From the NCBI GenBank assembly GCA_035461765.1, contig DATHUY010000096.1, positions 1-55,879 of the forward strand: DNA of 55,879 nt, in the 5' to 3' direction. The stretch is from Longimicrobiales bacterium (lineage in GTDB: Bacteria; Gemmatimonadota; Gemmatimonadetes; Longimicrobiales; RSA9). The stretch's first letter is position 1; each line of letters begins with the position of its first letter. Positions 1-55,879 of the stretch are shown one piece after another. The translations under genes and the position numbers were made by a program. The notes below the pieces were generated by a model. It had not been told where the DNA came from. It did not search any database and worked only from the letters and a program-made list of their open reading frames with translations.

Positions 1-1
1 C

Positions 2-304
2 ATCCTGAAGGGCGCGGGATTCGAGGTCGTGGGAGAAGCGCAGACGGGCGCGGAAGCGGTGAAGCAGTACAAGCAGCTGCAGCCGGATCTCGTCACCATG
101 GACATCGTGATGCCGGACATGGGCGGGATCGACGCGGTGCGCGCGATCGTGAAGGAGCACCCGCAGGCGCGCATCCTCATGTGCAGCGCGATGGGTCAGC
201 AGGCCCTCGTCATCGAGGCCATCCAGGCCGGCGCCCGGGATTTCGTAGTGAAGCCGTTCCAGCCCTCGCGCGTGCTGGAGGCGGTGCAGCGCGTCCTCGG
301 CTAG
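2..304 (+). CDS. cheY: CheY-like single-domain response regulator (5' end outside window)
   Basis: The reading frame is open from base 2, so the start codon lies upstream; roughly 20 N-terminal residues, including the acidic pair that binds Mg2+, are missing. What remains is a receiver domain and nothing else. It has the phospho-acceptor Asp in TMDIVMPDMGG, a switch Ser in MCSAMG and the conserved Lys in FVVKPF. Family knowledge: such stand-alone receivers take phosphate from CheA His and carry the output signal, to a flagellar motor or to another effector. It is followed after 5 bases by cheA, so CheA is its likely kinase and the downstream CheC its likely phosphatase. With the MglA GTPase in the same operon, its target may be a polarity or pilus machine rather than a flagellum (inference). 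Family call is firm; the output is unknown. Confidence 0.9.
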   Translation: MLKGAGFEVVGEAQTGAEAVKQYKQLQPDLVTMDIVMPDMGGIDAVRAIVKEHPQARILMCSAMGQQALVIEAIQAGARDFVVKPFQPSRVLEAVQRVLG

Positions 305-309
305 GCCGA

Positions 310-2115
310 ATGGATCTTCGCAGGTTCGTCGACCTCTACGTCGCGGAGACGCACGAGAACATAAGACTGCTGCAGCGCAGTCTCGTGGCGCTGGAGACGG
401 ATGCGACCGACGCGGCCATCGCGGAGGCGTTCCGTGCGGCGCACACGTTGAAGGGCATATCGGCCGCCATGGGTTACACGACCGTGGCCGACATGGCCCA
501 CCGTCTCGAGGACCGCCTCGACGGCATCCGCGCCGGGACACTGAGCGCCGACGGCGCTGTCGTGGACGCGCTGCTGGCCGCGGCGGACGAGCTCGAGGAT
601 GCGATCGGCGACGCAATCCGCACCGGCCCTTCGCCCGTAGATGGCGCGGCCGCACCCGGCGCCGGAGCTGAGACGCGTACCGGTTCCAGTGCGCCGGCAC
701 CTGCGGGCACGGTCCTGATCGCTCATGTGCGCCTGCGCGCTGACGCGCCGATCAAGAGTGCGCGCGCATCACTGGTCATGCGGGCTCTCGGCGATGCCGC
801 CGGTATACTCGGGTCGGACCCGGAACAGTTCGACGACGATTTCGACGGGTATCTGCGCATTTTCCTCGCTGCTTCAGCCGACGCCGCGGCAGCGGAGTCC
901 GCGATCCGGTCCGCGGGCGAGGTCGACACGGTCGAGATCGCGGCGCCGGTGGCCGGCCCGGCGCCTGAGGGCACCGGGAACGGCATGTCGACGGCACCGG
1001 TGCGGCAGGTGCGCGTGGATGCTCGGCGGCTGGACGGGCTCGCAGATGGTCTGGGTGAGCTGTCGGTCCTGTATGCCCGTCTGCAGCGCGCCGGTGTTCC
1101 CACGCAGGTGGGCGATATGGTGGACCGGCTGGGCACGGTGCTGGGCGAGCTGGATCACGAGATGCGCGCGCTGCGGATGGTGCCCGTGCGCGAGGTGTTC
1201 GAACGACTACCGCGTGTGATGCGTGACGCAGCGCGCTCCGTAGGGCGGGACGTGGATCTGGTTCTGGAGGGGGATGATGTCGAGCTGGATCGCTCGATTC
1301 TCGACGAGATCGGCGAGCCTCTCGTCCATCTGCTCCGGAACGCTGTGGACCACGGCATCGAGAGTCCGGCCGACCGCCGCCGGGCGGGCAAGCCGCCCCG
1401 CGGCCGCATCCGTGTATCGGCCGAACGGGAGCGGGGCAGTGTCCGTATCGTCATCGAGGATGACGGTCGTGGCGTGTCCGCCGAGCGCATGGCGGACAAG
1501 GCACGCAGTGCCGGGGTCTACGACCGCGCGGAGCCGCCCGCGACGGACGAGGAGCTGTTCAGGCTGATGAGCATGCCCGGTCTCTCGACCGCCTCGGAAG
1601 TCAGCGCGGTATCGGGGCGCGGTGTGGGCATGGACGTCGTCGTGAATCGGGTGCGGGCGCTCGGCGGCGCGATCGACATGCGCACGAATGCCGGTACGGG
1701 CACGACGTTCCGGATGCGGCTGCCGAACACGCTGGCGGTCGCACAGGCGCTGCGCATACGCGTCGGCGGCGAAGACTACGCAATACCGCTTACGCACGTA
1801 TCGGAGGCCATCGAGCTGGACGAGGCGGCGCTGAACGGGGCGGGTGATCTGTTGCGGGTGCGCAGCTACAGCGTGCCGCTCGTACGGCTGCGACGCGTCC
1901 TGCGCGTACAGGCCGAGGGCAGGGAATCGGCGGCTGTAATTGCCGAGATCGGCGATCGCCGGGCAGCGCTTGCTGTCGATGAGCTCGTCGGCCGCGAGCA
2001 GATTCTCGTGCGTACGTTCGATGCCGTCAGGGGAATGCTGCCGTTCTTCTCGGGTGCGACGCTGCTCGCCGACGGACGCCCAGCGCTGGTGCTGGATCCG
2101 CTGAGCATGATATGA
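310..2115 (+). CDS. cheA: Chemotaxis sensor histidine kinase CheA
   Basis: A 601-residue CheA with the full domain order. The P1/HPt domain is at about 1-105, with phospho-acceptor His45 in AHTLKG. A P2-like response-regulator-binding domain is at about 133-212, flanked by Ala/Pro/Gly linkers, then P3 dimerisation helices (about 230-300). The P4 ATPase has its N box at HLLRNAVDHG (Asn344), G1 at EDDGRG (about 383-388) and G2 at GRGVGMD (about 436-442). P5, the CheW-like coupling domain, is at about 470-601. The ATG at 310 is chosen because it opens the HPt domain; the frame stays open further upstream, but that part overlaps the cheY end and has no family match. The enzyme autophosphorylates on His45 and passes phosphate to CheY and CheB receivers. 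It overlaps cheC by 4 bases (ATGA), a sign of translational coupling. Confidence 0.96.
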   Translation: MDLRRFVDLYVAETHENIRLLQRSLVALETDATDAAIAEAFRAAHTLKGISAAMGYTTVADMAHRLEDRLDGIRAGTLSADGAVVDALLAAADELEDAIGDAIRTGPSPVDGAAAPGAGAETRTGSSAPAPAGTVLIAHVRLRADAPIKSARASLVMRALGDAAGILGSDPEQFDDDFDGYLRIFLAASADAAAAESAIRSAGEVDTVEIAAPVAGPAPEGTGNGMSTAPVRQVRVDARRLDGLADGLGELSVLYARLQRAGVPTQVGDMVDRLGTVLGELDHEMRALRMVPVREVFERLPRVMRDAARSVGRDVDLVLEGDDVELDRSILDEIGEPLVHLLRNAVDHGIESPADRRRAGKPPRGRIRVSAERERGSVRIVIEDDGRGVSAERMADKARSAGVYDRAEPPATDEELFRLMSMPGLSTASEVSAVSGRGVGMDVVVNRVRALGGAIDMRTNAGTGTTFRMRLPNTLAVAQALRIRVGGEDYAIPLTHVSEAIELDEAALNGAGDLLRVRSYSVPLVRLRRVLRVQAEGRESAAVIAEIGDRRAALAVDELVGREQILVRTFDAVRGMLPFFSGATLLADGRPALVLDPLSMI

Positions 2116-2738
2116 GGTCTACCATGGATCTGCGTGCGCTGGACCCCTCGCAGCTGGATGCCATGCGCGAGATTGCGAACATCGGTGCCGGCCATGCCGC
2201 GACGGCGCTGTCGAAGATGACGCACCGCGTCATCATGATCGACGTGCCCGAGGTCAGCATCATCCGGCTCGAGGATGTCGGCACTGTCACGGGTGAGGCG
2301 GATGACGTCGTTGCGGCCGTCATGATGAAGGTGCTAGGCGATGTCACCGGTCGTACGGTACAGATCTTTCCCGGCGACTCCGCGGTGAAGCTGGTCGGGA
2401 TGGTGTCGGCCGGGGAGGAGCCGGAATTTCCCGGTGGGTTCACCGATGCGCACCAGGAGACGCTGAAGGAGATCGGCAACATCATCGTGGGCGCATACCT
2501 GAACGCGCTATCGGAATTCATGGGGCTGCTGCTGATCATGTCCGTGCCCGCCATCGCGATCGATATGGCCGGCGCAGTGATGACCACGAGCTACCTCAAC
2601 TTCGGCGAAGAACAGGATCACGTGTTGTGCGTCAATACCGGAATGATCATCGGTGATGAGCGCATCCGCGGTCATTTTCTGCTCATCCCGGATGCGACGT
2701 CGCTTCAGATCATGCTACGGGAGATGAAGCTGGGCTGA
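2112..2738 (+). CDS. cheC: CheY-phosphate phosphatase CheC
   Basis: A 208-residue CheC-family protein with two pseudo-symmetric phosphatase motifs. The first reads D16-x3-E20-x2-N23-x22-P46, an exact match to the family consensus (Asp/Ser-x3-Glu-x2-Asn-x22-Pro). The second has Glu120, Asn123 and Pro146 at the same spacing but Glu at the first position. Both active sites therefore look usable, which is the CheC rather than the one-site CheX arrangement. Known role: dephosphorylation of CheY-P, stimulated by CheD binding. A CheD gene lies in the same operon at 13316. The start at 2112 overlaps the cheA stop (ATGA); an internal ATG at 2124 is a possible alternative and would remove four residues. 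Confidence 0.94.
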   Translation: MRSTMDLRALDPSQLDAMREIANIGAGHAATALSKMTHRVIMIDVPEVSIIRLEDVGTVTGEADDVVAAVMMKVLGDVTGRTVQIFPGDSAVKLVGMVSAGEEPEFPGGFTDAHQETLKEIGNIIVGAYLNALSEFMGLLLIMSVPAIAIDMAGAVMTTSYLNFGEEQDHVLCVNTGMIIGDERIRGHFLLIPDATSLQIMLREMKLG

Positions 2739-5410
2739 TGAACATGCAGTCTTCGCCGTCCAGCCCGACGACAATGCCGTGGTCCGATCGCGGCGACATC
2801 TCCCGCCACCCGGGTGCATCGCCGCGCTCCGAGCGCGACCTCGAGATTCTGCGCGCACTCGCGCGCCGTATCAACCCGCAGGATGCCGGTGCGCACAACA
2901 ACCTCGGCGTCGTCTTCTACAACAAGGGTCTGTACGACGAGGCGGTCAGCCATTTCGAGCACGCACTCGAGATCGATCCGCGCATGCAGGTCGCCGAACG
3001 CAATCTCCAGATCGCCTATTTCGGCACAGGCCATTTCGAGCGGCTGAGCGCCGAGCTGCGCCTGCGGCTGGAGGCGGATCCGACCGATGCAGAGGCGCGC
3101 GACCAGCTGGCACGCACGTATTTCAACAGCGGCGATCTGGAGAATGCCGTCCGCGAGCTGAACGCGCTGCTCGAAGTGACGCCGGACGACGCGGCGGTGC
3201 ATCAGCGACTCGCGCGGGCGGAGCTGAAGCGCGGCAACCTGGATGCCTCGCTGCGCGCGCTGCGTCGTGCCGAAGCGCTCGACGACGCGAATGCGCGCGT
3301 GAAGTTCATGATCGGCGAGGTGCAGTATCAGCGGGGGCTGAGCGTTGATGCGCGCGAGCCGCTCGAGCGTGCCATTGCACTCGACCCGGGTCTCGCGGAC
3401 GCCTATCACCTGCTGGCCTTCGTCTACGGCGATCTCGGTGACAACGACCGCGCGACGAAGACCGCGACGCGGGCCGCCGAACTGAATCCGAGCTATGCCA
3501 AGGCGGAGGCGGGGCTGTCGCTCGACAGCTACAGCACGGCACGGTATGAGGAGCTGGTGGGCGACCGTACCGGGAGTCAGCCGGAAGTCGCGGCGGGCGG
3601 AGAGCTCGCGCACTACAACCTCGGTCTGGCGTTCCGTCAGAAGGCGCTGTACGACGAGGCGCTGCGCGAGTTCCGGCTCGCGACGGAGCGCGGCGAGGAC
3701 CTGTTCCTGGTGCAGCAGGCGCAGGCGGAGATGATGCTGCTGCGCGGTGACAGTGCGGAATCCGTCGAGCTGTACCGATCGCTCATCGAGCACGAGCCGG
3801 GCAGCCCGAAGCTGTGGAACGAGCTCGGCGTCGCGAAGCATCAGACCGGTGCGCTCGACCAGGCCGAGGAAGCGTATCGGCGGTCCCTCGAGATCGACCC
3901 GGGCTATGCCCTCGCCTGGAACAACCTGGCGGTCGTGCGCCATCACCGGTCCGCCGCCGACGCGGAAGAGGCTTTCCGGGCCGCGCTGAAGGAAGGGCGG
4001 GCACTCGGTGACGCCTGGCGCAATTTCGCTCTCCTGCTGCACCGTCAGAGCCGGCGCGAAGAGAGCCTGGAGGCGTATGGGGCCGCGCTCGAGGCGGATC
4101 CGGCGTCTGCACAGGCGTATACGGGCAGCGGCATCCTGCTGCTGGAGATGGGCCGCGCCGAGGAGGCGCGCGAGCGGCTGCTGCGTGCGATCGAGCTGGA
4201 TCCGAACCTCGCGGAAGCGCGCTACCACCTGGCGTTCACTCTCTCAGCGCTCGGTGACTACACCGGTGCACTGCGTGAGACCAAGAACGCGCTGGATCTG
4301 AATCCGTACATCCCGACACCGCGGTTCCGGCTCCTGATCGACCTCCAGTATGAGGATGCCAGCGTGCTGGCACCGGAGCTGGATGTTGCCTCGCGCGTGG
4401 CGGGTGGTGATGTCATTGAGAGCTTCAACTTCAATCCTGACGCGCTCGACTCGCTGTTCGGCGGTGATGGCGACACGCCCGCGGCTGCGCCCGGGGCCTC
4501 GTCACAGGACTCGGTCGGCGATGGTCGCGAGCTGCTCGATGCCGCGCGCCAGGCGATGGATCGCGGCATGCTCGAGCTGGCTACGGCCGAAGCACAGCGC
4601 GCCGGGATATCCGGAGCGCCGCGCATTGACGCCCTGCTGCTCCAGGGTGAGATCTTCCTGCGCCGCGGTCTGTCCGGGGAAGCGGTGGACCGGTTCAATG
4701 ACGCGTTGGCGGAGATCACGCGAACCGACGTCAGCGACCACGACGGTCTATTGCGCCAGGCACTGCATGGCGCCGCGCGTTCCCTGCTCGACCTGGGGCG
4801 CATGGCCGAGGCCGTGGAGGCGGCGGAGCGCCTGTGCGAGCTCGCGCCCGGCGATGTCGAGGCCCTGCGCACACTGGGCGGCGTGCTCGGGCGAGTGGAG
4901 GACTTCGCGCGTGCCGCGCTGGTTCTGGAGCAGGCGCGGCAGGCTGCGCCCGACGACGTGCACCTGCTGACGGAGCTCGGCGCGGCGTACGCCGCGGCGG
5001 GGAATCACGAGCGTGCGCAGTCGACATTGCGCCGGGCCATTGCGAACGATGCAATGGCAGTAGCTGCACGGACGACGCTCGCGGGCGTGCTCGTGATGGA
5101 AGGCCGTCTGGAGGAGGCGGAGAATGAGTATCGCGCCGCGCTTCGTGTGCTGCCGAGCTATGGCGAGGCGGCGTTCGGGCTGACCGACCTGCTGGAGCGG
5201 CGCGGCCGAAGGCGTGATGCGCTGAATGTGCTCATCGATCTGCTCACGACAGATCCATACGCGATGGATGGACTGATGCGGCTGGCCGGCATTCTGGCGG
5301 AGGCGGGACACACGAACGAGGCGCGGCAGGCATATCGTCGCGTGCTGCGGTTCCAGCCGGACAATGAGGGAGCGGCCGTCGCATTGCGCGACCTCGGAGC
5401 CGAGAGCTGA
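2738..5410 (+). CDS. Large tetratricopeptide-repeat protein
   Basis: An 890-residue soluble protein made almost entirely of TPR units. Examples are AHNNLGVVFYNKGLYDEA near residue 50 and LWNELGVAKHQTGALDQAEE near 355, each followed by the typical ALEIDP-like turn. Two long TPR arrays are separated by a Gly/Asp/Pro/Ala-rich linker at about 573-592. There is no signal peptide or membrane segment, so it is probably cytoplasmic. It overlaps the cheC stop by one base (TGATG). TPR superhelices act as protein scaffolds; the position between CheC and the PATAN/Roadblock genes suggests it assembles the signalling complex of this operon (inference). No catalytic motif is visible, and I cannot assign it to a named family. 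Confidence 0.9.
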   Translation: MNMQSSPSSPTTMPWSDRGDISRHPGASPRSERDLEILRALARRINPQDAGAHNNLGVVFYNKGLYDEAVSHFEHALEIDPRMQVAERNLQIAYFGTGHFERLSAELRLRLEADPTDAEARDQLARTYFNSGDLENAVRELNALLEVTPDDAAVHQRLARAELKRGNLDASLRALRRAEALDDANARVKFMIGEVQYQRGLSVDAREPLERAIALDPGLADAYHLLAFVYGDLGDNDRATKTATRAAELNPSYAKAEAGLSLDSYSTARYEELVGDRTGSQPEVAAGGELAHYNLGLAFRQKALYDEALREFRLATERGEDLFLVQQAQAEMMLLRGDSAESVELYRSLIEHEPGSPKLWNELGVAKHQTGALDQAEEAYRRSLEIDPGYALAWNNLAVVRHHRSAADAEEAFRAALKEGRALGDAWRNFALLLHRQSRREESLEAYGAALEADPASAQAYTGSGILLLEMGRAEEARERLLRAIELDPNLAEARYHLAFTLSALGDYTGALRETKNALDLNPYIPTPRFRLLIDLQYEDASVLAPELDVASRVAGGDVIESFNFNPDALDSLFGGDGDTPAAAPGASSQDSVGDGRELLDAARQAMDRGMLELATAEAQRAGISGAPRIDALLLQGEIFLRRGLSGEAVDRFNDALAEITRTDVSDHDGLLRQALHGAARSLLDLGRMAEAVEAAERLCELAPGDVEALRTLGGVLGRVEDFARAALVLEQARQAAPDDVHLLTELGAAYAAAGNHERAQSTLRRAIANDAMAVAARTTLAGVLVMEGRLEEAENEYRAALRVLPSYGEAAFGLTDLLERRGRRRDALNVLIDLLTTDPYAMDGLMRLAGILAEAGHTNEARQAYRRVLRFQPDNEGAAVALRDLGAES

Positions 5411-5413
5411 TCG

Positions 5414-6541
5414 ATGGCGATCGAGGGGGCGCTCGCGGAGCTGAGCATCCAGGACGTGCTTCAGCTGCTCGAGCTGGCGCACAAGACGGGTGTACTGACG
5501 GTCCGGTCCGAGCGACTGAATGACGAAGCGATCGTCCATCTGTCGCGCGGTGCCATCGTGTTCGCCGTGCGGCGGCGCTCCACGCGGCGGCTCGGTCAGC
5601 TGCTGATTCGTGCGGGCAAGCTGACGCAGCGCGAGCTGGATCGTGCCCTCGAGCTGCAGCGCACCGATCCCACGCGGCGACTCGCCGAGATTCTGCTCGA
5701 GATGGGCAGTGTGGTCGAGGAGGAGCTGGAGCGTCAACTCCGGTTTCAGATGGAGGAGACGATCTATGAGGTCATGCCGTGGGATGAGGGGTACTTCAAG
5801 TTCGAGGAGCGCGGCGAGATCGGGGAGCAGCGGCTGCTGGCGCGCGTGCGCGTCGAATCTCTGCTCATGGAAGGCGCGCGCCGGATCGACGAGTGGACCC
5901 GGCTCGAGGCAAAGGTTCCGAGTCCCGAAGCAGTGCCGCTGCTCGCGGCCAACGCGGAGCGGGAGATGACTCCGCTGGAGCTGCGGTCCGACGAGTGGGA
6001 GGTGCTGGCGGAGATTGACGGTGAGCGCGACGTGCGCCAGCTGGCGGCGGATCTCGGCCGCTCCGCGTTCGATGTCGCGAAGATCGTTTACGGCCTGGTG
6101 AGCACCGGCGTACTGGAGGTGACCGAGCGGCTGACGCGGATCCCGGAACTGGAGCTGAAAGGCGCGGTGGCGGACGTGGAGACGCTGCTCGAGGCCGGCC
6201 GCGCCGAAGAGGCGCAGAAGCTGGCGGCACAGCTCGAGACATCGTTTCCGGAGCGCGCCGATCTGGCCGTGCTGTCGGGACGGGCACTTGTCGCGCAGAA
6301 CCGGATGCGGGCCGCGACCGAATCGTTCTCGCGCGCGGTCGGGCTCGACCCGCTGGCCATGGATGCGCATTACCTGCTCGGCTTCGCGGCGATTCGCACG
6401 GGCGAGCTCGAGCGGGCGACAAAGGCATGGGAGACGTTCCTGCGGCTGGCGCCGAACGGTGAGCCGAGACAGCTCGCCGCTCAGGCACTGGCTTCGCTGC
6501 GCGCGCTGACGCAGGTGGTGCGGCGCGTGATGACGAATTGA
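5414..6541 (+). CDS. PATAN (DUF4388) domain protein with C-terminal TPR
   Basis: A 375-residue protein. Residues 1 to about 155 match the PATAN/DUF4388 domain first described at the N-terminus of the cyanobacterial response regulator PatA. It starts MAIEGALAELSIQDVLQLLE, has a beta-rich GVLTV segment, a helical insertion (LGQLLIRAGKL) and a closing strand-rich stretch with YFKFEERGE. A short winged-helix-like region follows (about 190-235, DVRQLAADLG), then TPR-like helices (about 245-365). A paralogue with the same layout lies at 10772. PATAN domains are known mainly from signalling proteins in genomes with MglA-type GTPases and Roadblock proteins, which fits the neighbours here. Molecular function is unknown. 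Start ATG 5414 lies 3 bases after the previous stop. Confidence 0.9.
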   Translation: MAIEGALAELSIQDVLQLLELAHKTGVLTVRSERLNDEAIVHLSRGAIVFAVRRRSTRRLGQLLIRAGKLTQRELDRALELQRTDPTRRLAEILLEMGSVVEEELERQLRFQMEETIYEVMPWDEGYFKFEERGEIGEQRLLARVRVESLLMEGARRIDEWTRLEAKVPSPEAVPLLAANAEREMTPLELRSDEWEVLAEIDGERDVRQLAADLGRSAFDVAKIVYGLVSTGVLEVTERLTRIPELELKGAVADVETLLEAGRAEEAQKLAAQLETSFPERADLAVLSGRALVAQNRMRAATESFSRAVGLDPLAMDAHYLLGFAAIRTGELERATKAWETFLRLAPNGEPRQLAAQALASLRALTQVVRRVMTN

Positions 6542-6545
6542 GACG

Positions 6546-7556
6546 ATGAAAGTACCGGCACAGGCAGACATGCAGCGCTGGAGCGAGGAGGTGGCGCGCG
6601 ATCCGCGCTCGCTCGCGTTTCTTCCCCTGGCACGGGCCTATCGCAAGCAGGGCCTGCGCGATGCGTCACTGCAGCTATGTCTGCGCGGGCTGGAGGCCCA
6701 TCCGAATCACATCGAAGGACACGGCCTGCTCGCCATGCTGTACCTCGATGCCGGTGACCACCAGAAGGCCGCGGACGAATGGTCGATGGTACTGCGCGTG
6801 GACACCGAGAACTTCGAGGCGCTGCGCGGCATGGGATTCTGCTTCCTCGAGCAGGACCGACTGAGCCGGGCCCGCCAGATGCTCGAGCGCGCCGCCCTCA
6901 TCCGGCCGGCCGATCCGACGGTCCAGGAGGCGCTGCGCGTGCTCGGCACGCGGCAGGAGATCGCCGAGAAAGGCCTGTCGTCGTCGACCGACGTCGCGTT
7001 CAGCGACGACCCGTGGTCGGCCTACGACAGCGGGCCGGTCTTCATGTTCGACCCCGGCGAGGGCGATGCCGGGGCGGGGAGCGGCGCCGAACCAGCCGAT
7101 ACGCCGGAGGAGACTGCCGTGCCGGCGCAGAGCGAGCCGGCTCGTGCGCCCGTCCCGCGCGCCGTCCCGCTGACGGGTCCCCTTCCGCTGGACCCGACAC
7201 TTCTGTTCGATGATCTGCTCAGCGCCGGTCCGCTGCTGGGGGCGTTGCTGGTCGACGTGAACGGGCTGGTGCTGGCGGGACGCCTGACGGAGGCGATGCG
7301 CGGCGATTCGGCCATCCTCGGCGCCGTACTGGGCGGTGCGATCGGTGAGGCGACAAGAACGTCGCATCACCTGGCACTGGGGACATGGCGCGGAATCCTG
7401 CTCGATTCGCAGCATGCGCTGTTGCACCTGGCTCCGGCGGGCAACGACGCGGTGATGGTCCTGGCCGCACGGCGCGACGCGCCCGCAGGCTGGGTGATGC
7501 GTGCATCGGCGCATGCGATCGGGCAGGCGCAGCAGTACATGGAGGAGTACGCATGA
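6546..7556 (+). CDS. TPR-Roadblock/LC7 fusion protein
   Basis: A 336-residue two-part protein. Residues 1 to about 140 are TPR-like helices (SLAFLPLARAYRKQGLRDAS and following). Residues 145-215 are a low-complexity Asp/Gly/Pro/Ala/Glu linker. Residues about 222-336 form a Roadblock/LC7 domain, with LLGALLVDVNGLVLAG as the typical beta hairpin and a hydrophobic strand VMVLAARRDA before the last helix. Roadblock domains (MglB, dynein light chain) are known to bind Ras-like GTPases and, in MglB, to stimulate GTP hydrolysis. This copy is the first of three consecutive Roadblock genes just upstream of the mglA-like gene. The fusion may tether a GTPase regulator to the TPR scaffold (inference). 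It overlaps the next gene by 4 bases. Confidence 0.88.
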   Translation: MKVPAQADMQRWSEEVARDPRSLAFLPLARAYRKQGLRDASLQLCLRGLEAHPNHIEGHGLLAMLYLDAGDHQKAADEWSMVLRVDTENFEALRGMGFCFLEQDRLSRARQMLERAALIRPADPTVQEALRVLGTRQEIAEKGLSSSTDVAFSDDPWSAYDSGPVFMFDPGEGDAGAGSGAEPADTPEETAVPAQSEPARAPVPRAVPLTGPLPLDPTLLFDDLLSAGPLLGALLVDVNGLVLAGRLTEAMRGDSAILGAVLGGAIGEATRTSHHLALGTWRGILLDSQHALLHLAPAGNDAVMVLAARRDAPAGWVMRASAHAIGQAQQYMEEYA

Positions 7557-7900
7557 ACCAGCTCATGAGTGCAGCCGTGGAGCGCGTCAGCAGGGTGGCG
7601 GGTGTACGCGGTGTGCTGCTTGTCGAGAGTGAGGCGGGCGTTCCAGTGGTGTCGGAGCTGCGCGAGGGCGTGAATGAGACGGCCGTGGCAGCGCTCGCCG
7701 CGTCGCTGTTCCGTCGCACCTCGGCCGCGAGTGAGACGGCCGATTTCGGCCGGCTCAATACTCTGCAGCTGGAAGCGGACGATGGTCATGTCGTCGCGGT
7801 GGATGCGGGGGATCTCATCCTGGTGGTGATCGCGGAGCGCGATGCACAGCTCGGCCTGGTTCGCTACGAGGCTCATCGCGCGGCGGAATCGCTGGCATGA
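7553..7900 (+). CDS. Roadblock/LC7 domain protein (MglB-like)
   Basis: A 115-residue stand-alone Roadblock/LC7 protein. Its pattern is helix 1 (VERVSRVAGV), hairpin GVLLVESEAGVPVVSE, helix 2 with Ala-rich AALAASLFRR, strand HVVAVDAGDLILVVIAE, and a final helix with LGLVRYEAHRAAE. Size and order match the MglB/LC7 fold. The start is the ATG at 7553, overlapping the previous stop by 4 bases; open frame further upstream is only read-through of GC-rich DNA. MglB proteins act as GTPase-activating partners of MglA, so this is a plausible GAP or co-GAP for the GTPase at 8388 (inference from family and position). Whether it homodimerises or pairs with the next gene product cannot be seen. Confidence 0.88.
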   Translation: MNQLMSAAVERVSRVAGVRGVLLVESEAGVPVVSELREGVNETAVAALAASLFRRTSAASETADFGRLNTLQLEADDGHVVAVDAGDLILVVIAERDAQLGLVRYEAHRAAESLA

Positions 7901-8388
7901 GAGGCGCCGAGCTGCCGCGCCTGGTCGACGCGCTGCGCGGTCCGATCCGGGTATTCGTGCGCGAGTCGCGCGCGCGCATCGCGCTGCTCGTCAGCGGCGC
8001 CGGCCAGGTGCTGGCACAGCATGGCTTCGCACGCGGCTACCATGTGATGAACGTGGCGTCGCTCGCCGCAGCGACACACGCGTCTTCGCGAGCCCTGGCG
8101 ACACTGTCGGGAGCGGGACGGTGGGAGCACCTGTACCACGGCGGTCGCGAGCGGCAGCTCTTCCTGGCGCCGCTTCGTACGCCGGTCGAGGAGCTGATTC
8201 TCGTGGTCATCTTCGATGCCGACTCATCGCTCGGCATTGTCAGGCTGTTCTATGAGAATCTCGAAAAGGAAGTTGCGGCGCTGCCGGAGTTTCAGGACAG
8301 ACCGGACCGCGCCGACCATGCGAGCTTCGAGCAGGATCTCGAGGCGGGCCTGGAGTATACGTCCCCGGAAGCAGCAAGCGAGGACTGA
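7897..8388 (+). CDS. Roadblock/LC7 domain protein with C-terminal extension
   Basis: A 163-residue Roadblock/LC7 protein. The core has RIALLVSGAGQVLAQHGF as the first hairpin, LAAATHASSRALATLSG as the helical segment, and ELILVVIFDADSSLGIVRLF as the last strand and start of the last helix. An acidic tail of about 30 residues (EFQDRPDRADHASFEQ and beyond) follows and has no recognised domain. It starts inside the stop of the previous Roadblock gene and ends one base into the mglA-like gene (TGATG). The immediate mglB-like/mglA-like arrangement resembles the mglBA pair of Myxococcus and Thermus, suggesting this protein contacts the GTPase directly. Function is inferred from family and context only. 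Confidence 0.86.
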   Translation: MRGAELPRLVDALRGPIRVFVRESRARIALLVSGAGQVLAQHGFARGYHVMNVASLAAATHASSRALATLSGAGRWEHLYHGGRERQLFLAPLRTPVEELILVVIFDADSSLGIVRLFYENLEKEVAALPEFQDRPDRADHASFEQDLEAGLEYTSPEAASED

Positions 8389-8996
8389 TGTCGCTGGTCA
8401 ACTACTCCACTCGGGAGATCACCTGCAAGATCGTCTATTACGGTCCCGGCCGGTCGGGCAAGACGAGCAATCTGCAATACGTGCACAGCTATGTGCCAGA
8501 GGAGCGCAAGGGACCGATGGTCTCGCTGGCAACGGAGACCGATCGTACGCTGTTCTTCGATTTCCTGCCCCTCGACCTGGGCACCATTTCCGGGTTCCGC
8601 ACGCGCATGCAGCTCTACACGGTGCCCGGCCAGGTTTACTACAATGCGACACGCAGACTCGTGCTGCGCGGCGCGGACGGTGTGGTGTTCGTGGCGGACT
8701 CGCAGCCGGAGCAGTGGGACGAGAACATCGAGAGCCTGCGCAACCTGCACGAGAACCTGCTCGGGGAAGACATCGACCTGAAGACGTTTCCGATGGTCAT
8801 CCAGTACAACAAGCGTGACCTGCCGGGCGTGCTGCCGATCGCGCAGCTCGATGATACACTCAACTTCCGCGGCGTACCCGCGTTCCCCGCGGCCGCGGTG
8901 ACGGGTGAGGGTGTGTTCGACACGCTGAAGTCCGCGAGCAAGCTGGTCCTGCAGAGCCTGTCGCGCAGGTTCGGTCAGGAGATAAGGCATCCTTGA
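8388..8996 (+). CDS. mglA: MglA-family Ras-like small GTPase
   Basis: A 202-residue GTPase matching the MglA family over its whole length. The P-loop is GPGRSGKT (19-26). The switch region has Arg53 in ETDRT followed by LFFDFLPLDLG, the switch II motif is VPGQ with Gln82, and the base-recognition motif is NKRD (141-144). Arg53 and Gln82 fall at the same positions as the catalytic pair described for Myxococcus/Thermus MglA, so GTP hydrolysis looks intact. MglA-GTP marks a cell pole and controls motility or pilus machines in Myxococcus, with MglB as GAP. Here it follows three Roadblock genes and sits inside a chemosensory operon, so its nucleotide state or location may be set by the Che pathway (inference). 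Confidence 0.93.
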   Translation: MSLVNYSTREITCKIVYYGPGRSGKTSNLQYVHSYVPEERKGPMVSLATETDRTLFFDFLPLDLGTISGFRTRMQLYTVPGQVYYNATRRLVLRGADGVVFVADSQPEQWDENIESLRNLHENLLGEDIDLKTFPMVIQYNKRDLPGVLPIAQLDDTLNFRGVPAFPAAAVTGEGVFDTLKSASKLVLQSLSRRFGQEIRHP

Positions 8997-9009
8997 CAGT
9001 GACTGCGTC

Positions 9010-10770
9010 ATGACGCCCGACAGCATGTCGCTCGGGCTCGACCCGCGGAACACGTTCGACAGCTATATCGTCGGCACGGCCAACCGTCTCGCGGCGGCTG
9101 CCGCGAAGCGTGTCGCGGAAGCGCCGGGCGCTGCCTACAACCCGCTGTTCCTGTATGCGGAGTCCGGCCTGGGCAAAACGCACCTGATCATGGCGATCGG
9201 CAATCACATCCATCGCGTGCACGAGAACATCGAGGTCGTTTACGACACGCTCGAGCACCTGATGGAAGGCGTGATGGAGGCCATCCAGGCAGGTGATCGC
9301 GATGCGTTCCGTGCTCGTCTGCGCGGCGCATCGGTGCTGCTGCTCGACGACGTGCAGTTCCTGGCCGGTCGGCGCGGTGCTCAGGAGGAGCTGTTGCGCT
9401 CGTGGGACGCGCTGACCGCCCGGGGCGGACAGGTCGTGCTCGCGAGCGATCGGCCGCCGGCGGAGATCGACGGGCTCGATCAGCGGCTGCTGTCACGGTT
9501 CTCGGGTGGCCTCATGGCGGACCTGAGCGTGCCGGACTACGAGACGCGCGTCGCCATCGCGCGCCACAAGGCCGAGGAGCGTGGGCACCTGCTGTCGGCG
9601 GGCGTGGCCGAGGCGCTGGCAAAGCATGCCTTCGGCAACGTGCGCGAGTTGCAGGGCGCGCTGAACCGGATCATCGCGGTGCAGGAGCTCGACCGGCGGC
9701 CGGTGAGTGCAGAAGAGGTGGCTGACCTGCTGGGCCGGCCTGCGGAGCTTAGCGGCCGCGACGAGTTCGGTTCGTTCATGGAGGAGGTCACGGGCACGCT
9801 CGGCCAGGCGATCCCTCCCGCGACACCCGAGCAGCGGATCGCCGATGCGGTCCTGCGGTGGGAGGCTGAAGGGTACCGGACGCGGAAGCTCGAGGCGGTG
9901 CTCGATGAGGAGCTGACGGACGAGGCGGCCGACGAGCTGCTGGCAAACTTCGAGGAGACGGTCACCCGGCTGCGCGACATTGCGGCGAAGATCCGTGAGC
10001 TCGATCCGGCCGCGTCGGAGCTTTCACGCCTCGACGTGCTGCGCAATCCCGATCGTATCGAGGAGGCGGAGTCCATCCTCGAGCAGGTGCGCGAACGCAT
10101 GCGTCCGCTTCCGCCGGCGCCCGACGAGCCGCGCTTCGAGCAGCTGACACTCGATCGCGAGCTGCTGGCCGTCAGGGCGGCGCGCGCCGTCGCGCAGCAG
10201 CCGGGTGACCGCTACAACCCCTTCTTCGTCCACGCGCCGGCGGGTGCTGGCAAGACATCGCTCGTCACGGCACTCGCGCTGCTCTTCAGGGAACGGGATC
10301 GCGACGCCGAGATCGGGTTCCTCACGGGTGAGGACTTCGCGGCCGAACTGATCGGCGCCCTGAAGCGCAATCAGGTCGACAGCTGGCGTGCGCGCTACCG
10401 CCGGGCGCGACTTCTCATCATCGATGGCATCGACCCGCTGGGGCAGACGGAGCGCGCGCAGGAGGAGCTGTTCCATTTCTTCGATAATGCCCGGCGCGCC
10501 GGTGTGCAGCTCGTCTTCACTGCGGACCGGCCGCCGCACGAGCTCAGTGGATTCGAGGACCGTCTGCGGACACGGCTGGAAAGCGGCCTGGTGGTGGACC
10601 TGAAGCCGTCGGCGCCGGATGAGAGGCTGGGCGCGGAGCTCGATGAGGTCGCAGAGAACGAGGGGGCTGGCGAGCCGGACCTCCAGGTCGATGACTGGTT
10701 CCTGAACCGCGAGAAGCTGCTGTGGCATTGGCCCTACCTGCAGGACAGTCTCGTGCAGGATCTGGAGTAG
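9010..10770 (+). CDS. Tandem DnaA-like AAA+ protein
   Basis: A 586-residue protein with two DnaA-type AAA+ modules. Module 1 (about 14-245) is close to DnaA domain III: NTFDSYIVGTANRLA, Walker A ESGLGKTH (51-58), Walker B LLLDDVQF (110-117), LLSRFSGGLMADL (160-172) and the lid motif NVRELQGALNR (210-220). A helical linker with RWEAEGYRTRKLE and coiled-coil-like segments spans about 270-365. Module 2 (about 377-535) has Walker A PAGAGKTS (410-417) and Walker B LIIDG (469-473). Its second acidic residue is replaced by Gly and the lid is missing. There is no DnaA domain IV helix-turn-helix, so it should not bind DnaA boxes. A Trp-rich C-terminal tail (WFLNREKLLWHWPYL) ends the protein. This is not the chromosomal initiator. 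ATG 9025 is an alternative start. Role unknown. Confidence 0.88.
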   Translation: MTPDSMSLGLDPRNTFDSYIVGTANRLAAAAAKRVAEAPGAAYNPLFLYAESGLGKTHLIMAIGNHIHRVHENIEVVYDTLEHLMEGVMEAIQAGDRDAFRARLRGASVLLLDDVQFLAGRRGAQEELLRSWDALTARGGQVVLASDRPPAEIDGLDQRLLSRFSGGLMADLSVPDYETRVAIARHKAEERGHLLSAGVAEALAKHAFGNVRELQGALNRIIAVQELDRRPVSAEEVADLLGRPAELSGRDEFGSFMEEVTGTLGQAIPPATPEQRIADAVLRWEAEGYRTRKLEAVLDEELTDEAADELLANFEETVTRLRDIAAKIRELDPAASELSRLDVLRNPDRIEEAESILEQVRERMRPLPPAPDEPRFEQLTLDRELLAVRAARAVAQQPGDRYNPFFVHAPAGAGKTSLVTALALLFRERDRDAEIGFLTGEDFAAELIGALKRNQVDSWRARYRRARLLIIDGIDPLGQTERAQEELFHFFDNARRAGVQLVFTADRPPHELSGFEDRLRTRLESGLVVDLKPSAPDERLGAELDEVAENEGAGEPDLQVDDWFLNREKLLWHWPYLQDSLVQDLE

Positions 10771-10771
10771 C

Positions 10772-12394
10772 ATGGCGATCAAGGGCAGTCTCAAGGAAGC
10801 GAGCCTGGCGGACGTATGCCAGCTCCTCGCGCTCGGTCAGAAGTCCGGCTGCCTCTCCGTGGCGGATGGCTCGCGTTTCGGTCAGATCTATTTCGAGCGC
10901 GGCCGCATCACGTACGCCCGTATCGTCAACCGTCGCGACCGGCTGGGTGACATTCTGGTCAGGGAGGGCGTGCTGGCACAGCGCCAGCTCGAGCAGGTCC
11001 TCGAGCACCAGGCCCGTGAGCCCGATCGCCGGGTGGGCGAGCTTCTCGTTTCCTACAATCACATAACGAAGTCGGAGCTGAAGCATTACATCCGGCTGCA
11101 GATCGAAGAGGCGATCTACCACCTGTTCACGTGGTCGCGCGGCAACTTCTTCTTCGAGCCCGACGCCACGCCGGATGAAGCGGATTTCGTCGTCACGATC
11201 AATCCGGAGAGCCTGCTGCTCGAGGCCGCTCGTCGCGTCGACGAGTGGAGCATGATCGAGAAGAAGATCCCGTCGCTCGATCTGCTGTTCGACGTCGAGC
11301 ATGATCGCGTGCGTGCTTCCCATGTGCAGCTGACGCCCGAACAGGAGCAGATCCTGCCGCTGGTCGATGGAACGCGGACCGTGCAGGAGGTCGCGGATCA
11401 GACACGGCTCGCGGAGTTCGATGTCGGCAAGGCGCTGTTCGGTCTGATCCAGGCCGGCTTCGCCCATCGCGTGGGGCGCAAGGCCGAAGAAACGGTGCGC
11501 GGGCGCGAGGCTGAGCTGCAGGAGCGACGGAATCTCGGCGTCGCATTCTACCGTACGGGAATGCTCGAGGATGCGTCCCGCGAATTCGATCGAGTGCTCG
11601 AGCTGGACGACCGCGACTTCGTCGCACGCTACCACCTCGCTCTCATCGGCATGCGTGAGCAGCGGTATCGTGATGTGGTGCGCCAGCTCCGGCTGCTGCT
11701 CGAGGAGCGCGGTGCGCACTACGGCGCATTCGTGAACATGGCCCTCGCCCTTCGCTGGCTCGAGCGGCCGGCCGACGCGCTGCTCGTGCTCGACGAGGCG
11801 GAGGCCGTGAAGCCGGGCATGGCAGCGACGGAGCTCGCGCGCGGCATCGCTCTGCTCCATACCGGGCGCTACTTCCAGGCGCGCTCGGCATTCGATGAAT
11901 ATCGCGCGCGACTGAAACCGGATACGCGACCCGCCGCGGACTACTTCTACTTCGGCGCGCTCAACCTGGCCGCGATGGATCAGCTGAACGAAGCGGAAGC
12001 GCTGGTCGCGCAGGGCCTCGACAGCTATTCGGATTCGGCACCGCTGCTGCTGCTGCTGGGTGTCATCAGCGAGCGGCGCGGCGACCTCGAGAACGCCGAC
12101 CGCTCGTATCGGCACGCGCTCGATGAGGACCCGACGCTCGCACAGGCGCACAAGAACCTCGGCGATGTGGCGTACCGCCGCGCGTCGCATGAAGAGTCGC
12201 TCCAGCACTACCTGCGCGCCGCGGAGCTGGATCCGCGCCTCGGCGATGACGTGTTCGCCCGCATCGGTAACCTCTACTACAAGGCTCGCAGCTTCGATTC
12301 AGCCGTGCAGTACTGGCAGAAGGCGCTGCAGCTGAATCCTGACAACGCGATCGTCCGCAATAATCTGGAGATCGTCGCCAATGCTTCCGGGTGA
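10772..12394 (+). CDS. PATAN (DUF4388) domain protein with long TPR array
   Basis: A 540-residue paralogue of the 5414 product. Residues 1 to about 155 are PATAN/DUF4388 (MAIKGSLKEASLADVCQLLA, hairpin SGCLSV, then YFERGRITYARIV and the helical insertion LGDILVREGVL). About 190-240 is a winged-helix-like segment (TRTVQEVADQTRLAEFDVGK). About 245-540 is an array of TPR units such as HKNLGDVAYRRASHEESLQH. It lacks a signal peptide. The start lies one base after the AAA+ stop, and the end overlaps cheR by 14 bases. As with the other PATAN protein, it may link upstream signalling to an assembly platform. No enzymatic motif is visible. Confidence 0.9.
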   Translation: MAIKGSLKEASLADVCQLLALGQKSGCLSVADGSRFGQIYFERGRITYARIVNRRDRLGDILVREGVLAQRQLEQVLEHQAREPDRRVGELLVSYNHITKSELKHYIRLQIEEAIYHLFTWSRGNFFFEPDATPDEADFVVTINPESLLLEAARRVDEWSMIEKKIPSLDLLFDVEHDRVRASHVQLTPEQEQILPLVDGTRTVQEVADQTRLAEFDVGKALFGLIQAGFAHRVGRKAEETVRGREAELQERRNLGVAFYRTGMLEDASREFDRVLELDDRDFVARYHLALIGMREQRYRDVVRQLRLLLEERGAHYGAFVNMALALRWLERPADALLVLDEAEAVKPGMAATELARGIALLHTGRYFQARSAFDEYRARLKPDTRPAADYFYFGALNLAAMDQLNEAEALVAQGLDSYSDSAPLLLLLGVISERRGDLENADRSYRHALDEDPTLAQAHKNLGDVAYRRASHEESLQHYLRAAELDPRLGDDVFARIGNLYYKARSFDSAVQYWQKALQLNPDNAIVRNNLEIVANASG

Positions 12395-13319
12395 GCGGCC
12401 ACGACCGGGCACCAGGCAGCAGGACAGCGCGCACGCATCCCGACCGGCCCCCGCGGACGGCAGTGAGCGCCTGCTCACGCCGGTGCCTCCGCTTCCGCTC
12501 GCCCACGGCGACCTGAGTGAGACCGACGCCGCCGAACTGCGTGCGCTGAAGCAGCAGATCCAGTCGAGCGTGGGGTTTTCCTGCAACGGTTACAAGGAGC
12601 GCTGTCTGCGGCGCCGCATCGCCGTACGGATGCGAGCACGGGGCGTGCACACATACCGCGATTACGGGACGCTTCTGAGTGCCGATGGCGCCGAGTACGA
12701 GCGGCTGGTGGACACGCTGACGATCAATGTGAGCAAGTTCTACCGCAATCCCGAAGTGTGGGAGATGCTGACACGCCGAATACTGCCGGATCTGTGTGCG
12801 CGGCCCGATCCGGTCATTCGCATCTGGAGTGCTGGCACCGCCAGTGGCGAGGAGGCTTACTCCGCATCGATCATGGTGCAGGAGTATGCGCAGGAGCACG
12901 GCGAGGATTGCGGCCGCTTCGACATCCTGGGAACGGACATCGATCGCGACAGCCTGGCGTATGCCGCGCGTGCGGAATACACGGACTTTGCGATGACGGA
13001 CATCGATCCTGAGCTGAGGGATCGCTGGTTCGAGCATGACGGACTGCACCGCCTCCGGACCGAAGCGCGGCGCAACGTCCGCTTCGAGACGCTCGATCTC
13101 ATTCGCGATCCGTTCCCGAATAATCAGCATCTGATTTTCTGCCGCAATGTGATCATCTACTTCGAACGTGCGGTGCAGGAGGACCTGTTCCGGCGTTTCC
13201 ACGAGGCGCTCGTGCCGGGCGGTATCCTGGTGCTCGGCAAAGTCGAAGCGCTGTTCGGTTCACCCGCCGGACTGTTCCAGTCGCTGGCAAACCGCCAGCG
13301 CATCTTCCGCAGGGCATGA
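12381..13319 (+). CDS. cheR: Chemoreceptor methyltransferase CheR
   Basis: A 312-residue protein with an N-terminal extension of about 50 low-complexity residues and then the CheR fold. The alpha-helical N-domain has GYKERCLRRRIAVRMRARG, and the SAM-binding Rossmann domain has IRIWSAGTASGEEAYSAS and LGTDIDRDSL. FCRNVIIYF is the signature strand near the active site. Known role: SAM-dependent methylation of receptor glutamates, opposed by CheB. The receptor substrate is not in this window. The ATG at 12381 overlaps the previous gene by 14 bases; a later start would trim the extension, which has no match of its own. cheD begins inside the cheR stop (ATGA). Confidence 0.94.
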   Translation: MLPGERPRPGTRQQDSAHASRPAPADGSERLLTPVPPLPLAHGDLSETDAAELRALKQQIQSSVGFSCNGYKERCLRRRIAVRMRARGVHTYRDYGTLLSADGAEYERLVDTLTINVSKFYRNPEVWEMLTRRILPDLCARPDPVIRIWSAGTASGEEAYSASIMVQEYAQEHGEDCGRFDILGTDIDRDSLAYAARAEYTDFAMTDIDPELRDRWFEHDGLHRLRTEARRNVRFETLDLIRDPFPNNQHLIFCRNVIIYFERAVQEDLFRRFHEALVPGGILVLGKVEALFGSPAGLFQSLANRQRIFRRA

Positions 13320-13855
13320 CGGACGAGAAGCGGCGCTCGCGGCGTATCCTGGCGGAGTTCCGTGCGGAGGCGGTGGATCACGTGCCGGTCCATATCGGCG
13401 ATGTGAAAGTGGCGGACGGGTCGAGCCTGCTGTTCACTGTCGGCCTCGGCTCCTGTGTGGCGATCGCCCTGTACGACCCCTATGAGCGCATCGGCGGTCT
13501 GGCGCACGCCATGCTGCCCCACCCGGATACCGGCCGGCGGGATGCGCCTCCCGGCCGGTTCGCGACCACGGCCGTCAGCGCGCTCGTCGAATCGATGGAG
13601 GTGCGTGGTGCATCACGAAGACGGTTGTACGCCAGACTCGCGGGCGGCGCCTCGATGTTTCGCGACATTCTCGATCGTGAAGGGCTGAAGCTGGGCCGGC
13701 GCAATGTCGACGCCGCACACGACGCGCTGTCGAGCCTGGGCATTCCGGTCCGGGGTGAGGATGTGCTCGGGACGTATGGCCGCTCCGTGTTCCTGCGCAC
13801 CAGTGATGGTCAGCTTCTGGTCACCTCCGTGAACCACGACGATGTCCTCATCTGA
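13316..13855 (+). CDS. cheD: Chemoreceptor glutamine deamidase CheD
   Basis: A 179-residue CheD. The catalytic triad is visible with exact family spacing: Thr41 and Cys47 in FTVGLGSCVA, and His64 in GGLAHAMLP. Thr-to-Cys is 6 residues and Cys-to-His 17, as in Thermotoga CheD. Known roles are deamidation of receptor glutamines to glutamates and binding to CheC, where it stimulates CheY-P dephosphorylation. CheC is present at 2112, so both functions can operate here. The gene overlaps cheR by 4 bases and cheB by 14 bases, forming a compact adaptation block (R-D-B). Confidence 0.95.
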   Translation: MTDEKRRSRRILAEFRAEAVDHVPVHIGDVKVADGSSLLFTVGLGSCVAIALYDPYERIGGLAHAMLPHPDTGRRDAPPGRFATTAVSALVESMEVRGASRRRLYARLAGGASMFRDILDREGLKLGRRNVDAAHDALSSLGIPVRGEDVLGTYGRSVFLRTSDGQLLVTSVNHDDVLI

Positions 13856-14921
13856 GCGCCGCGTGCGCCGCGTCCTGATCGCGGATGACAGTGAGCTGAT
13901 GCGGTCCATGCTGCGCGAGCAGATCATGCACACGGGCGGCTTCGAGATTGCCGGTGAAGCGGCGACGGGGTACCAGGTGATCCGAATGGTGCACGAGCTC
14001 GATCCGGACATCATTACACTGGATCTCGCGATGCCCGATCTCGGCGGCGTCGAGGCACTCGACTACATACTGAGTCAGGCTCCCCGTCCGGTGATCATCA
14101 TCTCCGCGCACGACCGCAGCCTGGCGGATCCCGCGCTCAATGCCATGGTCTCCGGCGCCGCCGTCGAGTTCGTGACCAAGCCGAACGGCAGCTCGATCGA
14201 GGAAGCGGTCGCGTTCCGTAACCGTCTCTATCAGGCCCTCCGCGCCGCTGCGGTGGCGCATCTTCTGAATCTGCCGCGCCGCATTCAGCTGGCACAGAGC
14301 AAGGTGCCCCGAGCACCGGGTACTGCTCCCCCTGCGCGCTGCGCCGTAGTGATCGGTGCGTCGACAGGCGGGCCGCGCGCATTGGCCGAGATCGTACCCC
14401 GGCTCGCCGCGGACACGCCGGCCGCCGTATTCATCGTGCAGCACATGCCGCCGCTGTTCACATCGGCGTTCGCGCGGCGGCTCGATCAGATCTGCGCACT
14501 CCCGGTGCGCGAGGCGGAGGATGGCGAGACCGTGCACGAGGGTGTGGTATACGTGGCGCGCGGCGGGTTCCATCTCGATCTGCAGCGCGATGCGGGTGAA
14601 GTGCGCATCGTGCTGAGCGATGCAGCACCCGTCTGGAATGTGAGGCCGGCCGCCGACGTGCTGTTCCGCGCAGTCGCGCGCACGTTCGGTCCTGCGAGCG
14701 TGGGCGTGGTTCTGACGGGCATGGGACGCGATGGTGCCGACGGCCTCAGAGCCATCGCAGAAGTTGGAGGCAGCACCCTCGCGCAGGACGAGGAATCGAG
14801 TGTCATCGCAAGCATGCCGCGGGCGGCGGCGCCTCATGCGCAGCGGATTGTCAGTCTGAGCGAGCTCGGCGGCGAGATAGTGCGACAGGCGTTGCTGCGC
14901 TCGCGTGCGCGGGCTGGATGA
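13842..14921 (+). CDS. cheB: Chemotaxis methylesterase CheB
   Basis: A 359-residue two-domain protein. The receiver domain (about 8-130) has the acidic pair Asp15/Asp16, phospho-acceptor Asp61 in TLDLAMPDLGG and the conserved Lys in VTKPNG. The methylesterase domain (about 168-355) has the catalytic triad Ser174 in GASTGGP, His201 in VQHMPP and Asp297 in GMGRDGAD. Phosphorylation by CheA relieves inhibition by the receiver and activates removal of receptor methyl groups, giving adaptation feedback. It is the last recognisable member of the signalling operon. The next gene starts 50 bases downstream and may or may not be cotranscribed. Confidence 0.95.
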   Translation: MSSSERRVRRVLIADDSELMRSMLREQIMHTGGFEIAGEAATGYQVIRMVHELDPDIITLDLAMPDLGGVEALDYILSQAPRPVIIISAHDRSLADPALNAMVSGAAVEFVTKPNGSSIEEAVAFRNRLYQALRAAAVAHLLNLPRRIQLAQSKVPRAPGTAPPARCAVVIGASTGGPRALAEIVPRLAADTPAAVFIVQHMPPLFTSAFARRLDQICALPVREAEDGETVHEGVVYVARGGFHLDLQRDAGEVRIVLSDAAPVWNVRPAADVLFRAVARTFGPASVGVVLTGMGRDGADGLRAIAEVGGSTLAQDEESSVIASMPRAAAPHAQRIVSLSELGGEIVRQALLRSRARAG

Positions 14922-14970
14922 TACGGGTGTGCTCGTGCGCACGGCGCGTGATGCCGCACCGTGACCGCCT

Positions 14971-16026
14971 GTGACTGCGGGCACCGCCCGATTCGTGCGT
15001 GCGGGCATCCTGCTGCTCGCGACGGTGCTCCTGAGCGGGCAGGCCGCGGCGCAGCAGGGTGATGTACGGCGCGGCGATGTGGTGATCCGTCACTGGCCGG
15101 GGCAGGCGCGGCTGGCCGAGTCGCTGCTGCCGCCCGAGACCGGTCTGAGCTTTCGTGGACTGCCGCCGGATGTGCTTCAGCGCGGCAGTGATGTGATCGT
15201 ATTCCTGGCGCCCGATCCTGCCCGGTTCGACTCGCTGACGGGCGGGCGGGCGCCGGAGTGGGGCGCAGGCGTCGCCATGCCGCAGGCCGGCATTATTGTC
15301 ATTCCGGGTTACGTCTCGTCGCGAACGGGAACGCACGAGCTGCCGCAGATCCTGCGACACGAGCTCGCGCATGTGGCTTTGCAACGGCACCTCGGCAGTG
15401 CGCTCGTCCCGCGCTGGGTCACGGAGGGATACGCGACGTGGTCGGCCGGTCAGCTCGACGTGGACGCCGGGTGGCAGCTCCGGCTCGCGCTGGCGACGAA
15501 GCGCGCCCCGCCACTGGACTCGCTCACGCTGGACTGGCCGCTGCTCGCAACGGACGCGCGCATTGCCTACCTGCTGTCGGCCAGTGCAGTGCAGTACCTG
15601 TACACGCTCGGCACGCCAGAGACGTTCGAGCGCTTCCTCGCGACCTGGGCGGAGTCCGGCGACTTCGAGGCGTCCCTTCGGGAGATCTATGTCCTGTCGT
15701 CGCCCCAGTTCGAGCGCCTCTGGCGTGCCCATGTGAAGCGGCGCTTCGGCTGGCTTCAGGTGCTTGCGCAGACCGCGTTCATCTGGGTCATTGCCACCAT
15801 GCTCGTTCTCGCGCTCTTCGTCATCCGGCGTCGGCGCGACCGGCGGCGACTCGACCAGCTGCGCGCTACCGAACTACCCGACTCCCCGGCGTACTGGATG
15901 GAGAACGGCGATTCTGAAGGCGGATTCGCGTCCGGTCATGACGCTCCGCGCCCGGACGTGCCGCCCGGTCCTGAGCGGTCACCGGATGCAGGTGGGGAAC
16001 CGCCGCCGCGGCACCCGCCCGGATAG
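14971..16026 (+). CDS. Membrane-anchored gluzincin metallopeptidase (peptidase MA-like)
   Basis: A 351-residue envelope protein. An N-terminal signal peptide (RAGILLLATVLLSGQAAA) precedes an extracytoplasmic domain with the zinc motif HELAH (130-134) and a downstream Glu152 in RWVTEGYATW. This HExxH-x-E layout is typical of gluzincins and the peptidase MA family. A single transmembrane segment at about 264-285 (FIWVIATMLVLALFVI) is followed by a basic stop-transfer and a Pro/Gly/Asp-rich cytoplasmic tail. Start is the GTG at 14971, the first codon giving the complete signal peptide. Substrate is unknown. Its position 50 bases after cheB may be coincidental. Confidence 0.82.
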   Translation: MTAGTARFVRAGILLLATVLLSGQAAAQQGDVRRGDVVIRHWPGQARLAESLLPPETGLSFRGLPPDVLQRGSDVIVFLAPDPARFDSLTGGRAPEWGAGVAMPQAGIIVIPGYVSSRTGTHELPQILRHELAHVALQRHLGSALVPRWVTEGYATWSAGQLDVDAGWQLRLALATKRAPPLDSLTLDWPLLATDARIAYLLSASAVQYLYTLGTPETFERFLATWAESGDFEASLREIYVLSSPQFERLWRAHVKRRFGWLQVLAQTAFIWVIATMLVLALFVIRRRRDRRRLDQLRATELPDSPAYWMENGDSEGGFASGHDAPRPDVPPGPERSPDAGGEPPPRHPPG

Positions 16027-16093
16027 TGGCGGAGGCGTAGCGCACCCACTCCCCTGAGCTTGACGCAACCCGTGACAGGATTAGCTTTCCCGC

Positions 16094-16303
16094 ATGGCTA
16101 CCAGAAATCGCAGAAAGAGCGCAGCGGCCGCGGAGCCGCACGCATCACTGAAGTTCTCGCCGATCAACGGAGTGCTCCTGGTGCTCGGCCTCGCCGCAAT
16201 CACGCTGGGATACGTCATGCTCGCCCGCGGCTCGACTGTCGGTGCACCGCTGCTGCTCGTGCTCGGCTACGCCGTCCTGGTCCCGCTCGCGATCATCCTC
16301 TGA
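16094..16303 (+). CDS. Small membrane protein with two transmembrane helices
   Basis: A 69-residue protein. A basic N-terminus (MATRNRRKSAAAAE) is followed by two hydrophobic helices (GVLLVLGLAAITLGYVML and LLLVLGYAVLVPLAIIL) joined by ARGSTVGAP. The layout resembles short DUF3098-type membrane proteins. The ORF is short but the clean positive-inside charge pattern, an ATG start and separation from the neighbouring genes support it being real. It is followed by a convergent MFS gene 19 bases away. Function unknown. Confidence 0.7.
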   Translation: MATRNRRKSAAAAEPHASLKFSPINGVLLVLGLAAITLGYVMLARGSTVGAPLLLVLGYAVLVPLAIIL

Positions 16304-16322
16304 TCGTCAGGCCCGAGCCGCG

Positions 16323-17534
16323 TCAGTCGGGATACTGAATGTGCGCGCCGGCGAGCTGTACCTGCCCCGGTCGCGCTGCGCGCAGGCCGACAGTCATCTT
16401 GGTGAGAAGCGCAAACACCAGCAGCGCGACGGGCAGCGTCCATCCTCCCGTGACATCGATCAGCAGTCCGAACGTCGCCGGTCCCGCGGCGGCGATCAGG
16501 TAGCCCACCGACTGCGCCATTCCGGACAATTCCGCCGACGTCTCCGCATCGGCCGCGCGGACGACCAGGAACAGCAGGGACAGGGCGAACGTGCCTCCCA
16601 GCACGAAGCCGAGCAGCGACACCCACAGAATGTCGAGTGGCGCCAGGCGGCCGACACCGAGCCCGACCAGGGCAACCGCCTCCACCAGTCCGAGCCCCCA
16701 CACGATGCGACGATGATCCTGGACTCGACCCCCCAGCAGGGGGATGATCGCCGACCCTGCGATCCCCGTGGCCTGCGATAGCGCCAGCATCCACCCCGCG
16801 GCGGCAGGGCCCATACCGCGGCTCTGGAGAAGCTCCGGCAGCCAGGCGAGCACCACGTAGAACGTGAACGACTGGATGCCCATATACGCCGCGACCTGCC
16901 AGGCGAGGACCGAGCGTCCCAGGGGCCGGCGAGTGCGTGCGCCGCTGCGCCATTCGTCGCTGCTTCGCCCGCGTCGGCTCACGTGCAGCAGCCATACCAA
17001 TAGGGCGATGCCTGCCGGCAGCCCCCAGATCGCGAGCGATCCACGCCAGCCGATCATGCGCGCGAAAGGCACGCTCAGACCCGCCGCGAGCATCGCCCCC
17101 ACTCCCATCGCGCTCGAATACAGGCTCGTCATCGAGCTCGCACGATGAGGAAAGTCACGCTTCACCAGGACGGGCAGGAGCACGTTGCCGAGAGCGATGC
17201 CGGTGCCGAGTGCGAGCGTCCCGGCGAACAGCAGGATTACCGGGGCGACAGAACGCGTGAGCGCGCCTGCACCGATGAGCGCCAACGCCAGCGCGAGCGA
17301 TCTGTCGACGCCCAGCCTTCTGCTCACGACCGGAGTGAACGCCGAAACGACACCGAACGCGATCAGCGGCAGGGTCGTCAGAAATCCGAGCGCCGTGTTC
17401 GAGAGACCGGTGGCTTCGCGCATGTCACCGACCAGCGGCCCGACGCCCGCAAGGCCGGCTCGGAGATTCAGCGCGACGAGAACGATGCCTGCCAGCAGGA
17501 GTGCGCGCCTGCCCGCCGGTGCAGCGCCGGTCAC
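16323..17534 (-). CDS. MFS transporter, CynX/NimT-like
   Basis: A 403-residue major facilitator protein with about 12 hydrophobic helices. The N-terminal segment VALNLRAGLAGVGPLVGDMR resembles the CynX/NimT (cyanate/2-nitroimidazole) subgroup, where the first helix carries an N-L-R motif before the loop. SRRLGVDRSLAL corresponds to the MFS loop-2 motif. The best in-frame start is GTG at 17534; I see no upstream ATG in frame. Substrate cannot be predicted. The gene is transcribed away from tRNA-Val and has no partner on its strand, so it is probably monocistronic. Confidence 0.85.
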   Translation of the reverse strand: MTGAAPAGRRALLLAGIVLVALNLRAGLAGVGPLVGDMREATGLSNTALGFLTTLPLIAFGVVSAFTPVVSRRLGVDRSLALALALIGAGALTRSVAPVILLFAGTLALGTGIALGNVLLPVLVKRDFPHRASSMTSLYSSAMGVGAMLAAGLSVPFARMIGWRGSLAIWGLPAGIALLVWLLHVSRRGRSSDEWRSGARTRRPLGRSVLAWQVAAYMGIQSFTFYVVLAWLPELLQSRGMGPAAAGWMLALSQATGIAGSAIIPLLGGRVQDHRRIVWGLGLVEAVALVGLGVGRLAPLDILWVSLLGFVLGGTFALSLLFLVVRAADAETSAELSGMAQSVGYLIAAAGPATFGLLIDVTGGWTLPVALLVFALLTKMTVGLRAARPGQVQLAGAHIQYPD

Positions 17535-17728
17535 GGGTGCGTCCGCGGCAATGACACCTCTGAGAAGCTGGCGGGCGGTTCCGACGCTGCGATCGGCATG
17601 TCAGCTGCCGCCCTGTCCGTTGCGCCGCCAACGCTCACACCGACGCTCCGCCCGCGTCAAGCGGTCGCGTCGACGAGCTGGCGACCGGCAGTTGATTTTG
17701 TCGCCTGTTCAGACCAGTTTAAGTGGCC

Positions 17729-17803
17729 GGGCGCTTAGCTCAGCTGGTCCAGAGCACCTCCCTTACAAGGAGGGGGTCATAGGTTCGAATCCTATAGCGC
17801 CCA
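17729..17803 (+). tRNA. tRNA-Val (anticodon UAC)
   Basis: A 75-nt cloverleaf. Acceptor stem GGGCGCT (17729-17735) pairs with AGCGCCC (17796-17802), followed by discriminator A. The D arm is GCTCAGCTGGTCCAGAGC. The anticodon stem CCTCC/GGAGG encloses loop CTTACAA with anticodon TAC at 17764-17766. The T arm has the invariant GGTTCGAATCC. CCA is not encoded. All stems pair, so the call is firm. Confidence 0.97.
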
Positions 17804-17815
17804 TTCTCCATGAGT

Positions 17816-17852
17816 CCCCGCAGCGTGCCCCGCTGGCGGGGATTCCTGTTTG
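17816..17852 (+). terminator. Terminator-like hairpin after tRNA-Val
   Basis: CCCCGC plus AGC (17816-17824) pairs with GCT plus GCGGGG (17832-17834 and 17836-17841) with one bulged G, followed by the short T-rich run ATTCCTGTTTG. It lies 12 bases after the tRNA 3' end and upstream of the next start codon. It is a plausible intrinsic terminator for the tRNA transcript, but the T-run is weak. Confidence 0.45.
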
Positions 17853-17962
17853 TAATCTGCGGCGTTCCTCCGATTGCCGCGTGCACGACCTCGGCGGTAC
17901 TTTCCCCGCTGGTTCGAGCCGCGGCACGCTCGCCGCGGAACCGTCGAGTGCCCGGAGAGATC

Positions 17963-19510
17963 ATGCGCATTGTCACACCCTTCCTCGCCTTCCTGATCGC
18001 GGCCTGCTCCCAGGCAACCCCGCCGCAGCCCGTCACACCGGCTCCGGCGCCGGCCGGCGACGTGGTGCTTCCGGCGCTTCCGCCCGCGACACCGATATCA
18101 GCCTCTGAATACGCAGCGCGTCGGCGCACCCTGCTCGACAGCATTGGTGACGGCGTGCTCGTGGTGTTCGGCGGGCCGTCGCCGGCGTTCGACTACCTGC
18201 CGTTCGCCCAGCTGGCTGACTTCCGCTATCTGACAGGGATCATGGAGCCGTCGGCTGCGTACGTTGCGGTGAAACGCGGCGCTACGGTGCAGGAGCACCT
18301 GTTCGTGCTCGATCGTGACCCAGCGCGCGAAGTCTGGGAAGGAGCGCGACTGGGGCCGGAGGGTGCGCATGACCGGACTGGCATACCCGCGCAGTCCGCG
18401 CCGCGCTTCGAAGTAGTGCTGGACTCGCTCGCCGGCGCTGCCGACGTGCTTCACACCACGATCGCACCCCCGCTCGAGCAGCGGCTCACGTCCGACCATA
18501 CTCACGCGCAGCAGGTCCTTTCACGCATCCGTAACCGTTATCCGGATCTGCGCATCAACACCGTACAGAAGCTCATCCGCGACCAGCGCGGTGTGAAGTC
18601 AGCCGCCGAGCTGGATCGCATCCGCCGGGCCGTGCACATCTCCGCGCTGGCGCATCGTGAAGCCATGCGCAGTGCACAGCCCGGAATGAACGAGTTCGAG
18701 ATACGTGCGCTGATGGAATACATGTTCCGGCGCAACGGTGCGGAGGGTCCGGCGTACGGCTCCATCGTCGGCTCCGGTCCGAACTCGACGACACTGCACT
18801 ACCAGGCGTCGGACCGGTTCATGGAAGACGGCGAGGTGCTGCTGATCGATGCGGCGGCATCGTACGGCGGATACGCCGCCGACGTGACGCGCACGTTTCC
18901 GATAAATGGAACGTTCACGCCGGATCAGCGTGCGATCTACGAGATCGTGCTGGCGGCACAGAAAGCCGCTGCCGCACAGATCAGGCAGGGGGCGACGTGG
19001 AAGGAACTCAGCGATGCCGCGAACGCGGAGATCGGCAACGGGCTCGCACGACTGGGTCTGATCGATGCTCCCGACGCGACGTACGAAGTGGCGCCGGATC
19101 GGACGGAGCGGCAGGTGCGAATGTTCTATATGCACGGGCTCGGACACGGTGTGGGCCTGGCGGTGCATGACCCGGACATTTCGCAGACGCAGGGCCGGTT
19201 CGCACCGGGCAGCGCTGTGACCATCGAACCCGGCATCTACGTACGCTCCGACGCGTTCGACTACCTGCCGGACACGCCCGGCAACCGCGCGATGATCCAG
19301 CGGCTGCGTCCCTCGCTCGAGCGGTACCGCAATATCGGCGTTCGCATCGAGGATGTGTTCATCTTCGACGCGAACGGCGTCGAGCGCGTGTCCGCCGCGG
19401 CGCCGCGGGAGATTGCCGAGATCGAGGCGCTGATGCGCGAGCCCGGTCTGGACGACGCGAGCCGACGCGATGCAATTGTTGACTGGTTCCGCGGCAACCG
19501 CGGACGCTGA
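17963..19510 (+). CDS. pepP: Xaa-Pro aminopeptidase (M24B), lipoprotein
   Basis: A 515-residue M24 metallopeptidase. The aminopeptidase P N-domain is at about 45-200 (LDSIGDGVLVVFGG, FRYLTGIMEP) and the pita-bread catalytic domain at about 215-480. The five metal ligands are in place: Asp296 (LLIDAAA), Asp307 (AADVTRTFP), His395 (GLGHGVGL), Glu422 (TIEPGIYV) and Glu463 (RIEDVFIF). The ATG at 17963 is chosen because GGAGAG lies just upstream and it yields a lipoprotein signal peptide ending LIAAC (Cys15). Upstream in-frame codons run into the tRNA terminator region. A lipobox suggests an envelope-anchored enzyme rather than the usual cytoplasmic PepP, with a role in periplasmic removal of N-terminal residues before proline (inference). 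Confidence 0.9.
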   Translation: MRIVTPFLAFLIAACSQATPPQPVTPAPAPAGDVVLPALPPATPISASEYAARRRTLLDSIGDGVLVVFGGPSPAFDYLPFAQLADFRYLTGIMEPSAAYVAVKRGATVQEHLFVLDRDPAREVWEGARLGPEGAHDRTGIPAQSAPRFEVVLDSLAGAADVLHTTIAPPLEQRLTSDHTHAQQVLSRIRNRYPDLRINTVQKLIRDQRGVKSAAELDRIRRAVHISALAHREAMRSAQPGMNEFEIRALMEYMFRRNGAEGPAYGSIVGSGPNSTTLHYQASDRFMEDGEVLLIDAAASYGGYAADVTRTFPINGTFTPDQRAIYEIVLAAQKAAAAQIRQGATWKELSDAANAEIGNGLARLGLIDAPDATYEVAPDRTERQVRMFYMHGLGHGVGLAVHDPDISQTQGRFAPGSAVTIEPGIYVRSDAFDYLPDTPGNRAMIQRLRPSLERYRNIGVRIEDVFIFDANGVERVSAAAPREIAEIEALMREPGLDDASRRDAIVDWFRGNRGR

Positions 19511-19566
19511 TTCATCGCGGCTACCCTGGCTGTAAAACGGGGTGACCGCAATTGAAAGGACAGGGA

Positions 19567-20637
19567 ATGAAGTCCGCAGTTCTGTTGCTGAATTTCGGTG
19601 AGCCGGAGCATCCGGTGTTGGAGGAAGTGGTCCCGTTCCTGGAGCGCATCTTCAGCATCAACGACAGGCTGGAAGGTCGTGAAGGGGAAGCGGCACGCTC
19701 GCGCGCGCACAAGCTGGCGGAGATGCGCGCGCCGGGGCTCATCGAGGAATACAGGCTGATCGGTGGCTCGCCGCTGCGCGTGCAGGCGGACGAACAGACA
19801 TCGCTGCTGGAGGCGGAGCTGAAGCGGCGCGGTCATGATGTGGTGTGCATCCTCGGCATGCAGTTCACCGAGCCGTTCATCATCGACGCGATCAGGCAGG
19901 CACGCTCGGCGGGGGCGGAGCAGGTCATCGCGCTGCCGGTGTATCCCCTGTGCGGTCCGTCCACCACCGTTGCCGCACTCGAGCGCGTCGAGGCGGACAT
20001 GCGGACACAGCTGTGGTCCGTACCTGTGCGCCAGATCTCCGGCTGGCACCATCACCCTGCATATCTGCAGTTCAGGGCCGATGCCATCCTCGAGGTGGCC
20101 GCGCAGAACGGTCTCTCGCTCGATGACCCGCGCACGAAACTCGTGTTCTCGGCGCACGGCACGCCGATAAAGTACATCGAGGAAGGAAGCCGCTATGATA
20201 TTTACGTGCGCGAGTTCTGCGCCGATGTGGCGCGGGCTGTCGGCGCGCCCGACTATGTGATTGGCTACCAGAATCACACGAACCGCCCGATCGAGTGGAC
20301 GCAGCCTGACGTAGAGGGTGTGATCGAGGGGATCGATGCGGATCACGTGATCGTCGATCCCGTGAGCTTCATGCACGAGCAGTCCGAGACACTCGCAGAG
20401 CTGGATCATGAGCTGAAGGGAACGGCAGACGCGCGCGGTCTCGGGTTCCACCGCGTGCCGATCCACCACGCGGCGCCATCGTTCATCTCGTTCCTGGCGG
20501 ACCTGGCAGTGCCGTTCCTCGACGGCGCGGCTCCGGAACCGCCGGCGGGCAGCGAGCAGCCGTGGGGAGACTGCCGATGCAAGCCGGGCGCGTACTGTCT
20601 GAACGCGGAACGGCTGGCTCAGCAGCCGACCGTATAG
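19567..20637 (+). CDS. hemH: Ferrochelatase
   Basis: A 356-residue class II chelatase. Key features are LLNFGEPE at the N-terminus, YRLIGGSPL (62-70), catalytic His197 in FSAHGTP, and the metal-site glutamates in HEQSETLAELD (270-280). It inserts Fe2+ into protoporphyrin IX or coproporphyrin III, the last or penultimate haem step. The C-terminus carries three cysteines in DCRCKPGAYC (336, 338, 344); with Cys129 in YPLCGPS these could ligate a [2Fe-2S] cluster, as known in some bacterial ferrochelatases. The ATG at 19567, preceded by ACAGGGA, is preferred over a TTG five codons earlier. It converges on the HemY-type oxidase gene on the other strand, so both late haem steps are encoded side by side. 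Confidence 0.93.
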   Translation: MKSAVLLLNFGEPEHPVLEEVVPFLERIFSINDRLEGREGEAARSRAHKLAEMRAPGLIEEYRLIGGSPLRVQADEQTSLLEAELKRRGHDVVCILGMQFTEPFIIDAIRQARSAGAEQVIALPVYPLCGPSTTVAALERVEADMRTQLWSVPVRQISGWHHHPAYLQFRADAILEVAAQNGLSLDDPRTKLVFSAHGTPIKYIEEGSRYDIYVREFCADVARAVGAPDYVIGYQNHTNRPIEWTQPDVEGVIEGIDADHVIVDPVSFMHEQSETLAELDHELKGTADARGLGFHRVPIHHAAPSFISFLADLAVPFLDGAAPEPPAGSEQPWGDCRCKPGAYCLNAERLAQQPTV

Positions 20638-20638
20638 G

Positions 20639-20667
20639 GTCCGCGCTCGAGCGAAGCAGGCGCGGAC
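20639..20667. terminator. Inverted repeat between convergent hem genes
   Basis: A perfect 8-bp inverted repeat, GTCCGCGC (20639-20646) and GCGCGGAC (20660-20667), with a 13-base loop. It sits in the 52-base gap between the convergent ferrochelatase and oxidase genes. There is no T-run, so it may be a weak bidirectional terminator or an mRNA 3'-end stabiliser. Confidence 0.4.
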
Positions 20668-20689
20668 GGAGAACGCCGTCGTGCCCGAC

Positions 20690-21940
20690 TTATGCCGTCA
20701 GACTCTGCGCGAGACGGCGGGCGACGGCCAGGCGGCCGGGGATCCCCGGCCGCGCCATCCAGTTGGCATGGATGTGTATCCCGGCCGGCAGCGACAACCC
20801 CTGAATCGACGACCAGCTCCGGTCCCACGCCGGCATTCTCTCCTGCTGTACGGACAGCACCGCCGCATCATGACCGGTGGCGGTGCGGAACTCCGCGACG
20901 GCAATCTCGCCTGCGCGTGCCGGGCTCTCGTCCGCGATCCACGGATTCTTCGCTCCGCCGAGATAGACGGTATAGACGTTCCGGCGGCCGAACAGGGAGT
21001 CGTTCCACGTGACGCCGCGCGTGACGAGCGGTTCGGCGAGTGAGACCTGGTAGCCGAGGCCGTGCAGGTCGGTCTCTGCGTGCAGGTGCACTACGGTGAG
21101 CGGGTTGTACTTCAGTGTCGCGACACGCGCCGACGCATCGGGGGCGACGCCCGCGAGAAGCGCCGCTGCCGGGCGCGCGGGCGTGGTGATGACGACATGC
21201 CGCGCTGCAATGCGGTCGTCGTCGGTCGTGACCTCGTAAGTGCTGCCGCGCCGCTCGATGGCGCGGACGGGAGTCTCCAGACGAACGTGGCGTGCGTGGC
21301 GCGCATGCAGCGCGCGCGGCAGTGTCTCCATTCCCTCGCGAAACGAACACGCGTCCGGCGGCGCGACGGTGCCGCCGCGGCGCAGCAGCGGCAGCAGCAT
21401 GCTGCGCCCCACGCGGAACTCACGCAGAACGTGCCGAAGCGAAAGGCCGAGCACCATGTCGCGTGGATCGGATGCGTAGAGGCCGCCGTACAGCGGGCCC
21501 GCAAGGTTCTCGTAGGCTTCGCGGCCGATCTTGCGGGTGAAGAAGTCCGCGACGGACTCGTCGTCGCGCGGCGCCGCCGTCAACGGCTCGAGCAGCAGTC
21601 GCAGCTTGCCGCGCGTCGTCAGGATGTCGGAGCGGAGGAACGCCGCGGGAGAAAATGGCACGCGCCGCAGACGTCCCCGTACGAACACGAACAGCGGCAG
21701 CCCGGGCGGCGCCGTGATCACCTCGTCGCGCAGGTCGAGGTCGTCGACGAGCGCCGCGAAGTCCGTCGTCATCCGGCCGCGTTGCGGTCCCCATTCCAGC
21801 AGGTGCCCGTCCACGCGACCACTCCGCATCACGCCTCCAACACGGTCGGACGACTCCAGCAGCACGAACGGCCGACCGCGGGCGGCGAGCTGGTGCGCCA
21901 GCGCGAGCCCGCTGATGCCTCCTCCGACGATCGCTATCAC
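20690..21940 (-). CDS. hemY: Protoporphyrinogen/coproporphyrinogen III oxidase (HemY type)
   Basis: A 416-residue FAD-dependent oxidase. The N-terminal dinucleotide-binding motif is IAIVGGGISGLALA, followed by VLLESSDRVGGVMRS. GHLLEWGPQ matches the substrate-side signature of the HemY/CgoX family, and the C-terminal FAD motif region is SLPAGIHIHANWMARPGIPG. It oxidises protoporphyrinogen IX or coproporphyrinogen III using O2; sequence reading alone does not separate the two. The start is GTG at 21940, immediately before the nucleotide-binding strand. The gene lies 13 bases after thyX on the minus strand and is likely cotranscribed with it. It converges with ferrochelatase. Confidence 0.9.
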   Translation of the reverse strand: MIAIVGGGISGLALAHQLAARGRPFVLLESSDRVGGVMRSGRVDGHLLEWGPQRGRMTTDFAALVDDLDLRDEVITAPPGLPLFVFVRGRLRRVPFSPAAFLRSDILTTRGKLRLLLEPLTAAPRDDESVADFFTRKIGREAYENLAGPLYGGLYASDPRDMVLGLSLRHVLREFRVGRSMLLPLLRRGGTVAPPDACSFREGMETLPRALHARHARHVRLETPVRAIERRGSTYEVTTDDDRIAARHVVITTPARPAAALLAGVAPDASARVATLKYNPLTVVHLHAETDLHGLGYQVSLAEPLVTRGVTWNDSLFGRRNVYTVYLGGAKNPWIADESPARAGEIAVAEFRTATGHDAAVLSVQQERMPAWDRSWSSIQGLSLPAGIHIHANWMARPGIPGRLAVARRLAQSLTA

Positions 21941-21953
21941 TGCGGGACTTCGC

Positions 21954-22946
21954 TCAGACTTCCGTCGGCCGATCGACTTGCGGAACGGCGGCGCTCATGC
22001 GCGCCTCTACCTCCTGTGGCGGCTGCATGAGGCCCAGGTCCAGGTCGTAGTCGGGTCTGGGCCGTTCCTGCAGCTTGGCGAGCAGCTCGCGCGCCTCGCG
22101 GGCTGACAAGCCGTGCAGCGCCAACCCGTCCATGTCGAGCGACACACCAGCGCGCGCACGCACGCCCGCCTCGCCCGCTTCCAGCAGCGCACGCAGCGCG
22201 CCCAGCTCACCACGACTGAAATGGCCTCCCGCGACATCGTAATCGACCCACGCTTCATAGGAGAGCGGCGCGACGCGTTTCACCATGCCCGCCATGATCT
22301 CCGCGAATGCACGGATCTCGAGCTGTGCGTGCGGATCGACGCGCAGCGTGAGGAAGTGAAGCAGGTTGTGCAGGTCGATCTTCCAGTACCACTGCGTGTA
22401 CGTCGAGAGTGGCAGCTCGATGCGCGCGATCTCGCGCGCCACGTCCTGTCCCACGAGCCAGCCGTACGCACCGGAGGCCTCCTCCCGCATGCGCTCCCAG
22501 CGCGCCGTCGCTTCCTCGTAGAGCACCGCATCCGCAGCCTGCTCGGAGCGGCCCTGGTTGTTCTGGCTGCTCTGAAGCGCGAAGTCTTCGGGACGCGGCG
22601 TGTAGTACAGCAGCGGCATCAGCGAGTAGCGGCCGCTGTATTCGTTCACGTTTGCCGTGCGATGCCGGATCCACTGCCGCGCGACGAACATTGGCATTGC
22701 GCAGTGAAATTTCAGCTCGACCATCTCGCTCGGCGTCGTGTGACGATGTCGTCGCAGATACCGGATGAGTCCGCGCGTCTGGCTGGCGCGACGCGTGCCG
22801 TAGCCGTAGCTGACGCGCGCGGCGCGCTCGATGCTGTCGTCCGTCCCCATGTAATCGACCAGCGACACGAAGCCGTGATCCAGGACGGGGAAGTACTGCC
22901 CGAGGATCTCCTCGGCGGCGGGATTGGTCGGTCGCTTCGTATCCAT
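21954..22946 (-). CDS. thyX: Flavin-dependent thymidylate synthase ThyX
   Basis: A 330-residue ThyX that makes dTMP from dUMP using FAD, NADPH and methylene-tetrahydrofolate. The signature RHR-x7-S is present at 94-104 (RHRTANVNEYSGR, Ser104), and VELKFHCAMP and the helical segment after it match the family. The C-terminal third (from about 240) is longer than in compact ThyX proteins and includes a helix-rich tail. The ATG at 22946 with GTGGAG just upstream is preferred; the frame runs about 24 residues further upstream without family similarity. Presence of ThyX suggests that the organism may lack ThyA, which cannot be tested here. Confidence 0.94.
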   Translation of the reverse strand: MDTKRPTNPAAEEILGQYFPVLDHGFVSLVDYMGTDDSIERAARVSYGYGTRRASQTRGLIRYLRRHRHTTPSEMVELKFHCAMPMFVARQWIRHRTANVNEYSGRYSLMPLLYYTPRPEDFALQSSQNNQGRSEQAADAVLYEEATARWERMREEASGAYGWLVGQDVAREIARIELPLSTYTQWYWKIDLHNLLHFLTLRVDPHAQLEIRAFAEIMAGMVKRVAPLSYEAWVDYDVAGGHFSRGELGALRALLEAGEAGVRARAGVSLDMDGLALHGLSAREARELLAKLQERPRPDYDLDLGLMQPPQEVEARMSAAVPQVDRPTEV

Positions 22947-23045
22947 CGCTCCACACTCAGCGGGCGGCCCGGCAGCGGGCCGCGCCCGTAATTGAAGGTC
23001 CGGCGGCAGCGCAGGCAAGCAGCCGCCGGTGCCGCGCCGTCGATG

Positions 23046-23915
23046 TCAGTTGCGGCCCAGGAGCAGCACGCCCGCGACGATCAGTCCCGCGCCGACCAGT
23101 CCGGCCGGGCCCGGTATCTGCGCGAAGAACAGAGCGCCCCAGACGCCGGCGAAGACGATCTGGACGAGCGACGTGGCGGTGGCGCGGCCGGCACGTTCGA
23201 GATGCAGGCCCCGCGTCATGTAGATCTGGCCGAGCTGGGTGCTGATGCCGACGCCGAGGAGGAGCAGCAGCTCGAGCGCACCGGGCACCACGGCATTCAC
23301 CAGCGTCCCCGGCAATGAGCCGAGAGAGCTGATGATCGCAAAGTAGAAGATGACGACGAGGTGGTGCTCGGCGGCGAGGAGGCGGACCGTCACATACGCG
23401 GCCGCACTCAGGATTGCACCGAGCAGGGCGATGCTGGCGGCGATCGGGTCCAGACCGGTACCGGCGCCGAACAGGAACCCCGGACGGGCGACGAGCAGGA
23501 CCCCGGTGATGCTCAATGCGATGCAGAGCACTTCGCGGATGCGCATGCGCTCACCCAGGACGAAGACTGCAAACACGGCCGCGAACGCGGGGTTCGTGTA
23601 CTGGATGACCGTGGCATCAGCGAGAGGCAGATGGACGAGCGCGTAATAGAAGCAGCTGAGTGCGCCGAATCCGAGCAGCCCGCGCACCACCAGCAGGCGG
23701 CGCCGCTCACCCAGTACCGGTATGCGTCGACTGCGCAATGCGACGAAACTGATCACGGCCATGATGAGCGAGCGCGCCAGCACGATCTCCTGGCTCGGTA
23801 CACGCTGCCCCGCCAGCTTCACGAGCAGGCTCATCACGCTGAAGAAGAATGCGCCGGTCGCCATGTAGCGCAGCCCGCGCGGAATGGGCTGCCGGCCCGG
23901 CCGTTCGTCGTGCAT
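23046..23915 (-). CDS. EamA/DMT-superfamily transporter
   Basis: A 289-residue protein with about ten hydrophobic helices in two EamA repeats. The first repeat includes FFFSVMSLLVKLAG and VIQYTNPAFAAVFAVFVLGE, a typical end-of-repeat signature. The second repeat ends with LVGAGLIVAGVLLLGRN. The ATG at 23915 with GAGGGTG directly upstream is chosen over the GTG one codon before it. DMT proteins export metabolites or amino acids; the substrate is unknown. It heads a minus-strand group with thyX (99-base gap) and hemY. Confidence 0.85.
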   Translation of the reverse strand: MHDERPGRQPIPRGLRYMATGAFFFSVMSLLVKLAGQRVPSQEIVLARSLIMAVISFVALRSRRIPVLGERRRLLVVRGLLGFGALSCFYYALVHLPLADATVIQYTNPAFAAVFAVFVLGERMRIREVLCIALSITGVLLVARPGFLFGAGTGLDPIAASIALLGAILSAAAYVTVRLLAAEHHLVVIFYFAIISSLGSLPGTLVNAVVPGALELLLLLGVGISTQLGQIYMTRGLHLERAGRATATSLVQIVFAGVWGALFFAQIPGPAGLVGAGLIVAGVLLLGRN

Positions 23916-24044
23916 CACCCTCGCCCGTTCGACTTTGACGGAACTCCCGGCGCCAAGCTAGCTATTAGGTATCGTGCCGAATAGCCGTCGGCTGCTGGCG
24001 CGTGCGTTGCCGACTGAACCACGCCCATCGTCCCTCGCGAAAGA

Positions 24045-25847
24045 ATGGTGAACATGCTGGTGCTCCCACTCCTGCTCGCCGGTCTCGCTGCCCAGGACCC
24101 GGCCGGCGTGACCGCGATGCGCGACACCGCGTATTTTCAGCAGCATATCGACTACCGGATCGAGGCCCGCCTCGATGAATCCGCCGAGGTCCTCAACGGC
24201 CGCCTGCGTCTGCATTATCGAAACAACGCGCCCGCCAGCCTCGACACACTCTGGTTCCACCTGCACCTCAATGCGTTCCGCCCGAACAGCGCGTGGGCGC
24301 GTCGCGAGCTGGAATACGGGGAGCGGCGGTTCACCGACCTCGGTCCCGATGAGCACGCGTTCGAGCGCGTACAGCATGTGTCCGTCGGCGGCGTCGACAT
24401 CACGCCGATCTATCCCGGTGCTCCGGATTCGACGGTCATGGCCGTGCCGCTCCCGCAGCCCGTCCAGTCCGGTGACAGCGTCGTTGTCGACATCTCCTGG
24501 GACGCGCGGCCGTCCACGCTGCCGCGCAGACAGGGCCGTCGCGACAGGCACTATGATTTTGCCCAGTGGTATCCCCGTGTGGCCGTCTACGATCGCGGTG
24601 GCTGGGCCGTGCAGCCGCTCATGCCGCAAGGCGAGTTCTACGGCGAGTTCGGGAACTTCGATGTGAGCCTCGACGTGGCCGCCGATCAGGTGATCGGCGC
24701 GACCGGCGTTCCTGTCGAGGGCGATCCGGGCTGGGCCGCGGCCGCGGCTGTTCCCGGGACCGAGCCCCGGTTCCGGCGAGACGTGTACACGCCCACCAGC
24801 GCCGCGTCGCTCGGGTTGCTCAGCGACGCACCTGCCGAGGATCGCAAGCACGTGCGCTGGCGGGCTGAAGATGTGCACCATTTCGCCTGGACAACGAACC
24901 CGGACTACATCTACGAGCAGGACGCACACGGCGACATCGCCGTGCACGTCCTGTATCAGCCGGGCGACACGGCGTGGGCCAACGGCGTCGCCGCAGGCCG
25001 GACCGTGGATGCACTGGAATTCTTCGAGGGGATCTTCGGACCCTACCCGTGGCCGCAGATCACGAACGTGCACCGCATCGAGAACGGCGGCACCGAGTTC
25101 CCGATGATGGTGATGGACGGATCCGCTTCGGAGGGGCTGATCCTGCACGAGGTCGGGCACAACTTCGCGCACGGCATTCTCGCGAACAACGAGTGGCGCG
25201 AGGGCTGGATGGATGAAGGCTTCGTATCATATCTGACGAACTGGGCCCACGAGGAAGCGGGCCGGGCGGTCAACTGGGAGAACTCGCTCAACGGCATCCG
25301 CCGGCTCGAGCAGGCCGGTCGAACGCAGCCGATCGCTCTGCCGTCCGCCGAGTTCCGTGATCCGGCCACGTACAGCGCCATGACTTACACCAAGCCGTCC
25401 CTCGTCTTCCGCATGCTGCACTGGATGGTGGGCGATGATGTGTTCCGTGCGGCGCTGCGCGAGTACTACGCCGAGAAGGCGCTGGAGCATGTGACGGAAG
25501 CCGATCTGCGGAAGGCGTTCAATACCGCCAGTCCCGAGAATCTGGACTGGTTCTTCGACCAGTGGATCCACACGACCGAAACGCTGGATTACAGGCTCGG
25601 GGACGTGAGCCTGGAGCAGGCCGCCGATGGCAGCTGGGTCACACGTGCAGAGGTCATCCGCGAGGGCGGTATCTGGATGCCGGTGGATATCCGCGCCGGC
25701 GACTCCGTCTACCGCCTCACGACCCGCGAGCCGCGCCAGGCCGTGACGATCACGACCGCGGAGCGGCCGGAGAGGGTGACGATCGATCCGGACAACATCC
25801 TGCTCGACGTCGACCCGGCCAACAACTCGAAGCCCCTGCCGCGCTGA
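24045..25847 (+). CDS. Secreted M1-family metallopeptidase
   Basis: A 600-residue gluzincin. A short signal peptide (MLVLPLLLAGLAAQ) precedes the beta-rich N-domain (about 30-250) and the catalytic domain. The zinc site is HEVGH (368-372) with the third ligand Glu391 in WMDEGF, an exact HExxH-x18-E spacing. The substrate-binding loop reads ENGGTEFP (346-353) where classical aminopeptidase N has GxMEN; the Glu is kept. A helical C-domain with FNTASPENLDWFFDQW follows, then a beta-sandwich tail. It probably cleaves peptides in the periplasm or outside the cell. ATG 24054 is an alternative start. It is divergent from the EamA gene, with 129 bases between them. Confidence 0.9.
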   Translation: MVNMLVLPLLLAGLAAQDPAGVTAMRDTAYFQQHIDYRIEARLDESAEVLNGRLRLHYRNNAPASLDTLWFHLHLNAFRPNSAWARRELEYGERRFTDLGPDEHAFERVQHVSVGGVDITPIYPGAPDSTVMAVPLPQPVQSGDSVVVDISWDARPSTLPRRQGRRDRHYDFAQWYPRVAVYDRGGWAVQPLMPQGEFYGEFGNFDVSLDVAADQVIGATGVPVEGDPGWAAAAAVPGTEPRFRRDVYTPTSAASLGLLSDAPAEDRKHVRWRAEDVHHFAWTTNPDYIYEQDAHGDIAVHVLYQPGDTAWANGVAAGRTVDALEFFEGIFGPYPWPQITNVHRIENGGTEFPMMVMDGSASEGLILHEVGHNFAHGILANNEWREGWMDEGFVSYLTNWAHEEAGRAVNWENSLNGIRRLEQAGRTQPIALPSAEFRDPATYSAMTYTKPSLVFRMLHWMVGDDVFRAALREYYAEKALEHVTEADLRKAFNTASPENLDWFFDQWIHTTETLDYRLGDVSLEQAADGSWVTRAEVIREGGIWMPVDIRAGDSVYRLTTREPRQAVTITTAERPERVTIDPDNILLDVDPANNSKPLPR

Positions 25848-25853
25848 ACCGAA

Positions 25854-25906
25854 ACCGGGGCGGGGCCGCTGCCGTAGGGTACGCTGCGTACGGCACGCGC
25901 CCCGGT
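25854..25906 (+). terminator. Two-tier hairpin downstream of the M1 peptidase gene
   Basis: The outer stem is ACCGGGGCG (25854-25862) with CGCCCCGGT (25898-25906), a perfect 9 bp. The inner stem is TGCCGTA (25870-25876) with TACGGCA (25889-25895), a perfect 7 bp with a 12-base loop. It starts 7 bases after the peptidase stop codon. No T-run follows, so it may be a factor-assisted terminator, an mRNA 3' stabiliser, or a leader structure for the next small gene. Confidence 0.45.
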
Positions 25907-25943
25907 CTCCGGGTTGGTCTGGACTCAGCGAAGCAGGTGTACA

Positions 25944-26255
25944 GTGGAAGCGCTCATACCCATCAGCATGTTCATGTCGATTGCCGCCGTGATGATTCTG
26001 CGGCCGATCACCAAGAAGCTTGGGGGCCTGCTCGAGGCCATGTCGGCCGATCGCCTGCATGCCCGCACCCAGAACGACACCAGTGCGCGCACGATCGCGC
26101 TGCTCGAGCACATCAATCGCCGCCTCGACCTGATGGAAGAGCGCGTCGACTTCACCGAGCGGCTGGTCTCCACGCGCAATCCGGAGCCGCGGCGGACGAT
26201 GCAGCGTTCACCGCTGAATACCACGGAGATGAGCGTCGAGTACCTGACGCGCTGA
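25944..26255 (+). CDS. Small membrane-anchored coiled-coil protein
   Basis: A 103-residue protein. One N-terminal transmembrane helix (LIPISMFMSIAAVMIL) is followed by RPITKKLGG and a charged helix likely to form a coiled coil (ALLEHINRRLDLMEERVDFT), then a polar tail. The GTG at 25944 places the helix at the N-terminus; a TTG at 25914 would add ten unconvincing residues. I do not recognise the family. The layout resembles small envelope proteins with a cytoplasmic coiled coil. It ends 9 bases before a convergent gene. Confidence 0.62.
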   Translation: MEALIPISMFMSIAAVMILRPITKKLGGLLEAMSADRLHARTQNDTSARTIALLEHINRRLDLMEERVDFTERLVSTRNPEPRRTMQRSPLNTTEMSVEYLTR

Positions 26256-26264
26256 GCGCGGATC

Positions 26265-26726
26265 TCACCGCAGCCGCACGCGACCCACGTCGGCGTCGTT
26301 CAGAAAAGCCGTGATCGCTTCCGTCGGCGACCCGCTCTCCTCCAGGTGAGAGCGCAGCCGGCGGAAGCTCGCACGCAGACGTCGCTCCAGCACCACGTCC
26401 TCGAGCTCCACTGCATCCTCCGCCACCCAGTCCGGCGGAGCCTGCTGCACCGCCTCCTCGTCCATGTCCTGCTCCGGCTCCTCCAGCTCCTGCACGCCGA
26501 TCTGCGAGCGCACCAGGTTGAACGCGTAGACCGGCTCCAGCTCCTCTTCCTCCGCCAGCGCGTAGATCTGCTCTGCCAGCTCACGCTCCAGGCCCAGCTC
26601 CGCCTCCGACCATTCCATCAGCGCCTCATGACGCCGTTCATGCGGCGCGCCCGTCAATGAGCTCACGGCGCGCACCAGCTGCTCGCGCGCCTCGGCCTCG
26701 CCCTTCGTCCGGCCCTCGATCTCCAT
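26265..26726 (-). CDS. Acidic protein of unknown function
   Basis: A 153-residue, strongly acidic, probably helical cytoplasmic protein with no signal peptide. Clusters such as AEEEELEPVYAFNLV and EEPEQDMDEEAVQ stand out. The ATG at 26726 is preceded by AGGAGAGG at good spacing, which decides the start; the frame is open further upstream but without a ribosome site. No domain is recognised. It is convergent with the small coiled-coil gene and divergent from the secreted TPR gene. Confidence 0.72.
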   Translation of the reverse strand: MEIEGRTKGEAEAREQLVRAVSSLTGAPHERRHEALMEWSEAELGLERELAEQIYALAEEEELEPVYAFNLVRSQIGVQELEEPEQDMDEEAVQQAPPDWVAEDAVELEDVVLERRLRASFRRLRSHLEESGSPTEAITAFLNDADVGRVRLR

Positions 26727-27079
26727 CCCGTGCCTCTCCTGTGTGGGTGTCCACTGAGGGTGCAAATGGTGTTCCCTGTGGAGGACACGCGACAGGGGCC
26801 GGCATCCGGTCGCGTGGGGGAGAATGGCGGCCGGGCGCGGAATCACGCCCCCTTTCCAGGGACGAATTGCAGGTGCGGGTCTTGCACCACGTATCCCATG
26901 CGGATAGTTTGTGCGGATCATCTCCACATAGATTTGAACCGCACGGGACAGCCGCCCCGAGAAGTACGCCAAGTTGTTGGCATGGCGAACTTTCAGGGAT
27001 TGTCAGGTTAATAGCTGTACGAGGGCCACCTCCTGCCGGGGTGGTATCAAGGGGTTCCTTCGGGATGGAGAACCGAAAG
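26727..27079. other. 353-base intergenic region between divergent genes
   Basis: It separates the acidic protein gene (minus) from the secreted TPR gene (plus) and must hold both promoters. I see short inverted repeats (CCCTGT at 26774 with ACAGGG at 26792) and a locally AT-richer patch around 26905-27015 that includes GGTTAATAG. I find no convincing -35/-10 pair. Open frames crossing it in both directions have no start signals or family similarity. Confidence 0.6.
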
Positions 27080-28801
27080 ATGCGCAAGCTCAATTCACGT
27101 CACACCGTGTTCGGGGTCGCATTCCTGGCGGGCGCAATGCTCGCCGGAGACGCCGTGCCCGCCGCCGCGCAGGTGCAGAGCCGCATGCGTGTGCTGGTGC
27201 CTGCCTTCGTCAATGCAGAGGGCAAGTCCACGCGCAACGGTAACCGCCTCGCGGATCAGGTTCGCGACCAGATCAACGAGATGCCGACGCACGCTCCGAC
27301 TGAAGAGAAGGAGTGGAAGGACGCACTCAAGAAGTACGGACTCAAGGAGTCCGACATGGACTGCGTGAAGTGGCGTCAGCTCGCTGCGCAGGCCAACATC
27401 GCACAGCTCGTGCTGTGTGGTACGCTCGACGAAGCGACGGGCGCGGTCACGGCCAGCTTCCACCCGACTGCGGGTGGTGATGCGTTCGAGGTGCCGCAGT
27501 TCGCCTTCCAGTCGCCAGAGCAGGGTGCCGCGCAGGTCGTGCAGTCGTTCCAGACCTACGTGAAGCAGCTCTCGCTGGTTCTCTATTGCGACCAGAACAT
27601 CCAGAGCCAGAACTGGCAGGGTGCTCTCGACCTCTGCACGCAGGCGGTCGAGCTGAATCCGAAGTCGGTCTCCGCGCATTATGCGCGTGGCTCGGCGCTG
27701 ATGAACATGGATCGCAACGAAGAGGCGTTCGAGGCGTATCGCACGGTGCTGGAGATCGATCCGATCAACGGCGATGCGATGCTGGCCGCGGGTATCCTCG
27801 CGTCCAAGCTCGGTCGCAAGGACGTCTCGCAGCAGTACTTCAAGGAGTACCTCGCCCTCAACCCGGGCGATGACAACGTGCGCCTCAGCATCGCACACGA
27901 CCTGGCCAATGCGGGTGACCCGTCCGGCGCCCTGTCGCTGGTCGAGGAAGCCGCAGCCGCGCCCGAGGCGGGCGGAGCACTGCTCGAGTACACCGGCCAT
28001 TTCGCGATGAATGCCGGTCTCGAGACGCTGCAGGCCGGTCCGGCCAACGGCAATACGGATGCGGCCAACGCTTTCTTCGAGAAGGCGATCGGCTACTACA
28101 ACCGCGCCATACAGGTCCGCGGCGACTCGACGGACGCGACCGTGTACCGCAACCTGATGCTCGCGTACAAGAACGTGGGCAACCAGGCGAAGGCGCTCGA
28201 GGTCGGTGCGCAGGCAACGGCGAACTCCGAGGATGCGCAGGCGTGGCTCGTCTACTCCGACATCCTGCGTGAGGCTGGCCGGACAAATGAAGCGCTTGCC
28301 GCGATGGATCGTGCGGCGACACTCGATCCGAACCTGCCGGGTATCGCGTTCCGCAAGGCCGTGATGCTGTTTGGTGAAGGCAACATCGACGGCGCGGTGG
28401 CCGCGGTGAAGGCCGGGCTGGCGTCGAACTCGATGCAGCAGGACCAGGCCGAGAACCTCGCACAGCAGATCGCTGTCCGCGGTTACAACGTGACGCAGGA
28501 AGGCCGGCCGGAAGCGTCGATCCGATTCTTCACGGCAGCGCGCGAGATCGGCAAGTCCGATCGCACCGTGGGTATGATCAACTTCTTCCACGGCTACGCA
28601 ATGGTGAAGCAGGCGGACGCGCTGCTGCGCGAGGCCACCACGGCCGCACCTGCACGCCGCGCCATGCCGATCCTCGAGCGGGCCAAGGTCTTGCTCGAAG
28701 GCGCGGGCGGCTACACCGAGCAGGCGGCCCAGCGGGCCACTCTGCTCCAGAATGTGCAGCAGTACATGGAGATGGCGAAGGCCCTGATCGACATGGGCTG
28801 A
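27080..28801 (+). CDS. Secreted TPR-repeat protein
   Basis: A 573-residue protein. A signal peptide (MRKLNSRHTVFGVAFLAGAM, cleavage likely near AAAQ) is followed by an N-domain of about 150 residues (MRVLVPAFVNAEGKSTRNG and on). A TPR array follows from about residue 170 (VSAHYARGSALMNMDRNEEA and similar units) to the C-terminus. The ATG at 27080 has GGAG eight to nine bases upstream; ATG 27065 is an alternative adding five residues. It stands alone between divergent promoters and a strong intrinsic terminator, so it is probably monocistronic and well expressed. Likely a periplasmic scaffold or assembly factor; no specific function can be assigned. Confidence 0.85.
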   Translation: MRKLNSRHTVFGVAFLAGAMLAGDAVPAAAQVQSRMRVLVPAFVNAEGKSTRNGNRLADQVRDQINEMPTHAPTEEKEWKDALKKYGLKESDMDCVKWRQLAAQANIAQLVLCGTLDEATGAVTASFHPTAGGDAFEVPQFAFQSPEQGAAQVVQSFQTYVKQLSLVLYCDQNIQSQNWQGALDLCTQAVELNPKSVSAHYARGSALMNMDRNEEAFEAYRTVLEIDPINGDAMLAAGILASKLGRKDVSQQYFKEYLALNPGDDNVRLSIAHDLANAGDPSGALSLVEEAAAAPEAGGALLEYTGHFAMNAGLETLQAGPANGNTDAANAFFEKAIGYYNRAIQVRGDSTDATVYRNLMLAYKNVGNQAKALEVGAQATANSEDAQAWLVYSDILREAGRTNEALAAMDRAATLDPNLPGIAFRKAVMLFGEGNIDGAVAAVKAGLASNSMQQDQAENLAQQIAVRGYNVTQEGRPEASIRFFTAAREIGKSDRTVGMINFFHGYAMVKQADALLREATTAAPARRAMPILERAKVLLEGAGGYTEQAAQRATLLQNVQQYMEMAKALIDMG

Positions 28802-28829
28802 GCAGGACTCTTCATCCCGAAGAGCAGCA

Positions 28830-28863
28830 CCGGGCCGTCCGAAAGGGCGGCCCGGTTTTTTTT
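28830..28863 (+). terminator. Strong Rho-independent terminator
   Basis: An 11-bp stem, CCGGGCCGTCC (28830-28840) and GGGCGGCCCGG (28845-28855), has one G-T wobble and a GAAA tetraloop, followed by eight T residues (28856-28863). It terminates the secreted TPR gene 28 bases after its stop. Confidence 0.93.
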
Positions 28864-28933
28864 GCAGCCGGCGACACGCCGACGCAACGGACCTCAGGTT
28901 CGTGGCGGCATAACGTCCGCGCTGCTCGCCCGC

Positions 28934-29842
28934 TCAGCCGTCCACGGGATCGGTCGTCGCCCCGCTTATTACATGGAGCGGGCGGGGAAGGACATCGTAG
29001 TGATAAGCATCGCCCGCAATGTGTTCGCCGTCGGCGTTGACTACGATGTCCCCGGCACCCTCGACATCGAACTGATCGGCGCGGTAGTAGCTCACATGAG
29101 GACTGTCCAGGTGGGTACCCGCTCTCAGATCCGGCAGCAGCGCCATGAACTGCAGACGCGACATGCCATGCACCAGCATGATGTCCAGGCGGCCGTCGCC
29201 GACCTTCGCGAGCGGAGTGAGCGGCGTGCCGCCGCCTGTCTGGCGTGCGTTGCCGACCGCGAAGAAGATGAACTCACCCTCATACACAAGCTCTCCGCCC
29301 ACACTGAAACGACCGGAGTGCACCTCGAACTTCATCATGTTCTCCACGCCACGCAGCACGTACGCAAATCCGCCCAGGTGCTTCTTCAGCGCGCGGCTCG
29401 CCTCCTGTGATGTGTCGGCGCCGAAGCCGCCCGTCGAGACGTTGATGAAACACCGTCGGTTCACGCGGGCCACGTCCACCGGCCGCGCCTTACCCTCCGC
29501 CGCCAGCCGCAGCGCTGCCTCCAGATCAGCCGGCACGCTGAGCGAGGAGGCGAAATCGTTGGCCGTCCCCATGGGCACCACACCCATCAGGGTGCGCCCG
29601 CGTACGCGCGCGAGGCCGTTGACCACCTCGTTCACCGTGCCATCACCGCCCGCCGCCACCACCACGTCCCACCCTGCGCGCGCGGCCGAGCGAGCGTAGC
29701 GCCGCGCGTCGCCGGCTTCGAACGTCACCCGCACGCCCACGCGATGTCCTGCCCTCCGCAGGGCCTCCACGGCAACGCGCAGAGCCTCCAGCCGCCCCTC
29801 GTCTCCGGGGGGTCTCACCACCACCGCAATTGATCTCTTCAT
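28934..29842 (-). CDS. Diacylglycerol/lipid kinase, YegS/DagK family
   Basis: A 302-residue lipid kinase. The nucleotide-binding motif is AAGGDGTVNEVVNGL (GGDGT at 65-69), and GVVPMGTANDFA (87-98) is the second conserved loop. The C-terminal beta domain has VNADGEH, the site where family members position the lipid headgroup. It phosphorylates diacylglycerol or a related lipid at the inner membrane. The ATG at 29842 has GGAGGAGC immediately upstream. The frame extends far upstream across the mraZ promoter, but that part is not coding. It is divergent from the dcw cluster and may share its regulatory region. Confidence 0.9.
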   Translation of the reverse strand: MKRSIAVVVRPPGDEGRLEALRVAVEALRRAGHRVGVRVTFEAGDARRYARSAARAGWDVVVAAGGDGTVNEVVNGLARVRGRTLMGVVPMGTANDFASSLSVPADLEAALRLAAEGKARPVDVARVNRRCFINVSTGGFGADTSQEASRALKKHLGGFAYVLRGVENMMKFEVHSGRFSVGGELVYEGEFIFFAVGNARQTGGGTPLTPLAKVGDGRLDIMLVHGMSRLQFMALLPDLRAGTHLDSPHVSYYRADQFDVEGAGDIVVNADGEHIAGDAYHYDVLPRPLHVISGATTDPVDG

Positions 29843-29927
29843 GCTCCTCCGTGGGCCGGCAGACCATGCAAATACCGGCCCCGTCCCATGCATATGCAAC
29901 GCGGTCCCATGGCGGGAAGGAAAACCC

Positions 29928-29956
29928 TTGACCGTGTGGGGGGCGATGGGTACTTT
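29928..29956 (+). promoter_or_regulatory. Sigma70-like promoter of the dcw cluster
   Basis: TTGACC (29928-29933, 5 of 6 to the -35 consensus) and TACTTT (29951-29956, keeping the key T1, A2 and T6 of the -10) are separated by exactly 17 bases. A transcript would start near 29963, about 60 bases upstream of the mraZ ATG. The TGGGN repeats lie in its spacer and just downstream. Confidence 0.6.
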
Positions 29957-29983
29957 GGTGGGGTCGGGTGGGGCGGAGTGGGG
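29937..29983 (+). promoter_or_regulatory. MraZ-binding repeats (operator)
   Basis: Three TGGGG boxes at 29959, 29969 and 29979 have a strict 10-base period, that is TGGGN with 5-base spacers. This is the pattern known for the E. coli MraZ operator. Two more boxes with the same period occur at 29937 and 29947, inside the -35/-10 spacer. Binding would cover the promoter and the predicted start site, consistent with autorepression of the cluster. Confidence 0.7.
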
Positions 29984-30025
29984 AACGATGGCATCCCATG
30001 GCACGAATGGACGGCGCAGCGGAGC

Positions 30026-30481
30026 ATGGCGGGTACCCGATCTCCCGTTAGGGGAGGCAAGTTCCTGGGCAGCTTTCAGCATCAGCTCGACGAAAAAGGT
30101 CGGCTGAGTCTGCCGGCGCAGTTCCGTCGTGAGGCGACGGATCAGCGCTTCGTGCTCGTACAGGCCTACCCCCCGGCGCTCGCCCTGTATCCCGAAACCG
30201 AATGGCTGGAAGTGGAGGAGCGCATGCAGGCCATGATGCGTGATCCGTCCGGCCGCATGTGGGTGCTTTCCGTGATGTCGAGCGCGGTGGAAGTCACGCC
30301 GGACGCGCAGGGCCGGATCCTGATCCCGGCGTCGCTGCGGGGTGCGGCGGAGCTGGAGGGACAGGCGCTGCTGGTGGGAGCGATCAACAAGGTCGAGATC
30401 TGGAACCCCGGCAAGTTCGAGGAGGCAGTGCAGGGTGCTGCGCCGGACTTCCGTCAGCATGCAGCGGACATTTTCCGGTAG
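30026..30481 (+). CDS. mraZ: Transcriptional regulator MraZ
   Basis: A 151-residue MraZ with two SpoVT/AbrB-like half-domains carrying the family signatures DEKGRLSLPAQFR and DAQGRILIPASLR. Oligomeric MraZ binds TGGGN direct repeats and represses the division and cell-wall cluster; such repeats lie 43-89 bases upstream. The ATG at 30026 begins the protein just before the first conserved domain; a longer open frame upstream runs through the operator and is rejected. The stop overlaps the GTG of rsmH (TAGTG), so the two are translationally coupled. Confidence 0.94.
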   Translation: MAGTRSPVRGGKFLGSFQHQLDEKGRLSLPAQFRREATDQRFVLVQAYPPALALYPETEWLEVEERMQAMMRDPSGRMWVLSVMSSAVEVTPDAQGRILIPASLRGAAELEGQALLVGAINKVEIWNPGKFEEAVQGAAPDFRQHAADIFR

Positions 30482-31407
30482 TGGCGGACGAACGCGGATA
30501 CCACGCGCCGGTCATGGTGACGGAGGTACTGGAGTACCTGAAGCCGGAGCGCGGCGGGCTGTACTTCGACGGGACATTGGGGGGCGGGGGCCACACGGAG
30601 GCGATTCTTCGGACGAGTGCGGCGGCACGGGTGATTGGCGTGGACCAGGACAGGGAGGCGCTCGAGGTGGCTGGACTGCGGCTGGAGCCCTACGGGGACC
30701 GTGTGGAGCTGGTGAACGCGAACTTCGCCGATGCCGCGGAGTCGGAGACGCGTCCTCTGACCGGCGCGCTGCTCGACCTGGGCGTCTCGTCGCATCAGCT
30801 GGACGAAGCGGGGCGTGGCTTCTCGTTCCGGCCCGGTACTCCGCTGGACATGCGCATGGCGGCAGTGGAAGCGGCGCCCACGGCGGCCGATCTGCTGAAC
30901 GACTGGTCGGCATCCGACCTGGCCGACGTGTTCTATCGGTACGGCGAGGAGCGCCGCTCGCGGCGTCTGGCGGCGGCGGTGGTGCGCCGCCGCGCGGAGC
31001 AGCCGTTTCGCACGAGTGACGATCTGAACGAGGTGCTGGACCGGTTCTACGGTCCACGCATCACGGTGCAGGACCGCGCACGTATTTACCAGGCGTTGCG
31101 GATCGCGGTGAACGACGAGCTGGCGGTACTGGAGCGTGCCCTGGTCGCGCTGCGCGAGCGGCTCGAGTCGGCGGGCGTGTTCGTGGTGCTGTCGTACCAT
31201 TCGCTGGAGGACAGGATCGTGAAGGACGCGTTTCGTGAGTGGAGCCGCGACTGCGTATGCCCACCGGAGCTGCCGGTGTGCCGTTGCCGGGGTGCGGCGC
31301 TGGGCAGGACGCTGACACGCAAGCCGGTGATGGCGGGGGAAGAGGAAGTCGCAGCGAACACGCGGGCGCGGAGTGCGCGGCTGCGGGCGTGGAAGAAGGC
31401 GGTATGA
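30481..31407 (+). CDS. rsmH: 16S rRNA (cytosine-1402-N4)-methyltransferase RsmH
   Basis: A 308-residue RsmH (MraW). It has HAPVMVTEVLEYL at the N-terminus, the SAM-binding motif FDGTLGGGGHTEAIL, LLDLGVSSHQLDEAGRGFSF, the inserted helical domain and VLSYHSLEDRIVK near the C-terminus. It methylates C1402 of 16S rRNA. The GTG start at 30481 uses the last base of the mraZ stop and gives the full N-terminal signature. It overlaps ftsL by 4 bases. Confidence 0.95.
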   Translation: MADERGYHAPVMVTEVLEYLKPERGGLYFDGTLGGGGHTEAILRTSAAARVIGVDQDREALEVAGLRLEPYGDRVELVNANFADAAESETRPLTGALLDLGVSSHQLDEAGRGFSFRPGTPLDMRMAAVEAAPTAADLLNDWSASDLADVFYRYGEERRSRRLAAAVVRRRAEQPFRTSDDLNEVLDRFYGPRITVQDRARIYQALRIAVNDELAVLERALVALRERLESAGVFVVLSYHSLEDRIVKDAFREWSRDCVCPPELPVCRCRGAALGRTLTRKPVMAGEEEVAANTRARSARLRAWKKAV

Positions 31408-31754
31408 AGCGTGGCACAGGAGCGATCCGGATGGGCATTGCGTGCGCACTGCTGTTCGGCTCGCTGAGCATGGTTGTGTGGCGGCAGAGCCGGGCGCTGG
31501 AAGAGTTGCGTGCACTGGATGTGGCGCGTGCGGAGCGGGCGCTGCTGCAGGCGGAGCATTCGGAGCTGCAGCGTACGATCCAGCGGCTGGAGAGCCGCAC
31601 GCGGATCGTGGCTGTGGCGCGTGAGCGTTTCGGGCTGCGCATACCGGCCGGAGACGAGATCGTATTCCTGCAGGCGCCGGCGCGTGCAGGCATGGGCGGC
31701 GATGCTGCCGAACTGACGGGGCGTGGCCTGCTGACGGTGGCGGAGCGGCCCTGA
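31404..31754 (+). CDS. ftsL: Cell division protein FtsL-like
   Basis: A 116-residue bitopic protein. A short basic N-terminus is followed by one transmembrane helix (about 8-25, MGIACALLFGSLSMVVW), a periplasmic coiled coil (about 28-65) and ARERFGLRIPAGDEIVFL, which resembles the FtsL/septum-initiator family. Sequence conservation in FtsL is low, so the assignment leans on size, topology and the slot between rsmH and ftsI. Its known role is bridging FtsB/FtsQ and activating FtsWI. It overlaps both neighbours by 1-4 bases. Confidence 0.82.
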   Translation: MKRGTGAIRMGIACALLFGSLSMVVWRQSRALEELRALDVARAERALLQAEHSELQRTIQRLESRTRIVAVARERFGLRIPAGDEIVFLQAPARAGMGGDAAELTGRGLLTVAERP

Positions 31755-33721
31755 TGGCGGCCCGAGCGAGCGGAAGGAGCCCGGAGGTGCGACGTCGCAT
31801 TCTCCTGGCCGGCGTACTGTTGAGCGCCGCGCTCGCCTCGGGCCGTGCATTCCATCTGGGTGCCATGCAGGGCGACTCGTGGCGTGCACGTGCGCTGGAC
31901 CAGCAGGGCGACACGCTCAACCTCGAAGCGCCACGCGGCACGATCTACGATCGTGACGGCGTTCCACTGGCCGCGAGTCACGAAGTGTTCAGCGTGGCGA
32001 TCGCGCCGCGTGAGATTGCCGATCGCGACCGCGTGGTGTCACTCCTTGTGAAACATCTCGACGCAACGAAGGCGCAGGCGCGCCGCTACACGGATGGCAG
32101 GCGCAGCTGGGTCGTGCTGCCCGGCCGTTACGGCCTGGACGTTCGTGATGCGCTCGATGGCCACCCCGGAATCCATTTCGAGAGTGTTCAGCGGCGGTTC
32201 TATCCGAACGGCGGCGTAGCCCGCGAGCTGCTCGGACCCGTGCGCCTCGACGGTGTGGCGCAGGGCGGTATCGAGATGGAGTTCGACTCCGTGCTGAACG
32301 GACGGCCGGGGCGTGCCGTGGTGCGCCGGGACTCGCGCGGACGCACGCTGCCGGGTGCAATGCTGCGCGCAATCGAGCCCGTGGCCGGTCGCGACGTCTA
32401 CCTCACGATCGACTACGACCTTCAGGAGATCGCTGAAGCCGCACTGGCCGAAGCTATATCGACGAATCGCGCCCGCGGCGGCGAGCTGGTGATGGCTGAT
32501 CCGCGTACGGGCGAGATCCTCGCTGCGGTGAGTCGGGGCAGCGACCGCCGGGCGAGCAACTGGCGCGGCGTGATGGTGCCATACGAGCCCGGCTCCACGA
32601 TGAAGCCTTTCACTGTTGCCGCACTGCTGTCTCTGGGCCGCGCGACGCTGCGCGACAGTGTGTTCGGTGAGGAGGGTTTCTTCGAGCGCCTGTCCCTGAG
32701 CGACACGCACGCCCACGAGTGGATGACGCTGGGTGACGCGCTGCGCGAATCGTCGAACATCGGCGTGGCGAAGATGGCGGAACGCATGGAGCGAAGCGAG
32801 CAGTACCTCGCATTGCGGGGATTCGGCTTCGGCTCACCGACGGGTGTCTCCTATCCGACGGAATCCGGTGGCCGTCTGCCGCGTACCGCCCAGTGGTCAT
32901 GGTCCTCGCCTTCGCGCCTGTCGATCGGTTACGAAATCGCCGTTACGCCGCTCCAGATGGCGATGGCGTACGCCGCCCTGGCAAACGGCGGTCTGCTCCT
33001 CGAGCCCCGGCTGGTACGGGAGGTGCGCTCCCGTGACGGTCGCATGGAGCAGGTATTCGAGCCGAGAGTAGTGAGGCGAGTCATTCCGCAGCAGGTAGCA
33101 GACCAGATCCGCGATGTGCTGGTCGATGCAGTCGATTTCGGGACGGGCCGGCAGGCGGCGCTGGCGACGTTCCGCGTAGCAGGCAAGACGGGCACGGCCC
33201 GCATCGCAGAGAACGGCCGGTACCGGCCGGGTGCGTACACGGCGTCGTTCGCGGGATTCTTCCCGGCGGACGATCCGCAGCTGGTGTTCATCGTGAAGCT
33301 CGATGAGCCGGATGGCGAGTACTATGGTGGCCTCGCGGCGGCGCCCGTGACCCGTGCGACGCTCGAGGCGGCGCTCGCGACGCGGAACACGCCGATCGAT
33401 CGCTCCGCCATCGCTCGCTCTGTGGAGCCGGCCACGGCGATGCCGCAGGCTCCGGCGGCTGCGCGTGCGAGCGGGTCGGGTGTGGTGCAGTTCGCCTCCA
33501 GCCGTAACGCGACGCCGGCTCAGGACTCGTCCGGAACTGCCGTACAGGTGATCCCCGACGTGAGTGGCATGCCGCTTCGCGACGGCGTGCGACGCCTTCA
33601 TGAAGCGGGATTCCGCCTGCATCTCGAGGGCAGCGGTCGCATCGTGCGGACGGTGCCGGCCGCGGGTGCGGAAGCGGTCGCAGCTTCGGTCATTCGGGTC
33701 ATCGCCGGAGACGGCGCATGA
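31754..33721 (+). CDS. ftsI: Division transpeptidase FtsI (PBP3) with C-terminal PASTA domain
   Basis: A 655-residue class B penicillin-binding protein. It has an N-terminal membrane anchor (LLAGVLLSAALASG), a dimerisation/pedestal domain starting RGTIYDRDG, and a transpeptidase domain with SxxK at 281-284 (STMK), SxN at 333-335 (SSN) and KTG at 478-480. A Ser/Ala-rich linker and one PASTA domain follow (about 597-655, VIPDVSGMPLRDGVRRLHEA). It cross-links septal peptidoglycan with FtsW. PASTA domains are usual in Gram-positive PBP2x/SpoVD and less usual in diderm FtsI. It overlaps murE by 4 bases. Confidence 0.95.
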   Translation: MAARASGRSPEVRRRILLAGVLLSAALASGRAFHLGAMQGDSWRARALDQQGDTLNLEAPRGTIYDRDGVPLAASHEVFSVAIAPREIADRDRVVSLLVKHLDATKAQARRYTDGRRSWVVLPGRYGLDVRDALDGHPGIHFESVQRRFYPNGGVARELLGPVRLDGVAQGGIEMEFDSVLNGRPGRAVVRRDSRGRTLPGAMLRAIEPVAGRDVYLTIDYDLQEIAEAALAEAISTNRARGGELVMADPRTGEILAAVSRGSDRRASNWRGVMVPYEPGSTMKPFTVAALLSLGRATLRDSVFGEEGFFERLSLSDTHAHEWMTLGDALRESSNIGVAKMAERMERSEQYLALRGFGFGSPTGVSYPTESGGRLPRTAQWSWSSPSRLSIGYEIAVTPLQMAMAYAALANGGLLLEPRLVREVRSRDGRMEQVFEPRVVRRVIPQQVADQIRDVLVDAVDFGTGRQAALATFRVAGKTGTARIAENGRYRPGAYTASFAGFFPADDPQLVFIVKLDEPDGEYYGGLAAAPVTRATLEAALATRNTPIDRSAIARSVEPATAMPQAPAAARASGSGVVQFASSRNATPAQDSSGTAVQVIPDVSGMPLRDGVRRLHEAGFRLHLEGSGRIVRTVPAAGAEAVAASVIRVIAGDGA

Positions 33722-35190
33722 TGCAGGCGCGTTACATGTCGGTAAGTCAGCTGACACGCCGGCTCCGCGCAGCGGACATGCTGGTGGAGGACGTAGTTCC
33801 GGATGTGAATATCGCCGGAATCACCGATGACAGCCGCAACGTGTCGGCTGGCGATCTGTTCTGCGCGTGGTCGGGATCCAGCGTGGATGCGCACGACTTC
33901 GTGGGCGCAGCCGCGCAGGCCGGTGCAGTTGCGGCACTCGTGGAGCACGCGGTCAGCGATGCGGACATCCCGCAGATCGTAGTACGTGACGGCCGTCGCG
34001 CTGCGGCGATTGCCGCGAGCGTCTTCTTTGCGGAGCCGGAGCACTCGCTGCGGCTGATCGCCGTCACGGGGACGAACGGCAAGACGACGTCGGTGTGGGT
34101 GCTGCGTCACATGCTGTCACAGCGGGAGCCGGCGGCATCGCTCGGGACGCTCGGAGCGATCGTCGAGGACGGCTCCGTGCTGCCGGGCAGCGAATCGCTC
34201 ACCACGCCGGGCCCCGTCGAGCTGTCGCGCACGCTGCGCGTGCTCGTCGATCGCGGCATACGATCCGTCGCAATGGAAGTGTCGTCGCACGCGCTCGATC
34301 AGGGCCGCGTGCACGGTCTCGACTTCGATGTTGCGCTCTTCACGAATCTGTCGCGCGACCATCTCGACTATCACGGCACGATCGAGAGCTACCGTGACGC
34401 AAAGCGTTCGCTGGTCCACCTGCTGAAGCGCGATGGCAGCGCGATCATCAATGCCGACGATCCCGCGTGGGCCGGTCTCGCCCGCGAGGCTCCGGCGTCG
34501 CTGACGTACGGTATCGAGCGGTATGCCGATGTTCGCGCGACCGACATCGAGCTCAGCGCCAGCGGAGCGCGTTTCGAGCTGCACACGCCCGACGGCAGGG
34601 CGAGCACGGAGCTGCCGTTGCCCGGCGACTTCAACGTCTACAATGCACTCGGCGCCGCCGCCTCCTGTCTCGCTCTCGGATTCACCGTACACGAGACGGC
34701 CGCCGCGATGGCGACGATCCCGCAGGTGCCCGGGCGGATCGAGATCATCAACGATACGCCGTGCCCGGTTCTGCGTGACTATGCGCACACGCCCGACGCG
34801 CTCGAGCGGGTGCTTACAACGCTCCGTCGGCTCACGAGCGGTCGCATTATCGTCGTGTTCGGCGCTGGCGGCGATCGCGACCGGGGCAAGCGTCCGCTCA
34901 TGGGCGCCGTCGCGGAGGCCCACGCCGATCTGGCGGTGGTGACGTCGGACAATCCGCGCACGGAAGATCCGGACGCGATCATCGACGATATCGAAGAGGG
35001 GATGTCCGCGCCGCACGTCCGGATCACGGACCGCACGGAGGCGATCGCGCACGCACTGCGGACTGCGGGCCCGGATGACGTGATCCTGCTCGCCGGCAAG
35101 GGCCACGAGACATACCAGATCATTGGACAGGAAAAGCGCTCGTTCGACGAGCGTGCAGTCGTCGCCAACCTGCTCCGTGGTGCTGCATGA
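33718..35190 (+). CDS. murE: UDP-MurNAc-tripeptide synthetase MurE (meso-DAP type)
   Basis: A 490-residue Mur ligase. It has a UDP-binding N-domain (ITDDSRNVSAGDLFCA), the ATP motif GTNGKTT (118-124), central SRDHLDYHG and the substrate-selecting DNPR motif at 411-414. DNPR marks addition of meso-diaminopimelate rather than lysine, consistent with a Gram-negative wall. GKGHETYQ near the C-terminus is also typical. The start (ATGATG at 33718) overlaps the ftsI stop; the stop overlaps murF. Confidence 0.96.
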   Translation: MMQARYMSVSQLTRRLRAADMLVEDVVPDVNIAGITDDSRNVSAGDLFCAWSGSSVDAHDFVGAAAQAGAVAALVEHAVSDADIPQIVVRDGRRAAAIAASVFFAEPEHSLRLIAVTGTNGKTTSVWVLRHMLSQREPAASLGTLGAIVEDGSVLPGSESLTTPGPVELSRTLRVLVDRGIRSVAMEVSSHALDQGRVHGLDFDVALFTNLSRDHLDYHGTIESYRDAKRSLVHLLKRDGSAIINADDPAWAGLAREAPASLTYGIERYADVRATDIELSASGARFELHTPDGRASTELPLPGDFNVYNALGAAASCLALGFTVHETAAAMATIPQVPGRIEIINDTPCPVLRDYAHTPDALERVLTTLRRLTSGRIIVVFGAGGDRDRGKRPLMGAVAEAHADLAVVTSDNPRTEDPDAIIDDIEEGMSAPHVRITDRTEAIAHALRTAGPDDVILLAGKGHETYQIIGQEKRSFDERAVVANLLRGAA

Positions 35191-36695
35191 CGACCTGGAG
35201 TGAGGCGGCAGTGACGGCGGCGCTCGGCATCGCGGCACGGTCCGGCGATGAGGGCGTGACGTTCACCGGTGTGAACACGGACACGCGTCAGCTGAAGGAC
35301 GGCGAGCTGTTCGTGGCGCTGCGCGGCGCGGTGCACGACGCACATGCGTATCTGGGGCAGGCGCGTGCGGCTGGTGCACGTGGCGCGGTAGTGGATCACG
35401 TGCCGGACGACGCGCCGACCGACATGCGCTTCTATGTCGTCGCCGACACGCTCGAGGCACTCGGCCGCCTCGCGCGCTGTCGGCGACGGCAGCTGGGTGC
35501 GCGCGTGTGCGCGGTCGCGGGATCCAATGGCAAGACGACCACCAAGGAGCTGCTTCGTGCCGCGCTCGCGCCGAAGTACCGCGTGCATGCGACCGGCGGC
35601 AACTTCAACAACCTGATCGGTGCGCCGCTCACGCTGCTGGCCACGCCGGACGATGCGGAAGTGGTGATAGCGGAGATCGGCACGAACTCGCCGGGCGAGA
35701 TCGCGCAGCTGGCTGCCATCGTGGAGCCGGACGCAGCGGTGATCACGGGGATCTCGGCAGAGCACCTGGAAGGTCTCGGCGACCTGGAAGGCGTACTGCG
35801 CGAGGAGACCGCCGTGCTGCCGTGGATTCCGCTGGACGGAGCTGTCGTCGTGGCGGACGATCCGCCGATGCTCGCGACGCGCGCGCAGCACATGCACCGC
35901 ACCGTGCAGGTTGCAGGACTGACGGACGTGGCCGACGCCGCGCTGCGCGGCACGGACGTGGAGCTGGACGAAGAGGGCCGCGTGCGATTCCACTGGAACG
36001 GTCATGACGTGGCGCTCGAACTGCGTGGCAGGCACAACGCGCGCAACGCGCTCGTCGCGCTTGGTATCGCGCAGGCCTGGGGTGTTCCTGACCAGGACGC
36101 GATCGCAGGCATCGAGGCGCTCCAGCCGCCGAAGATGCGCACCGAGTTCCACCGGATCGGCGACCTGATCGTCATCGCGGACTGCTACAACGCCAACCCG
36201 GCGAGTGTCAGTGCAGCCGTGGACCTGCTGGCATCGATGCCGCGGCGCGGTGGCCGCGTGGCAGTACTCGGGAGCATGCTCGAGCTCGGCAGCGGCAGCG
36301 CTGCCATCCACAGCGAGCTCGCCACCGAGATCGCCGCACAGGACTTCGATCTGATCGTAGCGACCGGCGAATTCGCCGATGCGTTCCGGCAGCATGGCGC
36401 AGCGCTCGGAGCGCGCCTCGTGATGGTGCAGGACCCCATCGCTGCGTGGGAGCCGCTCGAGGCCGCGCTGCAGGGAAGTGAAGTCGTGCTGCTGAAGGGC
36501 TCGCGCGGTGTCGCGCTCGAGCGCCTGCTGCCGCACCTCGAAAGCAAATGGGGGTCGCTCCACCCGCACGGGGAGGCCTTCGGGTCGCGGGCGATCGACA
36601 TGACCACCGATTCGCGTGACGACGCGCGAACGGCGGAGCGCCCCCAGAGTAACACCGGCGCCAATGCCGCCACGTCCGATCGCCGGGAGGACTGA
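35187..36695 (+). CDS. murF: UDP-MurNAc-pentapeptide synthetase MurF
   Basis: A 502-residue Mur ligase adding D-Ala-D-Ala to UDP-MurNAc-tripeptide. It has NTDTRQLKDGELFVALRG at the N-terminus, ATP motif GSNGKTT (112-118), GGNFNNLIGAPLTLL (MurF-specific) and IADCYNANPASV near the domain 3 entry. A tail of about 40 polar residues after the family core (from about 460, Asp/Arg/Asn-rich) has no known counterpart. It overlaps murE by 4 bases and mraY by 1 base. Confidence 0.95.
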   Translation: MTTWSEAAVTAALGIAARSGDEGVTFTGVNTDTRQLKDGELFVALRGAVHDAHAYLGQARAAGARGAVVDHVPDDAPTDMRFYVVADTLEALGRLARCRRRQLGARVCAVAGSNGKTTTKELLRAALAPKYRVHATGGNFNNLIGAPLTLLATPDDAEVVIAEIGTNSPGEIAQLAAIVEPDAAVITGISAEHLEGLGDLEGVLREETAVLPWIPLDGAVVVADDPPMLATRAQHMHRTVQVAGLTDVADAALRGTDVELDEEGRVRFHWNGHDVALELRGRHNARNALVALGIAQAWGVPDQDAIAGIEALQPPKMRTEFHRIGDLIVIADCYNANPASVSAAVDLLASMPRRGGRVAVLGSMLELGSGSAAIHSELATEIAAQDFDLIVATGEFADAFRQHGAALGARLVMVQDPIAAWEPLEAALQGSEVVLLKGSRGVALERLLPHLESKWGSLHPHGEAFGSRAIDMTTDSRDDARTAERPQSNTGANAATSDRRED

Positions 36696-37807
36696 TGCTG
36701 TACCACCTGCTCTGGCCTCTGTACGATCGCACGGGTTTCATCCTGTTCAACCTGTTCGGCTACGTGACGTTCCGCGCCGCGGGCGGAATGGCGACGGCGC
36801 TCTTCATCTCGCTCGCACTCGGCCCGCGTGTCATCCGCTGGCTGCGTCGCCTGCGCGTCGGCCAGGTCGTGCGGCAGGAGGGGCCACAGTCGCATCTGAG
36901 CAAGGCGGGCACACCCACGATGGGTGGCGCGCTCATCATCCTGTCCACGCTCATCTCTACGCTGCTCTGGGCGCGCCTGACCGAAGGGTTCGTCGTCATC
37001 GCGATGGTCGTGCTCGTGTGGCTCGGCTCGCTCGGTTTCCTCGACGACTATCTGAAGGTCGTGCGCCGCCGCACGGAGGGCCTCGTCGGCAAGTACAAGC
37101 TGGTAGGACAGGCGGTGCTCGGATTCCTGATGGGTTCCGTGATGCTGATCTATCCGCTGAGCGACGTGCCGGCCACATGGACGAGCCTGCCGTTCTTCGC
37201 CGAGTGGCACATCGCGATGACCCCGCTGCTGTTCGTGCCGTGGGTCATGTTCGTCCTCGCCGGTGCGTCGAATGCCGTGAACCTGACGGACGGGCTGGAC
37301 GGCCTGGCCGGCGGTCTTTCGGCCATCGCGGCGGGCACGTTCGGCATCTTCGCGTACCTGATCGGCCGCGTCGACACATCGCGCTACCTCGGGCTGTTCT
37401 ACATGCCCGGGGCGGGGGAGCTGAGCATCTTCTGCTTCGCCCTCGCGGGTGCATCGCTCGGATTCCTGTGGTTCAACGCGCACCCGGCCGAGGTCTTCAT
37501 GGGCGACACCGGCTCGCTGGCACTGGGGGGTGCGCTCGGCGCCGTGGCCGTGATGCTGAAGGCGGAGTTCCTGCTGGTCATCATCGGCGGCGTGTTCGTG
37601 CTGGAGGCCGTCTCGGTGATGGCGCAGGTCTCATGGTTCAAGTACACGGTGCGCGCGCGCGGCCGCGGCGAGCGGCTGCTGCTCATGTCGCCGCTCCACC
37701 ACCACTTCGAGAAGGCGGGCTGGGCGGAGAGCAAGATCATCGTGCGCTTCTGGATCCTCGGGCTGCTGTTCGCGCTCATCGCGTTCAGTACGCTGAAGAT
37801 CAGGTGA
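36695..37807 (+). CDS. mraY: Phospho-MurNAc-pentapeptide transferase MraY
   Basis: A 370-residue integral membrane enzyme with about ten helices that makes lipid I on the inner leaflet. Conserved motifs are KAGTPTMGG (70-78), the Mg2+-binding LDD (Asp117/118), NLTDGLDGLAGG (196-207), FMGDTGSLALGG (Asp271) and the HHHFEKAGW loop near residue 335. The ATG overlaps the murF stop (TGATG). A long open frame in another phase across mraY is only a GC-rich shadow continuous with murD. Confidence 0.96.
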   Translation: MLYHLLWPLYDRTGFILFNLFGYVTFRAAGGMATALFISLALGPRVIRWLRRLRVGQVVRQEGPQSHLSKAGTPTMGGALIILSTLISTLLWARLTEGFVVIAMVVLVWLGSLGFLDDYLKVVRRRTEGLVGKYKLVGQAVLGFLMGSVMLIYPLSDVPATWTSLPFFAEWHIAMTPLLFVPWVMFVLAGASNAVNLTDGLDGLAGGLSAIAAGTFGIFAYLIGRVDTSRYLGLFYMPGAGELSIFCFALAGASLGFLWFNAHPAEVFMGDTGSLALGGALGAVAVMLKAEFLLVIIGGVFVLEAVSVMAQVSWFKYTVRARGRGERLLLMSPLHHHFEKAGWAESKIIVRFWILGLLFALIAFSTLKIR

Positions 37808-37812
37808 TCGAC

Positions 37813-39174
37813 ATGCGCGTCGGCATCATCGGACTGGCAAGGAGCGGCAGGTCGGCCGCGCGGCTCGCAAGAGCACGTGGCCATGACGTGTTCGCATCCG
37901 ACGCGGGCGCGTCCGAAGAAGTTCAGGACGCCGCGGCCGAGGTACGTGCACTCGGCGGCCGCGCGGAGACGGGCGGTCACACTGTGCCCCAGCTCGCCGA
38001 CTGCGACGTACTGGTGCTGAGTCCCGGCGTGCCCCCGACCGCGCGCATCCTCTCCGATCCGGGCCTGGCCGGCGTGCCGCGCATCTCGGAGCTGGAGTTC
38101 GCGTTCCGCGAGCTGAGTGCGCCGGTGCTCGCGATCACGGGCACAAACGGCAAGAGCACCACCACGGCGCTGACTGCGCACCTGCTCGAGACGGCCGGGT
38201 TCGATGCGCCGGCCGCCGGCAACATCGGCATCGCGCTCTCGGATGTCGCGCTGCGGCCGCAGCAGCCGGACTGGGTGGTCGTCGAAGCCAGCTCGTTCCA
38301 GCTGGCCGATGTCGATACGTTCGCGCCGCGCATTGGTGTGCTCACCAACCTCGCGCCCGATCATCTCGACCGTTACCCGTCGGTCGATGCGTACTATGCG
38401 GACAAGGCGCGTCTGTTCAGGAATGCGACGCGTACGAGCGTCTGGGTGTTGAACGCGGAAGATGCGGCGGCAATGCAATTGCCTGGGGAGGCGGATGGTC
38501 GCCGTCGTGTCTTCCGCGTCAACACCTCGCTCGGCGTCGATGAAGAGGGCGGCTGGATCGATGGTAGCGGTAATCTGTGCATCAGGATCGCACGCACGGA
38601 CACGAAACTGCTGCATCAGACGGAACTGCGCGTGCTCGGCGCGCACAATCGCGCGAACGCACTGGCTGCGGCGGTCGCGGCGGTTTCGGCCGGTGCCGCG
38701 ACGGACGCGATCGCTGAGGGACTGCGCACTTTCGGCGGGCTGGAGCACCGTCTGGAAGTGGTCAGCGAGACGGACGGCGTGCTGTGGGTGAATGACTCGA
38801 AAGCGACGAACATCGCGTCGACCATCGTCGCGCTGCGCAGTATGGACCGCCCCGTCATCCTGCTGCTCGGCGGCCGGCACAAGGGCGAGCCCTACACGCA
38901 GCTGCTGGATGCCATGCAGGGGCGTGTGACGAAGGTCATCGCGTACGGTGAAGCCGCGCCGATCGTGGCGGACGATCTCGCCGGCCACGCCGCCGTGGAC
39001 CGGGTGGACGGCTCGTTTGCGGATGTGGTCGCGCGCGCAGCGGCGGCCGCCCGTTCCGGCGATGCCGTGCTGCTTTCACCGGCGTGTGCGAGCTTCGACA
39101 TGTTCCGCGACTACGAGGAGCGCGGTCGCGCGTTCAAGACGCTGGTGCGCGAATTCGCGGAGGCGGCATCATGA
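37813..39174 (+). CDS. murD: UDP-MurNAc-L-alanine:D-glutamate ligase MurD
   Basis: A 453-residue Mur ligase. It has the Rossmann N-domain RVGIIGLARSGRSAARLA, ATP motif GTNGKST (110-116), NLAPDHLDRYPS, LEHRLEVV and NDSKATN near the domain 3 hinge, and LLLGGRHKG. It adds D-Glu to UDP-MurNAc-L-Ala. ATG 37813 gives the normal N-terminus; a GTG at 37804 overlapping the mraY stop would add three residues and is possible. The frame is open far upstream through mraY but is not coding there. It overlaps ftsW by 4 bases. Confidence 0.95.
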   Translation: MRVGIIGLARSGRSAARLARARGHDVFASDAGASEEVQDAAAEVRALGGRAETGGHTVPQLADCDVLVLSPGVPPTARILSDPGLAGVPRISELEFAFRELSAPVLAITGTNGKSTTTALTAHLLETAGFDAPAAGNIGIALSDVALRPQQPDWVVVEASSFQLADVDTFAPRIGVLTNLAPDHLDRYPSVDAYYADKARLFRNATRTSVWVLNAEDAAAMQLPGEADGRRRVFRVNTSLGVDEEGGWIDGSGNLCIRIARTDTKLLHQTELRVLGAHNRANALAAAVAAVSAGAATDAIAEGLRTFGGLEHRLEVVSETDGVLWVNDSKATNIASTIVALRSMDRPVILLLGGRHKGEPYTQLLDAMQGRVTKVIAYGEAAPIVADDLAGHAAVDRVDGSFADVVARAAAAARSGDAVLLSPACASFDMFRDYEERGRAFKTLVREFAEAAS

Positions 39175-40343
39175 GCCGCGTCGCAGCCATGCGCATGTCA
39201 TCGGCAGAGTGGAGCGGTGCGGGCGCCCCGTCACGCCTCGGGACGGGCTGGGAGTCCGCGCTGCTGCTGCTGCTGACGGTCATGCTGCTGTCCCTCGGCA
39301 TCGTATCCGTCTACAGTGCCAGCTCGGTGCTCGCGCAGGGACGCGGACTGCCCGACTACTACTACGTCGTGCGGCAGGTGACCGGTGCGTGCATGGGCTT
39401 CCTGGTGCTCGTGGTGATGGCCTACGTGGACTACCGCCGCCTGCGCATTCTGGCCTGGCCGATCCTGCTGCTCGTCATTGCCGCGCTCGTGGCGACTCTC
39501 ATACCGGGCGCTCACTCCCGTGTCGTCAACGGCGGACGCCGCTGGCTGGAGGTCGGCCCGCTCGCACTTCAGCCTTCGGAGCTCGCGAAGCTGGCACTCA
39601 TCATCTGGACGGCGGCCCTCACCGTGAAGAAGCAGGACAGGTTGACGAGCCTGTCGCGCGGGCTGATGCCGTTCCTGCTCGTATGGAGTCTCGTGGTGCT
39701 GCTCATCTTCCTGCAGCCCAGCATGTCCGCCGCAGTGATCGTCATGCTCCTCGCCTCGCTCGTCGTGTTCGCGGGCGGCGCGCGCATCGGTCACTTCATC
39801 CTGCTCGCGCTCGTCGGGCTGCCGCTGCTCTGGTCGCAGATTGCGGCCGCCGCGTATCGCGGGCGGCGCATAGCCGCGTTTTTTGACCCGTCGCACGACC
39901 CGGCGAATGTCAGCTATCAGATCACGCAGTCGCTCATTGCGATCGGCAGCGGCGGCGTCTTCGGTCGCGGATTCGGTCACGGGGTGCAGAAGTTCGGCTA
40001 CCTGCCGGAGCCGCACAACGATTTCATCTTCGCCATGATCGGCGAGGAGTGGGGGTTCGTCGGGCTGTTCGTGATCATCGTGATGTTCACGACGTTCGCG
40101 CTGATCGGCTTCCGCATCGCGCGGCACGCCCCCGACCTGTTCGGGTTCCTGCTCGCGGTTGGCGTGACCAACCTGATCGTGGTGCAGGCGATGCTGCACA
40201 TGCTCGTCAACCTGGCACTCATCCCGACGACCGGCGTAACGCTGCCGTTCATGTCGTACGGTCGGACGAGTCTGCTCGTGTGCCTGGCGGGCGTCGGCAT
40301 CCTGATCAACATCGCGCGGCGCACGGGCGAGGTGACGGCATGA
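39171..40343 (+). CDS. ftsW: SEDS peptidoglycan polymerase FtsW
   Basis: A 390-residue polytopic SEDS protein with about ten helices. Signatures are GIVSVYSASSV in helix 1, the GGRRWLEVGPLALQPSEL block, LQPSMSAAV, GRGFGHGVQKFGYLPEPHND and IGEEWGF, and GVTLPFMSYGRTS. It polymerises glycan strands together with FtsI. The start ATG 39171 overlaps the murD stop; extension upstream is shadow frame. ATGA overlap with murG. Confidence 0.95.
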   Translation: MSRVAAMRMSSAEWSGAGAPSRLGTGWESALLLLLTVMLLSLGIVSVYSASSVLAQGRGLPDYYYVVRQVTGACMGFLVLVVMAYVDYRRLRILAWPILLLVIAALVATLIPGAHSRVVNGGRRWLEVGPLALQPSELAKLALIIWTAALTVKKQDRLTSLSRGLMPFLLVWSLVVLLIFLQPSMSAAVIVMLLASLVVFAGGARIGHFILLALVGLPLLWSQIAAAAYRGRRIAAFFDPSHDPANVSYQITQSLIAIGSGGVFGRGFGHGVQKFGYLPEPHNDFIFAMIGEEWGFVGLFVIIVMFTTFALIGFRIARHAPDLFGFLLAVGVTNLIVVQAMLHMLVNLALIPTTGVTLPFMSYGRTSLLVCLAGVGILINIARRTGEVTA

Positions 40344-41464
40344 AGACCGTGATCTTCGCCGGCGGCGGCACGGGCGGTCACCTCTATCCGGCACTTGCTC
40401 TCGGTGCGGCATTGCAGGAGCTCGATCCGGAGATTCGCGTTCACTACGTCGGTGCGCGACGCGGCGTGGAAGCGCGCGTGCTGCCGGAGAAGCAGGTCGC
40501 ACACACGCTGCTTCCGATCCGCGGCTTTCAGCGCGACGGTATCTGGCGCAACTGGCGGCTGCTGCCGGCCATGACCGGCACATTCGCGAAACTGGCAAGG
40601 CTGTTCCTGCAGATCCGTCCGTCGCTCGTCGTCGGAACGGGCGGCTACGCGAGCGGACCGGCGGGCATGTGGGCGGTGCTGACCGCGGTGCCGGTCGCGG
40701 TGCAGGAACAGAACTCGCACCCGGGCTTCACGACGCGCCAGCTCAGCCGCTGGGCGCGGCAGGTGCACCTCGGATTTCCGGAGGCTGCGCTCATGCTGAA
40801 GCCCGGCAGGAACACGGAGGTCCTGGCGCTCGGCAATCCGATCCGGCCCCCCGACCTGAGCATCGATCCCGCGGTTGCGCGTGCGCGTTTCGGTCTGACA
40901 CGGGACGCGGTCGTGCTGCTGGTCGTGGGGGGCAGTCAGGGGTCGCGCGCCGTGAATCAGGCGCTGCTCGCCGCGCTGGAGCAGGTCGCCGCCGGCGAGT
41001 TTGACGCGCGGCCGGACAGGCTCGAGATCCTGTGGGCAACGGGTCCCAATCACATTGACGAAGTGCGTGAGCGGCTGGCGCCGCTCGACCTCCAGTGGGT
41101 GAAGACGTTCGGCTACATCGATGCGATGCCCGAGGCGCTCGCGGCTACGGACGTCGCAGTATCACGTGCGGGCGCCATGGCGACCGCAGAGCTCCTCGCG
41201 TGGGGACGTCCGATGCTGCTCGTGCCGCTGCCGACCGCCGCGGCCGACCATCAGACACACAACGCGGAGGCGCTCCAGAAGGCAGGCGCTGCGCGCATGC
41301 TGCGCGAGGCCGAGATGACGCCGGAGTGGCTGTGGCAGGAGATCCTGACGCTCACGGGAGATGAGGAGCGCCGCTCGCAGATGCGCGCGGCCGCGCAGGC
41401 ACGCGCGCAGCCCGATGCCGCACGGGAGATCGCCGTTCACCTGCACCGCCTGATCGCACGATGA
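40340..41464 (+). CDS. murG: Lipid II GlcNAc transferase MurG
   Basis: A 374-residue GT-B glycosyltransferase. It has FAGGGTGGHLYPALAL at the N-terminus, VVGTGGYASGPAG, QEQNSHPG, GGSQGSRAVN and the donor-site stretch SRAGAMATAELLAWGRP with PLPTAAADHQTHNA. It adds GlcNAc to lipid I at the cytoplasmic membrane face. The start is ATG 40340 overlapping the ftsW stop. murC starts within the murG stop. Confidence 0.96.
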   Translation: MKTVIFAGGGTGGHLYPALALGAALQELDPEIRVHYVGARRGVEARVLPEKQVAHTLLPIRGFQRDGIWRNWRLLPAMTGTFAKLARLFLQIRPSLVVGTGGYASGPAGMWAVLTAVPVAVQEQNSHPGFTTRQLSRWARQVHLGFPEAALMLKPGRNTEVLALGNPIRPPDLSIDPAVARARFGLTRDAVVLLVVGGSQGSRAVNQALLAALEQVAAGEFDARPDRLEILWATGPNHIDEVRERLAPLDLQWVKTFGYIDAMPEALAATDVAVSRAGAMATAELLAWGRPMLLVPLPTAAADHQTHNAEALQKAGAARMLREAEMTPEWLWQEILTLTGDEERRSQMRAAAQARAQPDAAREIAVHLHRLIAR

Positions 41465-42891
41465 CAATGCGCGATGAGGCCTGGATGAGCGTGGACCTGC
41501 GCGCGCTCGCACGCACGGGCGCAGTGCACTTCATGGGTATCAGCGGTGCCGGCATGTCCGCGCTGGCGGAGCTGGTCGTGCGGGGCGGCGGCACGGTTAC
41601 GGGCTGCGACCTGCGTCTGGGCGCGGCGGCCGACGCGCTGCGCGCGCGCGGCGTTACGATCCATCACGGCCATGATGATGCGCACATCGCCGATGCCACG
41701 GCGCTCGTGATGACGTCGGCCATCCCGGGCACGCACCCGGAAGTCATCGCGGCGCGGGATCGCGGCATCCCCGTGCTCAAGCGGGCCCAGGCCCTCGGCG
41801 CGCTCGTCAATCAGGCGGTCGTCCTCGCCATAGCCGGGACGCACGGCAAGACCACGACGACGGCTGCGACCACCGCGATTCTCGACGCGGCTGGCATGGA
41901 GCCCACGGGCCTGGTCGGAGGCCGCATGCCGGCATGGGGCGGTGGGCTGCGTGCGGGACGCGACGAGATCTTCGTGGTCGAGGCGGACGAGTACGACCGC
42001 TCTTTCCTGACGCTGCGGCCGGCTGCAGCCGTGATCACGTCGATCGAAGCGGATCACCTCGACATCTACGGCGACCTGGCCGGTGTCGAGAAGGCATTCG
42101 TCGAGTTCGCGGACAGCGTGAAAGAAGACGGCATCATCGCCGTGTGCAGTGATGACGAGGGTGCGCGTCGCATTGCCTCTCACGTCAGCGGCCCTGCGCA
42201 TCTGCTGACGTATGGCACGGGTGAGCACGCCGACCTGCGCGCGATCAACGTGCGGCAGGACGGCCGCATGATGACGTTCGACGTGGAGGAGCATGGAGAC
42301 CGCCTCGGCACGCTGACACTCGGTGCGCCGGGCATTCACAACGTGCAGAACGCGCTCGCAGCGTTCGCGGTCGCGCGTCACGCAGGCGCGACGTTCGACG
42401 CCGCGCGCACCGCGCTGCGTTCCTTCTCGGGCGTGTCACGCCGGTTCCAGGAGCTCGGCACCGCGCAAGGCATCACGGTCGTCGATGATTACGCGCACCA
42501 TCCCACGGAGATCGCTGCGACGATCGCGACGGCGCGCGGCACGTATCCCGGTCGCAGGATCGTTGCGGCGTTCCAGCCGCATCTGTTCAGCCGCACGCGT
42601 GAACATGCCGTCGCGTTCGGCCATGCGCTGGCCGGCGCCGATGTCGTGTGGGTCAGCGATGTGTATCCCGCGCGCGAAGCGCCGATCGAGGGTGTGAGCG
42701 GTGAGCTGGTGAGTCGCGCGGCGGAAGCCGCCGGCAACAAGCACGTTCATTACACCATCACCCTGGATGAAATGGCGCGCGCACTGCGCGCCGAGCTGCG
42801 GGACAACGACGTGCTCGTCGCGATGGGTGCCGGCGACATCGACGAGATGGCGCACAGCCTCCATGACGCGCTCGCGCAGGGGGCAGCATGA
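41461..42891 (+). CDS. murC: UDP-MurNAc:L-alanine ligase MurC
   Basis: A 476-residue Mur ligase. It has HFMGISGAGMSALAEL (MurC-specific N-domain), ATP motif GTHGKTT (126-132), EADEYDRSFL, IEADHLDIYG, FSGVSRRFQELG and VDDYAHHPTEI, all diagnostic of MurC. It is the first Mur ligase step. In many bacteria murB and ddl follow; here ftsQ follows directly, overlapping the murC stop. Confidence 0.96.
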   Translation: MTMRDEAWMSVDLRALARTGAVHFMGISGAGMSALAELVVRGGGTVTGCDLRLGAAADALRARGVTIHHGHDDAHIADATALVMTSAIPGTHPEVIAARDRGIPVLKRAQALGALVNQAVVLAIAGTHGKTTTTAATTAILDAAGMEPTGLVGGRMPAWGGGLRAGRDEIFVVEADEYDRSFLTLRPAAAVITSIEADHLDIYGDLAGVEKAFVEFADSVKEDGIIAVCSDDEGARRIASHVSGPAHLLTYGTGEHADLRAINVRQDGRMMTFDVEEHGDRLGTLTLGAPGIHNVQNALAAFAVARHAGATFDAARTALRSFSGVSRRFQELGTAQGITVVDDYAHHPTEIAATIATARGTYPGRRIVAAFQPHLFSRTREHAVAFGHALAGADVVWVSDVYPAREAPIEGVSGELVSRAAEAAGNKHVHYTITLDEMARALRAELRDNDVLVAMGAGDIDEMAHSLHDALAQGAA

Positions 42892-43676
42892 GGACTGCAC
42901 TGGTGCGCGGCGCGGCAGTGCTCGGTTGTGCGACGGTGCTCGTCACTGCGGCGGCGTTCACACCAATCGCACTGCGCGGCATTGACGGATTCCGCGTTCA
43001 GCGCGTCGAGGTGAGTGGCCTGCGCTACCTGACGGCAGTCGCCGCGGTCGACGCGGCTGGAATCGACACCTCTGCCAACGTGTTCGACGATCCGACACCG
43101 TGGCTCGAGCAGCTGCGCATGCACCCGCTCGTCGCTGATGTCCGGCTCCGTCGCCGCCTGCCCGGCACGATAGTGCTGGAGATCGAGGAGGCCGTGCCCG
43201 TCGCATTTGCACGCACTCCCGAGCTGCGCGCCATTGGTGCACATGGCCGGATCCTGCCGCTCGATCCCGCCGGTGAAGGACTGAATCTGCCGGTGCTGAG
43301 CGTGCGCACGCGCGTCTCCGCTTTCGGCCGCGCCGTCGATCCCGCCACGCTCGCGACGCTGCAGTTCCTGATGCTCACGAGGCGCGCCGAGCCGGGCCTG
43401 CTCGACTGGATCTCGGAGATCGGAATGGAGGGCGACGCTGTGCGTCTGGTTCTGCGCAGCGCAGCGGATGCCGAGGTGCTCGTGCCGGTCGAGCCAGCGC
43501 CTGACCGGCTCCGTGAGCTGGCCGCTACGATCGCCGAGCTCGGTACACCGCGTGTCGTGCAGCCGGCCGAAGGTGCAGCGGTCCGTGCCGCCGAGGCGGA
43601 GCTGAATCGCGTGAAGAAAATCGACGTGCGGTTCCACGACCAGGTCGTGGTGTCATTGCGTAAGGGAAAGAGCTGA
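42888..43676 (+). CDS. ftsQ: Cell division protein FtsQ/DivIB
   Basis: A 262-residue bitopic protein. It has an N-terminal signal anchor (GAAVLGCATVLVTAAAF), a POTRA domain at about 35-105 (FRVQRVEVSGLRYLTAV, HPLVADVRLRRRLPGTI, LEIEEAVPVAFA) and a beta-rich C-domain ending in a basic tail. The cytoplasmic N-terminus is very short. It recruits and scaffolds FtsL/FtsB and FtsWI at the septum. Identification rests on the POTRA pattern and the position between murC and ftsA. It overlaps murC by 4 bases. Confidence 0.9.
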   Translation: MRTALVRGAAVLGCATVLVTAAAFTPIALRGIDGFRVQRVEVSGLRYLTAVAAVDAAGIDTSANVFDDPTPWLEQLRMHPLVADVRLRRRLPGTIVLEIEEAVPVAFARTPELRAIGAHGRILPLDPAGEGLNLPVLSVRTRVSAFGRAVDPATLATLQFLMLTRRAEPGLLDWISEIGMEGDAVRLVLRSAADAEVLVPVEPAPDRLRELAATIAELGTPRVVQPAEGAAVRAAEAELNRVKKIDVRFHDQVVVSLRKGKS

Positions 43677-43678
43677 AT

Positions 43679-44905
43679 ATGCGGCCCAATCTGGTAGCGG
43701 GATTGGATATCGGGTCGACGAAGACCTGCGCCGTGGTCGCGGAGGTCGTGTCTGAGCCGAAGGGACGTCGACTGAAGATTCTCGGAATCGGTCAGGCACG
43801 CACGGTGGGGATGCGTCGCGAGGTGATCACGGACATCGAGGGCACCACCGAGTCCGTTCGCACTGCCATGAAGGAAGCCGAGCTGATGGCAGGTGTGACC
43901 GTGGAACGCGTCTTCACGGGCGTGGCGGGCGAGTACATCCATGCGCGCACGTCGCACGGTGTCGTCGCGGTGAGCGGTGATGAGATCAGTGGCGCGGATG
44001 TAAAGCGCGTGCAGGAAGTCGCGCGTGCGGTCGTGGTTCCGGCAGACCGCGAGGTCCTGCACGTGCTGTCGCAGGAGTACATCGTCGACCACCAGCGTGG
44101 CATCCGCGACCCCATCGGCATGGCCGGCACACGGCTCGAAGCGGAAGTCTACATCATCACCAGCTCCATCACCGCGACGCAGAACCTGCGCAAGGCGGTG
44201 AGCCGGGCCGGCTATCGCATCGAGCGCACGATCCACGAACCGCTCGCCACGGCACGCGCCGCCGTCACGGACGACGAGAAGGATGTCGGTGTCGCGCTCG
44301 TCGACCTCGGTGGCTCCACGACGGAGCTTGCGATCTTCCGTGATGGCAAGATGCGTCACCTGTGCTCGATCCCGTGGGGCGGCGGCACGGTCACCAACGA
44401 TCTGGCGAAGGGGCTCAGCATCACGTACGCGCACGCCGAGGTCGCCAAGGAGAAGCATGGCGTCGCGTATGCGCAGCTGGTCGATCCGCGGGAGACCGTC
44501 GAGCTGCCCGGTCCCGGACCGGGAACTACGCGCGAGGTCGCACGCGAACTGATCGCTCACATCATCGAGCAGCGACTCGACGAGATCCTGAGTCTTGTGG
44601 GCCGCGAGATCGAGAATGCCGGAGAGATGGGCAAGCTTGGAGCCGGCGCCGTGCTGACGGGCGGTGGCGCGGGCCTCGAGGGCGCAGTCGAGGTGGCACA
44701 GCATGCGTTCGGTATGCCTGTCCGCGTCGGCATACCCGGCGAGGGTCTGACCGGCCTGTCGGATTCGGTGCGCAGGCCGCAGTTCGCGACCGCGACCGGC
44801 CTCGCGCTGTTCGCCGCTGACCAGCTGAGCGAGAGCGCATTCGGCGCCCGGCTGAGCCAGGGTGCTGCCGGCCGCGTAGTCGCCTGGCTCAGGGAATTCT
44901 TTTGA
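43679..44905 (+). CDS. ftsA: Cell division protein FtsA
   Basis: A 408-residue actin-like ATPase. Phosphate-1 motif is [16 protein letters not shown], phosphate-2 is [16 protein letters not shown], and adenosine region is [13 protein letters not shown]. The division-specific 1C subdomain is present ([18 protein letters not shown]). The final helix VVAWLREFF is amphipathic and is the usual membrane-targeting sequence. FtsA tethers FtsZ filaments to the membrane. It starts 2 bases after ftsQ. A 175-base gap with an unusual repeat separates it from ftsZ. Confidence 0.96.
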
Positions 44906-44913
44906 ACGAACGC

Positions 44914-45011
44914 GGGAGCGGGAGCGGGATCGTGTCCGGGATCGGGATCGGGAACAGCTGCAACCCGATCCCGGACCCGATCCCGGACACGAACACGATT
45001 CCGATCCCGAG
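44914..45011 (+). repeat. Opposed hexanucleotide arrays between ftsA and ftsZ
   Basis: Seven hexamers of a GGGATC/GGGAGC type run from 44914 to 44955, with GGG at 44914, 44920, 44926, 44938, 44944 and 44950. After a short core containing CAGCTG come eight hexamers of the complementary CCCGAT/CCCGGA type (44964-45011). The two arrays contain a perfect 17-bp inverted repeat (44930-44946 with 44976-44992) and can fold into a longer imperfect hairpin. T-rich GTTTGTTTTT follows at 45011-45020. The G-runs also fit a quadruplex pattern. It may act as attenuator, processing site or terminator. Confidence 0.85.
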
Positions 45012-45080
45012 TTTGTTTTTCGTTGCAGTACCCGGCGATACCGCGTGGCGGCGGACGCCGATCACCTGAAGGAGGGAGCC

Positions 45081-46322
45081 ATGATGATATTCGAATTCGA
45101 AGAGGGCGCGGCACAGAACGCACGGATGAAGGTGATCGGTGTGGGTGGCGGCGGTAACAACGCCGTGAACCGCATGATCGCCGAGGATCTCGACGGCGTC
45201 GAGTTCATCAGCGTCAACACGGATGCGCAGGCGCTCAAGCTGGCGCAGTCGCAGTTGAAGATCCAGATCGGCAAGAAGCTGACGCGCGGGCTCGGTGCCG
45301 GGGCACGCCCGGAGATCGGGCGGCAGGCGATCGAGGAGAGCCGCGAGGACATCGCGAAGATCCTCGAGGGTGCGGATCTCGTCTTCGTGACCGCGGGTAT
45401 GGGCGGCGGCACGGGAACGGGTGCCGCGCCGGTCATCGCGGAGATCGCGCGCGAGATGGGCGCGCTGACGATCGGCATCGTGACGAAGCCGTTCCTGTTC
45501 GAGGGACGTAAGCGCATGCAGCAGGCGGAGATGGGTCTCGCCGAGCTGAAGCGCTCGGCCGACACGGTCATTGTCGTGCCGAACGAGCGCCTGCTTTCGG
45601 TCGTCGGGAAGGGAACATCTTTCCGGGATGCGCTAAAAAAGGCGGACGAGGTGTTGCTGCATGCGACCCAGGGAATCAGCGACCTGATCCATGTGACGGG
45701 CGAGATAAACGTTGATTTCGCGGACGTTAGGACGGTGATGCAGAGTCGCGGACCCGCAATCATGGGAACGGGTTACGGCTGTGGCGAGAACCGTGCAATG
45801 GAAGCCGCGCAGGAAGCGATATCGAGCCCGCTGCTCGACAACGTGACGATCCAGGGCGCCATGGGCGTGCTGATCAATATCACGGGCGGGATGGATCTCG
45901 CTATTGACGAGGTGACCACCATCTCCTCCATTATAAAGGAGGCAGCCGGCGACGATGCGGAGATCATCTTCGGTGCGGTGCACGATCCGACACTCGAGAA
46001 CGGCGTGCGTGTGACGGTGATCGCGACGGGGCTGGAGAAGCAGGAAGCGCCCCCGCGCGATAACGTGATCCGGCCGCATTTCGGCATGCGTACGTCGCAG
46101 GCGCCGGCCGCCGGGGCGGCACCGGCACTGGCGGGCGTGGGAGCGGGCCAGGATGCTGGTTACGGCGCCCGGCAGCATGCGGGGGCGGCGACAATGGCTG
46201 CACCGCGCACGGCGGACTACGCGGAGGCACTGCCGTTCGCGAGGCCGCCGCAGAGCCCGATCGGCCGGCAGCAGTTGACGGATCTCGACATTCCGACGTT
46301 CATCCGTCGCCAGATGGACTGA
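45081..46322 (+). CDS. ftsZ: Cell division GTPase FtsZ
   Basis: A 413-residue tubulin homologue. It has [16 protein letters not shown], the GTP signature GGGTGTG (108-114), [11 protein letters not shown] (T7 loop region) and an Ala/Pro/Gly-rich linker (about 325-395). The C-terminal conserved peptide [11 protein letters not shown] binds FtsA. An ideal ribosome site, AAGGAGG at 45069-45075, fixes the start at ATG 45081 (or the adjacent ATG 45084). It is the only dcw gene here with its own consensus ribosome site and leader, suggesting separately tuned translation. Confidence 0.97.
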
Positions 46323-46356
46323 CGAGCACACCACATAAACGAGACGCGAAGGTTTG

Positions 46357-47676
46357 ATGCCGAACCCGTACAAGATCATCTCGCTGGGGCTCATTGCTGC
46401 GTTCAGTCTGGGCGCGGTGACGCTGATGCCCCCACGCGTGGACGAGCCTGACGCTGCGCGTGCGCCCACACTGGGCGCGCTCTACGCGGCGCCGGTGGAG
46501 CGTGCCGAGACGCACGTGCTGCGGCCGGGACAGACGTTGTCCACGGTCCTTACCCAGGCCCGCATCACGGGCCAGGAGATGGCGGACCTCCTGCTCGGTC
46601 TGCGCGAGCACATGGACCCGCGCAGACTGCCGGCGGGTTCTGAGGTAACGGTCCGGCGCTGGTCGCGCGACGATCAGCCGCGGGCCGTAGATGTGCGCCT
46701 CGATGCGGATCGCACGGTCCGTCTGATGAAGGCGGACATGGGCTGGGACGGCCGCATCATCATCACGCCGATCCGCATCGACACCGTGTACGGCGGCGGC
46801 ACGATCGCGGCCGGCCGCACGACGTTGTATGAGACGGTGGTGTTCGATCCCGAGTCGAAGGTGCGGCCTTCCGACCGACCGCAGCTGGTCGTCGAGCTGG
46901 CCGGGATCTACGAGTACAAGCTGGACTTCACGCGCGAGATCCAGGTCGGCGATTCCTACCGTGTCGCGTATGAGCGGGAGAGCCGGCCCGACGGCACGTC
47001 ACGCAGCATTCGGATTCTCGCGGCGGAGATCGTGTCCCGCGGACAGTCGTACCCGGCCATCTGGTTCGACGAGAACGCCGAGTCAGCGGGGTACTACGAC
47101 AACGAGGCGCGCCCGTTGCGCAACGGGTTCAGCAAGTACCCGGTGGACTTTGCGCGTGTCACGTCGGCGTACAATCCGCGACGCTACCATCCGGTGCTGG
47201 GCGTCTATCGTGCGCACCAGGGCACCGACTTCGGTGGCGGCACGGGCACTCCGGTCAAGGTGACGGCGAACGGTACCGTGACGTTCGCGGGAACGAACGG
47301 CGGCTACGGCCGCATGATCGAGGTGCGTCACATCAACGGTTACACCACGCGGTATGCTCACCTGAGCCGATTCGCGTCGGGTGTCCGTGTGGGTGCGCGG
47401 GTTACGCAGAAGGACGTGATCGGATACATCGGTGCGACGGGGCTCGCCACGGCCCCGCATCTGCACTACGAGCTGCGCAAGAACGGACGGGCCGTCAACG
47501 CGATGAGGGAGAAGCTTCCGGAAGCGCCGCGGCTGCCCGGTACGCTACGTGAGCAGTTCATGGCCCTGGCGCCGCAGCGCTCGTCCCTCCTCGAGCGTGT
47601 ATCAGCGCCTGCCGGCAAACTCGCCGAGACGGACGCCGCCGGAGCGGGGACGGTCCGCGCGGTGGACGAGACGTGA
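46357..47676 (+). CDS. M23-family peptidoglycan endopeptidase
   Basis: A 439-residue envelope protein. It has an N-terminal hydrophobic anchor or signal (ISLGLIAAFSLGAVTL), a LysM/OapA-like region (about 50-110, HVLRPGQTLSTVLTQARI), a beta-rich middle domain, and the LytM/M23 domain. Its zinc ligands are His287 and Asp291 in HQGTDFGGG and HLH (368-370) in PHLHYEL. It resembles MepM-type DD-endopeptidases that cut cross-links to allow wall growth. The ATG at 46357 has GAAGG upstream. Placed 34 bases after ftsZ, it may be cotranscribed, and is followed by a terminator. Confidence 0.9.
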   Translation: MPNPYKIISLGLIAAFSLGAVTLMPPRVDEPDAARAPTLGALYAAPVERAETHVLRPGQTLSTVLTQARITGQEMADLLLGLREHMDPRRLPAGSEVTVRRWSRDDQPRAVDVRLDADRTVRLMKADMGWDGRIIITPIRIDTVYGGGTIAAGRTTLYETVVFDPESKVRPSDRPQLVVELAGIYEYKLDFTREIQVGDSYRVAYERESRPDGTSRSIRILAAEIVSRGQSYPAIWFDENAESAGYYDNEARPLRNGFSKYPVDFARVTSAYNPRRYHPVLGVYRAHQGTDFGGGTGTPVKVTANGTVTFAGTNGGYGRMIEVRHINGYTTRYAHLSRFASGVRVGARVTQKDVIGYIGATGLATAPHLHYELRKNGRAVNAMREKLPEAPRLPGTLREQFMALAPQRSSLLERVSAPAGKLAETDAAGAGTVRAVDET

Positions 47677-47716
47677 GATCTGGCGCGAAACCCTCCTTCG
47701 CGTAGGTTGTAGAAAC

Positions 47717-47747
47717 AGCCCGCTGGCCGAGAGCCGGCGGGCTTTTT
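47717..47747 (+). terminator. Rho-independent terminator after the M23 gene
   Basis: AGCCCGCTGGC (47717-47727) pairs with GCCGGCGGGCT (47733-47743), 11 bp with one wobble and a 5-base loop, followed by five T residues. It marks the end of the ftsZ-M23 transcription unit. Confidence 0.9.
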
Positions 47748-47765
47748 CGCACCCGGGAAGACAGG

Positions 47766-49739
47766 ATGAGCGGATTGCAGTGGGTGCTCTGGCTCGGTCT
47801 GAGCGCCGTGGTCATCGCAGGGAGTGTGTGGCACTATCGCCGGCGGGAGACGCCGGGACGGGGCCGCATGCTGCTGGCCGTGCTGCGCGCTTTGGCGATC
47901 GCTCTCGCGCTGCTGCTGCTGTTCGATCCGGAGCTGCCAGCGCGCGATGCCGCCGCCGTGCAGGGCACCCAGGTCCTGCTCGATGCCTCCCTCAGCATGC
48001 AGCTCGCCGACGCGGATGGACGCACACGGTGGCGGAGCGCTGTGGCGGCGGCTGGCTCGCGCGCGGGCAACCGACCCGTTCTCCTCTTTGGTGACCGGGC
48101 GCGGCCGCTGGCGCCGGCCGCGCTTCCCGATACGGTCCCCGGGGACGTACGCACGCTCCTGCTTCCGGGGCTGCAGGCGGCGGCTGAAGCCGGCGTGCGC
48201 GATGTCGTGGTATTCACTGATGGCGGTATCGAAGATGCCGATGCAGTGGCGCGCTGGGCCCCGCGGCTGGGTCTGGGTGTCGAGCTCGTGCACGTCGGCG
48301 ATGACGTCTCCAATGCGGCGCTCGTCGAGGCGAACGCGCCGCAGTGGGTGGACGTGGGACAGCCCCTGCCGCTCGAGTTCGCGATGACCGGGGACGCGAC
48401 GGATTCCGTCGGAGTGGTCGTGCGGCGGAACGGCCGCGTGATCGGGCGGACCCGAGTCGCGGCACCGGCGGCAGGCCGGCTCGCCGCCGGGAGCATGGAG
48501 CTGAGACTCGAGCCGGCCGACGCGGAGGACGGCTGGGTCCGCCTCGAGGTGGCGCTCGAAACAACCGACGCGGTCCCCGACGATGATCAGCGGACGGTTT
48601 ACGTTCAGGTGGGCGCGGAGCCCGCGGGTATAGCTCTCGTGTCGTTCCGCCCCGACTGGGAGCCGCGTTTCCTCGCTCCACTGCTGGAGCGCAGCCTGGG
48701 TCTCCCCCTGCGCGCCTGGCTGCGCGGCACGACCGGACAGTACGTCCGCCTCGCCGCCGGCATGGAGGCCGGCAGCCAGACCAGCGAGGCCGATGTGCGC
48801 CGGGCGGTCGAGCGCGGCCAGCTCGTGGTCCTGCACGGTCTCGGCATCGACGCGCCCGCCTGGGCGCATGAGGCCGCTCGCACGGCGGCCCACGTGCTGA
48901 TCTTCCCCGCCGACGACGTATCGACTCTCGACCTCCCGGCCGCGGTGGGGGCGGAGATGCAGGGCGACTTCTTCCCTCGGGCCGATGTGCCTGCGTCGCC
49001 TGTGGCCGGGCTGCTCGCGGACCTGGAGATCGCGAGCGCGCGGCCGCTGACGGCGCTGCGCCCGGTCGATGCACCAGCGGGTGCCTGGGCGCCGCTGATG
49101 GCCACACGCGGCCGCCAGGGCGCCGTACTGCCACTTGCTGTGGCCGGCGAGACACAGGGCCGGCGCTGGGCCGTCGCGGCCGCCTCCGGGTACTGGCAGT
49201 GGGCCTTCCGGGGCGGGGCCGAGCGGCAGCTCTACGCGCGCTTCTGGAGTGCGCTGGCCGGATGGCTCGCACAGACGGGCGATGTCGCGTCCATGCCCCC
49301 GGTCAGGCCGGCGCAGATGGTCTTGCCGCGCGGCGCCGACGTGGCGTGGGTCACCGCGTCCGCGACTATCGATTCGATCCAGGTAGTGCTGACCGATGAA
49401 TCCGGATCAGTCGCATACGACACGCTTGTTGCCGCGGTGCGCGGCGATACCGCCTACACGACTGGACCTGCGCCCGGCCATTACAGCTATCGCGCCCGCG
49501 CGTTCAGTGGTGATAACGTCATCTCCGGTGCCGGTGTACTGACAGTCGAACGATATTCGCCGGAGTTCGCACGCGGGCGCATTGACGGCGGACGGCTGGA
49601 GTCCGGCGCGGAGACGGTGCGTGGCGAGGATACGGCGAGACGCGGTACCCCGCTGCACGCGACGGGGTATCCGTACGTACTGATCGTGCTGCTGCTGGCG
49701 GCCGAGTGGATCCTGCGCCGGCGGTGGGGGTTGAGATGA
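47766..49739 (+). CDS. Membrane vWA-like protein of unknown function
   Basis: A 657-residue membrane protein. Two N-terminal helices (WVLWLGLSAVVIAGSVW and MLLAVLRALAIALALLLLF) are followed by a region with a MIDAS-like DxSxS (Asp73, Ser75, Ser77 in LLDASLSMQL) and VVVFTDGGIEDAD, pointing to a degenerate von Willebrand A domain. A long extracytoplasmic part with Ig-like strands and a glutamine-amidotransferase-like segment (ADVRRAVERGQLVVLHGLG) follows. A C-terminal helix (YVLIVLLLAAEWIL) ends the protein. The layout resembles BatA-type or aerotolerance-related membrane proteins. Function is unknown. ATG 47766 has AGACAGG upstream. Confidence 0.82.
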   Translation: MSGLQWVLWLGLSAVVIAGSVWHYRRRETPGRGRMLLAVLRALAIALALLLLFDPELPARDAAAVQGTQVLLDASLSMQLADADGRTRWRSAVAAAGSRAGNRPVLLFGDRARPLAPAALPDTVPGDVRTLLLPGLQAAAEAGVRDVVVFTDGGIEDADAVARWAPRLGLGVELVHVGDDVSNAALVEANAPQWVDVGQPLPLEFAMTGDATDSVGVVVRRNGRVIGRTRVAAPAAGRLAAGSMELRLEPADAEDGWVRLEVALETTDAVPDDDQRTVYVQVGAEPAGIALVSFRPDWEPRFLAPLLERSLGLPLRAWLRGTTGQYVRLAAGMEAGSQTSEADVRRAVERGQLVVLHGLGIDAPAWAHEAARTAAHVLIFPADDVSTLDLPAAVGAEMQGDFFPRADVPASPVAGLLADLEIASARPLTALRPVDAPAGAWAPLMATRGRQGAVLPLAVAGETQGRRWAVAAASGYWQWAFRGGAERQLYARFWSALAGWLAQTGDVASMPPVRPAQMVLPRGADVAWVTASATIDSIQVVLTDESGSVAYDTLVAAVRGDTAYTTGPAPGHYSYRARAFSGDNVISGAGVLTVERYSPEFARGRIDGGRLESGAETVRGEDTARRGTPLHATGYPYVLIVLLLAAEWILRRRWGLR

Positions 49740-49785
49740 GGCCGAAGGGAATGGCCGTCAAACTGTTGAGGGGAACGGACGCATC

Positions 49786-50706
49786 GTGAGACTGGCGAAG
49801 CGGGCGGGCGAGAAGCCGACGCTGTGGAAGAAGATCAGGGACATCGCGCTGACGGACGTCGGCGTGCTCGTGCGGGGTCTCGATGAGGGCTCGCTGGAGA
49901 AGATCGAGGAAACTTTGCTCGGGGCCGACTTCGGTGTGCCGGCGACCATGCGCCTGGTGGACGTGGTCGAGTCGCTGTCGCGCAGCGGCAAAATAAAGAC
50001 GGAGCAGCAGTTTCTGGAAACGGTCGAGCGCGAGATCAGGACCATCCTGTCGGAGGGCAGGGCGGACACTGCGCTGAAGCACGCCGCAGAGCCGCCCACC
50101 GTGTATCTGATGGTGGGCGTGAACGGCGTCGGCAAGACGACGACGATCGGCAAGCTCGCCCACCGACTGAAGAAGGATGGGAAGCGCGTTCTGCTCGCGG
50201 CGGGCGATACGTTCCGCGCGGGCGCGATCGATCAGCTCCGGGTCTGGGCGGATCGTGTCGGCGTCGACTTCGTCGGCGCACAGCCGGGCGCTGATCCGGC
50301 ATCGGTGGCGTTCGATGCGATCGATGCCGCCTTCGCGCGCCGGGCGGACGTGGTGATCATCGACACGGCCGGGCGCCTGCACACGCAGGAGGATCTGATG
50401 ACGGAGCTGGCGAAGATCGGCCGCGTCGTCGACCGGCGCCTGCCCGGCGCACCGCACGAGACGCTGCTGGTGCTGGACGCGACGGTCGGTCAGAACGCGG
50501 TCGCCCAGGCACGTACGTTCGGTCGTGCGCTGCCGCTCACGGGCCTGGTGCTCGCCAAGCTCGACAGCACCGCGCGCGGCGGCATCGTGGTCGCGCTGAA
50601 GCAGGAATTCGATCTGCCGGTCAAGCTCGTCGGCACCGGTGAGGCCATCGACGCGCTGACGACATTCGACGCGGATCAGTTCGCGAAGGACGTTCTCGAA
50701 ACCTGA
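49786..50706 (+). CDS. ftsY: Signal recognition particle receptor FtsY
   Basis: A 306-residue NG-domain GTPase. The N domain helices span about 10-95. The G domain has G1 VGVNGVGKTTTIGKLA (110-125), DTFRAGAIDQLR, G3 IIDTAGRLHTQ and the guanine-site motif LAKLDSTARGG. The acidic A domain of enterobacterial FtsY is absent, as is common. It docks SRP-ribosome complexes at the membrane for co-translational insertion. The GTG at 49786 is the start; a 12-codon open frame before it is not coding. recG begins immediately after the stop. Confidence 0.95.
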   Translation: MRLAKRAGEKPTLWKKIRDIALTDVGVLVRGLDEGSLEKIEETLLGADFGVPATMRLVDVVESLSRSGKIKTEQQFLETVEREIRTILSEGRADTALKHAAEPPTVYLMVGVNGVGKTTTIGKLAHRLKKDGKRVLLAAGDTFRAGAIDQLRVWADRVGVDFVGAQPGADPASVAFDAIDAAFARRADVVIIDTAGRLHTQEDLMTELAKIGRVVDRRLPGAPHETLLVLDATVGQNAVAQARTFGRALPLTGLVLAKLDSTARGGIVVALKQEFDLPVKLVGTGEAIDALTTFDADQFAKDVLET

Positions 50707-52776
50707 ATGGCGTTCACGCCGCTCGACCAGTCCGCGCAGTTCCTCAAGGCCGTAGGCCCGCGCCGGGCGGAGGCTCTGGCCCGTCTCGGCGTTCACACCG
50801 CGCGCGACCTCCTGTTCCACGTGCCGCGCCGCTACGAGGACGCCAGCACGGTCACCCGCATCGGCAACGTGCAGATCGGCGATGACGTGAGCGTCATCGG
50901 CGAGGTGGCGGCGAAGGGCGTGCTTCCCACGCGCTCCGGACTGCGCGTTTTCCAGCTCGTGCTGCGCGATCAGAGCGGTTCCATCGAATGCTCCTTCCCG
51001 GGGCAGCCGTTCCTCGATCGCACGTTCCGCCGTGGCGACATCGTCCTCGTGACCGGGACGGTCCGGTTCTTTCACGGCAAGCAGATTCAGCCGCGCGAGT
51101 ACGTTGTGCTCGGCAACGCGGAGGACGGCGTCGAGGCGGCCGGCAAGGTGCTGCCGATCTATGCGGCCACCGAGGGGCTGTCGCAGAAGGTCCTGCGCTC
51201 GATCATCGACCAGAACATCGACCGTCTGCTGCCGCTGCTGCACACGGAGGATGCGGTGCCACGCGCGCTGACGGAGGCTGCGTCGCTGCCGACCCTCATG
51301 CAGGCGCTCGCCGCGCTGCACCGTCCCGAGACGGTGCGCGATGCCGAGCGCGGTCGCCGCCGCCTCGCGTTCGACGAGCTGCTCTTTCTCCAGCTGCTTC
51401 ACGCCAGTGCCCGCCGTCACAACGCGGCGCAACGGAAGGGCACGGCGTTCGCGCGCACCGACGAGCTGATCGCTCCGCTGTACCGCGCTCTGCCGTTCGA
51501 GCTGACGGGTGCGCAGACGCGCGCCGTTGCAGAGATCTTCGGCGACATGTCGTCGCCCCAGCGGATGAACCGCATGCTTCAGGGCGACGTCGGCTCCGGC
51601 AAGACGGTCGTGGCGCTCTTCGGGATGCTGCTCGCGCTCGAGAGCGGCTTCCAGGCGGCACTCATGGCGCCGACCGAGATTCTCGCCGAACAGCACGCGC
51701 GCACGATCGGGCGGCTGCTCGAGCCGCTCGGCATCGGCGTCACCCTGCTCACGGGACGGCTGCCGGCGACGGAGAAGCGGGCGGCGCACGAGGCCATCGC
51801 GTCGGGCGACGCACGCATCGTCATTGGCACACACGCACTGATCCAGGAGGCGGTGCGGTTCCACAGGCTCGGTCTGGCGGTGACCGATGAGCAGCATCGC
51901 TTCGGCGTGAAGCAGCGGCTCGCGCTCGCGGAGCACGGCGCCGACGTCGACGTACTGGTGATGTCCGCCACGCCGATTCCGCGCTCGCTCGCACTCACGC
52001 TCTACGGTGACCTCGATCTATCCGTGCTCGATGAGCTGCCGCCCGGGCGGCAGAAGATCCGGACGGCCGTGCGGGCCGGCGGCGCGCGCGAGCGGGTCTA
52101 CGATTTCGTGCGCGATGAAGTGGGGAAGGGGCGGCAGGTATACATAGTCTACCCGCTCGTCGAGGAATCGGAGAAGCTGGAGCTCCGGGCGGCCTCCGCG
52201 GAGTACGAGCGACTGGCGGCCGAGGTATTCCCGCAGCTCCGACTGGGACTGCTGCACGGTCAGATGCAGGGGGAGCAGAAGGACTCGGTGATGCGCTCGT
52301 TCGCTGCGGGCGAGATCGACGTGCTGGTGGCCACGACCGTCATCGAGGTCGGAATCGATGTCGCGAATGCGACGGTGATGGTGATCGAGCACGCCGAGCG
52401 CTTCGGCCTGTCGCAGCTCCACCAGCTGCGCGGTCGCGTGGGTCGCGGCGCCGAGCAGAGCTACTGCATCCTGATCGCCGATGAGGCGGCCGACAGGCTG
52501 CAGGTGATGGCCCGCACGGAGGACGGCTTCGAGATCTCCAGGGCGGACCTCGCCTTGCGCGGCATGGGTGATTTCTTCGGAGCGCGCCAGCACGGGCTGC
52601 CGGATTTCAGATTCTTCGATCCGCTGCGCGATGATGATCTCATGTTCCGCGCACGAGACGCCGCCGATGCGATCATCGCCGCGGACCCGGGCCTCACGCA
52701 GCCGGATCACGCGGGCCTGCGGACCGTCCTGAGCCGCCGATTTGCCGAGCGCGCCGCGCTGTACGGCGTCGGCTGA
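50707..52776 (+). CDS. recG: ATP-dependent DNA helicase RecG
   Basis: A 689-residue RecG. The N-terminal wedge/OB domain (about 55-170) binds fork junctions. The helicase core has Walker A GDVGSGKT (293-300), APTEILAEQH, the Walker B box DEQH (394-397), SATPIPRSLALTLYGDLD, and helicase motif VI in QLRGRVGRGAEQSYC. The C-terminal motif region has GMGDFFGARQHG. It remodels stalled forks and Holliday junctions. It starts directly at the ftsY stop, so the two are probably cotranscribed. Confidence 0.96.
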   Translation: MAFTPLDQSAQFLKAVGPRRAEALARLGVHTARDLLFHVPRRYEDASTVTRIGNVQIGDDVSVIGEVAAKGVLPTRSGLRVFQLVLRDQSGSIECSFPGQPFLDRTFRRGDIVLVTGTVRFFHGKQIQPREYVVLGNAEDGVEAAGKVLPIYAATEGLSQKVLRSIIDQNIDRLLPLLHTEDAVPRALTEAASLPTLMQALAALHRPETVRDAERGRRRLAFDELLFLQLLHASARRHNAAQRKGTAFARTDELIAPLYRALPFELTGAQTRAVAEIFGDMSSPQRMNRMLQGDVGSGKTVVALFGMLLALESGFQAALMAPTEILAEQHARTIGRLLEPLGIGVTLLTGRLPATEKRAAHEAIASGDARIVIGTHALIQEAVRFHRLGLAVTDEQHRFGVKQRLALAEHGADVDVLVMSATPIPRSLALTLYGDLDLSVLDELPPGRQKIRTAVRAGGARERVYDFVRDEVGKGRQVYIVYPLVEESEKLELRAASAEYERLAAEVFPQLRLGLLHGQMQGEQKDSVMRSFAAGEIDVLVATTVIEVGIDVANATVMVIEHAERFGLSQLHQLRGRVGRGAEQSYCILIADEAADRLQVMARTEDGFEISRADLALRGMGDFFGARQHGLPDFRFFDPLRDDDLMFRARDAADAIIAADPGLTQPDHAGLRTVLSRRFAERAALYGVG

Positions 52777-52803
52777 AAAGCCTGGAGGCATCGGGGTCCG
52801 CGT

Positions 52804-52824
52804 GGGCGCGACCATTGGGCGCCC
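52804..52824. other. Short hairpin downstream of recG
   Basis: GGGCGC (52804-52809) and GCGCCC (52819-52824) form a 6-bp inverted repeat with a 9-base loop, 27 bases after the recG stop. No T-run follows. It is a weak terminator candidate in the 191-base gap before the next gene. Confidence 0.3.
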
Positions 52825-52967
52825 GCTGGACCGGCATGGTGGGGCAATCCGTTGCTGTACAGGGAGATATGTGTGATATTCCCCGGTGCGCGGGCGTGGC
52901 TCCGCATGCGGCACCGTAGGCGGTACGGCGCGCCGAACTCGACTCTGTAATTGAAGGTATACAGGCG

Positions 52968-53951
52968 ATGCAGCCGATGGCCGGTAAGAGTGCGTTGCTG
53001 GTAGAGGACGACACCGCGACGCGTGCGTTGATTGCGCGTCAGCTCCGGCGGTCCGGACTCGATGTCCTCGCCCTGGAATCGGGAGAGCGGGTCCTGCGTG
53101 AAGCCGCAGACCGCTACACCTCCTTCGATGTAGTCATCCTCGACATACACCTGCCCGGCATGTCCGGCCTGGAGCTGGCGAGCCTGATCCAGGCGCGGCG
53201 CCCCGAACAGCCGATCATCGTGATCACGGGCGATCCGGATCCGCGGCTGGCACGCGAGGCGCTGGCGCGCGGCCCCGTGAGCTACCTGCTGAAGCCGTTC
53301 GAGCTGACGGAGCTGACGACGGCCGTGGAGCGGTCGCAGGTCGGTCGCAGCGGTGCGGAGCAGACCGCCGGCTCCGGAGGTGCGAAAGGATGGCTGGATC
53401 TGGTCGAACAGTCCTACATGGGCTCGGCGCACGCACGTCGCGTCGGCCGCGTGGCGCTGGCTCTGGCGGAGGCGCTGCCCGGCATCTCCAGTCGCCTCGA
53501 CGTCAGTGATCTGCTTGTGGCGGCGTGGTCGCACGAGCTCGGACGCCACGGTGCGGATGCCGATCCCGTGACGGTGGCGGTCGAGGGTGCCAGAATGCTG
53601 AGTGATCTCGGGTCATCGGCGCGGGTCGTGAGTGCGGTACGCTCCCTGGCCGAACGTCACGACGGCACCGGCGGACCGGCCGCACTCGCGGGGGATGACA
53701 TCCCGCTGATCTCGCAGCTGGTCGCGCTAGCGGACGCGCTGGAGCATTACGCGGCGGCAGCGCTCAGCGGGGCGGCCAGCCCGACGGAAGCGGTGGATCG
53801 GGGCCTGAGTCTGATCAGGGCACAGCGAGGCACGGTGTTCCGGCCGGAGATCGTCGATACGGCGTGCCGTCAGCGCGCGCGGCTCATCACGATCTGTGCT
53901 GACTCGGCCGTGGGCGACGGAGACGCTACGCGGATACCGGCCTTCACGTGA
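52968..53951 (+). CDS. Response regulator with degenerate HD-GYP-like output domain
   Basis: A 327-residue protein. The receiver domain (about 7-122) has acidic pair Glu13/Asp14, phospho-acceptor Asp59 in ILDIHLPGMSG and Lys109 in LLKPFE. After a Gly/Ser linker the second domain (about 140-300) follows the HD-GYP layout. It has AWSHELGRHG where HD-GYP enzymes have the His-Asp pair, and ERHDGTGGP at 229-237 where they have the HxxxDGxGYP stretch. DDIPLISQLVALADALEHYA matches the next conserved helix. Loss of HD (HE, 189-190) and of GYP (GGP) suggests no c-di-GMP phosphodiesterase activity and perhaps a protein-interaction role. No kinase gene is adjacent. ATG 52977 is an alternative start. Confidence 0.84.
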   Translation: MQPMAGKSALLVEDDTATRALIARQLRRSGLDVLALESGERVLREAADRYTSFDVVILDIHLPGMSGLELASLIQARRPEQPIIVITGDPDPRLAREALARGPVSYLLKPFELTELTTAVERSQVGRSGAEQTAGSGGAKGWLDLVEQSYMGSAHARRVGRVALALAEALPGISSRLDVSDLLVAAWSHELGRHGADADPVTVAVEGARMLSDLGSSARVVSAVRSLAERHDGTGGPAALAGDDIPLISQLVALADALEHYAAAALSGAASPTEAVDRGLSLIRAQRGTVFRPEIVDTACRQRARLITICADSAVGDGDATRIPAFT

Positions 53952-54014
53952 GTGCGCTGCTCCGCGTGCCCGGGAAGCAACGGCATTCCCAGCTGGCCTG
54001 AGCCGGAGCCGGGC

Positions 54015-54575
54015 TCAGTGCGCTGCAGGCAGCCGCAGGTTGAGTTGCAGTGAGATGCCGCCGTCACGAGCCGGCATCACATCGAACGTGCGCGGTTCGT
54101 ACGGGATGTTCTGCGGGCCGTCACTGTTGCGCAGATCGAGGATGAACAGCACCACACTGGCCGCGACGCCGATCTGACCGGCGATGAGCGCAGCGCGCGC
54201 GCGGCCATCCAGATCGCGCACATCCTGATAGCGGGCCTCCAGCTCCGCGTCCGCATACGCACCGTTCAGCAGCCGCTGTTCACACCGGAAAGGCTCCTCC
54301 ACGCACACCTGCTCCAGATCTTCGAACTGATTATCCGCGCGGCGATTCTGAACCACGCCGTACACGGCCGCGCCCGCGGCCGCGGCGGCCGTAGTCCACT
54401 TGGCCACGGCGAGGGGTCGCCAGCCGCTGCGCTCCTGCACGCTCGACGCGGCCTGCACCGCAGGTGGTTCGCCGCCCGGTGCCGGAGCGGGGGACTGCGC
54501 CTGCGCGACCAGCGGGGTGGCGCCGGACAGCGTCAGCATGGCGGCAATGAAACATCGAGCGTACATGGATCTCAT
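54015..54575 (-). CDS. Small envelope protein of unknown function
   Basis: A 186-residue protein with a signal peptide (CFIAAMLTLSGATPLVAQAQ), a Pro/Ala linker, one hydrophobic helix (about 60-75, TTAAAAAGAAVYGVV) and a second near 128-145 (GQIGVAASVVLFILDL). The middle carries two cysteines (VCVEEPFRCE). The family is not recognised; the layout recalls DUF5683-like envelope proteins. It starts inside the stop of the BamB-like gene and is therefore translationally coupled to it, suggesting a shared envelope role. Confidence 0.72.
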   Translation of the reverse strand: MRSMYARCFIAAMLTLSGATPLVAQAQSPAPAPGGEPPAVQAASSVQERSGWRPLAVAKWTTAAAAAGAAVYGVVQNRRADNQFEDLEQVCVEEPFRCEQRLLNGAYADAELEARYQDVRDLDGRARAALIAGQIGVAASVVLFILDLRNSDGPQNIPYEPRTFDVMPARDGGISLQLNLRLPAAH

Positions 54576-55690
54576 CCTGCTGTGAGCTTCACGAGGCGGC
54601 CGTTCAATGTGCCGACGTACACATTGCCATCACGGACGACGGCCGGCGCGCGCACACTTCCGTCGACGCGCTCCTCCCACACGATGCTCCCATCGCGCCG
54701 CACGAACACGATGCGGCCGTCGAGCGTTCCGATGAGAGCCCCATCGGCCGCGATGGTGAGGGACTCGGTGGCCGCGCCATCCAGCGCGATCACGCGACGC
54801 GCGCTGTGACGGTCGAGGCGTAAGAGCTCCGCGGCACGCGTGAGCACGAACACACCATCAGCCGTGACGACCGGGGCGGCGACCACGAGCGCGTCGAGAG
54901 TGTGACGCCACACCTCACGCGCGCCCCCGTCAACGTATGCTGCAACAATCCCGGGATGCATGGCAATGAAGAGCGTGTCTCCGCGCACGGCGATCGGTGC
55001 GGATGGCTCTCCCGGCAGCTCGAAGCGCGCATGCCGGGCGCCATCAGCGCGGCCGAGGTGGAACAGTGTGTCGCGCACCGCGACGATCACCTCATCATTC
55101 ACAACGACCGGCGGCTGCGCGGGTGGGCCCGTCAGGCGCACGCGCCAGATCTCGCTGCCGTCCGACACATCCGCAGCCTGCACGTCTCGGGTCGTGCCGA
55201 AATAAATGCTGCTGTCCGCAAACACCGGCGTTGCGACAGCCGGCGAGCCGATACGGCGGCTCCAGAGGCGGCGGCCGCGGTCCAGGTCGAGGGCGTAGAG
55301 GGTGCCGTTGCGGTGCTGAGTCGCAAAATGGACCTGCGTACCGGCGCGCAGCACCTGCCCGGCGACCGGACCGTTGAAACGCCGTGTCCAGTAGCGCTGG
55401 CCGTTCCGCGCGTCGGCCGTGATGATGACGCCGCCGCTCACGGCCGACAGGATGAAATCGTCGTGGATGATCGGAGCCGCCTCGAGACCGCGACCGAGAT
55501 CGATGTCCCACGCGGTACGCACGGTCGCCGGCACGCGCTCGTTGATGAACGCCGCGTGCGCTGCATCCCCGAGGTGCTCCGTCCACTCCCCCGGCGGCAC
55601 GTCGCCGACGGGGCGGGACAGACGGATACACCCGGAAGCTGCGATCGCAACGAGCCCGCAGAGAGCCAGTGCGCGAGCTACCGGAGGCAT
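54572..55690 (-). CDS. PQQ-like beta-propeller lipoprotein (BamB-like)
   Basis: A 372-residue lipoprotein. The signal peptide ends in a lipobox (VAIAASGC). A propeller of repeated blades follows with typical PQQ-repeat turns such as GTLYALDLDRGRRLWSRRIG, TADARNGQRYWTRRF and NVYVGTLNGRLVKL. The fold matches BamB-type outer-membrane assembly lipoproteins and related PQQ-repeat proteins; direct BamB identity is not proven. The ATG at 55690 is chosen because it starts the signal peptide; 46 further in-frame codons upstream lack one and overlap the plus-strand promoter. It overlaps the following minus-strand gene by 4 bases. Confidence 0.82.
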   Translation of the reverse strand: MPPVARALALCGLVAIAASGCIRLSRPVGDVPPGEWTEHLGDAAHAAFINERVPATVRTAWDIDLGRGLEAAPIIHDDFILSAVSGGVIITADARNGQRYWTRRFNGPVAGQVLRAGTQVHFATQHRNGTLYALDLDRGRRLWSRRIGSPAVATPVFADSSIYFGTTRDVQAADVSDGSEIWRVRLTGPPAQPPVVVNDEVIVAVRDTLFHLGRADGARHARFELPGEPSAPIAVRGDTLFIAMHPGIVAAYVDGGAREVWRHTLDALVVAAPVVTADGVFVLTRAAELLRLDRHSARRVIALDGAATESLTIAADGALIGTLDGRIVFVRRDGSIVWEERVDGSVRAPAVVRDGNVYVGTLNGRLVKLTAG

Positions 55691-55724
55691 GCCGACGCGC
55701 CGGCTGTGTCCGCGCTCCCGTAAA

Positions 55725-55753
55725 TTGACTGGGCCCGGCCGTCCGTCTAACTT
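55725..55753 (+). promoter_or_regulatory. Sigma70-like promoter facing the right edge
   Basis: TTGACT (55725-55730) and TAACTT (55748-55753) are separated by exactly 17 bases, on the plus strand about 75 bases upstream of the ATG at 55827. It stands out against very GC-rich surroundings. It would drive the gene cut by the window end. Confidence 0.55.
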
Positions 55754-55826
55754 GCCGCCCCCCGCCGACGCGGAGCGGTGGACGCGTGCCGTGTCGCGGC
55801 GCATGTAACCTGCAGGAACCCGGATC

Positions 55827-55879
55827 ATGTCTCCCGTATCAGATATCAGGAACCTCGGCCGTCACGAGGCGGATGGCGC
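55827..55879 (+). CDS. N-terminus of a truncated gene, possibly asparaginyl-tRNA synthetase
   Basis: ATG 55827 opens a frame that runs off the window after 17 codons. AGGA lies about nine bases upstream and a promoter-like pair further upstream. The visible residues, MSPVSDIRNLGRHEADG, resemble the start of AsnRS proteins (IRxLxRHxGxxVxxxGW, the entry to the OB-fold anticodon domain). The match is short, so the gene start is likely but the product is a guess. Confidence 0.45.
   Translation, partial: MSPVSDIRNLGRHEADG

Follow-up and report, generated by a model that had tools for sequence, protein, structure and literature searches.

A tandem DnaA-type ATPase lacking the DNA-binding domain of DnaA and retained beside MglA-type polarity and chemosensory genes in Gemmatimonadota

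Hda consists of DnaA domain III without domain IV, and DnaA itself binds single strands of DNA as an ATP-dependent filament. To our knowledge, the DnaA-derived proteins of known role (DnaA, Hda, DnaC, and IstB) all act on replication or on DNA. DnaA domain III (PF00308; structures 8btg, 8bv3, and 2z4r) shares its fold and motifs with the protein described here. Unlike DnaA, this protein lacks domains I, II, and IV, has two modules per chain with an additional middle domain and tail, is changed in module 1 at the position that contacts single-stranded DNA (ssDNA), and is encoded in a polarity and chemosensory operon. Hda is also a DnaA-type AAA+ protein with no DNA-binding domain, but the tandem architecture and the gene context set the two apart. 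The DnaC, DnaI, and IstB proteins are comparable in that a DnaA-related AAA+ core assists another machine, whereas the tandem protein has neither an N-terminal helicase-binding domain nor a transposase context.

The closest described gene neighborhoods are those of the MglA/MglB-Frz system of Myxococcus and of PATAN proteins, where MglA, Roadblock, PATAN, TPR, and Che genes are found together as they are here. PATAN genes near MglA genes have been reported earlier (PMC4316618), and PilB1, a pilus motor, is a binding partner of the cyanobacterial PATAN response regulator (PATAN-REC) PixE (PMC9090330). The present operon differs in its DnaA-type ATPase, a kind of protein that the survey of MglA gene contexts does not mention (0 occurrences of DnaA in PMC4316618), and our literature search found no paper tying DnaA-like proteins to MglA.

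The window we analyzed is a stretch of 55,879 nucleotides from a Longimicrobiales bacterium (GCA_035461765.1, contig DATHUY010000096.1), and all of its genes described here are on the forward (+) strand. The open reading frame at 9010..10770, taken from the ORF list, is real and encodes a 586-aa protein with tandem DnaA domain III modules (PF00308 twice, TIGR00362). In a search of the whole genome, the Bac_DnaA profile PF00308 matched this protein twice, once with 178.8 bits (E 2.5e-52) and once with 136.4 bits (E 2.8e-39). Because the cut-off for this profile is 23 bits, chance is excluded for both matches. The DnaA-box-binding domain IV (PF08299) had no match in the protein in the Pfam search. 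In the source genome, PF08299 was found only at a separate, normal dnaA (C163), which also has PF00308. Domains I and II are absent as well, since module 1 begins at approximately residue 9. Two DnaA-type ATPase modules in one chain and the loss of domain IV had both been proposed in the original prediction and were upheld by these searches. However, that two-module description overlooked two conserved parts, a middle domain (residues ~271-375) and a tail at the C terminus (residues ~562-586).

Based on the alignment of relatives and an AlphaFold2 model, the order of the domains is module 1, a disordered linker, a helical middle domain, module 2, a second disordered stretch, and the tail. The two modules were modeled with confidence; the pTM was 0.50, with the linker disordered and the relative placement of the modules not fixed. 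Module 1 is a complete DnaA-type AAA+ module (residues ~9-243, 9034..9738) followed by the flexible linker (residues ~244-270, 9739..9819), which had a pLDDT of about 47-51. The middle domain (9820..10134), delimited by the alignment and AlphaFold2, carries the motif W-E-x-E-G-Y-R-T-x-x-L-E. Sequence and fold searches found no Pfam or PDB relative of this domain, with no Foldseek match at E ≤ 0.001 and a best VIA Z of 4.2 among 30 chains, and it was not found on plasmids. At E ≤ 0.001 it is present in 177 of 298 Gemmatimonadota genomes, as a single copy in 176 of these, and the matches fall inside the tandem gene wherever coordinates could be compared. By these comparisons, the middle domain is lineage-specific. 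Module 2 (residues ~376-536, 10135..10617) is a DnaA-type AAA+ core that lacks the lid, as judged from the alignment and residue tables. The tail (residues 562-586, 10693..10767; ...NREKLLWHWPYLQDSLVQDLE) is predicted to form a short helix. It has the motif EK..W.W...EE, and an alignment of 46 sequences shows almost no variation at E568, W574, and E583. The tail departs from the rule in a few relatives (L088, L100).

We compared the tandem gene with that of a congener (L034). This gave dN/dS values of 0.016 for each of the two modules, 0.125 for the middle domain, 0.195 for the linker, and 0.187 for the tail. Among the neighboring genes, the values were 0.026 for mglA and 0.041 for PATAN2, and both modules are thus lower than mglA. 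On these ratios, both AAA+ modules are under strong purifying selection.

The operon is tightly packed, with several genes overlapping, and has the order cheA-cheC-TPR-PATAN1-TPR/Roadblock-Roadblock-Roadblock-mglA-tandem gene-PATAN2-cheR-cheD-cheB-peptidase. Domain searches identified cheA (181..2115; Hpt, P2, kinase, and CheW domains), a cheC/cheX-type phosphatase (2112..2738), and a syntenic 890-aa TPR protein (2738..5410). Profile matches identified PATAN1 (5414..6541; DUF4388, c-di-GMP motif, and TPR), a TPR-Roadblock protein (6546..7556), and two Roadblock/LC7 (MglB-like) proteins at 7553..7900 and 7897..8388; the ORF of the first of these two opens at 7385 with 7553 as the likely start. 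The mglA gene for an MglA-type small GTPase (8388..8996; ORF list and profile matches) ends 13 bp before the tandem gene. PATAN2 (10772..12394), which has DUF4388 (PATAN), an MshE-type c-di-GMP motif, and TPR, starts 1 bp after the stop of the tandem gene. It is followed by cheR (12381..13319), cheD (13316..13855), and cheB (13842..14921), each with a profile match, and by a peptidase-MA-domain protein (14971..16026; domain search and synteny), which closes the cluster and persists even where the mgl and che genes are lost. Both PATAN1 and PATAN2 exceed the curated cut-off for the MshE-related c-di-GMP-binding motif (43.0 and 42.2 versus 38 bits), which suggests that c-di-GMP is an input to these PATAN/TPR proteins. 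The source genome (G000) has a second MglA-type GTPase match elsewhere, and relatives have copies with ~60-64% identity outside the operon.

The gene order is kept across families of the class. In the first 20 neighborhoods, mglA is directly upstream of the tandem gene in 18 and PATAN2 is downstream in all 20. Outside family f2, the tandem gene nearly always has mglA as its immediate upstream neighbor. In other genomes (L154-L164), the operon follows the division-cluster genes yggS-divIVA-pnp-ileS-lspA-rluD as a super-cluster conserved across the class. In family f2, the che and mgl genes are missing from the site and rluD-tandem gene-PATAN2-peptidase is still in place, the conserved end of the cluster included. 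The same is seen in a genome from another family (G057, L189), where the mgl and che genes are gone too and a reduced tandem gene stays between rluD and PATAN2-peptidase. By contrast, genera g43 and g65 (L102-L105) have an MglA operon with no tandem gene, and there the PATAN gene that follows mglA is strongly diverged (31-33% identity).

We then counted co-occurrence across the 298 genomes, calling the tandem gene by its middle domain. PATAN2 is present in 177/177 tandem-gene genomes and an MglA is also present in 177/177; these counts ignore shared ancestry and adjacent genes may be lost together. PATAN2 is found with no tandem gene in 28 genomes. The PATAN2 match is strong in only nine of them, and several of those represent contig ends or split or reduced forms. 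MglA is found with no tandem gene in 55 genomes. The tandem gene is therefore not essential to such pathways. In f2, a hand count gave 25 genomes with the tandem gene (24 by middle domain), 25/25 of which have PATAN2 and an MglA elsewhere, and 48 genomes lacking the tandem gene, of which 0 have PATAN2 and 11 have MglA. Because the f2 gene is away from the mgl and che genes yet adjoins PATAN2, PATAN2 rather than MglA looks to be the closest partner. This refines the original prediction that the protein was recruited to a GTPase/chemosensory complex: the upstream mglA and the conserved order fit this proposal, but the partner looks to be the PATAN protein. Almost every genome of the phylum has PilT-family genes, so their co-occurrence is uninformative about a link to type IV pili.

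Four architectures were found among relatives: module 1-middle domain-module 2-tail; module 1-middle domain-tail (f3, f9, and some f5); middle domain-tail (L195); and module 1-tail (L189). The tail is the sole part common to all of the reduced forms seen, and PATAN2 is the next gene downstream in the loci read. For these two reasons, we infer that the tail is a candidate docking peptide for PATAN2. The AAA-less form in L195 (7193-7782) consists only of the middle domain and tail and is located between mglA and PATAN2. With no AAA+ module in this form, ATP use is dispensable in that one genome.

Together, these data are consistent with the idea that the tandem protein is a DnaA-derived, ATP-controlled adaptor that has left replication and works with PATAN2 in a pathway for cell polarity or surface motility, an explanation to which we give about an even chance. 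A direct role of the tandem protein on MglA, where it would be a regulator or effector of MglA through its AAA+ modules acting on MglA or on Roadblock proteins with PATAN2 being incidental, is unlikely. The adjacency of mglA and the presence of an MglA in all 177 tandem-gene genomes speak for such a role, and the f2 genomes do retain another MglA away from the tandem-gene site. However, at the f2 and G057 sites the tandem gene and PATAN2 stay together with no MglA, Roadblock, or Che genes, and MglA operons exist that have no tandem gene.

The residues of module 1 bear on a second alternative, that the protein regulates replication. The Walker A motif of module 1 is GLGKTH (K56) and its Walker B motif is LLLDDVQ (D113 D114); the module also carries the box VII arginines R159 and R163 and the sensor-2 lid NVRELQGALNR (R212), so that the intact Walker motifs and lid described originally are confirmed by the residue tables. 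It superimposes on Bacillus subtilis DnaA (8btg) with a VIA Z of 31.3 and an rmsd of 1.5 Å over 237 residues, with 42% identity. Residue counts were made on 59 distinct double-module proteins after duplicates were removed. In these, module 1 keeps the equivalent of K178 (the Walker A lysine) in 56/56 with letters at this position, D235/D236 (the Walker B DD) in 58/58, the arginines equivalent to R281 in 58/59 and R285 in 54/59, and the sensor-2 R334 in 58/58. The initiator-specific helices are retained with no gaps. Nine single-module forms keep Walker A and B in 9/9, and the R281 equivalent in only 3/9. The V211 position, an ssDNA contact in DnaA, is I or V in 31/31 true DnaA proteins. Module 1 of the double-module proteins, by contrast, has other residues there (H in 40, T in 6, M in 4, A in 3, Q in 2, and N in 1) and in no case I or V.

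As a comparison, the Hda-type clamp-binding motif (QLSLPL in Escherichia coli Hda) is in no protein of the tandem family and there is no N-terminal extension. The tandem protein scores below the Hda equivalog cut-off for TIGR03420 (146.4 versus 194.8 bits). The missing clamp motif and this low score rule out that the protein is Hda. The DnaC/DnaI/IstB profiles are also weak relative to their cut-offs (IstB, 69.7 versus 200 bits; DnaI, 39.3 versus 228 bits).

If the protein regulated replication, its modules might join DnaA in assemblies at oriC, or they might promote hydrolysis of DnaA-ATP as Hda does, thereby coupling replication to polarity or division. The retained assembly residues R281 and R285 and gapless initiator-specific helices of module 1, the location of the cluster beside divIVA-ileS-lspA-rluD, and the precedent of Hda as a domain III protein lacking domain IV are in keeping with this. 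Yet the clamp motif and N-terminal extension are absent, the ssDNA-contact residue of module 1 is replaced, the tandem gene is strictly linked to PATAN2 and MglA, the form with the middle domain and tail alone exists, and many genomes with no tandem gene still keep dnaA. We therefore consider a role in replication improbable.

The origin of the two modules was determined from a tree of 107 domains comprising module 1, module 2, the single-module forms, 30 Gemmatimonadota DnaA proteins, E. coli DnaA, and E. coli Hda. All module 2 sequences are on one side of a branch (support 96/99), and all module 1 sequences group together with the single-module forms (100/99). These two clades join (94/89) apart from the 30 Gemmatimonadota DnaA proteins and E. 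coli DnaA, which points to one ancient tandem duplication and supports the family being old. E. coli Hda is on a very long separate branch. A recent duplication of the chromosomal dnaA, which had been named as an outcome that would count against the original prediction, is ruled out because the modules fall into old clades of their own. Within the module 1 clade, the single-module forms branch at three separate positions, and module 2 was therefore probably lost several times; these nested positions also disfavor a single-module form as the ancestral state. One contig scan for relatives using a single narrow pattern matched only Gemmatimonadetes/Gemmatimonadota, and relatives may exist elsewhere.

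In module 2 of the window protein, Walker A reads GAGKTS (K415) and Walker B reads LLIIDGID (D472 G473); the arginine fingers R518 and R522 are present and there is no lid. This module was thus correctly described as degenerate here, but this is not general since module 2 of relatives is mostly intact, with Walker B DD in 50/59 and the lid in 43/59. Similarly, the pairing of one active with one inactive site agrees with the residues in the window protein and some other lineages, whereas module 2 looks, from the residue counts, to have been intact and active ancestrally and to have decayed in some lineages only. Both arginine-finger arginines are kept in 58/59 proteins each. They are kept in 6/6 of the module 2 sequences that have no Walker A (five from f2 and one from f1), and Walker B is lost as well in the five from f2. 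Thus, an asymmetric arrangement of one intact site and one degenerate site with an arginine finger is seen fully in five distinct f2 proteins. It is seen only partly in the window protein, where module 2 keeps Walker A and is without the lid and the second aspartate of Walker B. A degenerate module 2 that retains its arginines is what would be expected of an arginine-finger donor. The two sites may form an internal dimer, as the original prediction had it, with the modules packed across a composite ATP site; the AlphaFold2 model (pTM 0.50, linker pLDDT about 50) speaks neither for nor against this, and relatives with a single module occur.

It is doubtful, and in our view quite improbable, that module 2 is simply a decaying remnant in a protein that is becoming a single ATPase with no special use for it. 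Module 2 is missing from relatives at three points in the tree (f3, f9, and L112 in f5) and the lid is lost in 16/59, but in the window lineage module 2 is 97.5% identical to that of the congener, on par with module 1, and the arginine fingers are kept in 58/59. With the dN/dS of module 2 equal to that of module 1, relaxed constraint and decay do not account for the odd DG of Walker B in this lineage. It is very improbable that the protein still works on nucleic acid through module 2, whether by binding single strands or as a transcription factor. Module 2 does have I or V at the V211 position in 55/59 proteins, and at the K243 and R245 positions its residues are mostly basic, but there is no domain IV, module 2 has been lost several times, and its nucleotide site is gone in f2, whereas ssDNA binding by DnaA occurs as an ATP-dependent filament.

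We return to the adaptor working with PATAN2. According to this explanation, module 1 would bind and hydrolyze ATP, and module 2 would mainly supply arginine fingers to module 1, or act as its pseudo-ATPase partner, in the same chain or in another one. PATAN2 would dock on the tail, perhaps with help from the middle domain, and the ATP state of the tandem protein would set when PATAN2 acts. Judged from PATAN and MglA proteins in other systems, the likely output would be to control type IV pili or some other polar machine. In its boldest form, the proposal is that a DnaA-type ATPase has left DNA metabolism: a tandem DnaA domain III switch with an adaptor domain and a docking tail of its own would drive a PATAN effector in a polarity pathway of Ras-like GTPase and chemosensory proteins, so that a DnaA-fold protein would serve signal transduction and neither nucleic acid nor the replisome. 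We consider this proposition evenly balanced. The adaptor model is readily testable since natural losses of each part already exist.

From comparative genomics within the 298 Gemmatimonadota genomes, this is an ancient tandem DnaA-type ATPase that has dropped its DNA-binding part and has been kept for a very long time beside MglA-type polarity and chemosensory genes. If the adaptor model is true, a class-wide descendant of DnaA in a polarity operon would show the capacity of this ATPase fold for exaptation to signaling, and it would add a nucleotide-controlled component to MglA/PATAN systems. With its divIVA neighborhood and DnaA-like surface, it may also provide a link between the cell-cycle machinery and polarity.
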